From assembly GCA_019694805.1 (NCBI GenBank), contig JAIBBG010000001.1, positions 62,001-126,000 on the forward strand: 64,000 bases of DNA. Reading direction: 5' to 3'. The DNA is from Flavobacteriales bacterium. GTDB taxonomy: Bacteria > Bacteroidota > Bacteroidia > Flavobacteriales_D > Sanyastnellaceae. Positions 1 through 64,000 of the stretch are shown in pieces (position 1 is the first letter of the stretch; each line of letters begins with the position of its first letter). The notes under the pieces were generated by a model. It did no database searches, had not been told where the DNA came from, and saw only the letters and a list, made by a program, of their open reading frames with translations. Both the position numbers and the translations under genes were made by a program.

Positions 1-252
1 GCCGCTGATGTCCTCTACAAAACTTTACCGACGACGATTGATGTGGGTAGATATCATTCATGGGTGATCGATGAAGCTCATTTACCTGATCAACTTGTGG
101 TGACGGCGCGAGACCAAGCCGGCGAAATCATGTCTGTGAGACATCGTGAATTTCAAGTGTGTGGTGTTCAGTTCCATCCTGAAAGCATTATGACTCCGCA
201 CGGACTTCAGATCATTCGCAATTGGGTTGAACATGCCAAAGTCGGTGAGTGA
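1..252 (+). CDS. Glutamine amidotransferase, TrpG/PabA type (3' end only)
   Basis: The reading frame is open from base 1, so the gene begins before the window; only the last 83 residues are present. The fragment carries GRYHSW, typical of the anthranilate/aminodeoxychorismate synthase component II family, and FHPES, which holds the catalytic His and Glu of class I glutamine amidotransferases. The nucleophile Cys lies upstream and is not seen. The family releases ammonia from glutamine for chorismate amination in tryptophan or folate synthesis; which of the two applies here cannot be decided without the upstream neighbours. The stop codon shares one base with the next gene's ATG (TGATG), implying translational coupling. 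Confidence 0.85.
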   Translation, partial: AADVLYKTLPTTIDVGRYHSWVIDEAHLPDQLVVTARDQAGEIMSVRHREFQVCGVQFHPESIMTPHGLQIIRNWVEHAKVGE

Positions 253-1058
253 TGAAGGGCATTTTCACATATCGAGCATTGAAAATAGCTTATGTGCAGA
301 TTGGCGAAGGATCAGAAACCTATTTTGCTTTCCATGGCTTTGGAAGAAAACCGGAAGATTTTGACGTATTTGCTAAACAACTAAAAGCCAATCAACGCAT
401 CATTTCGTTTTCTCTTTTCGCACATGGTGAAAGTTATTTTCCGCCTGAGCGCATACCACATGAGCCATTAACTACTGAAGAGTGGAAAGGCCTTGTGACA
501 GCACTCATGGCATTCTTTGAAGTGAAAAAAATTCATCTGCTTGGCTATTCGATGGGAGGTAGAGTTTGCCTCATGACGTTGCAACTGATGCCTGAGTGCA
601 TCGGTAGGGTATTGTTGCTTGCACCGGATGGACTTAAGATCAACATGCTTTATCGTTTCGCAAGTGGAACGTCTATTGGAAGAAAGATTTACCGGTATAT
701 CATCGACAATCCTTCACTGCTATTTCGATTGGCCAAGGCATTGAACCAAATGGGGTTGCTGCATGACAAACTTCATCGATTTGTGCACGTTCATCTTGAT
801 ACGAAAGAGAAGCGCTGGCAGGTTCACGATGCATGGCTCTTTTACAAAAACATGTTTCCGCATTTGCCATCGCTTGCAAAAATTATTCGTGAAAAAAATG
901 AATCCTTTCAAATGGTATTCGGAAAATTCGATACAGTGATCAAGCCAAAACTTGGTATGCAATTTTCGCAGATGATCGGTAGTCAGCAACACATGAAGGT
1001 GGTTGATTATGGTCATCGATTGATGACACAAGATGTCATCGAACAGTGCGAGTGGTAA
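252..1058 (+). CDS. Alpha/beta hydrolase
   Basis: 268 residues from the ATG at 252; a GTG at 249 is also in frame, but the ATG forms a TGATG overlap with the preceding stop. The protein has the alpha/beta hydrolase layout: HGFG oxyanion-type segment near residue 28, nucleophile elbow GYSMGG near residue 98, a candidate acid in FGKFD near residue 228 and a candidate catalytic His in YGHRLM near residue 254. There is no signal peptide, so it is probably cytoplasmic. Substrate is unknown; the fold covers esterases, MenH-like lyases and haloalkane dehalogenases. Coupling to a chorismate-type amidotransferase may hint at a role in that operon, but this is inference. It is convergent with the next gene, with 20 bp between stops. 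Confidence 0.8.
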   Translation: MKGIFTYRALKIAYVQIGEGSETYFAFHGFGRKPEDFDVFAKQLKANQRIISFSLFAHGESYFPPERIPHEPLTTEEWKGLVTALMAFFEVKKIHLLGYSMGGRVCLMTLQLMPECIGRVLLLAPDGLKINMLYRFASGTSIGRKIYRYIIDNPSLLFRLAKALNQMGLLHDKLHRFVHVHLDTKEKRWQVHDAWLFYKNMFPHLPSLAKIIREKNESFQMVFGKFDTVIKPKLGMQFSQMIGSQQHMKVVDYGHRLMTQDVIEQCEW

Positions 1059-1078
1059 GCTCAAGCAGGATCAGTTCA

Positions 1079-2119
1079 TCATTCCTTTTCGATATGGGCG
1101 TTGATGTATTTCCTCCAGCGCTCTATCACCTCACGCATATCATCGGGCAAGTCTTTTTCAAAATACAACCACTCACCGGAGACAGGATGATGAAATCCAA
1201 GTGATCTAGCATGTAAAGCCTGCCGAGGAAGGATTGCCAAACAATTCTGCACGAATTGTTTGTACTTCGGGAAAGTTGTTCCTTTCAGAATTTGATCACC
1301 GCCATATTCAAAATCGCCGAACAATGTGTGTCCGATATGTTTCATATGAACTCGGATCTGGTGTGTACGTCCTGTTTCCAGTTTGCATTCAACCAATGTG
1401 ACATAACCAAATCTCTCCAGCACTTTATAGTGCGTCACCGCGTGTTTTCCATAATCACCATCAGGAAAAACCGTGAAGACTTTGCGGTCTTTGAGGCTTC
1501 GCCCAGTGTTGCCGATCACAGTACCATCTTCTTTGACATCCCCCCAAACAAGAGCGACATATCTTCTTTCAATGGTTCGATCAAAAAATTGTTTACTCAG
1601 GTTGACCAATGCACGATCGGTTTTGGCGATCACCATGACACCGGTGGTGTTTTTGTCTAATCGATGCACAAGACCGGGATGTGCATCGCTTCTTTTTGGT
1701 AAATTTTGAAAATGATAAATGAGTGCATTCACCAATGTACCGGTATAATTTCCGTGACCAGGATGCACCACCATATTGGAAGGTTTATTGAGGATGATTA
1801 ACTCATCATCTTCAAACAATATTTCCAGAGGAATGTTTTCGGGAATGAGTTCCAGTTCACGCACTGGATATGGCATTTCGATGGTAATCACATCGAGAGG
1901 TTTGATTTTGTAACTGCTCTTAACGGGTTTACCGTTGACACGAACAAAATCATGATCACATGCATCCTGAATACGCGTGCGTGAAGTTTTCTCTAAACGA
2001 TCAAATAGAAATTTATCAATCCTGACTAAACCCTGACCTTTATCCGCCACAATACGATGATGCTCAAATAAGTCATCATCATTGTCATTTACTCCATTGT
2101 CTACTGGATCTTCCTGCAC
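1079..2119 (-). CDS. RluD/RluA-family pseudouridine synthase
   Basis: 346 residues. The N-terminal part (about residues 30-90) is an S4 RNA-binding domain. The catalytic domain follows, with GLVHRLDKNTTG near residue 152 holding the catalytic Asp of the RluA/RluD family, and HQIRVHMKHIGH further on. The family isomerises uridine to pseudouridine in 23S rRNA (RluD acts on helix 69; RluC and TruC are relatives), so the exact target is not certain. The acidic N-terminal extension before the S4 domain is unremarkable for the phylum. It is the last gene of a minus-strand group following the PASTA and T9SS genes, 23 bp after the latter, and is probably cotranscribed. Confidence 0.9.
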   Translation of the reverse strand: MQEDPVDNGVNDNDDDLFEHHRIVADKGQGLVRIDKFLFDRLEKTSRTRIQDACDHDFVRVNGKPVKSSYKIKPLDVITIEMPYPVRELELIPENIPLEILFEDDELIILNKPSNMVVHPGHGNYTGTLVNALIYHFQNLPKRSDAHPGLVHRLDKNTTGVMVIAKTDRALVNLSKQFFDRTIERRYVALVWGDVKEDGTVIGNTGRSLKDRKVFTVFPDGDYGKHAVTHYKVLERFGYVTLVECKLETGRTHQIRVHMKHIGHTLFGDFEYGGDQILKGTTFPKYKQFVQNCLAILPRQALHARSLGFHHPVSGEWLYFEKDLPDDMREVIERWRKYINAHIEKE

Positions 2120-2142
2120 AATTTACTTTTTTGCGAATGTCG

Positions 2143-4071
2143 TTATTCTGCGACAAATCTGCGTACGACGGTACCACCATGTTGAACATCTGAAACGCGG
2201 AGCAGATAAGTTGCAGGAGCAAGATCACTGATGTCCATCGAAGTCATGCCGTTTCCTGTGCATGATGTTGTGCGAATGATTCTTCCTGTGATGTCCAAAA
2301 TGCTGCATTCATATTTGTTATGATCTGCAGGTAGGGTAAAATTGATTTGCTCTTGTGCCGGATTCGGAAACACTTCACTCAAATTGATCATGTGCTCTTC
2401 AACATTCACCCATTCAGGCAATCCTGATTTGAAAACCGGACGAATCATCACAGAACCGACAATAGATGATGGATTCCAAGTTGAATTTCCCTGCAATTGG
2501 TAGAACAATTTTGTTGCATTGGCAGAAGTGTTTTTATCCAATCCCATGTTGAGTGAAACATCACTTTGCTGTACATAACCAACATAAAAATCACCTTGAT
2601 CGATAAAGACGGGATTCACCAAAGAATAGTACACAAAAAGGTCAGGACCACTTTCGAAATAATGAGGAATAGAGTAATTGAAATTATCGAAATCACTTGT
2701 GAGGAGATTGCCCGGTTGTCCTGAATTATCGTCCCAAACCTGCATGATGAAAGATTGATCCGTTGCGAGGTATTGAATCGGAATAAAATACATGTAGTAA
2801 CCCAGCAAAGTATCAGGAATAGCTGCATTGAACTTCACGGCGACTTTACCACCTGCGTTTTCAATACCATAAGCACGCTCTGCGGTACCATCATCGTAGG
2901 CATAATAGTTTGAAAATTTCTGCACAAAGCATGTGGTATCATTGAAAACGTGTGCATCAGTTTGATTGAAGTTTACACAAACCTGAAATGATGCAGAATC
3001 CACAGTTGTTGGGGTAGAATACTCAAAATTCTGCAATCCTACGGTGCGCACCCTTTCGCTGTTCGCGTTGTTTTGTCCATCCACATCAGCATCGCCTTCG
3101 AAAATCTGTGTGCCTTCATAACTGACATTCCATCTTGTGGCAATGTTTTCATCGGATGGACCTAGATTTCGGTTGTAATAAGTAAGCTGATCCGCCATGT
3201 ACAAGGATGGATTGCTTTCAAAATGTGTCCAGGGCATGGAGGTGTATCCGAAGTTGAGCAAAGTATTCAGTGGATATTCTGCAGCCACTTCATCAAACTG
3301 GTAAGTATTTGGGTGAAGATCTGATTCGATCATCACATAATCGATGTGCCAATGATCAAGAGCGCCATGTAAGGTGCAGTAATTTTTAAACCTGAACCTG
3401 AATCCGCTTTGGAGAAAAAGCGGATCGTTGATGTGAAGCCACACACCTTGAAAGGTATCCACTGCACCACCACCTTGAACTTCCCAAGCGCGCATCCATG
3501 CACCAGCTTGAAGTGGCGTATAAAATTCGAGGATCAAGGAATCACCTTGTGCGCCCAGGATTCCGTCTTCATCTGGTGCATTGCCGAGCCCCCCTTTTTC
3601 AAAATGAAAATACAGGAATACACTGTCTTCAGCTGTATAGCCATCGAGATCGATCGGCAATGAAGTGAGTGTATCAGCTTGTCCCCATTCGAGGTAAGAT
3701 TCAGAAATGGTTTCGAACCAAAGTGTATCGTGGTAAGGTGTACCATCGCTTTGAAGGCCATCGAGTGTGGCAACACCCAAAGTAAGAGGTGATATCGGAA
3801 AAGTATTGTTGATGAAAGCACCATTGTCCGACCATCGCTGCCAACTCGCTGGAATATTTGGATCATTGGTTGGGAGTGAATACCGCGAAAAATCATCGAA
3901 GAATGGCAGTGTGAGCATTCCACCGCCACGGTCTGTGCGTGGAGCGAATGTTCTTTCTTTTGCGAACCATTCTGCCTGCTGCTGGTTGAAAGAAATATTT
4001 TTTTCGCGTTCCTGTGCCAGGACCATTCCGTTGAGTACACAGCAAAGCAGGGTAAAAGTCAAAAATTTCAT
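2143..4071 (-). CDS. Secreted protein with T9SS type A sorting domain
   Basis: About 642 residues. I place the start at the ATG at 4071, giving a clear signal peptide (MKFLTFTLLCC... ending at a VLAQ cleavage site); an in-frame ATG at 4089 lies directly behind the upstream stop and would add six residues. The body is beta-rich with no catalytic motif I recognise and has aromatic/Gly-Asp segments typical of exported Bacteroidota beta-sandwich proteins. The last 80 or so residues are a T9SS type A domain: EVFPNPAQEQINF, then a DITGR turn, then a final ATYLLRVSD strand. The protein should be carried across the outer membrane by the type IX system and be anchored or released. Function is otherwise unknown. 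Confidence 0.8.
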   Translation of the reverse strand: MKFLTFTLLCCVLNGMVLAQEREKNISFNQQQAEWFAKERTFAPRTDRGGGMLTLPFFDDFSRYSLPTNDPNIPASWQRWSDNGAFINNTFPISPLTLGVATLDGLQSDGTPYHDTLWFETISESYLEWGQADTLTSLPIDLDGYTAEDSVFLYFHFEKGGLGNAPDEDGILGAQGDSLILEFYTPLQAGAWMRAWEVQGGGAVDTFQGVWLHINDPLFLQSGFRFRFKNYCTLHGALDHWHIDYVMIESDLHPNTYQFDEVAAEYPLNTLLNFGYTSMPWTHFESNPSLYMADQLTYYNRNLGPSDENIATRWNVSYEGTQIFEGDADVDGQNNANSERVRTVGLQNFEYSTPTTVDSASFQVCVNFNQTDAHVFNDTTCFVQKFSNYYAYDDGTAERAYGIENAGGKVAVKFNAAIPDTLLGYYMYFIPIQYLATDQSFIMQVWDDNSGQPGNLLTSDFDNFNYSIPHYFESGPDLFVYYSLVNPVFIDQGDFYVGYVQQSDVSLNMGLDKNTSANATKLFYQLQGNSTWNPSSIVGSVMIRPVFKSGLPEWVNVEEHMINLSEVFPNPAQEQINFTLPADHNKYECSILDITGRIIRTTSCTGNGMTSMDISDLAPATYLLRVSDVQHGGTVVRRFVAE

Positions 4072-4089
4072 GCTCATCATTAAAGGCAA

Positions 4090-4890
4090 TTATCGGTCTT
4101 CATCAGGCTCCTGAGAACAGGGCGAGTTATAAAGCCATAAATCTACAATCCGGCCCGGTGTTGTCCCTATCGTCGGGTCGTGAACGGGATCCTGGCGGCA
4201 AACGCGAAAAGTTGAAGAATCTTGTGCAGTAGGGGATTCAATGCCCGGTTCAAATCGACAATTGCAGATCAAATTCAGGGTATCGAGGATGGTTTGTACT
4301 TCAGAACATGTTTTGCCTGTGAAGTCAGGCACGATGATTCTGGTATTGGCAGCACGACCAATGACCAAGGTGACTCTGGCTCCGCGCGGGATCATGGAAT
4401 CGGCCTTCAGGCTTTTGCCCTTTTGTGTGACTCGAATGATGCTTCCCGGAAAGGTGTTATTGTCTTCATACAAGGTATCAAAGTCAATCGCCTTGTTTTT
4501 GAGTTTGATCATAGCTACCGCTGCATAATCACCTTGTTTGATACCCAATCTTTCCATCGGTGGACTCAATCGGTAGATGGTGAGAAACACTTGCCTGCCT
4601 TCTTTGACTTGGCTTTCCGGTACAGGACTTTGATCCACTACGGTTCCTGGGGTCGCTTTTCTATCGTAAATGCTGTCGATCACCACATAATTTAGTCCTC
4701 GCGACTCAATGGATGAAATAGCTTCATCCAATGTCATGCCTTTCATATCTGGCACGGAGATGAACTCCCCATGGTCGGTATACCATCTCAGATAAAACCA
4801 TGAAATACCAATCACAGCGACATAGACAAGCAGGATGCGTAATACCGCCTTCCTGACTTCAGGTGATTTGATGGATGATGACATGGACAT
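4090..4890 (-). CDS. Membrane-anchored PASTA-domain protein
   Basis: 266 residues: short cytoplasmic N-terminus, one transmembrane helix (about residues 16-36), then PASTA repeats facing the periplasm, beginning at VPDMKGMTLDEA and again at VPDFTGKTCSEV, with a weaker middle repeat. PASTA domains in penicillin-binding proteins and Ser/Thr kinases bind peptidoglycan or its precursors; here there is no kinase or transpeptidase domain attached. The final 50 residues hold four Cys residues, possibly two disulfides. The stop at 4090 abuts the T9SS cargo gene, so the genes are likely cotranscribed, a pairing with RluD that I recall from other Bacteroidota (knowledge, not a search). Confidence 0.85.
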   Translation of the reverse strand: MSMSSSIKSPEVRKAVLRILLVYVAVIGISWFYLRWYTDHGEFISVPDMKGMTLDEAISSIESRGLNYVVIDSIYDRKATPGTVVDQSPVPESQVKEGRQVFLTIYRLSPPMERLGIKQGDYAAVAMIKLKNKAIDFDTLYEDNNTFPGSIIRVTQKGKSLKADSMIPRGARVTLVIGRAANTRIIVPDFTGKTCSEVQTILDTLNLICNCRFEPGIESPTAQDSSTFRVCRQDPVHDPTIGTTPGRIVDLWLYNSPCSQEPDEDR

Positions 4891-5063
4891 ATTCCGGGGG
4901 CAAATTATGACTTAGTGGAATTTGAAGACCTAAAAATCAAAATTTAAATTGGCATTGAATTGTTCATTCCGTCTGAAGGTCATGCTGTTTCAACCGGTTT
5001 GAGAGGCGAAAAAGGATAGTAGGTTAGTGCAAGGAGAGGTTGATGTGCAGCATACCGTTAGGA

Positions 5064-5369
5064 TCACTTGAATTTGTCCTTTCGAAACCATCGCTTATAC
5101 CAAGGTACGTCCTTTCCCCAGGAATGGCGTTCGGCTTTCTTGAGATTTTTCTTCATTCGCTTTCTGGTAGCCTTATCCTGAGCTTCCATGTGATGGTCCT
5201 TCCGCGAATTGTATTCTGCGCGTTTTTGCTCCATGGCTTGTGCTTCCTTTTGTGCGCCTGATTCAGGAGTGACTTTATTTTTCTCCCGCTTCCTCTGCGC
5301 ATGAATATTTCCTGCCGTAGCCATGAGCAAGACAAACATCATGATATATCTAAGATTCCGCATGACCAT
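5064..5369 (-). CDS. Small basic exported protein, unknown
   Basis: 101 residues from the ATG at 5369; a GTG at 5378 overlapping the previous stop (TAGTG) and an ATG at 5363 are alternatives. A signal peptide (RYIMMFVLLMATA, cleavage after IHAQ) is followed by about 75 residues very rich in Lys, Arg and Glu, ending in a WYKRWFRKDKF tail. No known domain is visible. The charge pattern suggests a helical, possibly nucleic-acid- or membrane-surface-binding periplasmic peptide, but that is speculation. It is the last gene of a four-gene minus-strand run starting at 9650. Confidence 0.55.
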   Translation of the reverse strand: MVMRNLRYIMMFVLLMATAGNIHAQRKREKNKVTPESGAQKEAQAMEQKRAEYNSRKDHHMEAQDKATRKRMKKNLKKAERHSWGKDVPWYKRWFRKDKFK

Positions 5370-5377
5370 GGAACGCA

Positions 5378-6292
5378 CTATTTGTAAAATTCGTATGAGA
5401 ATTTGATGATCTCGATATCATGACTTTGAAGATCGTGATCCAGAAACGCCTCAATCAGCATAGTAGCTGTATACAAAATTTCAATTTCGCGTTTCATCTC
5501 CTTTCCTTCAAAAAACTCCACTTTGGTGAGGTTGCCGAGTTTGTCGTACTGAAAAGTTTGAACCTTACCGGTAGAATTGAGGTTGTCGGTGGTCTCAATG
5601 CGTTCAACCCAACCGTGGTCATTGTATACATATTTGCGCGTCACTGTGCGTCCACTCATGATGAGTTCTTCCGTTTCGCTTTCGATATAACCCAGTGTAT
5701 TTCTGACAATGGTATAGTTGGAATAATGCAATCCATAGTTATTGAAATTGCTCCTTTTCATCATACCGTTTTGAGCATCTGTCCATGAAAAAGACTCTGA
5801 ATTGATATTGATGACCTGACCGGGCTCTAATTTACCTTTTTCTTGGGCAATATTTTCTGCTTTACCATAATCCATGCGGATCAGCCGACCGTGTTCATCA
5901 TAATTGAATTGTGTGGTGAAATAACCTCTTGTGCCTGCTTCCTTTTTCAACTCAACTTCTCCAAGATCATTGCGTTTGTATTCAATGGTCAGGCTGTCTA
6001 CCAGACTGAGCACACTCGTCACCTGATCCATACCAGTGAGTAATCCCACTTCATTGAAACGATAAACAACCACATCCGGACGCTGTTCTATGGGTCTGTT
6101 GGGCCTTTTTATGCTTGTAACCCCTGTGATGGTTTTGATTTTATTCACCCAAAGAAACTGCTGACTAAAGAACATTTCATCTTTGAATGCATTGCCGTAG
6201 CGGTTGTCGATGATCTGTCCATCACTGTTCAGTGATGCGATCATCATCAGGGTGATGAGCAACATGTAGAGAATTTTCCGTGAAACGATCAT
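5378..6292 (-). CDS. Exported protein with YD-like repeats, unknown
   Basis: 304 residues from the ATG at 6292, which lies one base after the stop of the DUF255 gene; longer in-frame starts overlap that gene and are unlikely. The signal peptide is ILYMLLITLMMIASL with a probable cut near SDGQ. The body contains repeated YD-like strand pairs (FNYDEHGRLIRMDYG, KYVYNDHGWVERIE, FQYDKLGNLTKVEF), the pattern found in YD/RHS-type and toxin-repeat beta structures, but there is no toxin domain and the protein is short. Probably a periplasmic or surface beta-rich protein. Function unknown. Confidence 0.65.
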   Translation of the reverse strand: MIVSRKILYMLLITLMMIASLNSDGQIIDNRYGNAFKDEMFFSQQFLWVNKIKTITGVTSIKRPNRPIEQRPDVVVYRFNEVGLLTGMDQVTSVLSLVDSLTIEYKRNDLGEVELKKEAGTRGYFTTQFNYDEHGRLIRMDYGKAENIAQEKGKLEPGQVININSESFSWTDAQNGMMKRSNFNNYGLHYSNYTIVRNTLGYIESETEELIMSGRTVTRKYVYNDHGWVERIETTDNLNSTGKVQTFQYDKLGNLTKVEFFEGKEMKREIEILYTATMLIEAFLDHDLQSHDIEIIKFSYEFYK

Positions 6293-6293
6293 A

Positions 6294-8297
6294 CTATGAT
6301 TCCTGCAACAATGCCAATGCCTCTGATACATGATGAACCGGGGCGTGACATGCGCGTCCGGTGCAAACATAGATGGTCGTATCGGCCGAATTTCTGGCAT
6401 GAAAGAGTGGCAATTCACTTTCATTTGTTGATGCCGCAAAACGGCACTCAGGAAAATAGTGAGCCCTAAGTTCGCTCAACACGAGCTCAGCATTCTTACC
6501 GGTAATGACAACCTCATGAGAAACCGCCAGGTGATCGAGCAGCAACATGAGCCAATTGCTATAAGCCGAACCATGCGATATTCTCGGAAGCATTTGATTC
6601 ATGAGCCTCGTTGATTTTTCCTGATCATTCCTATTGTCGAGATGGACGGATAATTTTTGCAGACATCTTGCCATGACACTGAGGGAAGAAGGAATGACAT
6701 TGTCTTCCGTATCACTTCTTTCCACGGACATGATACTTTCGGTGGCATAATTGAATATACCCGTGTGTTCCCGATAGAACTTTTGGGTTGCAACATCAGT
6801 CCAATGACTTGCTTCCTTGAGGTAGAGATCTTTACCGGTTGATTCATAAAGGTCAATGGCAGCCTGAATCAAGAAAGCATAATCATCGAGAAATCCTGGA
6901 ATTGATCTCATACCTTTTGTAAACGCCCGGTAAATCACATCTTCAGCACATAAATGTCTTTTCAATGCGCCATACAATTCCTCCGCAGATTTCAAATAAT
7001 TTTTGTCACGAAAGGCGTCGCCGGCGGCAACATAAGCAGAGACCAACATCGCATTCCATGAAGTCAGCACTTTATCATCAAGTCCTGGTCTGATTCTCTT
7101 ATTCCGTTCGTGGAGTAACTTTTCACAAAACCGTTTTCTTATATCATCAAAATCTGTCGCAGACAAGCCATGCTTCGCTGCGAATGATTCATCTTGTTCA
7201 TGGCATAACAAAATGTTCATGCCATGTTCCCAAAAGCCTTCCTGGCCTACTCTGAAATACTCTGTGGCTATGGCTGCATCGTCGCCGGTTGCCAGTAGAA
7301 ATTCACTTTTTGTCCAGCAATAATATTTTCCTTCCACACCTTCGGAGTCTGCATCCAAAGCGGCACAGAAAAGACCATCTTTGGTTTTGAGCTCGCGTTC
7401 TGCCCAGGCGATGGTTTGTTCTGCGATTCTTCGGAATAATGGTTGGCCACCCGCTGAGTATGCATGGGCATACACTGAAATAAGTTGCGCATTATCGTAC
7501 AGCATTTTTTCAAAATGCGGCACTTTCCAAAGCGCATCCACACTGTATCTGCAAAAGCCGCCACCAATCTGATCATAGATTCCTCCCAGAGCCATACGGT
7601 TCAGCGTCTGCGTCACATGAGCTATGCACGCATCACTTTCATGTTTATATCCATATCGGAGTAAAAACTCCAATGTCACCGGCATAGGAAACTTCGGAGC
7701 TCGTCTTTGTCCACCCAACTCGAGATCCCATGACGACATCCATTCCTTCACTTTATCCTCGACAAATTGAAGACCTGATTCGACATGTTTCTTTTCGCCA
7801 CTGAAATCATGCAATTGAGTTAGACCTTCGGTAAGTCGATCAGCATATGCTAATACTTTTGTTTTTTCTCTTCGGTAAACATCGAAGAGATTTTCAAGGA
7901 TATTGAGCCATTGTAACTTCGGAAAATAAGTACCACCGTATACAGGTCTTCCATCAGGAAGTGTAAAAACATTCAGCGGCCATCCTCCTCTACCACCCAT
8001 CAAATGCACAGCATCCATATAAATGTGATCTATATCAGGTCTTTCCTCACGATCAACCTTGATGCATACAAAATGCTGATTCATCAATTCGGCACATTCG
8101 AAATCTTCGAAAACCTCATGTTCCATCACATGACACCAATGACAAGCGGAGTAGCCAATGGAAACAAGTACCAGTTTGTCTTCGTCTACGGCCTTCTTCC
8201 AGGCATCATCATGCCAAGCAAACCAGTGAACTGGATTGTCTTTGTGCTGAAGCAGATAAGGACTCGTTTCAACGGAAAGATGATTTTTTCCTTCCAT
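6294..8297 (-). CDS. DUF255 / YyaL-family thioredoxin-fold protein
   Basis: 667 residues, the normal size of the family. The N-terminal thioredoxin-like domain (about residues 1-165) has the family signature [14 protein letters not shown] and a CHWC redox motif at residues 52-55. The remainder is an alpha/alpha-barrel-like region resembling N-acylglucosamine 2-epimerase-type barrels, with RRAPKFPMP and GGFCRYSVD motifs. The biochemical role is unproven; the human relative is SPATA20. There is no signal peptide, so cytoplasmic. It begins 3 bp after the upstream TlpA-like gene and runs directly into the YD-like gene, so an operon is likely. Confidence 0.9.
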
Positions 8298-8300
8298 GTA

Positions 8301-9650
8301 TTATTTCACTTCACTTAATAATTCATCTAGAATTGACTCCAGCTTACTGCGTTGTATCAACCTGCGGAGGATTACACCATTGCGATCAACAGCTATCAGA
8401 GTAGGTGTACTGGGAACCGGAAATCTGCTGTTGAAATTTTGGCGTGCTGATGCTTCAAGGTAGACATTCACCCAAGGTACCTGATCAGCAGCAGCAACTG
8501 GTTGCCAGATATCCACGGTTTTATCTGTGCCAATGGCGTATACTTCGACACCATTCGTATGGTATTTTTCATAAATTTCTTTGAGTTCAGGTTTGAATTC
8601 TCTGCAATGCGAGCAATTCGTCTTCCAGAACATGATGATGGTGATTTTGTTTTTGGCACAGACTTCCTTCAGGCTTGTGTGATTTCCATTCACATCAGGA
8701 AGATTAAGAAATTCGATGGTTTTTCCTGGTTTGCAATTCTCCAGGGCAGTCAGCAGTTTGCGCGTTTCAGCGGTTGTATGTTCGTTTTCAGTACAGTCAG
8801 ATGAATACCACGTAAGGAAATATGTCAGTGCTTCTTCGTCTTTTCTGTCGATGAGTTTGTCCAGCATGAATCGAAATAGCCAAGCTGAAACATTTTCATC
8901 AGCCAAGCCTTTGGTCATGATTTGATCAACATACTCTTCTGTGCGATCACGTTTATCGAAGTATTCGAAATGCAGATTGAGTTTTCGAATGGTACCAATG
9001 TGATAGAGGATGTTTTTATCGCGAAAAGGCACGAAGTCGAATTGGTGTTTGGCATTGTAATCCAGAATACTGTCTGCAGAAACCGGATTGGTCTGCCATG
9101 CGGGCGCCATGGGAGCTGAAAGTAATTTCGTCAAAAAAGATCCGGTATATGTTTTTGGAAATGCTTTACCGATTGAGTCGCATAAAAGAAAGAAATCCCT
9201 TTCACGCTTCAAATATTCCATGCTGTTGCGCGGCAATGAATCGGGGTTCAAAGTAAGTTTATGGTAAGCAGGCATCAGCTTCGCATAAGGCTCCGCCTCG
9301 GCATATCCTTCAATGAGAAGTGGTAACTTTTTGAGTGTGTTGTAATCGGTTTGTATCGCGAGTTTAGGTGATCCAACCATAGCAGGGCTGATGATAAAAT
9401 CACCCCATTTCTCCGGATCGGAAGAAATTCTGATGCGGTATTGACCGGGGTGGTCAAATTGGATCGCCAGCTTCAATTTCCCTTCCGCGTCTAATTCTTT
9501 GCTCATTTGATTCTTCCAACCATCTTCCATGAAATACTCAAGAATCAGACGAGAATTGGCCGGGGCATGCTGAATATGAAACGTGACATTCTCCTGTGAT
9601 TTCAGAAGCGAAGTCGAAAATAAAAAAAAGAAAACAATGTAGCGTTTCAT
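8301..9650 (-). CDS. TlpA-like thiol-disulfide protein (DUF5106-type N-terminus)
   Basis: 449 residues with a signal peptide (MKRYIVFFFLFSTSLLKS). Residues 20 to about 300 form the beta-sandwich plus helical region usual in Bacteroidota TlpA-like proteins (DUF4369/DUF5106 type). The C-terminal thioredoxin domain (about 310-449) has FWKTNCSHCREF with redox pair CSHC near residue 344 and the cis-proline loop PSTPTL. It probably works in the periplasm on disulfide reduction or isomerisation; the partner is unknown. It is first of a four-gene minus-strand operon and the next gene also has a thioredoxin fold, so the pair may share a redox role (inference). Confidence 0.88.
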   Translation of the reverse strand: MKRYIVFFFLFSTSLLKSQENVTFHIQHAPANSRLILEYFMEDGWKNQMSKELDAEGKLKLAIQFDHPGQYRIRISSDPEKWGDFIISPAMVGSPKLAIQTDYNTLKKLPLLIEGYAEAEPYAKLMPAYHKLTLNPDSLPRNSMEYLKRERDFFLLCDSIGKAFPKTYTGSFLTKLLSAPMAPAWQTNPVSADSILDYNAKHQFDFVPFRDKNILYHIGTIRKLNLHFEYFDKRDRTEEYVDQIMTKGLADENVSAWLFRFMLDKLIDRKDEEALTYFLTWYSSDCTENEHTTAETRKLLTALENCKPGKTIEFLNLPDVNGNHTSLKEVCAKNKITIIMFWKTNCSHCREFKPELKEIYEKYHTNGVEVYAIGTDKTVDIWQPVAAADQVPWVNVYLEASARQNFNSRFPVPSTPTLIAVDRNGVILRRLIQRSKLESILDELLSEVK

Positions 9651-9962
9651 GAATAATCATCAAATATGAGGGGTGAAAGTTAGTCATGCCTGAGCAATAA
9701 CGATACCAATCAGAGAACTACACTCCAGCAATATTGCATCGGCATTACTCATGTGTTTGGCTTGCGTATCATTGGTTTCGCCCTAAAGCCAAATACATGA
9801 ATGAACAATTACTTTCGTGAGACCAAACAAGGCGAGTAAGTGTTGAGTCATGACTGATGAAAGCATTGGAAGTTGATTGTTCGTCAAATTTTAACTCGTG
9901 ATCATCGAATTTTAGATAAAATCTCTTCAGCAGTCTTAATTTCGTCAACAAATTCAACCCAA
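9651..9962. other. 312-bp divergent intergenic region
   Basis: This is the only gene-free stretch above 300 bp. It separates the TlpA-like gene (minus) from glyA (plus) and so must hold two promoters. The only promoter-like element I can point to is TAATTTCG at 9937-9944, 18 nt before the glyA ATG. No hairpin with a T-tract, no riboswitch-like fold that I recognise and no tRNA is evident. The short reading frames here have no support. Confidence 0.6.
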
Positions 9963-11252
9963 ATGGATCAAAAGGTATTCGACCTCATCAATCAGGAACA
10001 CCACCGTCAAAAACATGGCATCGAACTTATTGCTTCTGAAAACTTTGTAAGTGATCAGGTGATGCGTGCAATGGGCTCCGTACTCACTAACAAATATGCG
10101 GAAGGCCTGCCAGGCAAACGTTATTATGGCGGTTGTGAAGTGGTAGACGAAGTTGAGCAATTGGCCATTGATCGGTTAAAAGAACTTTTCGGCGCAGCAT
10201 GGGCCAACGTTCAACCTCACTCAGGAGCGAATGCGAATAGTGCAGTCATGCTCGCATGCCTCAAACCAGGTGACACCATTTTGGGTCTTGACCTTTCTCA
10301 AGGTGGACATCTCACCCATGGCTCACCGGTGAATTATTCAGGTAAACTTTATCGTCCGGTTTTTTATGGTGTTGATCGCGAAACCGGTCGTGTCGACATG
10401 AATGTGGTTGAAGAAATTGCTCACCGCGAAAAACCAAAACTGTTGATCTGTGGTGCTTCAGCATATAGTCGCGATTGGGAATACAAACGCTTTCGTGAAA
10501 TTGCTGATTCCGTCGGCGCTTTGCTCATGGCCGACATTTCACACCCAGCTGGCTTGATTTCAAAAGGCTTGCTCAACGATCCGATGCCACATTGTCATAT
10601 CGTAACAACAACGACACACAAAACCTTGCGAGGTCCGCGAGGTGGTGTGATCATGATGGGCAAAGATTTTGAAAATCCATTTGGCATCAAAACACCGAAA
10701 GGAGAATTGCGCATGATGTCTTCATTACTCGACAGTGGCGTATTCCCGGGTATGCAAGGCGGACCACTTGAACATGTGATTGCCGCAAAAGCTGTTGCTT
10801 TCGGCGAAGCACTTCAACCCGTCTTCAGATCTTATGGCGAACAAGTCATGAAAAATGCCGCAGCACTTTCAGGAGCATTGATTGAACGCGGCTATCAGAT
10901 TGTAAGTGGCGGAACTGACAACCATTGCTTCCTCATGGATCTTCGCAATAAAGGCATCACCGGAAAAGAAGCGGATGCCGCGCTGATCTCCGCAGACATC
11001 ACAGTCAATAAAAATATGGTTCCATATGACGACAAGTCTCCTATGGTAACGAGCGGAATTCGAATAGGAACGCCAGCGATAACCACCCGTGGTTTGAAAG
11101 AAGCAGATATGGAAATTGTTGCCGGCTTGATCGATGAAACATTAATGGGTAGAAATGATCAGCAAGTTGTTTCCAAAGTGAGAAAGAAAGTAAACGACAT
11201 GATGGAAGGACTTCCTTTATTTGCGTCACAGACCGAAACTTCTGTTGCATAA
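9963..11252 (+). CDS. glyA: Serine hydroxymethyltransferase
   Basis: 429 residues from the ATG at 9963 (MDQKVFDLI); an upstream in-frame start would add 30 residues with no family similarity. It interconverts serine and glycine with tetrahydrofolate and supplies one-carbon units; cytoplasmic, PLP-dependent. Visible family motifs are [10 protein letters not shown] near the start, [13 protein letters not shown], the DISHPAGLI segment near residue 195, and [14 protein letters not shown] near residue 218, whose Lys forms the PLP Schiff base. Length is normal. The Fe-S gene begins 18 bp downstream, so glyA may head an operon with the Fe-S/HAD/HdrB-like genes. Confidence 0.97.
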
Positions 11253-11270
11253 CAATTGTTATTGTAAAGT

Positions 11271-12575
11271 ATGATTGCTCAAATACTCTTTGTTCTTCTG
11301 CTTGGTGTCGCAAGTTATATGGCGTGGAAGCGCTTCAGTTTTGTACGCCGTAATATTTTTCTTGGCCGTAATATGACCATAGAAGGTGATTCGTCAGAAC
11401 GGTGGAACACCATGTTCCGTGTAGCTCTTGGACAGGGAAAAATGTTCACTCGCCCTTTGGCAGCAGTGATGCACCTTTTCATTTATGTAGGCTTCATCAT
11501 CATCAATATTGAATTGCTCGAAATTGTAGTGGATGGCATTTTCGGCACACATCGGATCCTGTCCTTCATGGGCGGGTTTTACAACTTTCTGATCGGAAGT
11601 TTTGAATGGCTCGCGGTGCTCGTCCTGGTTTCCTGTGTGGCGTTTTTGCTGAGGAGAAATGTTTTAAAACTGAAGCGTTTGAATATGCGCGAGCTTACGA
11701 AATGGCCGCGCACCGATGCAAACCTTATCTTGATTACTGAAATTCTTTTGATGACCGCCTTCCTTAAAATGAATGCAGCTGATTATATCTTGCAATCACG
11801 TGGGGCGGAACATTATGGCGTTGCTGGTGCATTTCCGGTATCATCGCATCTGGCTCCAATCATGGAAGGATTGAGCGATCATACCCTCATCTTCGTTGAG
11901 CGTTTTTGCTGGTGGTTTCACATCATCGGCATCCTTGGATTTTTGGTGTATGTCACCTACTCCAAACACCTTCACATCATTCTTGCCTTTCCGAATACCT
12001 ATTACAGCAAACTCAAACCTGCGGGTGAAATCAACAACCTGCAATCTGTTACGAATGAAGTGAAACTCATGCTCGATCCGTCTGCGGCTGTTCCACCATC
12101 CGACGGGACACCACAGCGATTTGGTGCAAAGGATGTCATGGATCTGAGTTGGGTTCAGTTGATGAATGCATACAGCTGCACAGAATGCGGAAGATGCACT
12201 TCTGAATGTCCGGCCAATCAAACCGGTAAACTATTATCTCCTCGCAAAATCATGATGGACACTCGCGACCGTCTTGAAGAAGTAGGCAATAAAATGGATG
12301 CCAATGGAGGCAAATGGGAAGACGATGGACGTTCACTGTTGCGTGATTATATCACCGAAGAAGAACTATGGGCTTGCACAACTTGTAATGCTTGTACCAA
12401 TGCCTGTCCGGTAAATATCAATCCAATGGAGATCATTGTTGATTTGAGAAGGTACCTCATCATGGAAGAAAGCAAATCTCCTGAGAGCATCACTGTAATG
12501 TTCAATAACATTGAAAACAACGGCGCACCATGGGCCATGAGTGCCATGGATCGCGATCAGTGGAGAAACAGTTAA
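11271..12575 (+). CDS. Membrane-bound 4Fe-4S dicluster protein (Hdr/Nar-like)
   Basis: 434 residues. The N-terminal 260 residues contain several transmembrane helices (near 1-18, 60-85, 100-125, 150-165 and 205-230), in the manner of NarI-like or HdrE-like membrane cytochrome subunits. The C-terminal part has two [4Fe-4S] motifs: CTECGRCTSECP near residue 302 and CTTCNACTNACP near residue 368. With the HdrB-like protein encoded two genes downstream it resembles a membrane electron-transfer module passing electrons between quinol and an unknown partner. The family is common in Bacteroidota but the substrate is, to my knowledge, undefined. It starts 18 bp after glyA. Confidence 0.85.
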   Translation: MIAQILFVLLLGVASYMAWKRFSFVRRNIFLGRNMTIEGDSSERWNTMFRVALGQGKMFTRPLAAVMHLFIYVGFIIINIELLEIVVDGIFGTHRILSFMGGFYNFLIGSFEWLAVLVLVSCVAFLLRRNVLKLKRLNMRELTKWPRTDANLILITEILLMTAFLKMNAADYILQSRGAEHYGVAGAFPVSSHLAPIMEGLSDHTLIFVERFCWWFHIIGILGFLVYVTYSKHLHIILAFPNTYYSKLKPAGEINNLQSVTNEVKLMLDPSAAVPPSDGTPQRFGAKDVMDLSWVQLMNAYSCTECGRCTSECPANQTGKLLSPRKIMMDTRDRLEEVGNKMDANGGKWEDDGRSLLRDYITEEELWACTTCNACTNACPVNINPMEIIVDLRRYLIMEESKSPESITVMFNNIENNGAPWAMSAMDRDQWRNS

Positions 12576-12593
12576 TCATAGGAGACCGAAATC

Positions 12594-13013
12594 ATGGCAG
12601 AATTGATTGAATCACGTGAAGATGACGGAAAGAGAAAGTCGCCGGTCCTTCCATCGCATGTCAAAAATTTTCTCATTGACATCGACGGCACTGTCGGTGA
12701 AGACATTCCGAATGAAGAGCCTGAACGCATGGAAGATGCCGCAGTTTATCCTGACGCACTTCAGAAATGCAATCAATGGTATGATGAAGGACATATTATT
12801 TTCTTTTTCACTTCAAGAACAGAAGCACATCGTGAAGTGACAGAACGTTGGTTGAACAAAAGTGGTTTTAAATACCACGGCATCATCTTCGGAAAACCTC
12901 GTGGCGGGAATTACCACTGGATAGATAATCACTTGGTGCGGGCAACACGCTTTGAAGGAAAATTTACTGATTTTGTAGAAAAAGAAGTGACCGTGCAAGT
13001 ATTCAGAGATTAA
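12594..13013 (+). CDS. HAD-like hydrolase (often annotated phosphoheptose isomerase)
   Basis: 139 residues. HAD superfamily motifs are visible: motif I FLIDIDGTVGED near residue 27, motif II FFFTSRTEAHREVT near residue 73, a Lys in FGKPRGG, and an Asp-bearing HWIDNH in the position of motif III/IV. It is a small cap-less phosphatase-type fold. In databases similar short proteins carry the name phosphoheptose isomerase, which I do not think the sequence supports because there is no SIS domain. It lies between two Fe-S subunit genes, 18 bp after one and 28 bp before the other, so a role tied to that complex is plausible but unknown. Confidence 0.75.
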   Translation: MAELIESREDDGKRKSPVLPSHVKNFLIDIDGTVGEDIPNEEPERMEDAAVYPDALQKCNQWYDEGHIIFFFTSRTEAHREVTERWLNKSGFKYHGIIFGKPRGGNYHWIDNHLVRATRFEGKFTDFVEKEVTVQVFRD

Positions 13014-13041
13014 TCATAAGACTCACGACAGAACGATACAC

Positions 13042-13839
13042 ATGAGTGAACTGAAAGTAAAGACCATGGCTGAATGCCTTGCCAGCGGCGAGGTTCCTGA
13101 AATATTATTTTGGGTTGGATGCGCAGGAAGTTTTGACGACCGTGCGAAAAAAATCACCAAAGCCATTGCAAGGATTCTCAATCATTGTAATGTGTCATTC
13201 GCCATTCTTGGTGGTGAAGAATCATGCACGGGTGATCCGGCAAAACGAGCTGGCAATGAATTCCTTTTTCAGATGATGGCGATGCAAAATATCCAGGTGT
13301 TGAATGGATATGAGGTGAAGAAAATCGTAACAGGTTGTCCACATTGTTTCAATACATTGAAAAATGAATACCCAGCTTTAGGCGGTCAGTTTGAAGTGAT
13401 GCATCATACACAACTGATCAATCAATTGATGAAGGAAGGTAAGATCACCATCAAAGGTGGTGGAACTTTCTCCGGAAAACGAATTACTTTTCATGATCCA
13501 TGTTACCTCGGGCGTGGCAATAATGTGTATGAAGCTCCACGAGAAGTACTCCAGCAACTCGATGCTGAACTGGTAGAGATGAAACGCAGCCGTGCGCACG
13601 GCTTATGCTGCGGTGCTGGTGGTGCCCAGATGTTCAAAGAAGCAGAACCCGGCGACAAAGAAGTCAACGTTGAACGTACGGAAGACGCCCTCGAAACTTC
13701 TCCAAATGTGATCGCAGCTGGATGTCCATTTTGCAATACCATGCTTACCGATGGCGTAAAACACTTCGAAAAGGAAAATACCATTGTTGTAAAAGATGTG
13801 GCGGAGATTGTGGTTGAGGCGGGGGAACTTGGGTCGTAA
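13042..13839 (+). CDS. HdrB-like (Fe-S)-binding protein with CCG domains
   Basis: 265 residues, cytoplasmic. It has two cysteine-rich CCG-type halves, as in heterodisulfide reductase subunit B, GlpC and LutA. The C-terminal half is canonical: HDPCYLGRG, then LCCGAGGAQMF, then GCPFCN. The N-terminal half is degenerate at the CCG position, reading ESCTGD between GCAGSFD and GCPHCF. In HdrB the CCG motifs bind noncubane [4Fe-4S] clusters at the disulfide-reducing site; here, methanogen-type CoM/CoB is not expected, so the oxidant is unknown. With the membrane Fe-S protein upstream it probably forms a two-subunit complex. Confidence 0.88.
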   Translation: MSELKVKTMAECLASGEVPEILFWVGCAGSFDDRAKKITKAIARILNHCNVSFAILGGEESCTGDPAKRAGNEFLFQMMAMQNIQVLNGYEVKKIVTGCPHCFNTLKNEYPALGGQFEVMHHTQLINQLMKEGKITIKGGGTFSGKRITFHDPCYLGRGNNVYEAPREVLQQLDAELVEMKRSRAHGLCCGAGGAQMFKEAEPGDKEVNVERTEDALETSPNVIAAGCPFCNTMLTDGVKHFEKENTIVVKDVAEIVVEAGELGS

Positions 13840-13850
13840 GTATCTTGGTG

Positions 13851-14005
13851 AAAGGTTCAAGGTTCAAGGTTTAAGGTTGACAATGAATTTGTGGTGAAAC
13901 ACGTCATTTCTTCGCCTCACGACCATTGAAGTCTGAACTCGAGATGCTTTACGATTGAATGTTTAACGCGCGTCATCTTTGAACTTTGAACCTTGAACTT
14001 TGAAC
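13851..14005. repeat. Inverted pair of GAACCTTGAAC-type interspersed repeats
   Basis: Two arms of about 28 bp flank a spacer of about 100 bp. The left arm (13851-13879) reads as AAGGTTCAAGGTT units; the right arm (13978-14005) is the reverse-complement type, TTTGAACCTTGAAC units. Short TTGAACCTTGAAC tracts are, as I recall, scattered through many Bacteroidota intergenic regions. The right arm overlaps the proposed -33 element of the fabG promoter. It may also form a long-range hairpin at the 3' end of the HdrB-like transcript. Confidence 0.7.
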
Positions 14006-14029
14006 ACCCGTCTTACAAGGTTATATTTG
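13999..14029 (+). promoter_or_regulatory. Bacteroidota-type promoter of fabG
   Basis: TTTG at 13999-14002 is followed by 19 nt and then TATATTTG at 14022-14029, an exact match to the known Bacteroidota consensus (TTTG or TTG, 17-23 nt, TAnnTTTG). The fabG ATG follows 26 nt later. The -33 element lies inside the right arm of the interspersed repeat. Confidence 0.6.
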
Positions 14030-14055
14030 ACCATTCAAAGCAATTCTAAACTTCT

Positions 14056-14802
14056 ATGAAACTACTCGAAGGAAAAGTAGCCATCATCACCGGCGCGTCA
14101 CGTGGCATCGGTAAAGGCATCGCCGAAAAATTTATTGATCAGGGCGCAAAAGTTATTTTCACTTACGCAAGCAGTGAAGAAAAAGCACATGCTCTAGAAG
14201 CGGAACTTGCTGCAAAAGGTGGTGTTGCAAAAGGATATAAAAGTGACGCAGCTGACTTTGCAGCGGCACATACCCTTATTGATGATGTGGTGCGTGATTT
14301 TGGCACTGTGGACATATTGGTCAATAATGCGGGTATCACCCGTGATAATCTTCTGATGAGGATGACAGAAGAACATTGGGATGAAATCATGCGCGTAAAC
14401 CTGAAGTCGGTGTTTAACCTGACAAAAGCTGTGATCAAGCCCATGCTGAAAGCCCGTGCCGGCAGTATCATCAATATGAGTTCTGTAGTTGGCGTGAAAG
14501 GCAACGCTGGTCAAGCCAATTATGCTGCATCCAAAGCAGGTATCATCGGTTTCACAAAAAGTGTTGCTGCTGAACTTGGATCAAGAAATATTCGTTGCAA
14601 TGCTATCGCACCTGGTTTTATTGAAACTGAGATGACTGGCGCACTCGATGAAAAAACCGTACAGGAATGGAGAAATGCTATTCCTCTCAAACGCGGTGGA
14701 TCACCAGATGATGTTGCCAATGCCACTTTGTTTCTGGCCTCTGATATGAGTGCATACATCACCGGTCAGACCTTGCGTGTGTGCGGTGGAATGTTGATGT
14801 AA
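14056..14802 (+). CDS. fabG: 3-oxoacyl-ACP reductase (SDR family)
   Basis: 248 residues, the usual FabG length. Motifs of the classical SDR family are all present: NAD(P)-binding GASRGIGKGIA from residue 12, VNNAGIT near residue 89, the catalytic Ser in INMSSVVG near residue 141 and YAASKAG near residue 154 with the Tyr and Lys. The C-terminus, GQTLRVCGGMLM, matches FabG. The enzyme reduces beta-ketoacyl-ACP with NADPH in fatty acid elongation. It is not beside other fab genes, so a specialised SDR role cannot be excluded, but similarity to true FabG is high. It appears to have its own promoter. Confidence 0.93.
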   Translation: MKLLEGKVAIITGASRGIGKGIAEKFIDQGAKVIFTYASSEEKAHALEAELAAKGGVAKGYKSDAADFAAAHTLIDDVVRDFGTVDILVNNAGITRDNLLMRMTEEHWDEIMRVNLKSVFNLTKAVIKPMLKARAGSIINMSSVVGVKGNAGQANYAASKAGIIGFTKSVAAELGSRNIRCNAIAPGFIETEMTGALDEKTVQEWRNAIPLKRGGSPDDVANATLFLASDMSAYITGQTLRVCGGMLM

Positions 14803-14833
14803 TTAAACTGTTTTTTTAAGCGAGAGATATCTG

Positions 14834-16921
14834 ATGTCGATCATTACCCAGGCTCCTGTATGGCTGATCATTGTGTGCATCGTTGCTGGTGCAGCTTATG
14901 CCGGAGCACTTTATTTTAAAGACAGATTTAACCGCACCTACGGCACTCCTTTAGCGACTCTGCTTGGAATTCTGCGTTTTGCGTGCGTCACCCTGCTGGC
15001 GATATTTCTACTCAAACCCTTGATCAGGTTGGTGAGTTATGATGTAGAAAAACCTGTAATTGTTATTGCACAGGATAATTCGGAATCTATCGTAGTCGGA
15101 AAAGACTCTGCCTTCTACCGCAATGAGTATGCTGCCAACCTCAAAGCCCTCACAGAACAATTCGGCGATGATTACGAAATCAAAACACTGAGCTTTGGAG
15201 ATCTCGTGTCTGAAGGATTGGATTCTCTTGACTACAAAGAAAAACTCACCGACTTCTCCGGTTTGCTCAATGAAATCTATACACGATACAGTGGGAGAAA
15301 TCTCGGAGCAATAGTTATTGCTTCTGATGGTTTGTACAACAAAGGAAGCAATCCAGTTTTTGCATACAAAAAACTCAATGTACCAGTATATACCATTGCA
15401 CTTGGTGATACCACGGTCTACAAGGACATCCTCATTTCAGAAGTGGCTACAAACCGACTTGCCTATCTCGGCAATAAATTTCCTATGGAAATTACCATCG
15501 AAGGAAGAAAAGCCAACACTGCCAATGCAGTGCTCACCGTTTCAAAAAAAGGAAACGTCCTTCATAGTTCTAATATCACTTTCCATGGTGACCGATACAA
15601 CACTACGGTCCCGCTCACTTTTGATGCCACTGAAACCGGACTTCAGAAATATTCCGTACATCTCAGCAGTATTGAAGGTGAAATGACGCTCGCAAACAAT
15701 CACAAAGATGTCTTTATTGATGTATTGGACAGCAGACAAAAAGTTCTGATACTGGCTTATGCTCCACATCCCGATATCAATGCCATGCGCGATGCCATAG
15801 CCAGCAATGAGAGTTATAAGGTTGATGTAAAACTGGCGAAAGATTTCAATGGCAATGTCAATGAATACAGCCTGGTCATTTTCCATCAATTACCTGCAGC
15901 CGGATCAATGGGACAGAGCATGATTACCAATGCTCTTGAACAAAAAATTCCCGCGTTGTTCGTTTGGGGCGCTTCCACAGATTACAATGCCTTCAATAAA
16001 ATGAATCTTGGATATTCATTATCCGGGTACATGAACAATACCACTGACATCAGTGGGAATTATGTAGATGAATTCTCTTTGTTTACACTGGATGAACAGG
16101 CGAAAAATATGTTTCGTACGTTACCACCCCTCACCGTTCCTTTTGGCGACTTCACCTACAGCCCCGGTATCAATGCCATGGTGAATCAGCAAGTCGGACA
16201 AATCAAGACGCGTAAACCTTTGATTTCATTCAATAAAATCAACGACACCAAAATTGGACTCATCAATGGTGAAGGCATCTGGCGCTGGAAATTGACTGCC
16301 TTTCAACAATATGAAAATCACGATGCATTCAATCAACTCATTACAAAAATTGTTCAGTATTCTTCAGCTAAAGAAGATAAGAGTTTGTTTCGTGTAAATG
16401 GTAATAATGACTTTTTCGAAAATGAACAAATTGTCTTCGATGCTGAACTGTACAATCAGAGTTACGAAGCGATTACAAATAAAGAAATCAGCATGCGCAT
16501 TGTCAGTGAAGATGGCATTGAATTCAATTATGTATTTTCAGTTTCCGGCAATCGCTACAGACTCAACGCAGGTCAGCTTCCAGTTGGCAATTACAATTAT
16601 GAAGCAACGGTGAATGGTGAACCTACCATTCCCAAAGAAAGAGGCGAATTCAGTATCAGTCCACTTCAACTCGAAGTCGTGAATACCATTGCAGATCATA
16701 GATTGATGTATCAACTCGCAGCAGACAACAACGGCGAAATGATTTATCCTTCTGAACTCTCTTCGTTGTCGGAAAAAATTAAAAACAAAAAGGACATCGT
16801 TTCAGTTTCATACGAAAACAAACAATTGAATGAACTCATCAATTATCGTTGGATATTGGCTCTGCTCCTGCTTTTGCTTAGCGCTGAGTGGTTGTTGAGG
16901 AAGAGGGCGGGAACTTATTGA
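14834..16921 (+). CDS. Large membrane protein with VWA-like domain
   Basis: 695 residues. Two N-terminal transmembrane helices (about residues 7-27 and 38-62), a long extracytoplasmic region, and a C-terminal helix (WILALLLLLLSAEWLL) close to the end. The first soluble segment looks like a von Willebrand A domain: VIAQDNSES carries a DxSxS MIDAS motif, and AIVIASDGLYNKGS the following strand. The later region (IDVLDSRQKVLILAYAPH, NDTKIGLINGEGIWRWKL) resembles glutamine-amidotransferase-like membrane proteins found near BatA/VWA genes. Probably involved in envelope function; mechanism unknown. It starts 31 bp after fabG and may be cotranscribed. Confidence 0.75.
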   Translation: MSIITQAPVWLIIVCIVAGAAYAGALYFKDRFNRTYGTPLATLLGILRFACVTLLAIFLLKPLIRLVSYDVEKPVIVIAQDNSESIVVGKDSAFYRNEYAANLKALTEQFGDDYEIKTLSFGDLVSEGLDSLDYKEKLTDFSGLLNEIYTRYSGRNLGAIVIASDGLYNKGSNPVFAYKKLNVPVYTIALGDTTVYKDILISEVATNRLAYLGNKFPMEITIEGRKANTANAVLTVSKKGNVLHSSNITFHGDRYNTTVPLTFDATETGLQKYSVHLSSIEGEMTLANNHKDVFIDVLDSRQKVLILAYAPHPDINAMRDAIASNESYKVDVKLAKDFNGNVNEYSLVIFHQLPAAGSMGQSMITNALEQKIPALFVWGASTDYNAFNKMNLGYSLSGYMNNTTDISGNYVDEFSLFTLDEQAKNMFRTLPPLTVPFGDFTYSPGINAMVNQQVGQIKTRKPLISFNKINDTKIGLINGEGIWRWKLTAFQQYENHDAFNQLITKIVQYSSAKEDKSLFRVNGNNDFFENEQIVFDAELYNQSYEAITNKEISMRIVSEDGIEFNYVFSVSGNRYRLNAGQLPVGNYNYEATVNGEPTIPKERGEFSISPLQLEVVNTIADHRLMYQLAADNNGEMIYPSELSSLSEKIKNKKDIVSVSYENKQLNELINYRWILALLLLLLSAEWLLRKRAGTY

Positions 16922-16946
16922 GTTGTGAATTGTGAGTTATGAGTTA
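16920..16946 (+). repeat. TTGTGAATTGTGAGTTATGAGTT-type interspersed repeat
   Basis: A degenerate run of TTGTGAAT / TTGTGAGT / TATGAGTT units begins at the stop of the VWA-like gene. Very similar short-word arrays are, from memory, common in intergenic DNA of many Bacteroidota. It excludes the upstream in-frame start of the next gene as genuine coding sequence. Confidence 0.55.
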
Positions 16947-16979
16947 GGTGGGTTGGGATGTCAAATAATTTTTGTTTAC

Positions 16980-17852
16980 ATGGCTAAGTCGACATTGCGC
17001 ATTGGAGGCGTACCGGAGCATTTCAATCTTCCGTGGCAACTGGCTGCGGAGCACGACATTTTCACATCGCAGGGAATTGAATTGTCTTGGACATTCTATG
17101 CCGGTGGAACAGGTGCTATGACCAAGGCACTCAGCAATGGGGAATTGGATATTGCCATTTTACTTACGGAAGGTTTCGTATCCGCGGCAAGTCAAGGATT
17201 GAAAGCACGGATTGCAAAAGTGTATATTGAAACTCCATTGGTGTGGGGAATTTATTCCGGTGCCAACTCTCGCATCAAAACAGCTGATGAAGCGTTGAAG
17301 AAAAAATATGCCATCTCAAGATTGGGATCCGGTTCCCATCTCATGGCAATGATTCACGCACAACAGAAGGGTGTAACGCTGCAAGAAAAGAACTTCTCTA
17401 TCGTCAATAGTCTCCATGGTGCGGTACAATCACTGGTCAAGAGCGAAACCCAACTTTTCTTCTGGGAAAAATTCATGACTCGTCCTCATGTTAAAAGTGG
17501 CGAGCTGAATCTCGTTGGTGAGTTTAGCGCACCGTGGAGTGGCTTTTTGGTCATCGTGAGTGAACAGGTGATGAAGACAAGAGCCGATGAAGTACAAAAA
17601 CTCATGTCGATCATGAATGCAGAATGCATTTCATTCAAACAGGACAATTCCAGTGTGGTGCATCTGAGGAAAAAATTCGACATGAGCATGCAAGAAGCCA
17701 GAACATGGTTGCGCAATACGCAATGGAATTATGACTATCACATCGATGCACAAAGCTTATTGAATGCACGCAATGCACTGGCTTCTGTGGCCATGTGCAA
17801 CGAAAAACTGAAGGTCGAAAAATTGTGCGCACCTTGGCTTAAAGTGATTTGA
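16980..17852 (+). CDS. Periplasmic-binding-protein-like protein without signal peptide
   Basis: 290 residues from the ATG at 16980; an earlier in-frame start at 16932 would read through the interspersed repeat. The fold is that of NMT1/SsuA/THI5-type substrate-binding proteins: LRIGGVPEHFNLPWQLA, then the ligand-loop pattern YAGGTGAMTKAL, then DIAILLTEGF. Such proteins normally deliver sulfonates, nitrate or pyrimidine precursors to ABC transporters, but there is no export signal and no ATPase or permease gene nearby. A cytoplasmic enzyme-like role, as in THI5 or menaquinone-pathway MqnA/MqnD relatives, is possible. Function uncertain. Confidence 0.7.
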   Translation: MAKSTLRIGGVPEHFNLPWQLAAEHDIFTSQGIELSWTFYAGGTGAMTKALSNGELDIAILLTEGFVSAASQGLKARIAKVYIETPLVWGIYSGANSRIKTADEALKKKYAISRLGSGSHLMAMIHAQQKGVTLQEKNFSIVNSLHGAVQSLVKSETQLFFWEKFMTRPHVKSGELNLVGEFSAPWSGFLVIVSEQVMKTRADEVQKLMSIMNAECISFKQDNSSVVHLRKKFDMSMQEARTWLRNTQWNYDYHIDAQSLLNARNALASVAMCNEKLKVEKLCAPWLKVI

Positions 17853-17900
17853 TTTTCCAAGATATTTATTTATTCAAGTCTCAACAATACTCCTCCTACA

Positions 17901-18527
17901 ATGCGCACTCTTTGGTCTAAACGTTGGTTCAAAATCACCACCATCTTCATCATACTGATGGTTGTGCTTCTGATATTCAAGAACAATATTCTCCGAGGTA
18001 TGGGCAATTATCTCGTAGCTGTTGATCCACTGGAAAAAACCGAAATGTGTTTCGTCCTCGGAGGCAATAGTTACGAAAGGGGTATTTCCGCTATTAAAGT
18101 ATTTGAACAATTCCCCGATCAACGATTCGCAGCAACAGGAGGAAACTATCCGTATCAAATTCTTTGTCTGGACACCATGATGTTTGAAGCAGAACTTACC
18201 AAACATTGGATGGTGAGCCAAGGAGTGCCTGAACAACAGGTAGACACACTCACCAGTGCTCATAGCACCATGGATGAGTCAGAAGAAATTCTGCGCTATT
18301 GTCAGGAACATCAAATGAAAAAAATCACGGTCATTTCAAGTTCCTTTCACATGCGAAGAGTTCGCTGGGTCTTTGAAGATAAATTCGAGGATGCAGGAAT
18401 TCAGATCATCTTCCACGGAGCAGCGGCGGTTGATTATGATCAGAATAATTGGTGGACAAATGAAGAAGGCCTCATCATGGCCAACAATGAATTCGTGAAG
18501 TTGTTGTACTACCTCGTGAAGTATTGA
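17901..18527 (+). CDS. YdcF/SanA-like DUF218 protein
   Basis: 208 residues with one N-terminal transmembrane helix (residues 12-32) and a soluble DUF218 domain beyond it. Family features visible are CFVLGGNSYERG near residue 50, FAATGGNYPY, the ESEEI segment near residue 128 and ISSSFHMRRVRWVF near residue 147. DUF218 proteins (SanA, ElyC, YdcF) act in envelope or cell-wall maintenance; biochemical activity is unclear. It lies 48 bp downstream of the binding-protein-like gene. Confidence 0.88.
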   Translation: MRTLWSKRWFKITTIFIILMVVLLIFKNNILRGMGNYLVAVDPLEKTEMCFVLGGNSYERGISAIKVFEQFPDQRFAATGGNYPYQILCLDTMMFEAELTKHWMVSQGVPEQQVDTLTSAHSTMDESEEILRYCQEHQMKKITVISSSFHMRRVRWVFEDKFEDAGIQIIFHGAAAVDYDQNNWWTNEEGLIMANNEFVKLLYYLVKY

Positions 18528-18638
18528 TGCACACCAGCTGCGAAGTGCAGCGGTTGATGATATTCACGAAAAATAAAGCTGTGTATGATGGTGTGCAATT
18601 TTCGTTTGGTTACATAATACTATTTTGGGTAGCCCTGA

Positions 18639-18661
18639 ATCCCGAATCATGTAGTCGGGAT
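18639..18661. repeat. Hairpin in intergenic region before TPR gene
   Basis: A perfect 7-bp inverted repeat, ATCCCGA (18639-18645) and TCGGGAT (18655-18661), separated by 9 nt. No T-tract follows on either strand, so it is not a standard intrinsic terminator. It sits in the 250-bp gap between the DUF218 gene and the TPR gene and could be a short interspersed palindrome. Confidence 0.4.
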
Positions 18662-18739
18662 AATCAGTTCATGTTCACAACTTTGTCTATTACTCGAAAA
18701 AAAAATAATCGGAAACCCGTTCAGGCTTGTTTTGATCCG

Positions 18740-18747
18740 TAAATTTG
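18740..18747 (+). promoter_or_regulatory. Possible -7 element of TPR gene
   Basis: TAAATTTG matches the Bacteroidota -7 consensus TAnnTTTG exactly and lies 30 nt before the ATG. I find no TTG at the expected 17-23 nt spacing, so the assignment rests on one element. Confidence 0.35.
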
Positions 18748-18777
18748 ATGTGACTAACATACCCTGACAATTAACAG

Positions 18778-20175
18778 ATGAGTGAAGAACACCGAGACCA
18801 GGATCATTCTATGCAACTGGTGAGCAGGTATGAGCAGATGCGGGAGAAGAATGAATCCTACTACTTCGACGTTGAACAGTTCGAAGAGATCGTCGATTAT
18901 TACTACGACGACAACAAATACACGAAGGCTCTTCAGGTCATCGAGTATGCTTATACACTCTTTCCGGACAATTTTACACTGATGCTTCGTGAAGCCCAGA
19001 TCCTTACCGGATTAGGCCATCTCACGAAAGCATTGACGCGATTGAAGGTACTCGAAAAAATCGATGCCAATGAGGAAGTCCTCATTACCCTGGCATCGAT
19101 CTATAGCCAGCAAAGGGAACATAAAACTGCCATCCAGCTTTTGAAAAAGGCGTTGGCGTTAGGCAGCAGGGAGTATCAAGATGAGATTTATCTTGAAATA
19201 GCTCTTGAGTACGAGAACATGGATCGATACGACAAAGCGCAAGAAACACTGGCAGAAGCGATCAACCTCAATCCCGAAAACGAAATACTCTTATACGAAT
19301 TCGCATATTGTTTGGATATTGGCGACAAAGCCGCAGAAGCTGTGGAGTTTTTCGCGAAATTCACAGAAAATCATCCATACAACTTTTCTGCATGGTACAA
19401 TCTTGCCAATGCTTATCAGAAGCTTGGCCAATTGGAAGACGCGCTGGAAGCCTACGAATTTTGTATTGCCATTCAGGAAGATTTTACACCAGCCTACTAC
19501 AATAAAGCGCATACGTTGTTCAAGATGGATCGCTTTCAAGAAGCCGTTCAGGTTTTCGAAGAAACATATGCATTTGAACAACCACAATCTCCTGTTTATT
19601 GCCATATCGGTGAGTGCTTCGAAAAAATGAATGAGCTGGATAAGGCATTGTTTTATTACAGAAAAAGTATTTCTCTGGATGACAACAATGCGGATGCTTA
19701 TCTGGGAATAGGTATTACCTATGACTTGATGGACAGAACCGTAGACGGGTTGGCTTATATAGAAAAAGCCATTCAACTCGAACCGGAAAATCCCGATTAT
19801 CAAGTATTCCAAATGGAATTCCTCAAGAAGCTGGAAAGATTCGCTGAAGCAGAAGCCATTGGTGAAAGTTGTATATCACTCTTTCCAGAAAATGAAGATA
19901 TCTGGCTGGATTATTCTGATGTGTTTGCACAACAAGGAGATTTGCAGCGAGCCTTGGAAATCATCAACAACGGGTGGCAAAACTGTCCTCAAAGCAACGA
20001 TATCGGATACCGCAAAGTGGCTTATCTGATGATGACCGGAAAAACGTCTGAAGGTGAAGAATTGATGCTTCGATTGCATGCTGCAAATCCCGATGGACTC
20101 AAAGAACTGGAAGACTATTACCCAGAAATAAAGAAAAACCTGCTTTTTGTTGAGATTTCAGGTCAAAAAAACTGA
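18778..20175 (+). CDS. Tetratricopeptide-repeat protein
   Basis: 465 residues, no signal peptide, almost wholly TPR units of about 34 residues with the usual hydrophobic and small-residue spacing (for example AWYNLANAYQKLGQLEDALE and AYLGIGITYDLMDRTVDG). I count roughly ten to twelve repeats. It is a scaffold for protein-protein contacts in the cytoplasm; the partner is not evident. The N-terminal 50 residues are strongly acidic and Tyr-rich (YYYDDNKY). An intrinsic terminator overlaps its stop codon, so it is probably transcribed on its own. Confidence 0.88.
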   Translation: MSEEHRDQDHSMQLVSRYEQMREKNESYYFDVEQFEEIVDYYYDDNKYTKALQVIEYAYTLFPDNFTLMLREAQILTGLGHLTKALTRLKVLEKIDANEEVLITLASIYSQQREHKTAIQLLKKALALGSREYQDEIYLEIALEYENMDRYDKAQETLAEAINLNPENEILLYEFAYCLDIGDKAAEAVEFFAKFTENHPYNFSAWYNLANAYQKLGQLEDALEAYEFCIAIQEDFTPAYYNKAHTLFKMDRFQEAVQVFEETYAFEQPQSPVYCHIGECFEKMNELDKALFYYRKSISLDDNNADAYLGIGITYDLMDRTVDGLAYIEKAIQLEPENPDYQVFQMEFLKKLERFAEAEAIGESCISLFPENEDIWLDYSDVFAQQGDLQRALEIINNGWQNCPQSNDIGYRKVAYLMMTGKTSEGEELMLRLHAANPDGLKELEDYYPEIKKNLLFVEISGQKN

Positions 20176-20186
20176 CCTGATTTTTT
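20158..20186 (+). terminator. Intrinsic terminator overlapping the TPR-gene stop codon
   Basis: Stem TCAGGTCA (20158-20165), 7-nt loop, TGACCTGA (20173-20180), then TTTTTT. The stem's right arm begins with the TGA stop codon at 20173-20175. A competing 10-bp pairing is also possible between GGTCAAAAAA (20161-20170) and TTTTTTGACC (20181-20190). Confidence 0.75.
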
Positions 20187-20291
20187 GACCAAAAGCCACC
20201 AAAACCCACATGGCATGAGGAATGTCAGTAATTGTACAATGTACACTTACTAATCTTACGATATTTGCCTACCGAAATCAAGACTGGCCCT

Positions 20292-21077
20292 ATGAATTTC
20301 AAACTGAAGAATCTCCCGGAACGTACCAAAAAAGACAGACAACACGGACTCACCATGGTCATGGACAAAGGCCTTAGCCTTAGGCAAGCTGAAGATCTTA
20401 TTGATTCAGCCGCAGATCAGGTGGACATTGTGAAATTGGGATTTGGCACTTCTGCCTTTGCCAAAAATGTCAAGGATAAAGTGAAGCTTTATCATGAAGC
20501 GAATATGCGGGTGTATGTTGGAGGCACTTTGTTCGAGGCATTCCTGGTGCGCAATCAGCTTGATGATTACAAAAAGTACATTGATGGACTTGGACTTCAA
20601 ACAGTGGAAATTTCCGATGGCAGTATGGTCATTCCTCATGACGAGAAATGTGAGATGATTTCATCATTCGCGAAAAACTACCGTGTGCTTTCTGAAGTGG
20701 GTTCTAAGGAAGAAGGTATTCTGATCTCGCCCGCACGTTGGATCAAAATGATGCAACATGAATTGCAGGCTGGATCATGGAAAGTCATTGCAGAAGCCCG
20801 CGAAAGCGGTACCGTTGGGATTTACAGACCAAGCGGCCAGGCCCACGTGATGCTGATCAATAAGATCATCAAAAATGTGAAGCCGGAAAATATCATTTGG
20901 GAAGCTCCCAAAAAGCCACAACAGGTGTACTTCATCAAACAATTTGGAGCCAATGTGAATCTCGGTAATATTGCAGAGAATGAAGTGATACCGCTCGAAT
21001 GTCTGCGAATCGGACTGCGTGGTGATACCTTCTTCGATTTTCAACCGGAAGAAATCGTATCGAAATATAAAGCCTGA
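20292..21077 (+). CDS. Phosphosulfolactate synthase (ComA-like)
   Basis: 261 residues from the ATG at 20292 (MNFKLKNLPERT); the longer frame starting at 20232 adds 20 residues that look non-coding. Family motifs are DIVKLGFGTSA, YVGGTLFEAF, DGSMVIP, SEVGSKEEG and IAEARESGT, with a C-terminal LRIGLRGDTFF. ComA adds sulfite to phosphoenolpyruvate to give phosphosulfolactate, the first step of coenzyme M synthesis in methanogens and of sulfolactate synthesis in some bacteria. In a Bacteroidota genome without CoM the product could serve sulfolactate or sulfonolipid-related metabolism (inference). It is followed after 2 nt by a rhodanese gene. Confidence 0.88.
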   Translation: MNFKLKNLPERTKKDRQHGLTMVMDKGLSLRQAEDLIDSAADQVDIVKLGFGTSAFAKNVKDKVKLYHEANMRVYVGGTLFEAFLVRNQLDDYKKYIDGLGLQTVEISDGSMVIPHDEKCEMISSFAKNYRVLSEVGSKEEGILISPARWIKMMQHELQAGSWKVIAEARESGTVGIYRPSGQAHVMLINKIIKNVKPENIIWEAPKKPQQVYFIKQFGANVNLGNIAENEVIPLECLRIGLRGDTFFDFQPEEIVSKYKA

Positions 21078-21079
21078 GC

Positions 21080-21397
21080 ATGAAATCCATCACTGCAGAG
21101 CAACTGAAATCGTGGAAAGAAAACAACACGCCACATCAGTTGATTGATGTCCGCGAATCCTATGAAATCGAAACCTGTTCTATCGGAGGAACGCCTATCC
21201 CCATGGCTGAAGTGATGGAACGACATGAAGAACTTCGAAAAGACATTCCCGTTATTATCCATTGTAAATCCGGACGAAGATCAGAAGCCGTCGTTTATGA
21301 ACTCGAAAGAAGATTCGGAATGAACAATATTTACACGCTGGAAGGTGGCATCATGGCATGGATCGATGTCGTGGACCATACCCTGATGAAATATTAA
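21080..21397 (+). CDS. Single-domain rhodanese
   Basis: 105 residues, one rhodanese domain. The active-site loop CKSGRRSE (Cys near residue 57) matches the persulfide-forming loop of thiosulfate sulfurtransferase-like proteins; HQLIDVRE and LEGGIMAW are the usual flanking motifs. It starts 2 nt after the ComA-like stop, so the two are cotranscribed and likely translationally coupled. A supply of reduced sulfur or sulfite for the ComA-like enzyme is an attractive but unproven link. No signal peptide. Confidence 0.92.
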   Translation: MKSITAEQLKSWKENNTPHQLIDVRESYEIETCSIGGTPIPMAEVMERHEELRKDIPVIIHCKSGRRSEAVVYELERRFGMNNIYTLEGGIMAWIDVVDHTLMKY

Positions 21398-21462
21398 GCT
21401 CGTTTTTGGGCTGCAGCTTTCAGGCACATTACCTCAACATCACATCGGTACGAAGTGAGTTT

Positions 21463-22365
21463 TCATTTGATGATGAAACCGCGGGATGTTTCATGCAACA
21501 ATTCTCCTTCCCTGGTTACTTGTATCACCAACACTGCCTTCTGATGCAAATTCATTTCCTGTAACACAGTTGTTATCATTTCGCGTCCATTGAGGATGCT
21601 CACATCGTGATCGGAAAAATGAAAAGGACACATCCACCTATGTTTTGGTAAAACAAGCCACTGAGCAGGATCACCGTCGAAAACAGACAATTCATTTCGT
21701 GTCACATACCAACCGGCGCTATAATGTCGATTTGCATCTGAAGGCGCCACAGGCATAGATAATTCCCCTAAGGGATGAAAAAAGTAACCCTTCATCAAAA
21801 CAGCTCTCCCCGGCGTTTCTAAATGATGTTCATGGAGATAGTTTTTACCAACCGGGGTGCGGAATACATTGATTTGTCTGCGCAATTTTTCAATCTTCAA
21901 TTGCAGGCTATCAAAGCCATTGGGACCAACCCATGCGTTCCTATTGGGCGAGTATGGTTTGCCGATATAGTATTTACAAGCAGCTTCCAGATGTATGAGC
22001 TCCCCATCTACCAATTCACGGATCAGAAAATCGGCCTCCCCTGTTGCTCCGGATTGATCAAACCGAATATTCCGGCTGATCAACTCAAAGTGTGGACTGC
22101 GCATAAACCAATACGCCAGCAGGGATTCAAATCTTTTCCCTAACAATGTTGAGTCTTCATTCATCAAAAATGTCTTCAAATCATCAGGATTTTCATCCAA
22201 TTTTTTGAGCCAATCCAGATGCAAAGCCAATTGATGATCACACCATTCCTCATCAATGATAGGGAGTTCACCACAATTTTCTTTTACCAGTGGAGCGGAA
22301 CCCATAGCCCAGGCCAATGCGGCAACATCAGGATTCTTGAAGATGGGAAGAGCATGGAGAAGCAT
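21463..22365 (-). CDS. DUF1853 family protein
   Basis: 300 residues, cytoplasmic. Recognised by its pattern: LGKRFESLLAYWF near the middle, then GEADFLIRE and HLEAACKYYIG, which give a nuclease-like E...D...ExK arrangement (compare Asp in EADF and Glu/Lys in EAACK). The GEADFL / EAACKYY pair resembles the catalytic core of PD-(D/E)XK enzymes, though I have no proof of nuclease activity. It is transcribed divergently from carB, with a 234-bp region between them, and convergently with the rhodanese gene. Confidence 0.82.
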   Translation of the reverse strand: MLLHALPIFKNPDVAALAWAMGSAPLVKENCGELPIIDEEWCDHQLALHLDWLKKLDENPDDLKTFLMNEDSTLLGKRFESLLAYWFMRSPHFELISRNIRFDQSGATGEADFLIRELVDGELIHLEAACKYYIGKPYSPNRNAWVGPNGFDSLQLKIEKLRRQINVFRTPVGKNYLHEHHLETPGRAVLMKGYFFHPLGELSMPVAPSDANRHYSAGWYVTRNELSVFDGDPAQWLVLPKHRWMCPFHFSDHDVSILNGREMITTVLQEMNLHQKAVLVIQVTREGELLHETSRGFIIK

Positions 22366-22599
22366 CGCAGCGAAAATAATGAGACGATAAAAAAGACAGC
22401 ATTTACTGCATTATAACATCCAGAACCCTTGCCAGAAAGGCCTCACAGTGGTTTTCCACATTTGTTTATAGAATTGATGACCCAAAGGTGAAACGGCAGA
22501 GTATCTTCGCACCCGAATTCAAATCAGAATTCAACACCATACATTTTTGATTAACTGACAGGCCAAAGCACAGCGAGGTTCCGGTCAGATAAAAAAAAA

Positions 22600-25416
22600 A
22601 TGCCCAAAGACAACTCCATCAAGTCGGTCCTCATCATCGGTTCAGGACCTATCGTCATCGGACAAGCATGTGAATTTGATTACAGTGGATCTCAAGCTGC
22701 ACGGTCACTCCGTGAAGAAGGCATTGAGGTTACACTCATCAATAGCAATCCGGCCACTATCATGACAGATAAAGTTGTTGCAGACAATGTTTATCTGCAG
22801 CCGCTTGAACCGGAAAGCATCATCCGAATTTTAGAAGAGCACAAAATCGATGCTGTATTGCCTACCATGGGTGGTCAGACGGCACTCAATCTTGCCATCA
22901 CCTGCGAAGAAACAGGTATTTGGAAAGACTATCAAGTGCGGATGATTGGTGTAGATACCAAAGCAATTGAGATCACAGAAAACCGTGAAGCATTCCGCAA
23001 ACTCATGGGTGAGATTGGGGTACCTATGGCACCACAACGCACTGCCAAGAGTTTTCTTGAAGGGAAAGAAATAGCTCAAGAATTTGGCTTCCCGCTTTGT
23101 ATCAGACCATCATACACCTTAGGTGGTAGTGGCGCCGCTTTGGTGCATACACAAGGTGAATTCGATAAACTTCTGGATCGTGGCCTTCACCTCTCTCCCA
23201 TCCATGAGGTGATGATTGATAAAGCACTGATGGGCTGGAAAGAATTCGAACTTGAATTGTTGCGCGATGCCAATGACAATGTCACTATCATTTGCTCCAT
23301 TGAAAATTTCGACCCGATAGGCATTCACACGGGTGATAGCATCACTGTGGCACCAGCCATGACGCTATCAGATACGACTTATCAAAAAATGCGCGATATG
23401 GCTATCCGCATGATGCGTGCGATTGGAAATTTTGCAGGTGGATGTAACGTGCAGTTTGCAGTAAGTCCGGATGAAAAAGAAGACATCATCGCCATTGAAA
23501 TCAATCCTCGCGTATCAAGGTCTTCAGCATTGGCAAGCAAAGCCACCGGATATCCGATAGCTAAAATCGCCTCCAAACTTGCTATTGGTTATCATCTTGA
23601 TGAACTGACGAATCAAATCACCAAGTCCACGTCTGCGTTTTTCGAGCCAACACTCGATTATGTGATCGTAAAAATTCCAAGATGGAATTTCGACAAATTC
23701 CCTGGTAGCAACCGCGAAATCGGACTGCAAATGAAAAGTGTGGGTGAAGTGATGGGTATTGGTCGAAGTTTTCAGGAAGCACTTCAGAAGGCTTGTCAAT
23801 CGCTGGAAATAAAACGCAATGGACTCGGTGCTGATGGACGTGAATTGCGTGATCAGGCACAATTACTTGCTTCACTTGAACGACCAAGTTGGAATAGATT
23901 ATTCCATGTGTATGATGCCATCAAACTTGGAATACCTTTCAAAACAATACAGGAGAAAACACGAATCGATCATTGGTTTTTGAAACAGATCGAAGACATG
24001 ATCCTGACCGAAAAACGCATTGAAAAGTTCAACATTGACAACATCCCTGCTGACCTGATGTTTGAAGCCAAACAAAAAGGGTACGCAGACAGACAAGTGG
24101 CACATCTTCTGCGCTGTTTGGAGAGTGAAGTCTATAAGAAGCGACAAGACATGAATATTCGTCGTGTCTACAAGCTCGTGGATACTTGCGCTGCTGAATT
24201 CGAAGCGAAAACGCCATACTACTATAGCACCTTCGAAACAGAAAATGAAAGCGTTGTATCAGATAAAAAGAAAATAGTGGTATTGGGAAGTGGTCCAAAT
24301 CGCATTGGACAAGGAATAGAATTTGATTATTCATGTGTTCACGGAGTGCTTGCCGCCAAGGAATGTGGTTATGAAACCATCATGATCAATTGCAATCCCG
24401 AAACAGTATCTACGGACTTTGATACGGCGGATAAACTCTACTTCGAACCAGTTTTCTGGGAACATATTTACGATATCATTCAGCATGAGAAACCTGAAGG
24501 AGTTATTGTTCAGCTTGGCGGACAGACAGCATTAAAACTTGCCGCGAAATTGGATAAGTATGGAATTAAGATCATAGGAACAGATTACGCGTCACTTGAT
24601 CTTGCAGAAGATCGTGGAAGTTTCTCGAACTTATTGAAGGAAAACAATATTCCTTATCCAAAATTCGGAGTGGTTGAAAGTGCGGAACAAGCCGTAGAAC
24701 TTTCCCGCGATCTTGGCTTCCCGCTGCTTGTTCGACCCAGTTATGTTTTGGGCGGACAGAAAATGAAAATTGTGATCAACGAAAAAGAACTGGAAGAACA
24801 TGTCGTGAATATTCTGAACGATATGCCAGACAATAAGATTTTGTTGGATCATTTTCTGGAAGGAGCTATCGAAGCAGAAGCAGATGCCATTTGCGATGGA
24901 GATGATGTTTACATCATTGGTATCATGCAACATATCGAACCTGCAGGCATACACAGTGGAGACAGCTATGCTGTTCTTCCTCCTTATAATCTTGGTGATT
25001 TTGTGATGACACAAATTGAAGAGCACACCAAAACCATTGCGAAAGCACTTCGCACTGTTGGACTCATCAATATTCAATTTGCCATCAAGAATGATGTGGT
25101 TTACATCATCGAAGCCAACCCTCGTGCGAGTCGCACTGTACCATTCATTGCAAAAGCATATGATGAACCATATGTGAATTATGCAACGAAGGTGATGCTT
25201 GGTGCCAAAAAAGTGAAGGACTTTAATTTCTCACCAAAAAGAAATGGTTATGCCATCAAGATTCCGGTTTTCAGCTATGAGAAATTCCCTGAGGTGAAGA
25301 AAGAACTCGGACCAGAGATGAAGAGCACGGGCGAAGCCATTCGATTCATCAAAGATCTTCGAGATCCTTTCTTCAGACAGGTTTATTCAGAAAGAAATCT
25401 GTATCTCAGTAAGTAA
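22600..25416 (+). CDS. carB: Carbamoyl-phosphate synthase large subunit
   Basis: 938 residues. It carries both homologous halves: VLIIGSGPIVIGQACEFDYS at the start and VVLGSGPNRIGQGIEFDYS near residue 563; ATP-grasp motifs EINPRVSRSS and EANPRASRT are in the two halves. It joins bicarbonate, ATP and glutamine-derived ammonia to make carbamoyl phosphate for arginine and pyrimidines. E. coli CarB has about 1073 residues; this one ends just before the C-terminal MGS allosteric domain, which I understand is common in Bacteroidota. The small subunit gene is not in the window. The stop abuts that of the adhesin gene on the other strand. Confidence 0.97.
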   Translation: MPKDNSIKSVLIIGSGPIVIGQACEFDYSGSQAARSLREEGIEVTLINSNPATIMTDKVVADNVYLQPLEPESIIRILEEHKIDAVLPTMGGQTALNLAITCEETGIWKDYQVRMIGVDTKAIEITENREAFRKLMGEIGVPMAPQRTAKSFLEGKEIAQEFGFPLCIRPSYTLGGSGAALVHTQGEFDKLLDRGLHLSPIHEVMIDKALMGWKEFELELLRDANDNVTIICSIENFDPIGIHTGDSITVAPAMTLSDTTYQKMRDMAIRMMRAIGNFAGGCNVQFAVSPDEKEDIIAIEINPRVSRSSALASKATGYPIAKIASKLAIGYHLDELTNQITKSTSAFFEPTLDYVIVKIPRWNFDKFPGSNREIGLQMKSVGEVMGIGRSFQEALQKACQSLEIKRNGLGADGRELRDQAQLLASLERPSWNRLFHVYDAIKLGIPFKTIQEKTRIDHWFLKQIEDMILTEKRIEKFNIDNIPADLMFEAKQKGYADRQVAHLLRCLESEVYKKRQDMNIRRVYKLVDTCAAEFEAKTPYYYSTFETENESVVSDKKKIVVLGSGPNRIGQGIEFDYSCVHGVLAAKECGYETIMINCNPETVSTDFDTADKLYFEPVFWEHIYDIIQHEKPEGVIVQLGGQTALKLAAKLDKYGIKIIGTDYASLDLAEDRGSFSNLLKENNIPYPKFGVVESAEQAVELSRDLGFPLLVRPSYVLGGQKMKIVINEKELEEHVVNILNDMPDNKILLDHFLEGAIEAEADAICDGDDVYIIGIMQHIEPAGIHSGDSYAVLPPYNLGDFVMTQIEEHTKTIAKALRTVGLINIQFAIKNDVVYIIEANPRASRTVPFIAKAYDEPYVNYATKVMLGAKKVKDFNFSPKRNGYAIKIPVFSYEKFPEVKKELGPEMKSTGEAIRFIKDLRDPFFRQVYSERNLYLSK

Positions 25417-28400
25417 TTATTGCTTGATCAAACTGATGACCTCTGCTCCTTCTCCGGTATTCAATCGGAGCTGATAGCAGCCAGAAGATAACTCTGAAGC
25501 GTCTACCGTGAATGCAGCATTGCCGTTGACTTTCACATCACGCACCACTCTTCCTGTGGCATCGGTAATTTGATAGCTGATCAGATGACTCGACATTTTC
25601 GCTGGTTTGATCGTAAACGATTGCACAAAAGGATTTGGACTTACGATAAAATCAAACGCGATGTGTTCGTTTAATCCCGTGATTTCAATTTGGATATCAT
25701 CTGAACAACCCAATGAATCTGATACTACGGCATTGTAAATTCCAGTAGCCAAAAGATCCGATACATCTTCATTCTGAGATGAAAAACCATCAGGCCCGGT
25801 CCATGCTATGGTATATGGCGGAACTCCTCCTGCAATGTTGATGTCGATAGCGCCGTTGCCCGCGTCGTTGATATTGGAAGAAGCAACCAAAGTAGCTTCC
25901 AATAATGCTGGCTCTTCAATGGTAAATTCTAATGTTGTTGTTCCCGCACAATTTTCATCATTTGAAATGATGACACTGTAATCGCCAGGAGTGAGATTTT
26001 CAATATCCTCTGATACCGCTTCATTTGACCAGAGATATGACAATCCACTTTGACCACTTTGCATATTGAGATCGATACTACCATTTGCGGCACCGTAACA
26101 GGAAACAGGATGTACTGAAACCGAAGCTACTTCAGGGCTAACGATAGCCTGCAATTGGAGATTGATCAAGGCTGATGTACATAATGGCACCAGACCATTG
26201 TCACAAACAGTGAATCCCAAACTTACATCTGAGGTATTATCTGTATCAGCCAAATACTCCATGATGTGTGTTGTTTCATCAAATGTCATGATACCATGTG
26301 ATGGTTGTTCTACCGTGAAATGCAGGTTTGCATCCACGTCCTGAATATCGCCAACATAACTGTCTAAATCCACTGAGACACTACCTCCCATGCAGACATC
26401 TTGTGTCACATTGAATGCCACAGGTGCAGTGTTACCTTCACCGATTGGCACAACGACGATGGTAAGAACACCGGCATCGCAAACACCACATGGATCACAA
26501 GCATAATATGTCACACTGAATGTTCCTGTGACACCATCATTTGGAATGTATGTGAATGAGCCGTTTTCAGCAAGACTGAAAATGCCATTGCTATTATCCA
26601 AATACAAAGTGTAATACAATACTTCTCCGTCCGGTTCAACATCATTGTCAGCAACGGTACCTGAATACTGACTGTCCTGTTCCAATTCGATGGCATCATC
26701 AAATGCGATAGGTGTATCATTGCCGAAGTCAACTTCAAAAACAATTTTGGCTATGTCGCACATATTTGTTGGATCACAAACATTGTAGTAGACACTATCC
26801 ATTCCAGAGTAATCTGGTTCAGGGGTATAGGTGTATTGTCCATCAATATCCAAGATAAACTCTCCATGAAAAGGAGGAGTGAGCACAGAATAACTCAGCA
26901 CATCATTATCTGCATCAAAATCATTGGTCGCCAAATCACCTGTACCGAAAGTATCTTCCAATACGTGCACATATTCATTGCCCGCAACCGGGTTGTCGCT
27001 CATTGGCAAAATCATCAGATTTACTGTTGCCTGAGAACATCCATTATCATCATCACATACCTCGTAGGTGAAGTTATCTTCTCCATAATAGTCTCCATCA
27101 GGTGAATAGGTAAACGCTCCATCCTGACCAAAACTCAATATACCATGGCTGACTGATGCCACAACGTTGTACTCGAGGAGCAAGCTTTCAACATCTGTAT
27201 CGTTGCCACTGACATTGGCATTCAATACATCGTCTTCATCGAGCGTCCATGCTTCTCCAATGGCTTCTGGTAGATCGTTCACAGGACTGATCAGGACCCG
27301 CATATCTGAAGTCACGCAACCATCCAAGGCATCGCACACAGATATCACGATATTATCTTGTCCAAAGAAATCCATATCCGGTGTGTAGGTAAAACTACCA
27401 TCACTGTTAAGTTCAATATTGCCATGTTCAGCATCTATGCTTACAGAATAAGTCAATGTTGTATTTTCAGGATCCACATCATTTTCCCAAAGAACCCCTG
27501 TGAATATTTGATCTTCTTCCAGATTGAATACATCATCACCGGCAACTGGCAAGTCGTTGAATGAATCCACGACTATATTCACAACAGCAGTGCTGCATAA
27601 ATCACCATTGTCGCAAACCTGATAAGTGAAAGAATCGTTGCCGTTGAAATTCTGATCAGCCAGATAGCTGAAGCTTCCATTTAAAGCAAGATTCAAGGTG
27701 CCATTGCTTACATCAGAAATCAGTGTATAATTCAATGTGACATCATCGATATCCGTATCATTCATAGAAACATTGGCATTCAACACCACATCTTCGAGTG
27801 CGCTGTAATTATCATTCTGGGCCACAGGCGCGTCATTGACAGGCGCAACGTGAATGATGATTTCACCCTGAGTGCAATCAGCCGCATCGCATGCTTCATA
27901 AACCATCATGACATCGCCGAAGAAATCATCAATTGGAGTGTAGGTTAGATTCCCAGCACCATCCATGGTGGCATTGCCAGATGCCGGAGGTGAAATGAGT
28001 TGGTAAGTGAGCTCATCATTTTCTACATCGCTATCATTGGCAGCCACATTACCCATGTATGCCCCATCTTCCAAAATATCTTCTTCTTCATCAGCAACAT
28101 TCGGTGCGTCATTTTGCGCGGAGATATTGATGTTTACAACAGCCTGATCACATGCGTCTCCGGTATCACAAACCTGATAAGTAAATTGATCAGGTCCATT
28201 GTAATTCAACGCAGGTGTATATGTGAATGATCCATTGATGTTAAAAACCAACGTACCATGTATCGGTTGAAGCATTGTACTAAACTCCATTACACCGCCT
28301 TCAACGTCCGATATGAAAGCATTTAAGTTATTCGAAATAGCGACATCCTCATTGGTATTGAAAGAAGCATCACCTGCGGTAGGAGCAGTATTCACTGGGA

Positions 28401-30993
28401 ATATGGTGATGGTTAAAACTGCCATGTCGCATGATAATGTTGCATCACAAGCCATGTAAGTGATTTCATCCACACCATTGAAATTGGCTTCGGGGGTGTA
28501 TGTGTATTCACCGTTTGAATCCAGGACAAATTCTCCATGCAGCGCGTCCTGAACCACAGTATAGGTCAGATTTTCAAGGTCCACATCCAAATCATTTTCT
28601 GCTACCGATCCTTGAAGTACATCATTCTCATATGTAACATTTGCGTCATCATTGGCCACAGGAATATCATTCACAGTAACGATACTCAAGGTTAGCACCG
28701 CCGCATCACATGCACCATCATCATCACAAGCTTCAAAAGTGATAAAGTCAATTCCATTATAATTATCAGCCGGTTCGTAGGTAAAAGTGCCATCATCATT
28801 GACCAACATGGTACCATGCATGGGCGGAGAAATCATCGCATAATGCAACACCACATCATCAATATCAACAACTGTATTGATGGCACCATTCAAAATGCCA
28901 TCTTCGATCAGGAATTCGTCCATGTCCGAAGCCACGGGAGGATCGTTTACAGCAGCTACTACAATAGAAACGTTTGCTGTATCGCATCCACCAGAAGCGT
29001 CGCATACAGCATATGTAGCGAGATCAGGGCCATTATAATTGAAATCAGGCACAAAGGAAAGTTGACCAACTGAGGTCAAGTTCATGGTACCGTGTTGAGG
29101 AGAAGTTATAATCGAGAATGACAGTGCTTCAGCTTCAATGTCTGAAGCATTGGTCGCAATATTGGAGTTATAAGTGATGTCTTCATTGGTATTTATGACA
29201 ATGTTCGCAAGCACTGGCACGTCATTCATTGGTTGCACATTCAATGTAAGTGTGCTCAAAAAGCAAACTGAACAAGGGTCACAACCATAATATGAAACCA
29301 CCTCCTGACCATACCAATCATCGTCGGGTGTGTACGTGAATACACCATCATCTGACAAATCGAGTGTACCATGTTCAGGAGAAGTGACAGTGAAATAGAA
29401 TATTTCTTCACCATCCGGTTCAATATCGTTGGTTCTTAAGTTTCCTGACAAGATTGAATCTTCATTGCCAGAAACTACATCGGCGTTAATCACTGGATTG
29501 TCATTGATCTCGATCACTTCGAGATTCAAGGTTCCATTGGTGCAAGCCATTGATGGATCGCAAACTTGATATGTGATCACTTGATAACCGGCGTAATTCT
29601 GACTTGGGTTAAATGTAAAAGTACCGTTAGCATTAAGGTTGAATGTTCCACCAGTAACTGAACTCACCAAGGAGTATGTCAATTCATCGCCATCAATATC
29701 CATGTCATTATCCAATGTACCACTTATGATTTCATCTTCATATCCGTAGTAATCATCGAGTACAGAAGTGGGTGGATCGTTAGAAGGAGTTACTGTCACA
29801 TAAACTGAAGAAGTATCGCATAGCAGAAATCCATCGCATACTTCTATCACAAAATAATCAGGACCATTGTAATTTCCGACAGGTGCATAAGTAATCGTTC
29901 CATCCACCGAAATGTTTGCGCTTCCATGCAAAGGAGTGGCATAAATGTCATAAGTAAGTGTAGCTGGAGTTTCATCCAGGTCATTGGAAGAAGCATCGTA
30001 GTTATTGCCGTTGCTATCTTCGATCACAGACATATTATCGTTCAAAGCAATTGGCGCATCATTGGCGTCCTGAACGTCGAGGTAAACAAAAGCAACAACA
30101 CATTGGCCTACCATATCACAAACCAAATACATGAAGTTATCCGTGCCATGAAAATCCTGGTCCGGAGAGTAGGTGAATGTTCCATCATTGTTCATCATCA
30201 CTACACCATGCGAGGGCGATGACAAGACAGAAAAAGTGAGTACATCTCCTTCCGGATCGGTTACAAGACCAGAAATGTCGCCATTATAATCAGTATCTTC
30301 AGTGAGTGTAAGTACAGGACTATTGGAAGCCACCGGTTCCTCATTATTGCCAACCACCGTAATATAAACTACAGCCGCAGCACAAGCACCACAAGGGTCA
30401 CACATCACATAATAAAATGAATCTGGGCCTGTATATCCAGGATCTGGAGTGTATTGAAAAGTACCATCCAGAAGCATGATGACATCTCCGTGCAAAGGAT
30501 TTGATGTATTCGCATAATCGTCAAAACCACTTACAGGGTCAGTCAAGTAATCCGGTTCAAAGTCGTTCAATGTGGCGTCACCAAATCTTGGTGTATCCAC
30601 TTCTACGAAAATGTAGTCATCAGAAGGTTGAGGTACGTTATTATGAAACTGAACATAAACCCAAATGGTATCTTGTGAACATTGATTGATTTGGTCGCAG
30701 ACCTGATATACAACAGCTTCATTTCCACCAGTCACATAGGGATCTGCAACAAAAATCCAAGTACCATCCGGGTTAACGGTCAATTCACCCAGCGCCGTTT
30801 CTTGGAGCAAGGTATATGTCAATGTAGAATTGGATGGATTCAGATCATTGTCTGATAGGTCTCCACTTACCGATTCACTGTCATAAGTAAATACTTCATC
30901 TTCTATGGCGGTCGGTGGAATTTGTGCAAAAGAGTATGGTGCCAACAATGACATCAAAACTGTGAAGCCAATCGCTTGAAACCTCTGTAACAT
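25417..30993 (-). CDS. Giant cadherin-like-repeat adhesin with SprB repeats and T9SS type A domain
   Basis: About 1858 residues from the ATG at 30993, which gives a normal signal peptide (MLQRFQAIGFTV... cut after SFAQ); starts at 31020 and 31047 are possible. It has sixteen repeats of about 90 residues plus one degenerate copy, each with a DGTFTYTPD-type strand, an xYNGxDxFTY segment and a C-D-x(3-5)-C pair. Then two SprB-type repeats (PVSCYGAANGSIDL and the AIDINIAGGVPPYTIAW segment) and finally a T9SS type A domain (SPNPFVQSF, DATGRVV). It is a secreted, surface-exposed adhesin. It is separated from the OmpA gene upstream by a terminator. Confidence 0.88.
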   Translation of the reverse strand: MLQRFQAIGFTVLMSLLAPYSFAQIPPTAIEDEVFTYDSESVSGDLSDNDLNPSNSTLTYTLLQETALGELTVNPDGTWIFVADPYVTGGNEAVVYQVCDQINQCSQDTIWVYVQFHNNVPQPSDDYIFVEVDTPRFGDATLNDFEPDYLTDPVSGFDDYANTSNPLHGDVIMLLDGTFQYTPDPGYTGPDSFYYVMCDPCGACAAAVVYITVVGNNEEPVASNSPVLTLTEDTDYNGDISGLVTDPEGDVLTFSVLSSPSHGVVMMNNDGTFTYSPDQDFHGTDNFMYLVCDMVGQCVVAFVYLDVQDANDAPIALNDNMSVIEDSNGNNYDASSNDLDETPATLTYDIYATPLHGSANISVDGTITYAPVGNYNGPDYFVIEVCDGFLLCDTSSVYVTVTPSNDPPTSVLDDYYGYEDEIISGTLDNDMDIDGDELTYSLVSSVTGGTFNLNANGTFTFNPSQNYAGYQVITYQVCDPSMACTNGTLNLEVIEINDNPVINADVVSGNEDSILSGNLRTNDIEPDGEEIFYFTVTSPEHGTLDLSDDGVFTYTPDDDWYGQEVVSYYGCDPCSVCFLSTLTLNVQPMNDVPVLANIVINTNEDITYNSNIATNASDIEAEALSFSIITSPQHGTMNLTSVGQLSFVPDFNYNGPDLATYAVCDASGGCDTANVSIVVAAVNDPPVASDMDEFLIEDGILNGAINTVVDIDDVVLHYAMISPPMHGTMLVNDDGTFTYEPADNYNGIDFITFEACDDDGACDAAVLTLSIVTVNDIPVANDDANVTYENDVLQGSVAENDLDVDLENLTYTVVQDALHGEFVLDSNGEYTYTPEANFNGVDEITYMACDATLSCDMAVLTITIFPVNTAPTAGDASFNTNEDVAISNNLNAFISDVEGGVMEFSTMLQPIHGTLVFNINGSFTYTPALNYNGPDQFTYQVCDTGDACDQAVVNINISAQNDAPNVADEEEDILEDGAYMGNVAANDSDVENDELTYQLISPPASGNATMDGAGNLTYTPIDDFFGDVMMVYEACDAADCTQGEIIIHVAPVNDAPVAQNDNYSALEDVVLNANVSMNDTDIDDVTLNYTLISDVSNGTLNLALNGSFSYLADQNFNGNDSFTYQVCDNGDLCSTAVVNIVVDSFNDLPVAGDDVFNLEEDQIFTGVLWENDVDPENTTLTYSVSIDAEHGNIELNSDGSFTYTPDMDFFGQDNIVISVCDALDGCVTSDMRVLISPVNDLPEAIGEAWTLDEDDVLNANVSGNDTDVESLLLEYNVVASVSHGILSFGQDGAFTYSPDGDYYGEDNFTYEVCDDDNGCSQATVNLMILPMSDNPVAGNEYVHVLEDTFGTGDLATNDFDADNDVLSYSVLTPPFHGEFILDIDGQYTYTPEPDYSGMDSVYYNVCDPTNMCDIAKIVFEVDFGNDTPIAFDDAIELEQDSQYSGTVADNDVEPDGEVLYYTLYLDNSNGIFSLAENGSFTYIPNDGVTGTFSVTYYACDPCGVCDAGVLTIVVVPIGEGNTAPVAFNVTQDVCMGGSVSVDLDSYVGDIQDVDANLHFTVEQPSHGIMTFDETTHIMEYLADTDNTSDVSLGFTVCDNGLVPLCTSALINLQLQAIVSPEVASVSVHPVSCYGAANGSIDLNMQSGQSGLSYLWSNEAVSEDIENLTPGDYSVIISNDENCAGTTTLEFTIEEPALLEATLVASSNINDAGNGAIDINIAGGVPPYTIAWTGPDGFSSQNEDVSDLLATGIYNAVVSDSLGCSDDIQIEITGLNEHIAFDFIVSPNPFVQSFTIKPAKMSSHLISYQITDATGRVVRDVKVNGNAAFTVDASELSSGCYQLRLNTGEGAEVISLIKQ
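25675..26140 (-). repeat. Two SprB-type repeats
   Basis: Coding for two homologous units: one with PVSCYGAANGSIDLN and LTPGDYSVIISND, the second with GNGAIDINIAGGVPPYTI and LLATGIYNAVVSDS. This is the core of the SprB repeat family found in gliding-motility adhesins. Confidence 0.7.
26150..30910 (-). repeat. Array of 16-17 cadherin-like (VCBS/Ig-type) repeats
   Basis: Protein-level tandem repeats of about 90 residues (270-290 bp) encoded on the minus strand. DNA identity between copies is low, so the array is old. Each copy has a Cys pair in the C-terminal strand. The last copy is degenerate. Confidence 0.85.
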
Positions 30994-31205
30994 CTTGTCC
31001 GAATAAAAATTCCTTATCATAAAACGTATTCTGGTTAAAATCCGCACCTATACGTTAAAACACGGATTTTGTTCTGGTGTTTTGAGCCTGATACACCCAT
31101 GATTTCGCATACCCGCCCTATGAATTCACAAAGTTATGATAATCAAGGTAAAACAAAAGCTAAAACAAGGCTTTTCACAGACCTGATACTGGTCAGAAGG
31201 GTTGC

Positions 31206-31233
31206 AAAAAAAAGCCACCTGAAGGTGGCTTTT
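31206..31233 (-). terminator. Intrinsic terminator after the OmpA/PD40 gene
   Basis: Perfect 10-bp stem AAAAGCCACC / GGTGGCTTTT (31210-31219, 31224-31233) with a 4-nt loop. Read on the minus strand it is followed by an eight-T run. It ends the adhesin-PorP-OmpA unit and separates it from the second adhesin. Confidence 0.85.
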
Positions 31234-31271
31234 CCTGAACAAAACAGGCGGATCAGTGATCCGGCTAGATC

Positions 31272-33419
31272 TTACATGGAGAGAATTTTGAACTCAGTAC
31301 GTCGATTTTCCTCGTGTTCCTTATCCGTACATTCAACACCATTAACGCACTTATTGAGCACCTCTTTTTCACCGTAACCTTTGGCAATCAATCGATTAGA
31401 GTCGATACCTTTGCTGGCGATGTATTTCACGGCACTTTTAGCGCGATTGTCAGATAATTTGAGATTGTATTCGTCTTTTCCGCGTGAATCTGTATGTGAT
31501 CGCAGTTCTATCTTCATCGTAGGATATTTCTGAAGGATCGCCACAACTTTATCCAATTCAATGGCAGCATCCGGACGAATATCAGACTTGTTGTAGTCGT
31601 AGTAGATGTTTTCGATACGGATCACGTCTCCTTTGCACAACATTGGGATATCCACTTTGATGTCTTTGGTTCCTGTAATTTTATATGTTGTGAAGAATTC
31701 TTTAGGTTCACCACAATCCTTTTTAGATGTTTTCAATTCGTACTCACAATCCAATTCCAAATTGTCAGCTTTGAAATTTCCATTGGCATCAGTCACCAAT
31801 GTGATTTCTTTACCATTGGTCTTATTGAGCAATGTAACATTCTGATTGGCCAAAGGAGATTTATCGTCTGCGTTGAATACCCTACCACTGAGGTTGGCGA
31901 TATTGACAATCACTGGTATCTTTTTCAATTGCAGTTTTACTTCAGCTCCTGTGGCAGCAGCAGCGGACAATTGTGTGTTTGAAAGGGTTGAATTGCTTTC
32001 ATTGTATTTTTCTTTCACAGCCTTGAATTCATAACTGCGCAAAGGATTCAAGCACTTGGTGAATTTGCCCGATTCGTCAGTGATGACTCCTTCGATTTCA
32101 GTTCCGTTTTCAAAAATTTTCACCTGAGCTTCTTTCAATGGTTCTCCAGATTCCTGATCAACCACAGTAACTGTGGCATTGGTACAAACTTTAGAGAAGA
32201 AATAGATATCATCATCCAGAGGGTTGTTTTTTCTATTGCTGCTGAAATAACCAGATTTAGTAGTTGGATTGTAGGTGATACCAAAATCATCAAAAGATGT
32301 ATTGAGTGGTGACCCCATGTTTTCAGGCTTGCCATTGCTCATTTCAAACAAATCGAAACCACCTATACCGGGAAGTCCGTCAGAAGCAAACATCAATACA
32401 TTTTCTTCGGAAATAAATGGGAAGACTTCATTGCCTGGCGTATTCACTTTGTTGCCCATATTCACCGGGTTTGTCCAGGTTGTTCCATTCCAATCGGTCT
32501 TCCAGATGTCCATTCCACCTTGTCCGCCAGGCATATCCGATGAGAAATACATGATCTTGCCATCTGCGCTCAAGGAAGGATGCATGCATGAATATTGATC
32601 ACTATTGAACGGAAATGGTATTTCGATTCCCCATGCTTTGTCACCCTTTACCGAATGGTAAATTTTCATTCTTACAACTTCTTTATCGTCCTTTTTCACT
32701 TTACCATCTTCAATATTATTTCTGGTGAAATACATCTGCTTACCATCTTTACTAAAACAAACCGGACCATCATGGTATTTAGTCTGTAGGTCATTAGCAA
32801 ACAAAGTTGCAGGGCCGAAACTTGCATCACTTCCATTCGCCTGATATAGTCTATAAAACTGCTTACCAGTCCATGAATGAGAATAGTCCATCCACTCCAC
32901 ATTTTTGCGATTGGATGTAAACACTACACCACCGTTGTATGTCACCGCACAGAAATCAGATTCTTTTGAATTGAGATTGGTTGGCTTCACATCATATGCT
33001 CCGCTTCTGGCCATAATGGCGGATAAATTATCAATACCAGCTTTGAGATTCGTACCACGAACATCGCCAGAGTCCATTGATTTGAACTTTTCAAGTTGAG
33101 TTTTTGCTTCGGGATACTTCTCATTTTGCATGAGGGCTTCCGCATAATAAAGCGTATTCACGGCTGGACTTCCGGGTATGGAAGCTGCCACGGCATACAC
33201 TCTCTCTGCGTTTTTGGAGTCCCTCAGGAAACGGTAACAATCTCCCAATTTCGACCAGGTCTCAATTGATACACTGTCGTTCTTTGCGGATCTTTCGTAT
33301 GCTGCAGCAGCCTTTTTGTAGGCTAATCTGTCGTAGTGTTTGTTACCAGCCTTTACTTGTGCATTGACGAATGCAACAGAGGCAAGTACAACAATGAAAG
33401 CGAGGAAATATTTTTTCAT
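31272..33419 (-). CDS. OmpA-family protein with TPR and PD40 repeats (T9SS PorE-like)
   Basis: 715 residues, signal peptide MKKYFLAFIVVLASVAFVNA. Order: TPR-like helices (about residues 25-130), PD40 beta-propeller blades (about 190-400, for example GKIMYFSSDMPGGQGG), two carboxypeptidase-regulatory-like beta domains (about 425-500 and 515-595) and a C-terminal OmpA peptidoglycan-binding domain (about 600-715, with IELRSHTDSRG and NRRTEF). This is the architecture of T9SS-associated periplasmic proteins such as PorE. It probably links an outer-membrane complex to peptidoglycan. Only 15 bp separate it from the PorP/SprF gene upstream. Confidence 0.92.
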   Translation of the reverse strand: MKKYFLAFIVVLASVAFVNAQVKAGNKHYDRLAYKKAAAAYERSAKNDSVSIETWSKLGDCYRFLRDSKNAERVYAVAASIPGSPAVNTLYYAEALMQNEKYPEAKTQLEKFKSMDSGDVRGTNLKAGIDNLSAIMARSGAYDVKPTNLNSKESDFCAVTYNGGVVFTSNRKNVEWMDYSHSWTGKQFYRLYQANGSDASFGPATLFANDLQTKYHDGPVCFSKDGKQMYFTRNNIEDGKVKKDDKEVVRMKIYHSVKGDKAWGIEIPFPFNSDQYSCMHPSLSADGKIMYFSSDMPGGQGGMDIWKTDWNGTTWTNPVNMGNKVNTPGNEVFPFISEENVLMFASDGLPGIGGFDLFEMSNGKPENMGSPLNTSFDDFGITYNPTTKSGYFSSNRKNNPLDDDIYFFSKVCTNATVTVVDQESGEPLKEAQVKIFENGTEIEGVITDESGKFTKCLNPLRSYEFKAVKEKYNESNSTLSNTQLSAAAATGAEVKLQLKKIPVIVNIANLSGRVFNADDKSPLANQNVTLLNKTNGKEITLVTDANGNFKADNLELDCEYELKTSKKDCGEPKEFFTTYKITGTKDIKVDIPMLCKGDVIRIENIYYDYNKSDIRPDAAIELDKVVAILQKYPTMKIELRSHTDSRGKDEYNLKLSDNRAKSAVKYIASKGIDSNRLIAKGYGEKEVLNKCVNGVECTDKEHEENRRTEFKILSM

Positions 33420-33434
33420 GATGCCGTTTGCAGA

Positions 33435-34400
33435 TTAGAAGTAACGCGGAGTAATTACTTTGTCTTTTGAGTAATTGAAATCATACCCCAACATGATTTC
33501 ATGTGAACCTGTATTAAAGTCTTGAAGTGCGGAAAGAGAATAGTCGTAGCTATACCCAAGTCGCAATTGGCGGGTAATGTTTGCTCCAAGTAACATAGCC
33601 ACAGCATCACCAGTTCTGTAAGATAGACCCGCCCATATGAACTCGTTGAAGAGTGCGTTAGCGCTCAAATCGAGTTCGAGAGGTGCACCACTCACGGTCT
33701 TCAACATCAGGTTTGGACGAAGTTTAACGGTTGGCGCAATATCGAATACAGAACCTGCAGTAATGAAGTAGTGAAAATCGTTCATGCTCAAAGTATTCTT
33801 CACTTCTCCGGTTCCATTGGATACATCCAGTCTGTTCTTCAGCATCCTTGGAATGGAAAAACCAACGTACCATTTTGGTGCCGTGTAGAATGCACCAAAA
33901 CCGAAATTTGGTGCAGACTTTTTACCCGTACTCATCATGAATTGGTTATCCGCCTGCAGATTGAGGTTGGCGAGATTTTCGCTCAGGCTTACCATACCGA
34001 GTTGCAAACCGAAGCTCAATGTATTGTTCTCCATTTGTATGCGGTAGGCACCATTAAGATTAACACCGGTACGATTGCTCACACCGATTTTATCGTTCAT
34101 GATAGAAATACCAGCTCCGAGTTTCTGCTGCATCAAAGGCGCATGCAACGACGCGGTGATGGTTGAAGGTGCACCATCGAGGCCAACCCATTGTTCACGG
34201 TAGAACGCTGTTGTGCTCAAACATTCCCTTGATCCAGCATATGCAGGATTAATGACAAGTTCATTGAACATGTATTGCGTGAACATCGGATCGAATTGCG
34301 CTTCTGCAGTTGCTGTGAGCGAAATGGCCAGCGCCAATACGATGTATTTGCGGATTGATTGATATGTTTTCATCATTGTCATCTTCTTGAATGAATACAT
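33435..34400 (-). CDS. PorP/SprF family type IX secretion membrane protein
   Basis: 321 residues at the first ATG (34400); an ATG at 34373 gives a tighter signal peptide (TYQSIRKYIVLALAIS). Mature protein begins with the family signature FDPMFTQYMFNELVINPAY and continues as an outer-membrane beta-barrel-like sequence, ending in YDFNYS and PRYF strands. In Flavobacterium, SprF is needed for SprB to reach the surface, and PorP is an outer-membrane part of the type IX complex that interacts with type B sorting domains. Its position just after the giant adhesin (7 bp gap) fits a dedicated exporter partner. Confidence 0.93.
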   Translation of the reverse strand: MYSFKKMTMMKTYQSIRKYIVLALAISLTATAEAQFDPMFTQYMFNELVINPAYAGSRECLSTTAFYREQWVGLDGAPSTITASLHAPLMQQKLGAGISIMNDKIGVSNRTGVNLNGAYRIQMENNTLSFGLQLGMVSLSENLANLNLQADNQFMMSTGKKSAPNFGFGAFYTAPKWYVGFSIPRMLKNRLDVSNGTGEVKNTLSMNDFHYFITAGSVFDIAPTVKLRPNLMLKTVSGAPLELDLSANALFNEFIWAGLSYRTGDAVAMLLGANITRQLRLGYSYDYSLSALQDFNTGSHEIMLGYDFNYSKDKVITPRYF

Positions 34401-34407
34401 GGTTTAA

Positions 34408-37400
34408 TTACTTGTTCTCGTATTTAATCACGATATAACCAGATACAACTTTTTGTTCCGCGTTAGGATTGAGGACAGATGGTCCTGGATCCAAAACGTA
34501 GAAGTATGTTCCTTCCGGAACTCTAGAACCAGATACAACTCCTCCTGCAGTGGTGGTTCCATTCCATTCTTCATTTGAAGTGTAGCCATCCTTTTCATAA
34601 ACGATGTTACCCCATCTGTTGAAGATCTTCAAGTTGTTGGCAGGATAAGAATCGATGTTTTCAATCGTGAATGTATCGTTTGTACCATCACCATTTGGCG
34701 AGAAGCCGGCAGGTACCACCAGAACATCATCAGGTTGTGCAACGATGATGATGGTCACAGTTGCAGTCACACATGGCTCACCGCTTGGATCACAAGCCTG
34801 ATAAGTGAAGTCATCGAAGCCGTTGTAATTTGGATCTGGTATGTAGGTGAAGGTACCATCTTCATTCATGATCAGTGTTCCATGATCCGGACCATCAATT
34901 ACTGTATAAATGTAACCTTCGGTATCATTGTCATTATCACTTACATCTCCATCGAATGACACGTCTTCATCCGTGGTGTATTGATCGTTTTCAGCATGAG
35001 GATCAAGTACAGGAAGTACGTTAATCACGACAGTGACGGTGACAGTAACACCTCCAGCATCAGTGATCTGATAGGTGAATGTATCGGTACCGAAGAAGTC
35101 AGTGTCTGGAATGTAAGTAAATGTGCCATCTGCATTGAGGACAAGCACACCATTGTCTACATCATCGAGAACGATGTAAGTCAGGTTATCGCCATCCACA
35201 TCTGAATCGTTGATGCTTACATCACCATCCAAAGTGGTGTCTTCATTGATGGTATATTCATCATCCAAACCAACTGGAGCATCATTGATTGGTATTACAT
35301 TGATGATTACTGTAACAGTATCGCAGTTTCCGTCATCGTCACATACCTGATAGGTAAATGAATCTTGTCCATTGAAGTTTGGATCAGGGACGTAAGTAAA
35401 TGTACCGTCGGCATTCAAGGTCAACGTACCGTTATTCACATCTGTTACGAGTGTGTAAGTCAGAGCGTCTCCATCGAGATCCGAATCGTTGGTGCTTACA
35501 TCAGCGAACAAAATTCCATCTTCATCCACATTGAATGTATCATCAACACCAACAGGTGCGGTGTTCAATTCCTGAACATTGATGAATACAGTTGCTGTAT
35601 CGCAACCTTCTGCGTCGCATGCTTCATAGGTGAATGAATCACTGCCGAAGAATCCTGCATCAGGCACATAAGTGAATGTGCCGTCTGCGTTTAAGGTTAC
35701 ACTACCATTGGTAGTTGAAGTTACCAGTGTGTTGGTCAAATTATCGCCATCAGGATCCACATCATTCTGGCTTACATCACCATTCAGGGTAGTGTCTTCG
35801 GTTGTTGTATAGTTGTCATCCACAGCATCAGGGAGATCATTGATCGGACTTATTTCAATAGTCACGATGGCCTGATCACAACTGTTGCCATCACACGCTT
35901 CATAAACGAAGGTATCAGTACCGAAGAAATCCGGATTAGGTGTGTAGGTATAAGTTCCATCGCTGTTCAGCACCACTGTACCATTCGCAGGAGGTGTAAT
36001 GAGGTTAAATGTCAGTGGATCTCCTTCTGGGTCGCTGTCATTTGAGCTGACGTCACCTCCCACCACATCATCCTCTTCACCTGTATTGGTGTCGTCCACT
36101 GCGATGGGTGAATCATTCACTGGAACAACATTGATGGATACAGTACCAAAATCACATAAGCCATTGTCGTCGCAAACAGAATATTCAAACTGATCTGGTC
36201 CGATATATCCAGGATCCGGGGTATAGGTGAAAGTTCCATCAGCATTCATAACAACAGTGCCATTGGAAGCATCTGCGAACAGGGTGAATGTGAGTGGATC
36301 ATTTTCCGGATCTGTATCGTTGTCAGAAACATCTCCATTCAATGTCGCATTTTCATCTACGGTGTAATTGTCATCCACAGCAATCGGCTCTTCGTTGATC
36401 GGAACAACGGTAATGAATACCGTAGCATCGTCACATTGGTTGTCAGGATCACAAGCCGTATAAGTGAATGAATCATCGCCAAGATATCCTGCATCTGGAG
36501 TATATGTATAAGAACCATCTGCATTGAAGATGAGGGTACCATTGAGAGGTCCGTCGATCAATGTAAACGTCAACACATCACCATCCGCATCGGTATCATT
36601 GAAGCCTGCAAATCCATTGATAAAATCATTTTCGTTGACTTCTACAACGTCGTCTTCAGCAATTGGTGAATCCGGAACCGGATTAACCACAATCGTCACA
36701 TTGGCAGTATCACAGAATACGAGCACGTCGCATACTACATAAGTAAAGCCATCCGTGCCATTAAAATCAGGATTAGGTGTATAAGTGAATGTACCATCAC
36801 CATTGAACGTCAGAACACCATTCTGTACGTCTGTGTCTATAGAGTATGTAAGTACGTCACCATCTGCGTCGCTGTCATTTTCACTTACATTACCATTTAG
36901 AATACCGTCTTCATCAACATCGTATTCATCATCTACAGCAACAGGAGCAGTATTATCTGGTATAACATTGATAATAACCATCGTTACTGGAGAGCACCCA
37001 TCCGTCGGATCACAAGAAACATAAGTGAATGAGGCAATACCCGTAAAGCCGGCATTTGGAGTAAATGTAAATGAACCATCAATATTGAGTACAATTGAAC
37101 CACTCGTAGGTCCGTCAATCAAGGTAACCGTAACCGCATCACCATCCACTTCCAGATCATTATCTGTCACATTACCATTCAGGATGTTGTCCTCAAGAAC
37201 AGTATAGAAGTCCTCAACTGCTTGAGGAGCGTCGTTGACAGGATTCACTACGATTGTAACTGTAGCTACATCACATGCTGCGAATGGATCGCAAGCACTG
37301 TATGTAAATGAATCGGTACCATTAAAGTTTGGATCAGGAGTATAAGTGAATGTTCCATCAGCATTTAATACCAAAGTACCATTCGCTACATCAGAGACAA

Positions 37401-40400
37401 TCGATATAGTGAGGGCATCACCGTCACCATCCGAATCATTTTCAGTTACGTCACCATTCAAAGTTGTATCTTCATCGGTGACATAATCATCATTTACCGC
37501 ATCCGGTGTTTCATTGACAGGAAGCACATTGATGGTCACGGTTGCGGAGGTACACAGCAGACCCGGATCGCAAACGGTATACGTGAATACATCGGTGCCG
37601 ATGTATCCGGCATTTGGTGTATATGTAAATGATCCATCACTGTTGAAAATCAGTGTTCCGTTGGTTACATCAGTATCCAAAGTGAAACTCATCGATTCAC
37701 CATCCGGCTCATTGTCATTATCACCAACGTTACCATTGAACGAAGTGTCTTCATTGGTATTGTAGGTATCATCTGATGCAACTGCAGGATCATCAATTGG
37801 TAGTACATTGATGTTCACTAAAGCTTCATCACAGAATCCGGCAGGATCACAAGCCTGGTATGTAAAGGAATCAGTACCGTTGTAGTTGGCATCAGGTGTA
37901 TATGTAAATGTGCCGTCGGCATTCAGTGTTAAAGTTCCATTCGCAGGATTGTTTACAATGGTATACGTGAGGACATCATTATCAACGTCGCTGTCGTTTG
38001 TTGCCACTGTTCCATTCAACTGGGTATCTTCATCAGTGGTGAAATCATCATCTTCAGCAATTGGAGGTGTTGATACGGTCACGTTGATGGTTACAACTGC
38101 CTGATCACAAACAGCACCTTCGCATACCTGATATGTAAACGTAACTACGCCAAGGAAACCTGGAACCGAGTTATAGGTAAATGTTCCATTGCTATTCAAG
38201 GTTAATGTTCCATTGGACACATTGGTTACCAGAGACCAAACCAAATTGTCTCCATCAGGATTCAGATCATTGTCACCTACATCAGCGATAAGGGTACTTC
38301 CAGAAGTCACGAAGTACTCGTCATCAATAGCGGTTGGTGGATCGTTCACAGGATTAACCTGAATGGTCAATGTAGAAACATCACACACCGAACCTTCACA
38401 AACTTGATAAACGATCACATCTGTTCCGAAGAAATTGGTATTTGGCGTGTATGTGAAAGTACCATTGGAGTTAATGATGATGGATCCGTTTGGTGAACCG
38501 GTAAAGAGTGAATATGTCATACCAGTTACCTCTACCAGAGAGCCAGAAACTGGAGTTTCTTCGTTGGTAGTTACAAAATCATCGAGGTCACAAAGTGGAT
38601 CTGCAGTCAATGGGAATGGGCTACAAGGATTGAGCGGATCACTGCCATTGGTAATTTCAGTACCGTCGTTGAAGTTGTCATCATCGGTATCAGGATCGAG
38701 AGGATTAGTTTCGTCGCCATTACCTACAATTCCATCTTCACCGGCAAGTTCTTCTTCATTGGTAAGACCGTCGTTATCACAATCGTTGAGCGGATCAGAC
38801 AAACAGCTTCCAACAACGATGGTTACCTCACCTTGATCACAGTCTCCATCTTCATCACAGATTTCATAGATGACCATTGCATCACCAATAAAACCGGAAT
38901 CCGGAGTAAAGTCAATGCTGTCATCTGAAGGATCACTTGGAGTGCCATTATCATTCACAGTCGCTGAACCATTCGTCACACTGATCACAGTGATCGCTGA
39001 AGAAGAAGGTCCATCATTTCCGAAGGTATCATTGGACAATACATCCAGTGCGATGGTTGTATTGATTGGAGTTACAGCGTTATCATCACTTGCAACAGGA
39101 CTGCCGCAATCAGAAGAAGGAACAGCATTCGGATTTGGATCACAAGGATCAAGTGGATCACTTCCACCCGCTATCTCGTCATCATTGTTGATTCCATCAT
39201 TGTCACAGTCGTTGGTTCCCAATGACAGACAATCTCCGACAACAATCACAACTGTACCCTGATCGCAATCACCATCTGCATCACAAATTTCATATGTCAT
39301 TTCAGCATCGCCGGTGAATCCTGAATCAGGAGTGAAGTCAATCACATCATCAGTTGGATCGTTAGGCGTGCCGTTATCATTAACAACAGCAGAACCATTC
39401 AATATGCTAAGGATGGTAATGGTACCAGAATTAGGACCATCTGTGCCGAATGAATCATTCGCGAGCACATCTAAAGTTAAACCTTGATCCAGTGGTGTTG
39501 AGTAATTGTCATCCGATGCTAAAGGAGTACCGCAATCGGCAGAAGGAATGGCATTTGGATCGGGATCACATGGATTGAGAGGATCACTTCCTCCTGCTAC
39601 TTCATTACCATCATCGAATCCATCATCATCTGTATCTGGATCAGCTGGATCAGTACCAGCAGTCAATTCATCTCCAGCATTCAAACCATCGGAGTCACAA
39701 TCTGTGCTAGTAACAGCTCCTGCATTGGGATCACATGGGTCAGATGGATCACTTCCATTGGTGATTTCATCACCATTGTTGATTCCATCATTATCGCAAT
39801 CCAGTGCTGCAAAATCCAAACAATCACCAACGAAGACTGTCACAATCGCTTGGTCACAATCCAATTCAGCATCACAGATTTCGTAAGTAAATTCTGCAAC
39901 TCCGGAGAAACCACTATCAGGTGTAAAATCAATGGTATCATCGGTCGGATCATTTGGGGTACCTCCGTCATTTACAACAGCTACACCATTGATCGAAGAA
40001 ATAACCGTGATGTCTTGTGCAGATGGGCCATCCACACCAAAAGTATCATTATTCAGCACATTCACATTGACTGCAACATCAATAGGTGTAAGTACACTAT
40101 CATCATTTGCATCAGCTGTTCCACAATTCTCAGAAGGAATGGCATTTGGATCCGGATCACAAGGATTAAGAGGATCTGAACCTCCAGATACTTCAGTACC
40201 ATCGATGAAACCATCACCATCCGTATCAGGGTTCAATGGATCAGTGCCAGCGATGTCTTCATCATCATTAACAAGTCCGTCATTGTCACAATCGTTTGTA
40301 CCAAGTGCGAAAGGATTTGGATCGCAAGAATCAAGCGGATCGAAACCGAGATTGACTTCTGTACCATCATTGAAGGTATCACCATCCGTATCCGGATTCG

Positions 40401-43400
40401 CTGGATCGGTACCAATCAAAATTTCATCTGCAGCACTCAGACCGTCGAAGTCACAATCGTTGAACGAAAGTGCGGCTGCATCTGGATCACAAGAATCGAG
40501 TGGATCAGAGCCACCCAAAATTTCATCGCCATCTTCGTATCCGTCGCCATCTGTATCAGGATTCAATGGATCGGTGCCGTATAAAGTTTCATCGTCATTA
40601 TTCAGTCCATCATTATCACAATCGTTGGTTCCGATGGCAAATGGATCTGGATCACAAGCATTCACTGGATCAGAACCATTGTTTACTTCAGTACCATCAT
40701 CCAAACCATCACCATCAGTATCTGGATTAGCTGGATCTGTTCCAAAGAGGTCTTCCATAGTTGAATCGAGACCATCGTTATCGCAGTCATTGGAAGCAAT
40801 AGCTCCTGCATCTGGGTCACAAGCGTTCAGTGGATCTGAACCACCACTTACTTCATCTCCATCATTGAAACCGTCACCATCTGTGTCAGGGTTCAATGGA
40901 TCAGTACCAGCGATGTCTTCATCATCATTAACAAGTCCGTCATTGTCACAATCATTCGTGCCAAGCGCGAATGGATTCGGATCGCAAGAATCAAGCGGAT
41001 CGAAACCGAGGTTGACTTCTGTACCATCATTGAAGGTATCACCATCCGTATCCGGATTGGCAGGATCGGTACCAATTAAAATTTCATCAGCAGCACTCAG
41101 ACCATCGAAGTCACAATCGTTGAACGAAAGTGCAGCGGCATCCGGATCACAAGAATCGAGTGGATCAGAACCACCCAAAATTTCATCACCATCGTCATAT
41201 CCGTCGCCATCTGTATCAGGATTCAATGGGTCAGTACCATAAATATTTTCATCATCGTTGTTCAAACCATCCCCATCACAATCGCTGGTGCCAATAGCAA
41301 ATGGATCTGGATCACATGCATTCACAGGATCAGAACCATTGTTGACTTCAGTACCATCATCCAAACCATCACCATCAGTATCCGGATTGGCTGGATCTGT
41401 TCCAAAGAGGTCTTCCATGGATGAATCGAGACCATCGTTATCGCAGTCATTGGAAGCAATAGCACCTGCATCTGGGTCACATGCGTTCAGTGGATCAGAA
41501 CCACCACTTACTTCATCTCCATCATTGAAACCGTCACCATCTGTGTCAGGGTTCAATGGATCAGTACCAGCAATGTCTTCATCATCATTTACAAGTCCAT
41601 CGTTATCGCAATCGTTCGTTCCAATGGCGAATGGATTTGGATCGCAAGAATCAAGTGGATCGAATCCGAGGTTGACTTCTGTACCATCATTGAAGCTATC
41701 ACCATCCGTATCCGGATTGGCTGGATCGGTGCCAATCAAAATTTCATCAGCAGCACTCAAGCCATCGACATCACAGTCATTGAATGAAAGCGCAGCAGCA
41801 TCCGGATCGCAAGAATCGAGTGGATCTGAGCCACCCAAAATTTCATCACCATCATCGTATCCGTCACCATCAGTATCAGGATTTATTGGATCAGTGCCAT
41901 AAATATTTTCATCATCATTATTCAAACCATCACCATCGCAATCATTAGAGCCAATGGCGAATGGATCAGGATCACAAGCATTCACAGGATCAGAACCATT
42001 GTTTACTTCAGTGCCATCATCCAAGCCATCACCATCTGTATCCGGATTGGCTGGATCTGTTCCGAAAAGGTCTTCCATGGTCGAATCCAGACCATCATTA
42101 TCACAGTCATTCGAAGCAATAGCTCCTGCATTTGGATCACATGCATCCAAAGGATCGGTGTTGTTGTTTACTTCATCACCATCTAAAAACCCATCACCAT
42201 CTGTATCAGGATTTGTATTGTCAGTACCTGCTAAAATTTCTCCATCATTATCCAGTCCGTCGTTGTCACAATCATTCGTGCTCAAGGCGTTGATATCAGG
42301 ATCACATGGGTTAAGTGGATCAGTTCCACCATCTACTTCATCGCCGTCATTGATTCCGTCACCATCTGTATCCGGATTTCCAGCATCGGTTCCAGCATTT
42401 GCTTCTTCGTTGGTATCTAAACCGTCATTGTCACAATCATTGGTTGAAAGGGCATTTGGAAATGGATCACATGAATTCAGTGGATCACTACCACCGTTCA
42501 GTTCATCACCATCTTCTACTCCATCATCATCAGTATCCGGATTCAATGGGTCAGTGCCGGCGATATCTTCCTCGTCGTTGGTGAGTCCATCGTTATCACA
42601 ATCATTCGTTCCAAAAGAAAATGGATTTGGATCGCAGGCATTCAGTGGATCAAAACCCAGGTTGACTTCTGTTCCATCGATGAAAGAATCTCCATCTGTG
42701 TCTGGATTTGAGGGATCAGTTCCGAAAAGATCCTCGTCCGCTGCGCTTAATCCGTCGAAGTCGCAGTCATTTGTTGAAAGCGCATTTGGATCCGGATCAC
42801 ATGAATCAAGAGGATCCGTACCCGTGAGTACTTCATCTCCGTCTTGAATAGCGTCGTCATCGGTATCTGGATCCAAAGGATCAGTTCCAATTGTATTTTC
42901 ATCGTCGTTATTTAAGCCATCAGCATCGCAATCATTCGTGGTGAGAGCGAATGGATCAGGATCACAAGCGTTCACCGGATCTGAACCATTGTTCACTTCA
43001 GTTCCATCATCGAGACCGTCAGCGTCGGTATCTGGGTTGGCGGGATCTGAACCAAAAAGATCTTCCATGGCCGCATCCAATCCATCGTTATCGCAATCGC
43101 TCGAAGCAACAGCTCCAGCATCAGGATCGCAAGCATCATTTGGATCAGAGCCACCTGTTACTTCATTACCGTCATTCAATCCATCACCATCTGTATCTGG
43201 ATTGGTGTTGTCTGTACCCGCCAAAATTTCTCCTGCATTATCCAATCCATCATTGTCACAGTCATTCGTTGCGAGGGCATTGATATTTGGATCACAAGGA
43301 TCCAATGGATCAGTGCCTGCAGTATTTTCATCATCATCGCTGATGCCATCGCCATCCGTATCTACTGCATCGATGACTGAATTCACTGTAACAGTGATAT

Positions 43401-45222
43401 TCGCAATATTTGAAGTGATACCATCATTGTCTTCAATGGTATAAGTGATAGAAGCTGTGCCGAAGTAATCAAGGGTTGGGATATAGGTGACATCTCCTGT
43501 TCCAGTATCCACGCTCCATGATCCTTCCGCTGTTATGATGCTGGTCTGTTGGCCAGCTGTATTAGGATCGAGGTCTATGGTTGAAGCATCTACAGTACCA
43601 TCCGCATCGGTATCATTACCATCAATATTGGCAATTACAACCTGAACATCTTCATCGGTTGTAGCAAGGTCGTCATGAGCAACAGGGGGAATTGAAGGAC
43701 AAGCAAATGAATCAGATGTATCAGTATTGTAGACAGTCAATTCCTGATTGGCAAGTGCAGACGGGATGACTGATTTGGTGATGACTGTTCTTACACCATT
43801 TCTATAAGGATAACTTACAACGACATATACCAATTCATCGGGATCAGCAACTGCAAAGTGTAAGACTGGATTACCAAAGGTGCCATAACCCTCACCAGCA
43901 GCGAGATTCACGAGAGGTGAAATTCTAGTACCGGAGCAGTTGTATAGTGCAGCATTTGCTCCATTTGCTATGGCGGATGATGAACTACCAAAATCCCACA
44001 ATGCATGAACACGCAAGAAGTTGGTATTGTTAAGCTGATTCTGCCAAAGCTGATTGTCCAACGAAGCCATGTTGAGATAAAGATCAAGGTCACCATCATT
44101 ATCTGTGTCCACAAATGATGCACCTTGAGCATTGCCGGCTGGATTGATTCCAAAATTTACTGGGGATGAAGGTTGACTGAAAGTTAATGAAGATGCTCCA
44201 TCATTTTGAAAGAGATAACCCTCCGTATGCACATTGGCGAGAAACAGATCAATATCGCCATCATTGTCGATATCGCCCGCTGTGACACCATCAATGGTTG
44301 CGCTTGAAAGATCAACACCTGATGAAGCAGATGGTTCTCCTGTTGCCGTGAAAGTACCGCCATCATTGGTCCAAATCTGATTTGTGGCGTTGTCTGCCCA
44401 AAAAAGATCGAGATCACCATCGCTGTCAAAGTCTGCCCAACATACTCCACCTTTATTTGAGTTACTTGCTGATTGATTGAAGGAAGCAGACGAGAATGTT
44501 CCATCGCCATTGTTGCGCCAGATATCATCATTGGTATTTCTTCTCACACAAACATCCACATAGCCATCATTATCATAGTCTGCGGCTGCTGAATAATCAC
44601 CACCAGAACCACCGGTAGGAAGTCCTGTCGCGGCATTACTCACCTGTGTGAAGTTACCAGTACCATCATTACTTAATATATCTACACCAAATGTGTGATC
44701 ATCCATTAGGATATCCAGATCGCCATCATTGTCGAAATCCAATACCAAAATACCCTCAGCATTGATACCACCAGACAAAGACGTGACTGACTGATTAGGT
44801 GCCTGCGCAACAGTACCGAAACTATATGCCGGACTCGATGATGGCCCCTGATTCAACCAGATATTCACCACATTGAAGGTGTTGACGATGAAGTCAAGAT
44901 TTCCGTCGTTGTTGAAATCTGCGGCGACAGCCGACCTTTCGGTGGTCGTTGATGTCAAGCCACTCGCGTTTGATGCTGTAACATCTGAGAAACTGGTGCC
45001 ACCAGACGAAAACAACAATCTGGTATTCACAGAACCATCATTGGTATTCACCAAAAGGTCCAGGTATCCGTCATGGTTGAAATCTGCCCAACAGAAACCG
45101 GCATCTTTATTTCCAGAAATATCGACTCCCTGAGAGGAGGCAACATCTGAGAATGATACTTGGGCAACGCCGCTCCATGCGAGCAGACTGAAAACAGAAA
45201 TCAGAATAGAATTCTTCATCAT
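34408..45222 (-). CDS. Giant SprB-like calcium-binding adhesin with gliding-motility C-terminal domain
   Basis: 3604 residues with a signal peptide (MMKNSILISVFSLLAWSGVA). Domains in order: seven FG-GAP/VCBS repeats with DxDNDGDxD loops (about 25-400), an ASPIC/UnbV domain (about 400-495), an Ig-like domain (about 510-620), thrombospondin type 3-like Asp-rich calcium repeats (about 627-1695), three Ig-like modules alternating with TSP3 units (about 1695-2210), 14 cadherin-like repeats (about 2214-3494) and a CHU_C/gliding-motility type B sorting domain (about 3512-3604, with FSPNGDGTNDTF and NRWGNIVYE). It should be secreted by the T9SS and act as a long surface adhesin. It is followed by its PorP/SprF and OmpA partners. 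Confidence 0.93.
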   Translation of the reverse strand: MMKNSILISVFSLLAWSGVAQVSFSDVASSQGVDISGNKDAGFCWADFNHDGYLDLLVNTNDGSVNTRLLFSSGGTSFSDVTASNASGLTSTTTERSAVAADFNNDGNLDFIVNTFNVVNIWLNQGPSSSPAYSFGTVAQAPNQSVTSLSGGINAEGILVLDFDNDGDLDILMDDHTFGVDILSNDGTGNFTQVSNAATGLPTGGSGGDYSAAADYDNDGYVDVCVRRNTNDDIWRNNGDGTFSSASFNQSASNSNKGGVCWADFDSDGDLDLFWADNATNQIWTNDGGTFTATGEPSASSGVDLSSATIDGVTAGDIDNDGDIDLFLANVHTEGYLFQNDGASSLTFSQPSSPVNFGINPAGNAQGASFVDTDNDGDLDLYLNMASLDNQLWQNQLNNTNFLRVHALWDFGSSSSAIANGANAALYNCSGTRISPLVNLAAGEGYGTFGNPVLHFAVADPDELVYVVVSYPYRNGVRTVITKSVIPSALANQELTVYNTDTSDSFACPSIPPVAHDDLATTDEDVQVVIANIDGNDTDADGTVDASTIDLDPNTAGQQTSIITAEGSWSVDTGTGDVTYIPTLDYFGTASITYTIEDNDGITSNIANITVTVNSVIDAVDTDGDGISDDDENTAGTDPLDPCDPNINALATNDCDNDGLDNAGEILAGTDNTNPDTDGDGLNDGNEVTGGSDPNDACDPDAGAVASSDCDNDGLDAAMEDLFGSDPANPDTDADGLDDGTEVNNGSDPVNACDPDPFALTTNDCDADGLNNDDENTIGTDPLDPDTDDDAIQDGDEVLTGTDPLDSCDPDPNALSTNDCDFDGLSAADEDLFGTDPSNPDTDGDSFIDGTEVNLGFDPLNACDPNPFSFGTNDCDNDGLTNDEEDIAGTDPLNPDTDDDGVEDGDELNGGSDPLNSCDPFPNALSTNDCDNDGLDTNEEANAGTDAGNPDTDGDGINDGDEVDGGTDPLNPCDPDINALSTNDCDNDGLDNDGEILAGTDNTNPDTDGDGFLDGDEVNNNTDPLDACDPNAGAIASNDCDNDGLDSTMEDLFGTDPANPDTDGDGLDDGTEVNNGSDPVNACDPDPFAIGSNDCDGDGLNNDDENIYGTDPINPDTDGDGYDDGDEILGGSDPLDSCDPDAAALSFNDCDVDGLSAADEILIGTDPANPDTDGDSFNDGTEVNLGFDPLDSCDPNPFAIGTNDCDNDGLVNDDEDIAGTDPLNPDTDGDGFNDGDEVSGGSDPLNACDPDAGAIASNDCDNDGLDSSMEDLFGTDPANPDTDGDGLDDGTEVNNGSDPVNACDPDPFAIGTSDCDGDGLNNDDENIYGTDPLNPDTDGDGYDDGDEILGGSDPLDSCDPDAAALSFNDCDFDGLSAADEILIGTDPANPDTDGDTFNDGTEVNLGFDPLDSCDPNPFALGTNDCDNDGLVNDDEDIAGTDPLNPDTDGDGFNDGDEVSGGSDPLNACDPDAGAIASNDCDNDGLDSTMEDLFGTDPANPDTDGDGLDDGTEVNNGSDPVNACDPDPFAIGTNDCDNDGLNNDDETLYGTDPLNPDTDGDGYEDGDEILGGSDPLDSCDPDAAALSFNDCDFDGLSAADEILIGTDPANPDTDGDTFNDGTEVNLGFDPLDSCDPNPFALGTNDCDNDGLVNDDEDIAGTDPLNPDTDGDGFIDGTEVSGGSDPLNPCDPDPNAIPSENCGTADANDDSVLTPIDVAVNVNVLNNDTFGVDGPSAQDITVISSINGVAVVNDGGTPNDPTDDTIDFTPDSGFSGVAEFTYEICDAELDCDQAIVTVFVGDCLDFAALDCDNDGINNGDEITNGSDPSDPCDPNAGAVTSTDCDSDGLNAGDELTAGTDPADPDTDDDGFDDGNEVAGGSDPLNPCDPDPNAIPSADCGTPLASDDNYSTPLDQGLTLDVLANDSFGTDGPNSGTITILSILNGSAVVNDNGTPNDPTDDVIDFTPDSGFTGDAEMTYEICDADGDCDQGTVVIVVGDCLSLGTNDCDNDGINNDDEIAGGSDPLDPCDPNPNAVPSSDCGSPVASDDNAVTPINTTIALDVLSNDTFGNDGPSSSAITVISVTNGSATVNDNGTPSDPSDDSIDFTPDSGFIGDAMVIYEICDEDGDCDQGEVTIVVGSCLSDPLNDCDNDGLTNEEELAGEDGIVGNGDETNPLDPDTDDDNFNDGTEITNGSDPLNPCSPFPLTADPLCDLDDFVTTNEETPVSGSLVEVTGMTYSLFTGSPNGSIIINSNGTFTYTPNTNFFGTDVIVYQVCEGSVCDVSTLTIQVNPVNDPPTAIDDEYFVTSGSTLIADVGDNDLNPDGDNLVWSLVTNVSNGTLTLNSNGTFTYNSVPGFLGVVTFTYQVCEGAVCDQAVVTINVTVSTPPIAEDDDFTTDEDTQLNGTVATNDSDVDNDVLTYTIVNNPANGTLTLNADGTFTYTPDANYNGTDSFTYQACDPAGFCDEALVNINVLPIDDPAVASDDTYNTNEDTSFNGNVGDNDNEPDGESMSFTLDTDVTNGTLIFNSDGSFTYTPNAGYIGTDVFTYTVCDPGLLCTSATVTINVLPVNETPDAVNDDYVTDEDTTLNGDVTENDSDGDGDALTISIVSDVANGTLVLNADGTFTYTPDPNFNGTDSFTYSACDPFAACDVATVTIVVNPVNDAPQAVEDFYTVLEDNILNGNVTDNDLEVDGDAVTVTLIDGPTSGSIVLNIDGSFTFTPNAGFTGIASFTYVSCDPTDGCSPVTMVIINVIPDNTAPVAVDDEYDVDEDGILNGNVSENDSDADGDVLTYSIDTDVQNGVLTFNGDGTFTYTPNPDFNGTDGFTYVVCDVLVFCDTANVTIVVNPVPDSPIAEDDVVEVNENDFINGFAGFNDTDADGDVLTFTLIDGPLNGTLIFNADGSYTYTPDAGYLGDDSFTYTACDPDNQCDDATVFITVVPINEEPIAVDDNYTVDENATLNGDVSDNDTDPENDPLTFTLFADASNGTVVMNADGTFTYTPDPGYIGPDQFEYSVCDDNGLCDFGTVSINVVPVNDSPIAVDDTNTGEEDDVVGGDVSSNDSDPEGDPLTFNLITPPANGTVVLNSDGTYTYTPNPDFFGTDTFVYEACDGNSCDQAIVTIEISPINDLPDAVDDNYTTTEDTTLNGDVSQNDVDPDGDNLTNTLVTSTTNGSVTLNADGTFTYVPDAGFFGSDSFTYEACDAEGCDTATVFINVQELNTAPVGVDDTFNVDEDGILFADVSTNDSDLDGDALTYTLVTDVNNGTLTLNADGTFTYVPDPNFNGQDSFTYQVCDDDGNCDTVTVIINVIPINDAPVGLDDEYTINEDTTLDGDVSINDSDVDGDNLTYIVLDDVDNGVLVLNADGTFTYIPDTDFFGTDTFTYQITDAGGVTVTVTVVINVLPVLDPHAENDQYTTDEDVSFDGDVSDNDNDTEGYIYTVIDGPDHGTLIMNEDGTFTYIPDPNYNGFDDFTYQACDPSGEPCVTATVTIIIVAQPDDVLVVPAGFSPNGDGTNDTFTIENIDSYPANNLKIFNRWGNIVYEKDGYTSNEEWNGTTTAGGVVSGSRVPEGTYFYVLDPGPSVLNPNAEQKVVSGYIVIKYENK
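34735..38600 (-). repeat. Fourteen cadherin-like repeats of the giant adhesin
   Basis: About 14 copies of a 90-residue repeat, well conserved around DGTFTYTPD, YxGTDSFTY and the C-D-x(3-5)-C pair. Thirteen copies have both Cys residues; the next-to-last (TDFFGTDTFTYQITDAGG) has none. The same repeat makes up most of the second adhesin. Confidence 0.85.
38815..40135 (-). repeat. Three Ig-like modules interleaved with TSP3 units
   Basis: Three copies of a roughly 100-residue module, each with LDVLxNDTFGxDGP-type, NDxGTPxDPxDD and IDFTPDSGFxGDA-type segments and ending at a VVGDCL-like linker, near 39830-40130, 39240-39530 and 38815-39110. Each is separated from the next by one or two Asp-rich TSP3 units. 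Confidence 0.75.
40137..43266 (-). repeat. Array of about nineteen 55-residue TSP3-like calcium-binding units
   Basis: Each unit is 55 residues (165 bp) with the pattern NDCDNDGLxNDDE, GTDPxNPDTDGDG, EVxxGSDPLxxCDP. The two Cys per unit and the Asp ladder resemble thrombospondin type 3 repeats. Unit types recur in a fixed order. Confidence 0.9.
40141..42120 (-). repeat. Higher-order 660-bp tandem repeat (three copies)
   Basis: Four different 55-residue units (order B-C-D-A) recur as a block exactly 660 bp long: about 41461-42120, 40801-41460 and 40141-40800. By eye, 40321-40380 differs from 40981-41040 at one base, and 40981-41040 from 41641-41700 at three, so the duplications are recent. 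Confidence 0.9.
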
Positions 45223-45405
45223 GAAATAATTTGAGTAACAGAACTGTAAGACTACGGGTATGGGTAGTATACATCAATACACGAACGCAAATCAATCCTA
45301 TACAATGAAGTGCCTGACTCCGGATTTCGGAAACATCCAACATGGATGTGTTTATTTCGTTAAAAATCGCCAATAGACAAGAGCTATCACTTCAATGTAT
45401 AGCGC

Positions 45406-45413
45406 TAACTTTG
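45406..45413 (+). promoter_or_regulatory. Possible -7 element of the MazG-like gene
   Basis: TAACTTTG matches TAnnTTTG exactly, 24 nt before the ATG at 45438. It lies inside the longer in-frame extension starting at 45342 and so supports the short start. No TTG occurs at the expected -33 spacing. Confidence 0.4.
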
Positions 45414-45437
45414 TTATTGAACTTGTTAAAAAGCACA

Positions 45438-45773
45438 ATGACATTAGACGAAGCACAAAAAGAAGTAGATCATTGGATCAAGACCACAGGTGTCAGATAC
45501 TTCAATGAACTTACGAATATGACTATCCTGACAGAAGAGGTGGGTGAACTTGCGAGAATTATCGCCAGGCGTTATGGCGAACAAAGTGAAAAGGAAAGTG
45601 ATAAGAACAAAGATCTCGGAGATGAAATCGCTGATGTGATGTGGGTATTGATATGCCTAGCTAATCAAACCGGGATTAATCTCACCGATGCCTTTCATAA
45701 GAACATGGCAAAAAAAATTTCCAGGGATGCGAACCGACACATCCAAAATCCAAAGCTTAAAGACCCACAATAA
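45438..45773 (+). CDS. MazG-like nucleotide pyrophosphohydrolase
   Basis: 111 residues from the ATG at 45438 (MTLDEAQKEVDHW). The all-alpha MazG/dUTPase-superfamily metal site is visible: LTEEVGELARII (E-E-x-x-E) and DLGDEIADVMWVLI (D-E-x-x-D). This single-domain form resembles the RS21-C6/MazG-like group that hydrolyses nucleoside triphosphates, probably for nucleotide-pool cleaning. It is divergent from the giant adhesin gene and convergent with the small ferredoxin gene. Confidence 0.9.
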   Translation: MTLDEAQKEVDHWIKTTGVRYFNELTNMTILTEEVGELARIIARRYGEQSEKESDKNKDLGDEIADVMWVLICLANQTGINLTDAFHKNMAKKISRDANRHIQNPKLKDPQ

Positions 45774-45790
45774 AGAAAATGATGACAGGA

Positions 45791-46000
45791 TTATTCTGAC
45801 ATCCTAAAAGACAAAGCACCACTTGGACATTTCTTAATCTGATCGACTATCTGTTCAGTTGATGCTGCGTCGATTTTTATCCATGGCGCTTCCTTTGGTT
45901 TGAATACTTCCGACAAACCTCTTGCGCAAATTCCAGAATGAATGCATTTCGAAGGTTCCCAAATAACGGTTACCTCACCGTTGGTGTATTCTTTTTTCAT
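45791..46000 (-). CDS. Divergent mono-cluster (4Fe-4S) protein
   Basis: 69 residues. The sequence matches the divergent mono-cluster ferredoxin-like family (Fer4_19): CIHSGICARGLSEVF, PWI, and a C-terminal CPSGAL. I see only three cysteines in the likely cluster-binding positions (two in CIHSGIC and one in CPSGAL), so the fourth ligand is uncertain. The start overlaps the stop of the upstream acyltransferase-like gene by 3 bp (ATGA), so translation is coupled. Its redox partner is unknown. Confidence 0.88.
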   Translation of the reverse strand: MKKEYTNGEVTVIWEPSKCIHSGICARGLSEVFKPKEAPWIKIDAASTEQIVDQIKKCPSGALSFRMSE

Positions 46001-47262
46001 ATCAGTGATTTTTGTAGTGATTCTGATTGAATTTGTTGAAGCACTTCTGCTTTATATGGTTGCCGTTGCGGATAGTCAGACGGTTTAACATAATTGAGTA
46101 TTCTTGACAACAATGCATTGGAAATCCTTTGTTGATGAAGAAAGCAACACGTAAGATCCACTGGATAGGCCCCAACAGTTGATTTTATTTCAGCGGCAGT
46201 TCGTCCAAAAACAATTCTCTCACACCTCCGATCAATAGCCAACTCCACATAATCATAAAGCATACGTTGGTAAACTGCATAGTCACGATTTACATCGTAG
46301 TCAATTCCTATAACGTGTGCTTCCATCATAGGTCCGCATATCATCGCTGACATAAACCCAACAACACGATCCTCAAGATGATATGTTTTTACAAAAAAAT
46401 TCGCCGGCAGATGTTCAAGTAAAAGCGGTAGAGTTTGAAGGTTTAATTTCCCCAAACGAAAATCTGCCTTGTGATGAACGTTTTCGTATAAAGTGGTCAG
46501 TTCAGGAATGAGACTGTGAATGCTCTCTGCACTTTCATTCACAACATTCAACGCTTTCGATTTGTTCAAAGCAGCCTTCGCCTTTGTTCTGAACTTAGTA
46601 TTCATTGATTCCAGGTAGTGATTGAAGCTTATCCATTCTTTTAGAACTGGCATCACCATATTGTGATCAACCTGAAATTTTTTAAATCCCGCTTTTTGCA
46701 AGTGATCCGCAACGCCGGCAGAAGCCGGATAAAAATCTTTGACTACCATGGCACAAATCTTCCTACCATGATCTTTCTCCTGTCGCGCGATGGTGCGCAT
46801 AGCACCCGCAATCAAATGACTAATCTGCGAGGCATTCAGTCCAGCCATAAAACTGAACCCATGTTCTCCGGTTGCTATGGCATTGCCACAAATCAGGATA
46901 TTGTGAACATGTTTCCCTCGAAGCAACGATGCCATTCTATTCAGAAATCTCAAAAAAACATTTTGATATGCATCCTCTGAAGTCGTAAAGTGTGTGATTT
47001 GAAATGCAGCAGCACCGATGACTTCGCCTCCACTTCTGAAAACAGCATACCTCAATTCCAGTCCTTCATCGTGTGCATCTTCAAGTGAACTGAGATAGTC
47101 GAGACACAAAAAGCGATGTGAGCTTGTTACAACCTTCGACCATTCTGAAGTATTAATTTCCTGGTGAGAATGATAAATTTCAGTTGTAATCGTATCGTCC
47201 AAAACCGAGGCTTCAGCAGACGTACAATAACGCGTGAGTGTGGAATAAATGGTACAGGACAT
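45997..47262 (-). CDS. GNAT/FemAB-like acyltransferase
   Basis: 421 residues, cytoplasmic. The C-terminal half (about residues 190-390) has the layout of GNAT domains of the DUF482/FemAB-like group: NTKFRTKAKAAL, HVIGIDYDVNRDYAVYQRMLYDYVELAI and FGRTAAEIKSTVG, where a basic and hydrophobic helix could bind an acyl or aminoacyl donor. The first half is related but weaker. Substrate unknown; relatives modify peptidoglycan precursors or small molecules. The ATGA overlap with the mono-cluster Fe-S gene suggests a shared pathway. Confidence 0.7.
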   Translation of the reverse strand: MSCTIYSTLTRYCTSAEASVLDDTITTEIYHSHQEINTSEWSKVVTSSHRFLCLDYLSSLEDAHDEGLELRYAVFRSGGEVIGAAAFQITHFTTSEDAYQNVFLRFLNRMASLLRGKHVHNILICGNAIATGEHGFSFMAGLNASQISHLIAGAMRTIARQEKDHGRKICAMVVKDFYPASAGVADHLQKAGFKKFQVDHNMVMPVLKEWISFNHYLESMNTKFRTKAKAALNKSKALNVVNESAESIHSLIPELTTLYENVHHKADFRLGKLNLQTLPLLLEHLPANFFVKTYHLEDRVVGFMSAMICGPMMEAHVIGIDYDVNRDYAVYQRMLYDYVELAIDRRCERIVFGRTAAEIKSTVGAYPVDLTCCFLHQQRISNALLSRILNYVKPSDYPQRQPYKAEVLQQIQSESLQKSLI

Positions 47263-47426
47263 TCGCGAGGTAAAACTAATACATGAATCGACAAGAAAAA
47301 TTCATCTGTGTTAAGAGATAACAAACTGCCGCCATAGGGAGTTCATAGCATAACCTTGAGCCACACAGTTGAAATTCAGGATTTTTATCATGTCGTATAA
47401 ATGATCTGAAGGCGGTAAGACCTTGC

Positions 47427-47434
47427 TAATTTCG
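47427..47434 (+). promoter_or_regulatory. Possible -7 element (TAATTTCG)
   Basis: TAATTTCG differs from TAnnTTTG at one base, 16 nt before the ATG at 47451. The identical 10-mer TAATTTCGTC stands 16 nt before the glyA ATG, which favours a real element. No partner TTG at the usual spacing is clear. Confidence 0.3.
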
Positions 47435-47450
47435 TCGCAAATTATTTAAC

Positions 47451-48155
47451 ATGCTGGAAATTCCGGGTCACATCACATTGGTTTTTATCCTGACAACCTT
47501 TGTCACTTTCGTCATGTTTGTTTTGTCCTGCATGTTTGCTGAAACAAAAAAAATTCAAGGTAGAGCCGTTGTTGTCGCATTGTTTTCACTACTCTGGATC
47601 ATTTTCCAAAGCACATTATCACTCAATGCTTGGTACATGGATCGAAAAACGGTACCACCCCATCTTGCTTTTCCGGTGATCAGCTGGATAGTGACCATCA
47701 CCTTGTTATTTATTGTCCCACGACTTAAAGTTTGGACGGATCAAATTTCACTTCATATTTTAACCTGGATACACATCGTGAGGATTCCGGTAGAATTGTG
47801 TTTGTATTGGCTGGCATTCCAACAACAAGTACCATGGAGTATGACGTTTAAAGGTTATAATTATGACATTTTGATTGGCATTTCAGCACCTGTTGTGGCT
47901 ATCATGTTTTTCATCCTCAAAAAAATGAACCGTAAAGTCTATTTGATTTGGAATATTCTCGGACTGATCTCGGTACTCGCTGTGGTCATCAGAGGTATTG
48001 GCGCTTTACCATCTCCGTTACAATGGTGGGATTTTACACAACCAAATTATGCGGTGATGCATTTTCCATTCATTTGGTTACCTGCATTCATAGTTCCTAT
48101 TGTTATCTTCTCTCATCTAACCGCCATCCGTCGGATGATCATGCACAAAGATTGA
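47451..48155 (+). CDS. Polytopic membrane protein, unknown
   Basis: 234 residues with about seven transmembrane helices, the first in ITLVFILTTFVTFVMFVLSC, then pairs around 40-60, 75-95, 105-130 and 145-165, and a last one at PFIWLPAFIVPIVIF. No enzyme motif is recognisable. The topology is that of a small 7TM protein with a Trp/Gln-rich extracytoplasmic loop (AFQQQVPWSM). It lies alone on the plus strand between two minus-strand genes. Function not known. Confidence 0.65.
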   Translation: MLEIPGHITLVFILTTFVTFVMFVLSCMFAETKKIQGRAVVVALFSLLWIIFQSTLSLNAWYMDRKTVPPHLAFPVISWIVTITLLFIVPRLKVWTDQISLHILTWIHIVRIPVELCLYWLAFQQQVPWSMTFKGYNYDILIGISAPVVAIMFFILKKMNRKVYLIWNILGLISVLAVVIRGIGALPSPLQWWDFTQPNYAVMHFPFIWLPAFIVPIVIFSHLTAIRRMIMHKD

Positions 48156-48267
48156 ATTTGCCCGACCAATAAAGAAATTCAGAACTACTTGCACACTCGA
48201 AATAAACGATCAGCATAGGTCGCTGTTTTGATTACCACTCATGAAGAGCCCAACTTCATGAATTCGG

Positions 48268-49578
48268 TTAAAGAATTTTCCGCAGCTTCAATGGAAGTTT
48301 GTTTTTGTCGATGATCATAGCCAATACAATGAGAAGAAATGGCAAAGCCACAATTTTATACCTGAGTATGGCGCCGAGTATTGGAACGCAATTGCCGAGA
48401 ATAGATGCGAATACTAAAACAAAGGACATCAGAAACAACAAAATGATCCACTCGTTGTTGGTGAAAGACTTCTTTCTCTTTACCCAAGTCATGACGAAGA
48501 TGATGAAATAAATCAAATTTTCAAACCCAAAACAAATTCCAGGCACGGTCAAAACTTCAAATGGCATAGGCCTGAAATAAGTCAGAAAAAAGGCCTGCGG
48601 AAAGTGTAGGATGAATTGCCAAACCGTGCCAATAGGAGGAATATCAATTACGCTTCCTGCTTGAGATAAATAAGCGACATTGTAAAAATCAGTTTGTCTC
48701 TTGTGTAAGACATAAAGAAAATCACCACCAGTGAAAAAGTGATGTGCATTTTGCGCTAAAACAAAACACAATATGTGAACGGCTAAAAAAATCAAAAGCG
48801 GACTTATCGTTTTCAAAGAACGTGCAACCATTAAAAACAAAAATGCCGGAAGCATGGAGACAATCACATACATTTTTAGGTAAAAAAGAATGACGAAACA
48901 CACAACCATCATGAACCATGAAAATACCAACCGTGAATCAGTCAAGAGTTTTATCATGTGTAAAAGCATCATACCCAAAAAGAAAAAAAGTGCTGATTCT
49001 TTGAGTACCGATGATGTCCAGAATACAACTGACGGCAGTAAAAAACTGATAGCAAACAACCACTTCTCTTTCCCCAGAAAAAAAGAAACAAACGCTTTGA
49101 AAATAGCAGTGAAGCCGATGAATGAAAAGAAGGTTAGCAGTATAGCATGTACATGAAAGCTACCAAAGGAAATAAAAGAAATCACAACATTGATTCGAAT
49201 GATTGTTGAACAGTCATCACTTAAACCATAGGTATATCCGCTGCTCCATGCTTCCAACTGATTGATCACCTCAAGATATGCAGGATTACTTGACTCTTCC
49301 CCTTTCATCAAAGTCCAAAAAACATCGCGATGCTGAAACCACTCATGATAGATTATTTGTGAGTCATTAAAATAACGCAGGGCGTCACTGGTCGAAGTGT
49401 CCGTGTAATATCGGGTATACACCAGAAAAAAAACCAGACCCGCGAGTAGCTTGAGCAAAAATGCTCCTATCAGATAGTGACGCGGAATATTTGTCAAATG
49501 AAAAAACCGAAGAAACCGCACAGCCGCAACACACACTAAGGCGTACAACAGCGGTACGATTACTCCGGTCATCACCAT
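48268..49578 (-). CDS. Polytopic membrane protein (EpsG/Wzy-like), probable surface-polysaccharide function
   Basis: 436 residues with about ten transmembrane helices (for example PLLYALVCVAAVRFL at the N-terminus and IVALPFLLIVLAMII near the C-terminus). The topology and the large loop with aromatic and charged residues (YYTDTSTSDALRYFNDSQ) resemble O-antigen or exopolysaccharide polymerase-like and glycosyltransferase-like membrane proteins; I see no certain motif. It begins 6 bp after the YfhO gene stop, strongly suggesting an operon with YfhO and DUF4834. Function by context only. Confidence 0.55.
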   Translation of the reverse strand: MVMTGVIVPLLYALVCVAAVRFLRFFHLTNIPRHYLIGAFLLKLLAGLVFFLVYTRYYTDTSTSDALRYFNDSQIIYHEWFQHRDVFWTLMKGEESSNPAYLEVINQLEAWSSGYTYGLSDDCSTIIRINVVISFISFGSFHVHAILLTFFSFIGFTAIFKAFVSFFLGKEKWLFAISFLLPSVVFWTSSVLKESALFFFLGMMLLHMIKLLTDSRLVFSWFMMVVCFVILFYLKMYVIVSMLPAFLFLMVARSLKTISPLLIFLAVHILCFVLAQNAHHFFTGGDFLYVLHKRQTDFYNVAYLSQAGSVIDIPPIGTVWQFILHFPQAFFLTYFRPMPFEVLTVPGICFGFENLIYFIIFVMTWVKRKKSFTNNEWIILLFLMSFVLVFASILGNCVPILGAILRYKIVALPFLLIVLAMIIDKNKLPLKLRKIL

Positions 49579-49584
49579 TCAAAT

Positions 49585-52290
49585 TTATGATTCATGGGAA
49601 GTACCCTTCACAGATCTGTAAACAGAGCTTCCCAATATACCCAGTACAAACAAGAACAACAACGCTGATCCTGCGAGATTGATGGTCGACCCCTTCTTGT
49701 AAGATGCGGGTTCAAAAGACCATTCAATTTCATGATCGCCTGCAGGAATCATTACTGATCGCAAAATGTAATTTGCTCGCAGTGTTGGAACTTCTGCACC
49801 ATCGATTCGACATATCCATCCCGCAGGATAATAAATTTCACTGAACACAGCCAAAGCATCAGATGAATTGTGCGATTGGTAAGTTAGCCTTTTCGTTGCA
49901 TATTGTTTCAATGTAATTGAAGCTGTAGTATCAGAAGCAACCGGATCTTTCACCAATGATTTGAATTCCTGATGAACGATGGTTACATCACGCAAATTTT
50001 CCTCACCCACCAAAGTCATTTCTTCATCTGCTGAGGCAGCCCATTTTACAGACTTGGCGAACCAGGCATTTCCAAATGCATTCGAATCGTTCAAAATCGG
50101 CGGTGCTTCACCACTGTATTTGATGTATCGTGTATTGAGCATATTGATCACATCACATGTGCTCAACACAGAATCAATCACAGCCGGATTTCTCGACTGG
50201 AATGACTGAGTAATACGTCCCAATTCTTCCGATAAATGGAAATCGATCATTTCCTGATAACGCTTGAGTTTTGCTGCGTGATATCCGCCAAGACTTTTAT
50301 GAAAATATGGAATGCTGGCTTCCGCGAAAACGCCGCGACTTGCGAGTAACACGCGATAATCTGTATTCAAATTCAAAGCACCATATTCGGCTGCCATGTG
50401 GAATAGCTCTTTGTTCTTTACATTTTTATTGCCGCGATACGTCTGCATATTTTGCTCGAGCTTTGATACTTGCTCATCGTAATTCTGGACCTTTCCTTTT
50501 TCGCGTTGCAAAATGTAATCATCACAAACATCAGGAGTGAATGGAAAAACACGTTCATCAACCCGAACGTAATTTCTGTACTCCATTTTTCCGGTAGATG
50601 GATTCTTTCGTTTTTCATCATTGACATAACGTGCGGAAACAGACCACATATCAACGATACTGATCACTCCAAACAACCCCGCAAAAACATACCACTTCAA
50701 TTTGTTCAGCGTCATGGCGAATACCATCCCAGCAGCGAGAAGTATGAGAAAGAAAGATCGCTGCGCATCCGCAGTGAAAATATATTCACGGACATGAATG
50801 ATTTCATCTTCCATTTGATCAAGTAACTTGATGGTCTCCGGATTGGATTTGTACTGTGCCCTCATCTGATCCAAATACTCTATGTCGTTATTAGACAACA
50901 TCGGACCAGTCATTTGAGGATTCACCATGAGAAGCAGCATCACTGCAATCAAAGCCGCACAGCCTCCCCATATGTACTTTTTCACTTGAGCTCCTACACC
51001 ACTCTTGATCATTTGATCAACGAACAGAATACCCAATGCCGGTGCCATGATCTGAAGGAGAACATGGATCATTTTGGTATCTCTGAATTTGTTGTACATC
51101 GGAAACTTGTGAATGAAAAAATCATTCAACGCATTCATGTCATTTCGTGAGAGAAAAATCACGAGTATGGTGAGAACTAGGAAAGGCCATTTCAAAGTAT
51201 CCTTGATAAAAATGAGCGCGAGAACAAATAGAAATAACATCGCTGCCCCGAAATAAAATGCTCCCGCCGAACTACCCTGACCACCCCAATACTGTCCAAA
51301 CATTCCTACATTTTCTCGCAGTTGTTTAGGCACCTGACTCAATGCATCTTTATTATCAGCAATGGCTACTGAAGAAGAGCCGCCCTTCGCATTTGGTATC
51401 GCAACAGCCCATAACTCTCCAGCGGACATATTGTACTCCAGAATGTATTCGTCGCGCAAACCATCAGTTGGCTTCATTGTTTCATCCTGACCTGGAGGAG
51501 CAATGGTCAATTCAGTTTTTCCTCTTGTGGTGAGTTTACTGTACTCGTAGGTGGTGAGCATATTACCAACATTGGGCAACAGTGCGAGGACACCTGCAAC
51601 AGCCAAAGCCAAACTTGTTTTGAGAGAAATCATCCATTGTCCACTTACCGCGAGTCTGATGACTTCTGAGATCGCAACCAATCCTACTGCAAAAGCAAAA
51701 TAGTAGGTCATCTGAAGGTGATTGGACATCAAATGCAATCCGAAAAATAAAGCAAAGACGGCACTACCAACCAACCATTTTCCTCTGTATGCGAGTATCA
51801 ATCCGCCCAATGCTGGCGCCATATAACCTAATGCATTGATTTTTGATGTATGGCCGGATGCGAGGTAAATCAGATTAAATGAAGATAAACCAAATGAGAT
51901 CGCCGCGACAATTCCCAACCATGGATTAACCCTCAAACACAACATGAGAATATAAAATCCCAACATCAACATGTATAACGAACCTTGAGTTGGAGACATG
52001 AAAAATTTCAATACATCATCCAGTTTTCTCAACCAGTTTGAAGGATAGGAAATGTTAATCTGATATGCAGGCATGCCACCGAACATGTTGTCGGTCCATA
52101 ATGCTTCTTCCCCATTGAGATATCGATAATCGACAATTTCTTTGGACATACCCATGACATTTTGAACGTCATGCTGTTTGAGCACATATTCACTGCCCAG
52201 CAGATTAAAAAAAGTATTTGCAATGACAAGAAAAACAATGATTGCCACAACATGCGGCAACGCTTTCAATAGATTTGTTTTGTTGATCAT
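49585..52290 (-). CDS. YfhO-family membrane protein
   Basis: 901 residues. About a dozen transmembrane helices in the first 550 residues and one near the C-terminus (LAGSALLFLFVLGILGSSVY), with a large extracytoplasmic domain between (about 560-870). The family's N-terminal feature is seen: an acidic GEEALWTDNMFGGMPAYQ loop near residue 60 as in GT-C-type glycosyltransferases with acidic residues after helix 1. Family members are thought to transfer sugars to lipoteichoic acid or other envelope polymers in Firmicutes; the Bacteroidota substrate is undefined. Confidence 0.88.
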   Translation of the reverse strand: MINKTNLLKALPHVVAIIVFLVIANTFFNLLGSEYVLKQHDVQNVMGMSKEIVDYRYLNGEEALWTDNMFGGMPAYQINISYPSNWLRKLDDVLKFFMSPTQGSLYMLMLGFYILMLCLRVNPWLGIVAAISFGLSSFNLIYLASGHTSKINALGYMAPALGGLILAYRGKWLVGSAVFALFFGLHLMSNHLQMTYYFAFAVGLVAISEVIRLAVSGQWMISLKTSLALAVAGVLALLPNVGNMLTTYEYSKLTTRGKTELTIAPPGQDETMKPTDGLRDEYILEYNMSAGELWAVAIPNAKGGSSSVAIADNKDALSQVPKQLRENVGMFGQYWGGQGSSAGAFYFGAAMLFLFVLALIFIKDTLKWPFLVLTILVIFLSRNDMNALNDFFIHKFPMYNKFRDTKMIHVLLQIMAPALGILFVDQMIKSGVGAQVKKYIWGGCAALIAVMLLLMVNPQMTGPMLSNNDIEYLDQMRAQYKSNPETIKLLDQMEDEIIHVREYIFTADAQRSFFLILLAAGMVFAMTLNKLKWYVFAGLFGVISIVDMWSVSARYVNDEKRKNPSTGKMEYRNYVRVDERVFPFTPDVCDDYILQREKGKVQNYDEQVSKLEQNMQTYRGNKNVKNKELFHMAAEYGALNLNTDYRVLLASRGVFAEASIPYFHKSLGGYHAAKLKRYQEMIDFHLSEELGRITQSFQSRNPAVIDSVLSTCDVINMLNTRYIKYSGEAPPILNDSNAFGNAWFAKSVKWAASADEEMTLVGEENLRDVTIVHQEFKSLVKDPVASDTTASITLKQYATKRLTYQSHNSSDALAVFSEIYYPAGWICRIDGAEVPTLRANYILRSVMIPAGDHEIEWSFEPASYKKGSTINLAGSALLFLFVLGILGSSVYRSVKGTSHES

Positions 52291-52383
52291 ATCCCGGTAG
52301 GTCGATTTGAGGCGGGGAAGTTATGGCATACGCATAAATCCCGTATTACCGGCATCAATTTATTCCAACCAGGGGATGTGAGA

Positions 52384-52650
52384 TTAATCTTTGATTTCTA
52401 CAAAATCCACGTAGTCTCCGTCAGAATTACTACGCGTGCTTTTGGAATCTTTTTCAACTGTAACTTGTCCTTCAGGTCTTGGGGGACGAGCATTTTCGTT
52501 GTGGCGGCGAGCATTTTCTCGCATTTTTTCTTCTGCTTTCCGCATCACATGAGGCAATGCCATATTGGCAATAAGCCGGATAAGAAATGCAATGGCGAAA
52601 ATCCAGAAGAGAATTCTCAGAACGCCAGAGAATGATGCTTCGTAAACCAT
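52384..52650 (-). CDS. DUF4834 family protein
   Basis: 88 residues: one transmembrane helix (residues 7-35, VLRILFWIFAIAFLIRLIANM), then a charged tail rich in Arg, Glu and Asn, with a C-terminal DYVDFVEIKD. This matches the DUF4834 family of Bacteroidota. It is 93 bp upstream of the YfhO gene and probably in the same operon. Function unknown. Confidence 0.85.
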   Translation of the reverse strand: MVYEASFSGVLRILFWIFAIAFLIRLIANMALPHVMRKAEEKMRENARRHNENARPPRPEGQVTVEKDSKSTRSNSDGDYVDFVEIKD

Positions 52651-52807
52651 ACTGCAAAATTAAACCGAATATTTCGCTGAACGGTATTCAAGTAGGTGAA
52701 ATGACACCCACTGAAGGTGAATTGATGACCCATGCTCACGGCTTATTCAGCAAACATCTCATACGCATTTACCTTGTGAGGAAGGGCCTGATCAAAATTC
52801 CCGCAAA

Positions 52808-55759
52808 TTACTCTGTAAGCTCAAATTTCCGAATCGATTGAACCTTACCATCACTCACTACGGCTCGGTATTCACCAGCAGTCAAATAATACTTGCCGTT
52901 ACCCGCCTTATCTATGGAAACGTGTTCATTCTCCGGTTTTCCGCTATTCAGCTTTTTGACTAACTGTTCGGCAATGTCTTCGGAAATCGACAAATCCCAA
53001 TCGAAGTGTGTCAGTGCCTTGCCTGATGATTCAAATCCCAACGTGGCGAGTTTTAGATCATCAGAGTAAATCTCAATTTTGATTTGAGCCGCTGCTTTTG
53101 TGTAAACAGGAATGTTCCATGAAGGCTCTGCGGATTCCATCCACTTACACCAGCTATTTCCCCAACCCTGACTGTATTTCAATTTGTCGATAGTCATGAC
53201 AGCAAGCGCAGAGTCACGAACATTGTTTAACTGATGGAGCGATTGAATGTCGGCTATCCAGATTCCCCGACCATGTGTACCAATGACCAATTCATTTTCT
53301 CTGGTTTGAATCACCATATCATGAACGGCAACCTCAGGCATCTTCCCTGTCAGGAGATACCAATGAACGCCTCTATCCAGCGTGTAATATGCGCCATTAT
53401 CGGTACCCAGATAAAGAATCTGCTGATCGTAGGCATCCTCCCGAATCACGTTTACAGGTTCTGATGGAAGGGTATTTCCAATGTAGTTCCATGATTGTCC
53501 CAAATTTTCAGAAACAAAAACATATGGTTTGAAATGATCCTGTCTGTAACCAGACATTGTCAGATAAATTCTGTTCTTCTCAAACCGTGAAAAAATGATA
53601 CGACTCACCCATAATCCCGTCGGCAATCCCATTGTCTTCGGCTTCCAATGGTAGCCATTGTCTTCGGAAATCATCACATTGCCATCATCAGTACCTATTG
53701 CCAATAATCCGAATTGCAGCGTAGATTCATCGATGCATGTAATGGTGGCGAAGGGCACGTTGCCATCCGTATTGGTGTCCAACGTAAGATCATCGCTGAT
53801 GGTTTGAAAATGATCACCACGATCCGTAGAACGATGAACCTTGTTGGAACAGATATAAACGATATCCTGATTATGTGGGGAAAGTAAAATGGGCGTTTGC
53901 CAATTCCATCGCAAAGGCTCTTCTCCCATTTGATGGTGGATATTGAAAGCTTGATCGATCTTATAATCCCAAGAAGTCCTTCTGTATTCACCGAACTGAC
54001 TGCCGGTATAAACTGTGTAATTATCACGAGTATCCACCATGACCTGCATGCCATCACCACCGATCAAGGAAGTAAATGGATGATGACCAGTGATGGTCCA
54101 TGATGGATTATTGTCAGATTGTGATGAACCATACCACACTCCATTGTCTTGCATACCACCATAAACATTGTACGGAGTTGCCATATCAACTTGCACGGCA
54201 TAGAATTGAGAAACAATTGGTGAATTACAATTGACAAATGTTTTCCCATTGTCATAACTGATTTGTATACCTCCATCACTTCCATTGATCAAATGTCCGG
54301 GGCGGCTTGGATTGATCCATAAAGCATGATGATCAACGTGTACGTTATCAGGATTGATTCCATACCAATTCGCACCACCATCATCACTACATAACAATGG
54401 CACTCCAGCGATGTACAACCTATTGTGATCAGAAGGATCCACTCTGATAAGTCCAAAATAATAGCCATAGGTGAACACGACATCGTCCAAGTATTCTTGA
54501 TGAGTCCTCTTCCATTGACCTCGATTGAAATCGAATTGATAAACCTCTGCTCCAACGATTGGTGTATCAAACATGTCGTCATTGGCATTGCTTAAAAATT
54601 TATACAAATCGTATGGTTTTATCACGCCATCTCGAACTTCCTGCATGGTCCGATCCACATTGTATTCCGTGGGAAATCCATTGCGGGTTAGGAAAACGCT
54701 GAGCTTTGTAGAATCTAATTTCAGAAATGTTTCTACAGTCATTTCTTTGAAGTCATTTCGCATTAACCTGTCCACCTTTTTGGTCGTGGTATCAGGACGG
54801 TTGGATTGATTATCCACCATGGCATAAAGATGTTTGCCCTCCTTATCTTGTAAAAATGTCAAACCAATTCTACCGATCATTTCATCCGGTGTATTCGAAA
54901 AAAGAGAATTCCCGCTGTTTTGATCTAATGAAATATTTTTCCAATTCAATCCACCATCCGTGGAGTGCCAAACTGCAGTTTGTTCACCATTGCCAGTAAA
55001 TTTCCATGCTTTCCTGCTGCGATTCCATGATGCTGCAAATAATTCGTCAGGGTTCTTTTCATTCATTACCAAATCGACAACACCAACACCTTGGCCCAAT
55101 GGCAATTTGATCCAAGTCTTTCCACTATCATTGGTTTTATAAATACCACGTTCATCATTCTCCGAATACAGAGATCCTAATACTGCGACATAAACCACAT
55201 TCGATTGTTGCGGATGAATGATTACCCTTCCAATATGTTGTGAATTGATCAAGCCTCTGTGCTCCCACTTCCAGGATTCATCATTCGACGTCTCGTTTGT
55301 TTGTCGTGTGCCTACAAATATTCCCACACCGCTATAGGAAGATCTGGAAGAATTCACTTCACCTGTTCCAATCCAAATCGTTTCATGATTTTTCCAGTCA
55401 ACGGCAAAATCACCAATGGTCATTACCATTTCATGATCAAAAATGGGGTTGAATGAAGTTCCATTATTGTGAGTTACCCAAAGTCCACCGCTGGCAAATG
55501 CAACAAAAAAATGGGTTGGATCCTGAGGATCTACTTCAATATCAGTTACGCGGCCACCCATGACGGATGGGCCAATATTCCTCAATGGAATATCATGGGA
55601 TGGGCTACTATCCTTCAGTGATTGTCGCTTCTTCAATCCTTCCACACGATCATGACCAGATGTTGCCGTTGTAACAAACCCCAACTCCTTTTTCGTCTTT
55701 TGTGCGACGAGTGGCGAGTACATGAGGCATAACAAAATCAATATGAATGAAGTTCTCAT
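52808..55759 (-). CDS. Secreted BNR/sortilin-like beta-propeller protein
   Basis: 983 residues with signal peptide (MRTSFILILLCLMYSPLVA). It is built of BNR/Asp-box beta-propeller blades (S-x-D-x-G-x-x-W: SENLGQSWNYI, TNDSGKTWIKL, STDGGLNWKNI, SEDNGYHWKPK), as in the VPS10/sortilin and glycosyl hydrolase BNR families, starting at IPLRNIGPSVMGGRVTDI. The catalytic residues of a sialidase are not obvious. The last 90 residues are not a T9SS sorting domain. Probably a periplasmic or surface binding protein. Its ATG stands 14 nt after a hairpin, so it may have its own 5' leader. Confidence 0.85.
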   Translation of the reverse strand: MRTSFILILLCLMYSPLVAQKTKKELGFVTTATSGHDRVEGLKKRQSLKDSSPSHDIPLRNIGPSVMGGRVTDIEVDPQDPTHFFVAFASGGLWVTHNNGTSFNPIFDHEMVMTIGDFAVDWKNHETIWIGTGEVNSSRSSYSGVGIFVGTRQTNETSNDESWKWEHRGLINSQHIGRVIIHPQQSNVVYVAVLGSLYSENDERGIYKTNDSGKTWIKLPLGQGVGVVDLVMNEKNPDELFAASWNRSRKAWKFTGNGEQTAVWHSTDGGLNWKNISLDQNSGNSLFSNTPDEMIGRIGLTFLQDKEGKHLYAMVDNQSNRPDTTTKKVDRLMRNDFKEMTVETFLKLDSTKLSVFLTRNGFPTEYNVDRTMQEVRDGVIKPYDLYKFLSNANDDMFDTPIVGAEVYQFDFNRGQWKRTHQEYLDDVVFTYGYYFGLIRVDPSDHNRLYIAGVPLLCSDDGGANWYGINPDNVHVDHHALWINPSRPGHLINGSDGGIQISYDNGKTFVNCNSPIVSQFYAVQVDMATPYNVYGGMQDNGVWYGSSQSDNNPSWTITGHHPFTSLIGGDGMQVMVDTRDNYTVYTGSQFGEYRRTSWDYKIDQAFNIHHQMGEEPLRWNWQTPILLSPHNQDIVYICSNKVHRSTDRGDHFQTISDDLTLDTNTDGNVPFATITCIDESTLQFGLLAIGTDDGNVMISEDNGYHWKPKTMGLPTGLWVSRIIFSRFEKNRIYLTMSGYRQDHFKPYVFVSENLGQSWNYIGNTLPSEPVNVIREDAYDQQILYLGTDNGAYYTLDRGVHWYLLTGKMPEVAVHDMVIQTRENELVIGTHGRGIWIADIQSLHQLNNVRDSALAVMTIDKLKYSQGWGNSWCKWMESAEPSWNIPVYTKAAAQIKIEIYSDDLKLATLGFESSGKALTHFDWDLSISEDIAEQLVKKLNSGKPENEHVSIDKAGNGKYYLTAGEYRAVVSDGKVQSIRKFELTE

Positions 55760-55773
55760 ACCGGCGAAAATAA

Positions 55774-55799
55774 AACGTCCTCCACCATGGGAGGACGTT
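55774..55799 (-). terminator. Hairpin terminator between M42 and BNR genes
   Basis: Perfect 10-bp stem AACGTCCTCC (55774-55783) / GGAGGACGTT (55790-55799) with a 6-nt loop. Read on the minus strand, the 3' arm runs into TTTTATTTT, fitting an intrinsic terminator for the M42 gene (stop at 55825). It also lies only 14 nt before the BNR start codon. Confidence 0.75.
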
Positions 55800-55824
55800 C
55801 AAATTTCGAATTATGACGAACGGC

Positions 55825-56940
55825 TTATTTGATATAACGCCAGTCTTGTTTGTTTTTGATGGATTTGAGAGAATGATAAATCAGTTGGATGACACTCTCC
55901 ACATCATCGATGTGAACCATTTCCACAGTTGTATGCATATATCGCAGAGGAAGAGAAATCAGGGCACTCGCCACTCCAGCGTTGCTGTATGCAAATGCGT
56001 CTGTATCCGTTCCTGTGCTGCGTGATACAGCTGCTCGTTGGAATGGAATATTGTTCTTATCTGCATGGTCAATGATGTGCTTCAGAAGATTGTTTTGCAC
56101 CGCGGGTCCATATGAAAGTACCGGACCACGACCGCATGCGAGATCACCATTCACCACCTTATTCATCATGGGAGTTTGTGTATCATGACAAACATCCGTA
56201 ACTATAGCCACATCAGGTTTGATGCGATGTGCGATCATTTCAGCACCACGCAATCCAATTTCTTCCTGCACTGAATTGGTGAAATAAACACCAAATGGAA
56301 TTTTGTCCTTTTTCTCTTTGAGTAATCTGGCTACTTCAGCGATCATGAAGCCTCCAATGCGATTGTCTAATGCGCGACCGAGGTAATATCTATTGTTCAT
56401 GACCATGAACTCATCTTCGAATGTGCAGACACATCCGATATGTATTCCCATTTTTTCTACTTCATCTTTTGAGGTAGCGCCAACTTCGAGAAACAAGTTT
56501 TTCATGCTCGGCTGCTCTTCCTTTGCTGCGTCCCTAACATGTATGGCAGGCCATCCGAAGACACCTTTTACGATTCCCTTGTCGGTGTGGATATTTACGC
56601 GCATACTTGGTGCTATCTGGTGATCACTGCCCCCATTTCTTCGCAAGTAGATAAACCCATCGTTCGTGATGTAATGCACAAACCATGAGATCTCATCGGC
56701 ATGCGCTTCAACTACGACTTTGTATTCAGCATCCGGATTGATAACGCCGACCACAGTGCCATAGGTATCTACAATATGGGTGTCGACATAAGGACGAATA
56801 TAGTCCAGCCACAATTGCTGTCCAGGTTTTTCGAATCCCGTTGGCGCTGCATTGTTGATGTATTTTTCGAGAAAAGCGAGTGATTTTGTATTCGTCACTT
56901 TCTGAGCCTTTCCTCTACTCACGGATTTTTTCTTTGCCAT
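55825..56940 (-). CDS. M42-family aminopeptidase/endoglucanase
   Basis: 371 residues, cytoplasmic. Motifs of the M42 co-catalytic metal centre are seen: VVEAHADEISWFV near residue 77, LGRALDNRIGGF near residue 188, SVQEEIGLRGAE near residue 227 and IVTDVCHDTQ near residue 250. The family removes N-terminal amino acids from peptides (glutamyl aminopeptidase, tetrahedral aminopeptidase) and is used in amino acid recycling. The Lys/Ser-rich N-terminus (MAKKKSVSRGKA) is extra relative to many homologues. Monocistronic, with its own terminator. Confidence 0.93.
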   Translation of the reverse strand: MAKKKSVSRGKAQKVTNTKSLAFLEKYINNAAPTGFEKPGQQLWLDYIRPYVDTHIVDTYGTVVGVINPDAEYKVVVEAHADEISWFVHYITNDGFIYLRRNGGSDHQIAPSMRVNIHTDKGIVKGVFGWPAIHVRDAAKEEQPSMKNLFLEVGATSKDEVEKMGIHIGCVCTFEDEFMVMNNRYYLGRALDNRIGGFMIAEVARLLKEKKDKIPFGVYFTNSVQEEIGLRGAEMIAHRIKPDVAIVTDVCHDTQTPMMNKVVNGDLACGRGPVLSYGPAVQNNLLKHIIDHADKNNIPFQRAAVSRSTGTDTDAFAYSNAGVASALISLPLRYMHTTVEMVHIDDVESVIQLIYHSLKSIKNKQDWRYIK

Positions 56941-57030
56941 ATACCTTCACATTTAGTTTTGATTGGTGAAATTTGCAACGAAATCAGTTGCACAACCATT
57001 GCCATTTATCACATTTCTCATCATCACATT

Positions 57031-57711
57031 GTGAACACCGGACAAAAAAATCACATTCGAATTATTACAACCGGGGATGGCAGTCATTCACTGTATCACG
57101 AAGGATTGCATGAAACATATCATTCCACTCACGGGGCATTGAGAGAGTCCATGCATGTGTTCATACATGCCGGACTTTTTACATTGATTGAAAAAGGAAA
57201 CCCGATTCGCATTTTAGAAGTTGGATTCGGTACCGGTCTTAATGCTTGGCTCACCATTCGTGAATGTTTGCAAGCTGGTACAACCATACATTATGTGACA
57301 CTCGAACCCTTTCCTATTCCCATGGATATCAGTGCTCATCTCAATTACGGGGGTGATCTTGTTACCGACCATGCATTATTGACCGCTCTTCATGAGGCAC
57401 CTTGGGAAACCGAAGTGTTTATTCAATCTCCATTCAGTCTTCTCAAAACCCAACAAAGTTTGCAGGCTTTTCATTCGGAAGAAAAATTCGACCTCATCTA
57501 TTACGATGCTTTTGGACCACCCTCACAACCTGAAATGTGGACTGCAGAACTCCTTCATAAAGTAGCATCTATGATGAATGATGGTGGAGTATTCGTTACA
57601 TATTGCGCAAAGGGACAGGTTAGAAGAGATTTAGCGGCAGCAGGATTGAAAGTTGAAAGATTGGCTGGTCCTCCGGGTAAAAGAGAAATGTTGCGCGCTA
57701 TAAAATCATGA
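57031..57711 (+). CDS. mnmD: tRNA U34 methyltransferase MnmD
   Basis: 226 residues from the GTG at 57031. No ATG precedes the conserved region: a TTG at 56959 gives a 250-residue frame, but its extra 24 residues look non-coding. It is the methyltransferase-only form of MnmC: EGLHETYHSTHGALRES at the start, the S-adenosylmethionine loop LEVGFGTGLNAW near residue 62, YDAFGPPSQPEMW and the C-terminal LAGPPGKREML. MnmD completes 5-methylaminomethyl-2-thiouridine at the wobble base. The NUDIX gene starts 6 bp later. Confidence 0.85.
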   Translation: MNTGQKNHIRIITTGDGSHSLYHEGLHETYHSTHGALRESMHVFIHAGLFTLIEKGNPIRILEVGFGTGLNAWLTIRECLQAGTTIHYVTLEPFPIPMDISAHLNYGGDLVTDHALLTALHEAPWETEVFIQSPFSLLKTQQSLQAFHSEEKFDLIYYDAFGPPSQPEMWTAELLHKVASMMNDGGVFVTYCAKGQVRRDLAAAGLKVERLAGPPGKREMLRAIKS

Positions 57712-57717
57712 CCAAAT

Positions 57718-58185
57718 ATGATCAACAGATTTAATGTAAGGGTATACTTTGTGTTGGTCAATGATCAGCAGGATTCCATATTGGTGGCTGATGAGATCAT
57801 TCAAAGAAAACACTACACCAAATTCCCGGGTGGAGGCCTTGAATTCGGTGAAGGGCTGATCGAATGTGTGCATAGAGAAGCACAAGAAGAATTGCAACAA
57901 CCTGTGCAAATTATCAGACATTTTTACACCACTGATTTTCTGGTTCAATCCGTATTTAGACCGACAGACCAGGTCATTCCGATCTATTTTCTTGTATCAT
58001 GTGATGGGCCACAACAATTCAAAACCACAGAAAAAAAATTCAACTTCCGGCAATCAATAGATGATGAGGAATCTTTTCGATGGGTCAAAATCACAGATAT
58101 TCATCCCGATGATTTTGATTTTCCATCAGATCGAGTTGTGGCAGAAATGATCCGAAATTCTGGATTGACATTTTCAGGCAGATAG
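57718..58185 (+). CDS. NUDIX hydrolase
   Basis: 155 residues. The Nudix box is GGLEFGEG followed by LIECVHREAQEELQQ, with the REAQEEL core and Glu ligands. The family hydrolyses nucleoside diphosphates linked to other groups; this member could be a MutT-like or ADP-ribose pyrophosphatase-like enzyme, and specificity cannot be read from sequence. It starts 6 bp after mnmD and is probably cotranscribed. Its 3' end overlaps the opposite gene by 12 bp. Confidence 0.88.
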   Translation: MINRFNVRVYFVLVNDQQDSILVADEIIQRKHYTKFPGGGLEFGEGLIECVHREAQEELQQPVQIIRHFYTTDFLVQSVFRPTDQVIPIYFLVSCDGPQQFKTTEKKFNFRQSIDDEESFRWVKITDIHPDDFDFPSDRVVAEMIRNSGLTFSGR

Positions 58186-58749
58186 TCGCCTCATGACTTG
58201 TTTTTCGACCTGATCAAAAAGCTGATCAGGATTCATCGTGCGCCAGCGCATTTCATTCAACTTACCACCCAAAATGAAATAACTGTCTATGTTGGCAGAT
58301 TGAAAATCATAGAGCACGTGATCGCGCAGATTCATGATGGCGATCCATCCATCTACATCGTTCACTTCCTCAAACCATTCTTCATAATAACTATCGTCTG
58401 AACAATGAAAATTCAAGACATTTTCGGCGATGAGGATGAACTTCGTAACACCGTGATTCATCAAAACTTCAATGACTTCACGCTTGAGAAACATGATATC
58501 GTTGTACAATAAATCATTCCATTCACCCATCAATTCGATCACGGCATATCCTTCATCATAATTGGCAAAGATCACCTTGAGAAACAATGTCTGACTTCCG
58601 AAATGATCCCATTGTGGATGGATATAATGATCATAAATTTTATCGCTGAATTCAAACTCGGAATATTCCCTTTCAAAAAATGGTGAATACGGATCTTCAC
58701 TTGCGATGTAGTATCCGCGCCAATTGTAGTATGGTTCTAGGGTATGCAC
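58174..58749 (-). CDS. Hypothetical protein downstream of murQ
   Basis: 191 residues if started at the GTG at 58749, which lies 4 nt after the murQ stop; an ATG at 58806 gives 210 residues but overlaps murQ by 53 bp. I do not recognise a family. The sequence is acidic and aromatic with YYNWRGYYIAS, WDHFGSQTLFLKVIF and VIELMGEW segments and a conserved-looking helix MFLKREVIEVLMNHG. No signal peptide or transmembrane helix. Position directly after murQ suggests joint expression but not function. Confidence 0.55.
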   Translation of the reverse strand: MHTLEPYYNWRGYYIASEDPYSPFFEREYSEFEFSDKIYDHYIHPQWDHFGSQTLFLKVIFANYDEGYAVIELMGEWNDLLYNDIMFLKREVIEVLMNHGVTKFILIAENVLNFHCSDDSYYEEWFEEVNDVDGWIAIMNLRDHVLYDFQSANIDSYFILGGKLNEMRWRTMNPDQLFDQVEKQVMRRLSA

Positions 58750-58753
58750 GACT

Positions 58754-59569
58754 TTACGATTTTTTCGCCGCAGAATGATGATCAACAGCTTTCCTGACAC
58801 TGCCACATTCCTTCAGCAATTTTTCTGCATTCTGATATTCAAGACCTGTGAGGCGCATTACCATTCTGGTGCCACGATCAACGAGTTTATTGTTGCTCAA
58901 TTGCATGTCTACCATTTTGTTGCCCTTCACCCTTCCGAGTCGGATCATCACACTGGTTGAAATCATATTCAAAACCAATTTCTGTGCGGTACCACTTTTC
59001 ATCCTGGTACTACCTGTGACGAATTCTGGCCCTACAACAACCTCAACCGGAAAATCGGCAACTTTACTCACAGCGGTATGAAGATTACAGGTAATGCATC
59101 CGGTAAGCACACCATTTTCCTGACACTTTTTCAAAGCGCCGACAACATAAGGCGTCGAACCCGATGCCGCTATTCCTATGACCACATCACCATCATTGAT
59201 GTTGTATTCCAATAAGTCATTCCAACCTTGTTGTGCGTCGTCTTCGGCAAATTCGACAGCACGACGAATAGCAGTATCACCACCGGCAATCAAGCCAATG
59301 ACAATGCCATGATCAATGCCAAATGTGGGCGGACACTCAGAAGCATCAACGATACCCAATCGTCCGCTCGTTCCTGCTCCAATATAAAACAGACGACCTC
59401 CTTCTTTCATTTTGGGAACAATGGCCTCAATCAAACGCTCCACTTGAGGCATAGCTTTTCCGACTGAAACCGGAACTGTCATGTCTTCTTCGTTGATGTA
59501 ACGCAATAAATCGGCGACGCTCATGTTTTCTAAAGCATCATACCTGCTATCGCTTTCTGTTGTACTCAC
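58754..59569 (-). CDS. murQ: N-acetylmuramic acid 6-phosphate etherase
   Basis: 271 residues, normal for the family. SIS-domain signature GAGTSGRLGIVDASECPPTF (near residue 65), then GIAASGSTPYV and a second STRMKSGTAQKLVLNM (near residue 190) give a confident MurQ call. The enzyme cleaves the D-lactyl ether of MurNAc-6-phosphate to GlcNAc-6-phosphate plus lactate in peptidoglycan recycling. No muropeptide transporter or AnmK gene is adjacent. A TAnnTTTG-type promoter element lies 17 nt upstream, so the 5' leader would be very short. Confidence 0.95.
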   Translation of the reverse strand: MSTTESDSRYDALENMSVADLLRYINEEDMTVPVSVGKAMPQVERLIEAIVPKMKEGGRLFYIGAGTSGRLGIVDASECPPTFGIDHGIVIGLIAGGDTAIRRAVEFAEDDAQQGWNDLLEYNINDGDVVIGIAASGSTPYVVGALKKCQENGVLTGCITCNLHTAVSKVADFPVEVVVGPEFVTGSTRMKSGTAQKLVLNMISTSVMIRLGRVKGNKMVDMQLSNNKLVDRGTRMVMRLTGLEYQNAEKLLKECGSVRKAVDHHSAAKKS

Positions 59570-59586
59570 CCGAAATTAATTTTCCT

Positions 59587-59594
59587 CAAAAATA
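59587..59594 (-). promoter_or_regulatory. Possible -7 element of murQ
   Basis: On the minus strand TATTTTTG matches TAnnTTTG, 17 nt before the murQ ATG. A TTG lies 16 nt further upstream (59613-59611 on the minus strand), one short of the usual 17-23. Confidence 0.4.
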
Positions 59595-59685
59595 CTTTCC
59601 AATGCACGCACAATTCATGAATCCACAGAAAAGATCAACATCCCCGGTGCAACATTTTAATCTTCGCGGGAGTCAAGTATGGCAG

Positions 59686-59693
59686 TAAATTTG
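59686..59693 (+). promoter_or_regulatory. Possible -7 element of PD40-protein gene
   Basis: TAAATTTG matches TAnnTTTG exactly and lies 35 nt before the ATG at 59729. No TTG at the expected spacing is seen. Confidence 0.35.
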
Positions 59694-59728
59694 ACCTGAA
59701 CTCACGAGTGAAACATTTTCTATCCCAT

Positions 59729-61348
59729 ATGAAGTTATTCCTGCAGACCATACTTCTGCTTTGTATTTCTGTGACATCGCTCCTCGCGCAAAAAGACACC
59801 ACCAAAACCGGCTTTATGGATCAAGCCATGGTCGGACCCAAAATGATGGCTGCGCGCCATGAATACAACGAGAACAATATGCGTGGAGCACTTCTCATTT
59901 ATCGCGAAATTCTCGAAACAGAACCCAACAATGCTGATGCGATGTACGGCATTTCTCAATGTCAATACCATTTAAAGAAATACAGGCTTGCATTGGAATA
60001 CTTGGATAAAGCAGTAGCCATCAAACCCAATATCAGCAAAGAAACAGAATTCTTCTACGGTCAGATATATCACCGCACTGCTCAAATGGATAAGGCCATC
60101 ATCGCTTTTCAGAAATTCATGGGAATGGAGAATCCAAACACCTATGAATACGAACTAGCCACTGAATACCTCGCACAATGCCGGTATGCGAAAGAAATGA
60201 TGGCTCAGCCCGTGGATGTTGAAATCACCAATCTCGGTAATTTGATCAATTCAAGATACGATGATTATACACCAAGTATCACCTCGGATGGAAAAATGAT
60301 CGTGTTTACTTCGCGACGAAATGACACCAAAGGTGGACGAATAGATGAACAAGGAGATTACAAATATTTTGAGGATATTTATTACAGTGAGTTTGATGAA
60401 TCCACCGGAGAATGGGGCCAATCGGCAGCGGTAGACGGAGAACTCAATACGGAAACTTATGATGCAGTATTGAGTATTTTCCCTTCTGGTAGTGGTATGT
60501 ATGTCTATAAAAACACCGTGAATACAACGGGAGATATTTACTTCTCAGAATACAGACCTACCAAGAAAGAATGGAGTGCCGCAGAAAAAATGCCGCGACC
60601 AATCAATACATCTTATTTCGAAGGTTCGGTGAGCATGACTGCTGATGGCAATACGCTTTACTTCATCAGCGAACGTCCAGAAGGATTTGGACAGGGCGAC
60701 ATTTACGTTTCAACCAAAAAAGGAGAAGGCAATTGGTCTCATCCTAAAAATCTTGGCGAATTCATCAATACCGAACAAGATGAGAAATTTGTTTTTATTC
60801 ATCCCAATGGAAAAACACTTTACTTCTCATCCAACGGACATCAGACCATGGGTAGTTATGACATCTTTAAAACTGAATTGGTGAATGGCGAATGGAGTGT
60901 TCCTATCAATCTGGGATATCCCATCAATACGGTGAATGAAGAGTCAACGTTTTCTCTGACCAAAGACAACAAGACACTTATGATTGCTGCTGAGTACGAC
61001 GACAGTTTTGGAGAAAGAGATATTTATCGCATTGATGTATCCAAGTACAAACTGCTTTCCGAAGGATATGAATCAAGTACCTACGGTCAATTGCTGATTA
61101 CTTGCAATGACATGGGAGGTTCTGGGGTGAAAGGTGTAAACGTAGAAGTCTATGGTGCATCTTCCCTCAAATATGTGACAGGTGGAAAAACTGATAAACT
61201 TGGCCGATTGAAGATCAATCTTCCAGGCAATCAGAAATACCGCATCGTTTTAAATGATGGTGATTTTACCAAAACTGAAGAAGTAGATGTGAAATTGAAA
61301 GAACAGGGAGAAACCGTCATTAAGTTGGATGTAGTCGTCAACAAGTGA
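59729..61348 (+). CDS. PD40/TPR exported protein without OmpA domain
   Basis: 539 residues from the ATG at 59729 with a signal peptide (MKLFLQTILLLCISVTSLLA); a GTG at 59708 would add seven residues. TPR-like helices (about residues 35-140) precede PD40 propeller blades (GNTLYFISERPEGFGQGDIY, GKTLYFSSNGHQTMGSYD) and a C-terminal beta domain (KGVNVEVYGASS). This is the arrangement of the OmpA/PD40 protein in this window but without the peptidoglycan-binding C-terminus. Probably periplasmic; it may act with a T9SS or envelope complex. It abuts the T9SS cargo gene on the other strand. Confidence 0.82.
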   Translation: MKLFLQTILLLCISVTSLLAQKDTTKTGFMDQAMVGPKMMAARHEYNENNMRGALLIYREILETEPNNADAMYGISQCQYHLKKYRLALEYLDKAVAIKPNISKETEFFYGQIYHRTAQMDKAIIAFQKFMGMENPNTYEYELATEYLAQCRYAKEMMAQPVDVEITNLGNLINSRYDDYTPSITSDGKMIVFTSRRNDTKGGRIDEQGDYKYFEDIYYSEFDESTGEWGQSAAVDGELNTETYDAVLSIFPSGSGMYVYKNTVNTTGDIYFSEYRPTKKEWSAAEKMPRPINTSYFEGSVSMTADGNTLYFISERPEGFGQGDIYVSTKKGEGNWSHPKNLGEFINTEQDEKFVFIHPNGKTLYFSSNGHQTMGSYDIFKTELVNGEWSVPINLGYPINTVNEESTFSLTKDNKTLMIAAEYDDSFGERDIYRIDVSKYKLLSEGYESSTYGQLLITCNDMGGSGVKGVNVEVYGASSLKYVTGGKTDKLGRLKINLPGNQKYRIVLNDGDFTKTEEVDVKLKEQGETVIKLDVVVNK

Positions 61349-62971
61349 TCAACGCACACAAATTTTCACCGGACTTGAATGAAGATCATTCAAAGTGATA
61401 GTATAAACTCCAGGTGATAACCTGATAGAATTTTCAACCAACTGCTCACCGGCCTTCATATTGACTTGCTTCGAAAAAAGCAACTGTCCTGTGACATTGT
61501 AGAGAAATAATTCCACTTGCGACAAATCGTGATTTGCATGCAAGGTGAATTCATCTTGTGTAGCAAATGCGCTAAACCAGGCATCATCTTGTTGGCATCC
61601 TGCGAATATGACCTGACTGTATTTGATCAATCCCGAGGCATTGATCATTTTCAGTCTGTAATAGCCGAATGAAGCTGAGCCTTTTTCGGGTGTACATATG
61701 AATTGTGTCAATTCTCCATCCATATTTAATTCCGGAATACAACAAGTCGCATAGTGTATACCGTCTGTTGACTTTTCAACGAATAGCATATCCTCTGCCG
61801 TGTTGGACCATACTTCACCGGAAATTTCGATTTGGCCATTGACACAACGCGATTCAAACTTTCGCAATTCAATATCGAGTACGAGAGCACTACATGTTGC
61901 AGTGGCGGTATAACCTATGGCAGGTGGAACGAATATATATGCATTCCCTGCAGTAGTAGCCACACTGTTGGCATAATAGAGTTGATTATCGACGCAACCA
62001 GTTCCGTGATTGAACAACGTAATGTAACGGTCGCAATTCGCGCTGCATGAGGCATTGCTGTATTTACCGCCACAGTTCGTCTGATCGGCAAAAATGATAT
62101 ACACTGTGCCCAAGCCACATATTGCACCGAAGTTGTATGGAGCAGTTGGCAAAGCACCAGTAAATGCAATGACACGAGCATAGGCCGGAATAATGTTATT
62201 TGCAGGAACAGGGACAAACACTCCAGGACAAGCCGCCCAGGTATTGAGACTTGCAATATAGGCTGTCTGCAACGGCGTGTAAGAACCCGCTTGCACCCAG
62301 TTCGTGTTGAGATTGTCGCCAAAACCAACACCGCCGTACGCACAGCCACCAGCAGAAACAGTTTGACTCACCAACTCAAGATCACCAATGTTCAATGGGT
62401 TTCCACCTGTATCGAAATAGATCCACTCTTCCGAACCTTCACAACTTCCGCAACTTCCATTGATGAGCAATTCAAGGATGGTGATATTGTCCACACAAGC
62501 ATTGGTAGCCGCGCGAATTCGCAGATCGTCTACATAAACATTTACAACCACAAGATGGAATGTGAGACGGAGATAGCGGCTTGTACCGAGAAGAGGTCCT
62601 GTGTATGTCGCTCCGGTGGTAATGGCCGTCATGTTTCCGGCAGTTGTCCAGGTTAAACCATCGGCACTTTCCTCAATGGTGAATGAGGAACCATTCCCAC
62701 CAAGCGCTTTATGAAAAAAACTGACTTGATCAGCTTCACCGCTCCATGGTCCGTAAGTAAGAGTCTGACCGTCCACTTTGAATTGAATAGAAGGACTGTT
62801 TCGACCGTAATTACTCACTGCGGTTCCACTTCCAAACGCTCCACCACCGCCGGTAAATCCAGCTGGTACGGAAGGCGCACTGTTGAAGTGCTCATCCACG
62901 AAGTAGATCTGCCCATTCCCCATGAAATGGCAGCAAAAGATCAAGAAGAATGACCACAAAAAGACCTTCAT
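61349..62971 (-). CDS. Secreted protein with T9SS type A sorting domain
   Basis: 540 residues, signal peptide MKVFLWSFFLIFCCHFM. The first 150 residues are a beta-sandwich, possibly discoidin or MAM-like (GNGSSFTIEESADGLTWTT). A Cys-rich middle (LLINGSCGSCEGSEEWIYF; many NC, SC pairs) follows, then a beta domain with KSTDGIHYATCC, and a type A sorting domain (VELFLYNVTGQLLFSKQV, SPGVYTITLND). Export by the type IX system is expected; binding target unknown. The stop abuts that of the PD40 gene. Confidence 0.78.
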   Translation of the reverse strand: MKVFLWSFFLIFCCHFMGNGQIYFVDEHFNSAPSVPAGFTGGGGAFGSGTAVSNYGRNSPSIQFKVDGQTLTYGPWSGEADQVSFFHKALGGNGSSFTIEESADGLTWTTAGNMTAITTGATYTGPLLGTSRYLRLTFHLVVVNVYVDDLRIRAATNACVDNITILELLINGSCGSCEGSEEWIYFDTGGNPLNIGDLELVSQTVSAGGCAYGGVGFGDNLNTNWVQAGSYTPLQTAYIASLNTWAACPGVFVPVPANNIIPAYARVIAFTGALPTAPYNFGAICGLGTVYIIFADQTNCGGKYSNASCSANCDRYITLFNHGTGCVDNQLYYANSVATTAGNAYIFVPPAIGYTATATCSALVLDIELRKFESRCVNGQIEISGEVWSNTAEDMLFVEKSTDGIHYATCCIPELNMDGELTQFICTPEKGSASFGYYRLKMINASGLIKYSQVIFAGCQQDDAWFSAFATQDEFTLHANHDLSQVELFLYNVTGQLLFSKQVNMKAGEQLVENSIRLSPGVYTITLNDLHSSPVKICVR

Positions 62972-63105
62972 GCCGGTTGGCTTTGGAATAAATTATTCGG
63001 TAGTGGAATAAATTATTTTTCACAGGGCCGGCAAAGATCGTAAAGACCAACCGAATTTGGGTCAACCGACTGTAATCAATTCATCAACAAATTGATAACC
63101 TCCAC

Positions 63106-64000
63106 TCATTGCAGGAGGGTGAATCCAATTCCCGACATTTCTTTCTTCTTTTTGGATTTGGGCTCGTAGACTGTGTATTTCCGGCCTTCGGGGATCAAAA
63201 AATGGTCGCTGGAAGGTACCAATTTCTGCACCCTCCTGTATGTCGGGATTTGTGATCCATCGTAGCTGAGATTGACCTCGATGAGTTTGTCCTTCGGGGC
63301 ATTTTTGCCTAAAATTCCACTTAATGGAATTTTCGCTATCAAAGTGGATCCATTCGGAAGCTTGACCAATTCCGGTTTTGATTGAAATAAGTTTTCCAGT
63401 TGTGGATTGTAATTCTGCATATCCGGGATGTGCTGATCATCATACACAGCAAATTGCAGGTACATAGAATCTTCTGCGATGTCATTGTCGCTGATCCAAT
63501 AAATAAGCAAATCATTTTTTTCCACCACACAGGAGATCAATTGTGGTGCATATATGGTCTGTAGATAATCATGCAGTAATTTCGGTTTACCGGTGTAGTC
63601 CATACCACTCCACGAGAATGAAGGCCAAACATCATTGAGTTGCCAATACATGGTACCCATACAACGGGGCATAGCGCGGCGTTGTGCTTCGATGCCCATG
63701 GCCATGCCTTCAGCCTGAACAACCTGTGTCATTCGCGCGTATTTCAAGAGGTCGTCATGCGAAACTTTAGGATACCAGTTCTGCATGTATTTATCCATCA
63801 ATTTAAAACCCCTGTTGTGTTTCTGGTGCGATTCCATGCCTTCATCATGATAACTCAAAACATCTTTAGTCATCATTTCTTTGACCACTGCTTCAGATGG
63901 AAAACTCTGCATCCCGAATTCACTCATAAATCGCGGCACTTTGCTATTGAGCACTTCGAATGGTTCTTCATCATGCCACAATCCCCAATAATGCGAATCT
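63106..64000 (-). CDS. GH2 beta-mannosidase-like enzyme (C-terminal part; truncated by window end)
   Basis: The reading frame continues past base 64000, so the N-terminus is outside the window; 297 residues are seen. The first residues (SHYWGLWHDEEPFEV) and the following FMSEFGMQSFPSE match glycoside hydrolase family 2 beta-mannosidases; the Glu of SEFG (near 63920) aligns with the catalytic nucleophile of that family. The C-terminal region has the beta-sandwich layout seen in such enzymes. It would release mannose from beta-mannosides. The acid/base residue and the signal peptide lie beyond the window. Confidence 0.85.
   Translation of the reverse strand, partial: DSHYWGLWHDEEPFEVLNSKVPRFMSEFGMQSFPSEAVVKEMMTKDVLSYHDEGMESHQKHNRGFKLMDKYMQNWYPKVSHDDLLKYARMTQVVQAEGMAMGIEAQRRAMPRCMGTMYWQLNDVWPSFSWSGMDYTGKPKLLHDYLQTIYAPQLISCVVEKNDLLIYWISDNDIAEDSMYLQFAVYDDQHIPDMQNYNPQLENLFQSKPELVKLPNGSTLIAKIPLSGILGKNAPKDKLIEVNLSYDGSQIPTYRRVQKLVPSSDHFLIPEGRKYTVYEPKSKKKKEMSGIGFTLLQ

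Follow-up and report, generated by a model that had tools for sequence, protein, structure and literature searches.

A nested 165-bp repeat in the TSP3 array of a predicted type IX-secreted adhesin, evolving probably by in-frame unequal crossing-over

The alpha-satellite higher-order repeats of eukaryotic centromeres consist of diverged monomers arranged in a repeated multi-monomer block; the size of this block differs between relatives, and the arrays change by unequal crossing-over. In bacteria, long tandem repeats are known from the Periscope Proteins (for instance, SasG, Rib, and Sgo_0707) (PMC8201768, PMC9704523), which were defined in a survey by repeats of more than 50 residues with at least 80% identity (PMC8201768). 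For the type IX secretion system (T9SS), a complex of PorE, PorP, and a type B cargo (PG1035) as well as the binding of SprB to SprF have been demonstrated biochemically in other species (PMC9143113). Here, we analysed a window of 64,000 nucleotides from a Flavobacteriales bacterium (contig JAIBBG010000001.1), which contains a giant adhesin gene with a nested array of 165-bp units. Our main reading, to which we assign a probability of about 0.8, is that the array is an old, maintained TSP3 stalk of a T9SS adhesin that has evolved by in-frame unequal crossing-over of these units.

The adhesin gene (34408-45222, minus strand; 10.8 kb) was delimited by its open reading frame and translation together with Pfam and NCBIfam matches and encodes 3604 amino acids. 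Its domains follow the order of FG-GAP repeats, one CshA-type repeat, the TSP3 array, a long Big_9/tandem-95 run, and a CHU_C/T9SS type B sorting domain. The sorting domain scores 46.9 bits against TIGR04131 (cut-off 35) and 89.5 bits against CHU_C, and the curated cut-offs firmly place the adhesin among predicted T9SS type B cargo proteins. The gene for a PorP/SprF-family outer-membrane protein (33435-34400, minus strand; 281.7 bits against Pfam PF11751, 276 bits against TIGR03519) lies on the same strand only 7 bp downstream, and its product is the likely anchor partner of the adhesin. The next gene (31272-33419, minus strand) encodes an OmpA-family protein resembling PorE/CHU_0125; its OmpA Pfam domain is above the cut-off and its top NCBIfam matches (424 and 366 bits) are both below theirs, and because the latter score, obtained against T9SS_PorE, is under the 600-bit cut-off, we name the protein PorE-like only. 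The adhesin would be secreted via the type IX system, and the products of the adjacent PorP/SprF and PorE-like genes would probably retain it at the surface. Directly downstream of these two genes, a second giant surface protein of 1876 amino acids is encoded (25417-31047, minus strand), with about 16 Big_9/tandem-95 repeats, SprB repeats, and a T9SS type A sorting domain; Pfam SprB repeats were reported in this neighbour and none in the 3604-residue adhesin. The end of this giant gene at 25417 is abutted by the stop of a convergent gene for the carbamoyl-phosphate synthase large subunit (22600-25416, plus strand; 938 amino acids), which matches only positions 1 to 930, approximately, of the 1058-position model.

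The TSP3 array (40126-43260, minus strand; residues 655 to 1699 of the adhesin) is built from 19 consecutive units of exactly 165 bp (55 residues), with no indel and no stop codon. The Pfam family TSP3_bac (PF18884) scores 423 bits over the whole adhesin and passes its curated cut-off, and a genome search returned 27 matches in this gene, most of them above the cut-off; the TSP3 designation of the first-pass annotation is confirmed by this match, and membership in TSP3_bac is firmly predicted by the curated cut-offs. In every 55-residue unit, two cysteines occupy fixed positions alongside two acidic motifs. Aspartate makes up 25.5% of the array's 1045 residues, lysine, arginine, and histidine are absent, and the net charge is computed at about -309. 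TSP3 repeats are calcium-binding and adopt a wire-like fold linked by disulfides; from what is known of these families, the array would bind calcium and serve as a stalk in an adhesin displayed at the cell surface. AlphaFold yielded no reliable fold (pLDDT 48 for five units, 51 for two units), and a PDB sequence search had a biofilm-associated surface protein as its single, weak match (E 0.0014). Downstream of the array (38781-39798, minus strand), more single or partial TSP3 units are found between Ig-like domains of about 100 to 160 residues, which themselves recur; over this stretch, the repeats continue in a looser and mixed form. Antisense to the array (39932-43444, plus strand), there are four consecutive long open reading frames (436, 214, 297, and 168 amino acids) in one register; with a unit length that is a multiple of 3, a frame without stops in one unit tends to remain so in the others, and these frames are probably by-products rather than genes.

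In the coding direction, the units are arranged in the order F B C D A E F B C D A B C D A B C D A, and the identity matrix of the 165-bp units has the block-level structure that the first-pass annotation had predicted for it. Units 8 to 19 comprise three 660-bp blocks on the minus strand: block 1 (units 8 to 11, B C D A/F; 41446-42105), block 2 (units 12 to 15, B C D A/F; 40786-41445), and block 3 (units 16 to 19, B C D A; 40126-40785). DNA identity is 90.5% between blocks 1 and 2, 88.8% between blocks 2 and 3, and 85.0% between blocks 1 and 3, and the corresponding protein identities are 96.8%, 93.6%, and 92.3%. At a distance of four units, the mean identity within units 8 to 19 is 0.896, a value reached by none of 20000 unit-order shuffles (maximum 0.80) in tests that ignore autocorrelation. 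The threefold BCDA block of 660 bp described at first pass is therefore recovered, and its proposed extent of 40141-42120 agrees with the register of units 8 to 19 (40126-42105); change-point analysis puts the limits of the homology shifted by 660 bp near 40150 at one end and near 41485 at the other (partner near 42145), and the best 660-bp tandem pair begins near 40250 with 92.7% identity. Same-type units share 78 to 95% DNA identity among the three blocks, the B, C, D, and A units of the first series share 68 to 81% with their block counterparts, and most other unit pairs share 56 to 73%.

The blocks are preceded by an older series (units 1 to 5, F B C D A; 42436-43260, minus strand), a single type E unit (unit 6; 42271-42435, minus strand), and a second F (unit 7; 42106-42270, minus strand; 76% DNA and 78% protein identity to unit 1). 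The earlier F-B-C-D-A series and the one E unit had been noticed at first pass, and both are present, but the second F and the 6-unit period had been missed: because unit 7 is a second F, the older period spans six units, FBCDAE followed by FBCDA, with 74.7% DNA identity between units 1 to 5 and 7 to 11. Every even offset in the identity matrix scores above every odd offset, which indicates an older two-unit period beneath the block of four; in the unit tree, B clusters with D and, less firmly, A with C. We also considered that similar neighbours might be avoided in the array, and we rejected this candidate since the protein identity of adjacent units (0.625, versus 0.643 for all different-type pairs) is explained by the even/odd parity.

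Between blocks, 63 to 99 of the 660 positions differ, with dS values of 0.49 to 0.89 and dN values of 0.015 to 0.048; units 11 and 15, like units 14 and 18, encode identical protein from DNA that differs by 5 to 7%. Because dS is high and the amino acids are nearly frozen, the high protein similarity of the blocks reflects selection and not youth, and the block copies are, by this substitution pattern, old and under strong purifying selection. Near-identical protein repeats thus need not imply recent duplication. The units of this genome cluster by type in the unit tree (B and D firmly, A and C less firmly); by this topology, the blocks seem to postdate the divergence from the sister species, but their age is not that of a strain-variable locus. 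The candidate idea that selection, over and above ordinary constraint, keeps the unit types apart was rejected, dN/dS within types being about 0.05 to 0.15 at type-variable sites and similarly low between old copies.

Array organization varies among relatives. The sister species G002 and G005, both represented by fragmented assemblies, share the residue at which the array begins; units 12 to 16 of G002 are orthologous to units 4 to 8 of G005 and are displaced from them by exactly 440 residues, or 8 units. The junction unit of G005 (unit 3) is similar to G002 units 3/9 in its N-terminal half (89%) and to unit 11 in its C-terminal half (75%). G002 has a six-unit (990-bp) block of its own, 87% identical over four units, and a member of another genus (G077) has a 2-unit alternation; across these sequences, block size is lineage-dependent (2, 4, or 6 units) over a common 55-residue unit. 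More distant relatives have a unit of about 61 to 63 residues, and a scan of named genome contigs gave just two distant loci. At loci from other members of the family and order (L077, L078, and L090), the TSP3 units are about 61 to 63 residues long, not 55, and those of L077 and L078 lie close to a T9SS type B-like C terminus. The array-carrying contigs of seven genomes (G002, G003, G004, G005, G014, G033, and G077) end inside or beside the array; contig ends of this kind occur in all related genomes that carry the array (loci L029, L030, L031, L033, L035, L073, L074, and L075). Contig-end searches detected only diverged copies elsewhere in G002 and G005, and 83 to 90% copies in G014, one of them at the end of another contig; the breaks may be due either to longer exact repeats or to a mixture of strains. 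Because the contigs of these relatives break in or next to the array, draft and metagenome assemblies probably often lack the full length of such adhesins or understate it.

Unequal crossing-over, the mechanism suggested at first pass, is well supported as the process shaping the array by three features of the sequences: hybrid-like units, the whole-unit length difference of 8 units between sister species, and the lineage-specific block sizes. Within the array, units 11 and 15 have a composite character. Their residues 1 to 42 are as in unit 19 at 40 of 42 positions, whereas the F-like tail (residues 43 to 55; 41446-41484 in unit 11 and 40786-40824 in unit 15, minus strand) is as in unit 7 at 12 of 13 positions versus 7 of 13 for unit 19, whose own last 13 residues are unlike those of units 11 and 15. 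The shuffle P value of this two-part split is ≤0.0002 with units 19 and 7 as references and 0.007 to 0.15 with units 5 and 1. At silent sites, the same codons are used at 9 of 12 positions in the hybrid tail versus 16 of 30 elsewhere; since this support from a 13-residue tail is weak, shared selection on the residues preceding B is a possible alternative to an A/F hybrid.

Under the crossing-over reading, the array would have evolved by in-frame unequal homologous exchange between misaligned 165-bp units. The F-B-C-D-A-E series would have been duplicated, creating the 6-unit period; crossing-over of the last A with the second F, misaligned by 4 units (660 bp), would then have generated an A/F hybrid followed by B-C-D-A, turning F-B-C-D-A into a 660-bp B-C-D-(A/F) repeat; and one more 660-bp exchange would have brought the blocks to three, after which many silent changes would have accumulated in the blocks while the protein stayed nearly constant. 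Because 165 is a multiple of 3, such exchanges change the stalk by whole 55-residue units and leave the gene unbroken. We infer the order of exchanges, and both this order and the crossover sites can be deduced because the blocks have diverged enough to be read; the array would thus be a clean record of length change in a giant surface protein.

The first-pass annotation had regarded the block expansion as recent, pointing to the segments 40321-40380 and 40981-41040. These do differ at one base, but the one-in-60 stretch is exceptional, since 74 of 660 nucleotides differ between the blocks that hold the two segments, and the dS range given above contradicts a recent origin. An expansion that is recent, varies between strains, and tunes stalk length now could draw on this stretch and on the related MAG contigs, whose breaks in or next to the array would fit mixed-length populations; against the inter-block dS, and with a longest exact internal repeat of 74 bp (between blocks 1 and 2) that provides little substrate for frequent recombination, we consider it decidedly improbable. 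Tuning of stalk length between strains is plausible, the length difference being seen at species level only (G002 versus G005). We consider it very unlikely that the number of blocks is an assembly artefact. The genome is a draft in 106 contigs and such arrays break the assemblies of relatives; however, the blocks are separated by the 63 to 99 differences noted above, and reads of at least 100 bp would resolve copies that share no exact repeat beyond 74 bp. Given this repeat length and a contig of 530 kb, the three-block count is credible.

Gene conversion after an old duplication, as opposed to plain copying, could also have kept the blocks alike. Blocks 1 and 2 share an exact run of 74 bp, the longest run of silent identity has a P value of 0.046, and the unit tree joins blocks 1 and 2 for A and C but blocks 2 and 3 for B, all of which is in line with such exchange. 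Against it, the silent differences show an otherwise even spread (P = 0.38 and 0.16), and a duplication in phase C-D-A-B, the phase of the best pair beginning near 40250, accounts for the mixed topology. No clear signal of gene-conversion patches was found between the blocks, and we regard this explanation as unlikely. It seems similarly doubtful that the nested blocks represent a separate mode of stalk construction in bacteria, with diverged neighbours and length change by exchange of multi-unit blocks; the literature covered, which was limited, contained nothing relevant on higher-order repeats in bacterial adhesins, and this absence is weak evidence. On that reading, the divergence of neighbouring units (56 to 71% identical) might limit misfolding between like neighbours.

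The locus shares with the SprB-SprF and PG1035-PorP-PorE systems a type B sorting domain and adjacent PorP/SprF and PorE-like genes, and differs from them in the repeat part of the adhesin, which consists of a TSP3 array and Big_9 repeats. Like bacterial TSP3 repeats in general, the array has the acidic D.D.DG motif and passes the PF18884 cut-off many times; here, however, the motif is doubled in a 55-residue unit with two fixed cysteines, and the units are further organized into higher-order blocks. With alpha-satellite arrays, it has in common diverged monomers within a repeated block, a block size that varies between lineages, and unequal crossing-over, but it is coding, has only three blocks, and is under purifying selection at the protein level. 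Like the Periscope Proteins, the adhesin carries tandem repeats of more than 50 residues between a presumed functional N-terminal part and a C-terminal anchor, with length changes by whole repeats and recombination between repeats. Periscope Proteins are also characterized by repeat numbers that differ among strains and by an elongated rod presenting a ligand-binding domain; for the adhesin family studied here, the difference observed is that of 8 units between species. By the 80% criterion, the 220-residue block (92 to 97% protein identity) lies above the threshold, whereas the 55-residue unit (56 to 71% to its neighbours) lies below it; in addition, the block DNA is about 10% diverged, whereas the repeats of Periscope Proteins are nearly identical, and the adhesin would be exported by the T9SS instead of being held by a sortase anchor. 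By these comparisons, the array is best described as a higher-order repeat in the stalk of a Periscope-like T9SS adhesin, in which the nested layout is uncommon, whereas stalks of variable length are already known.
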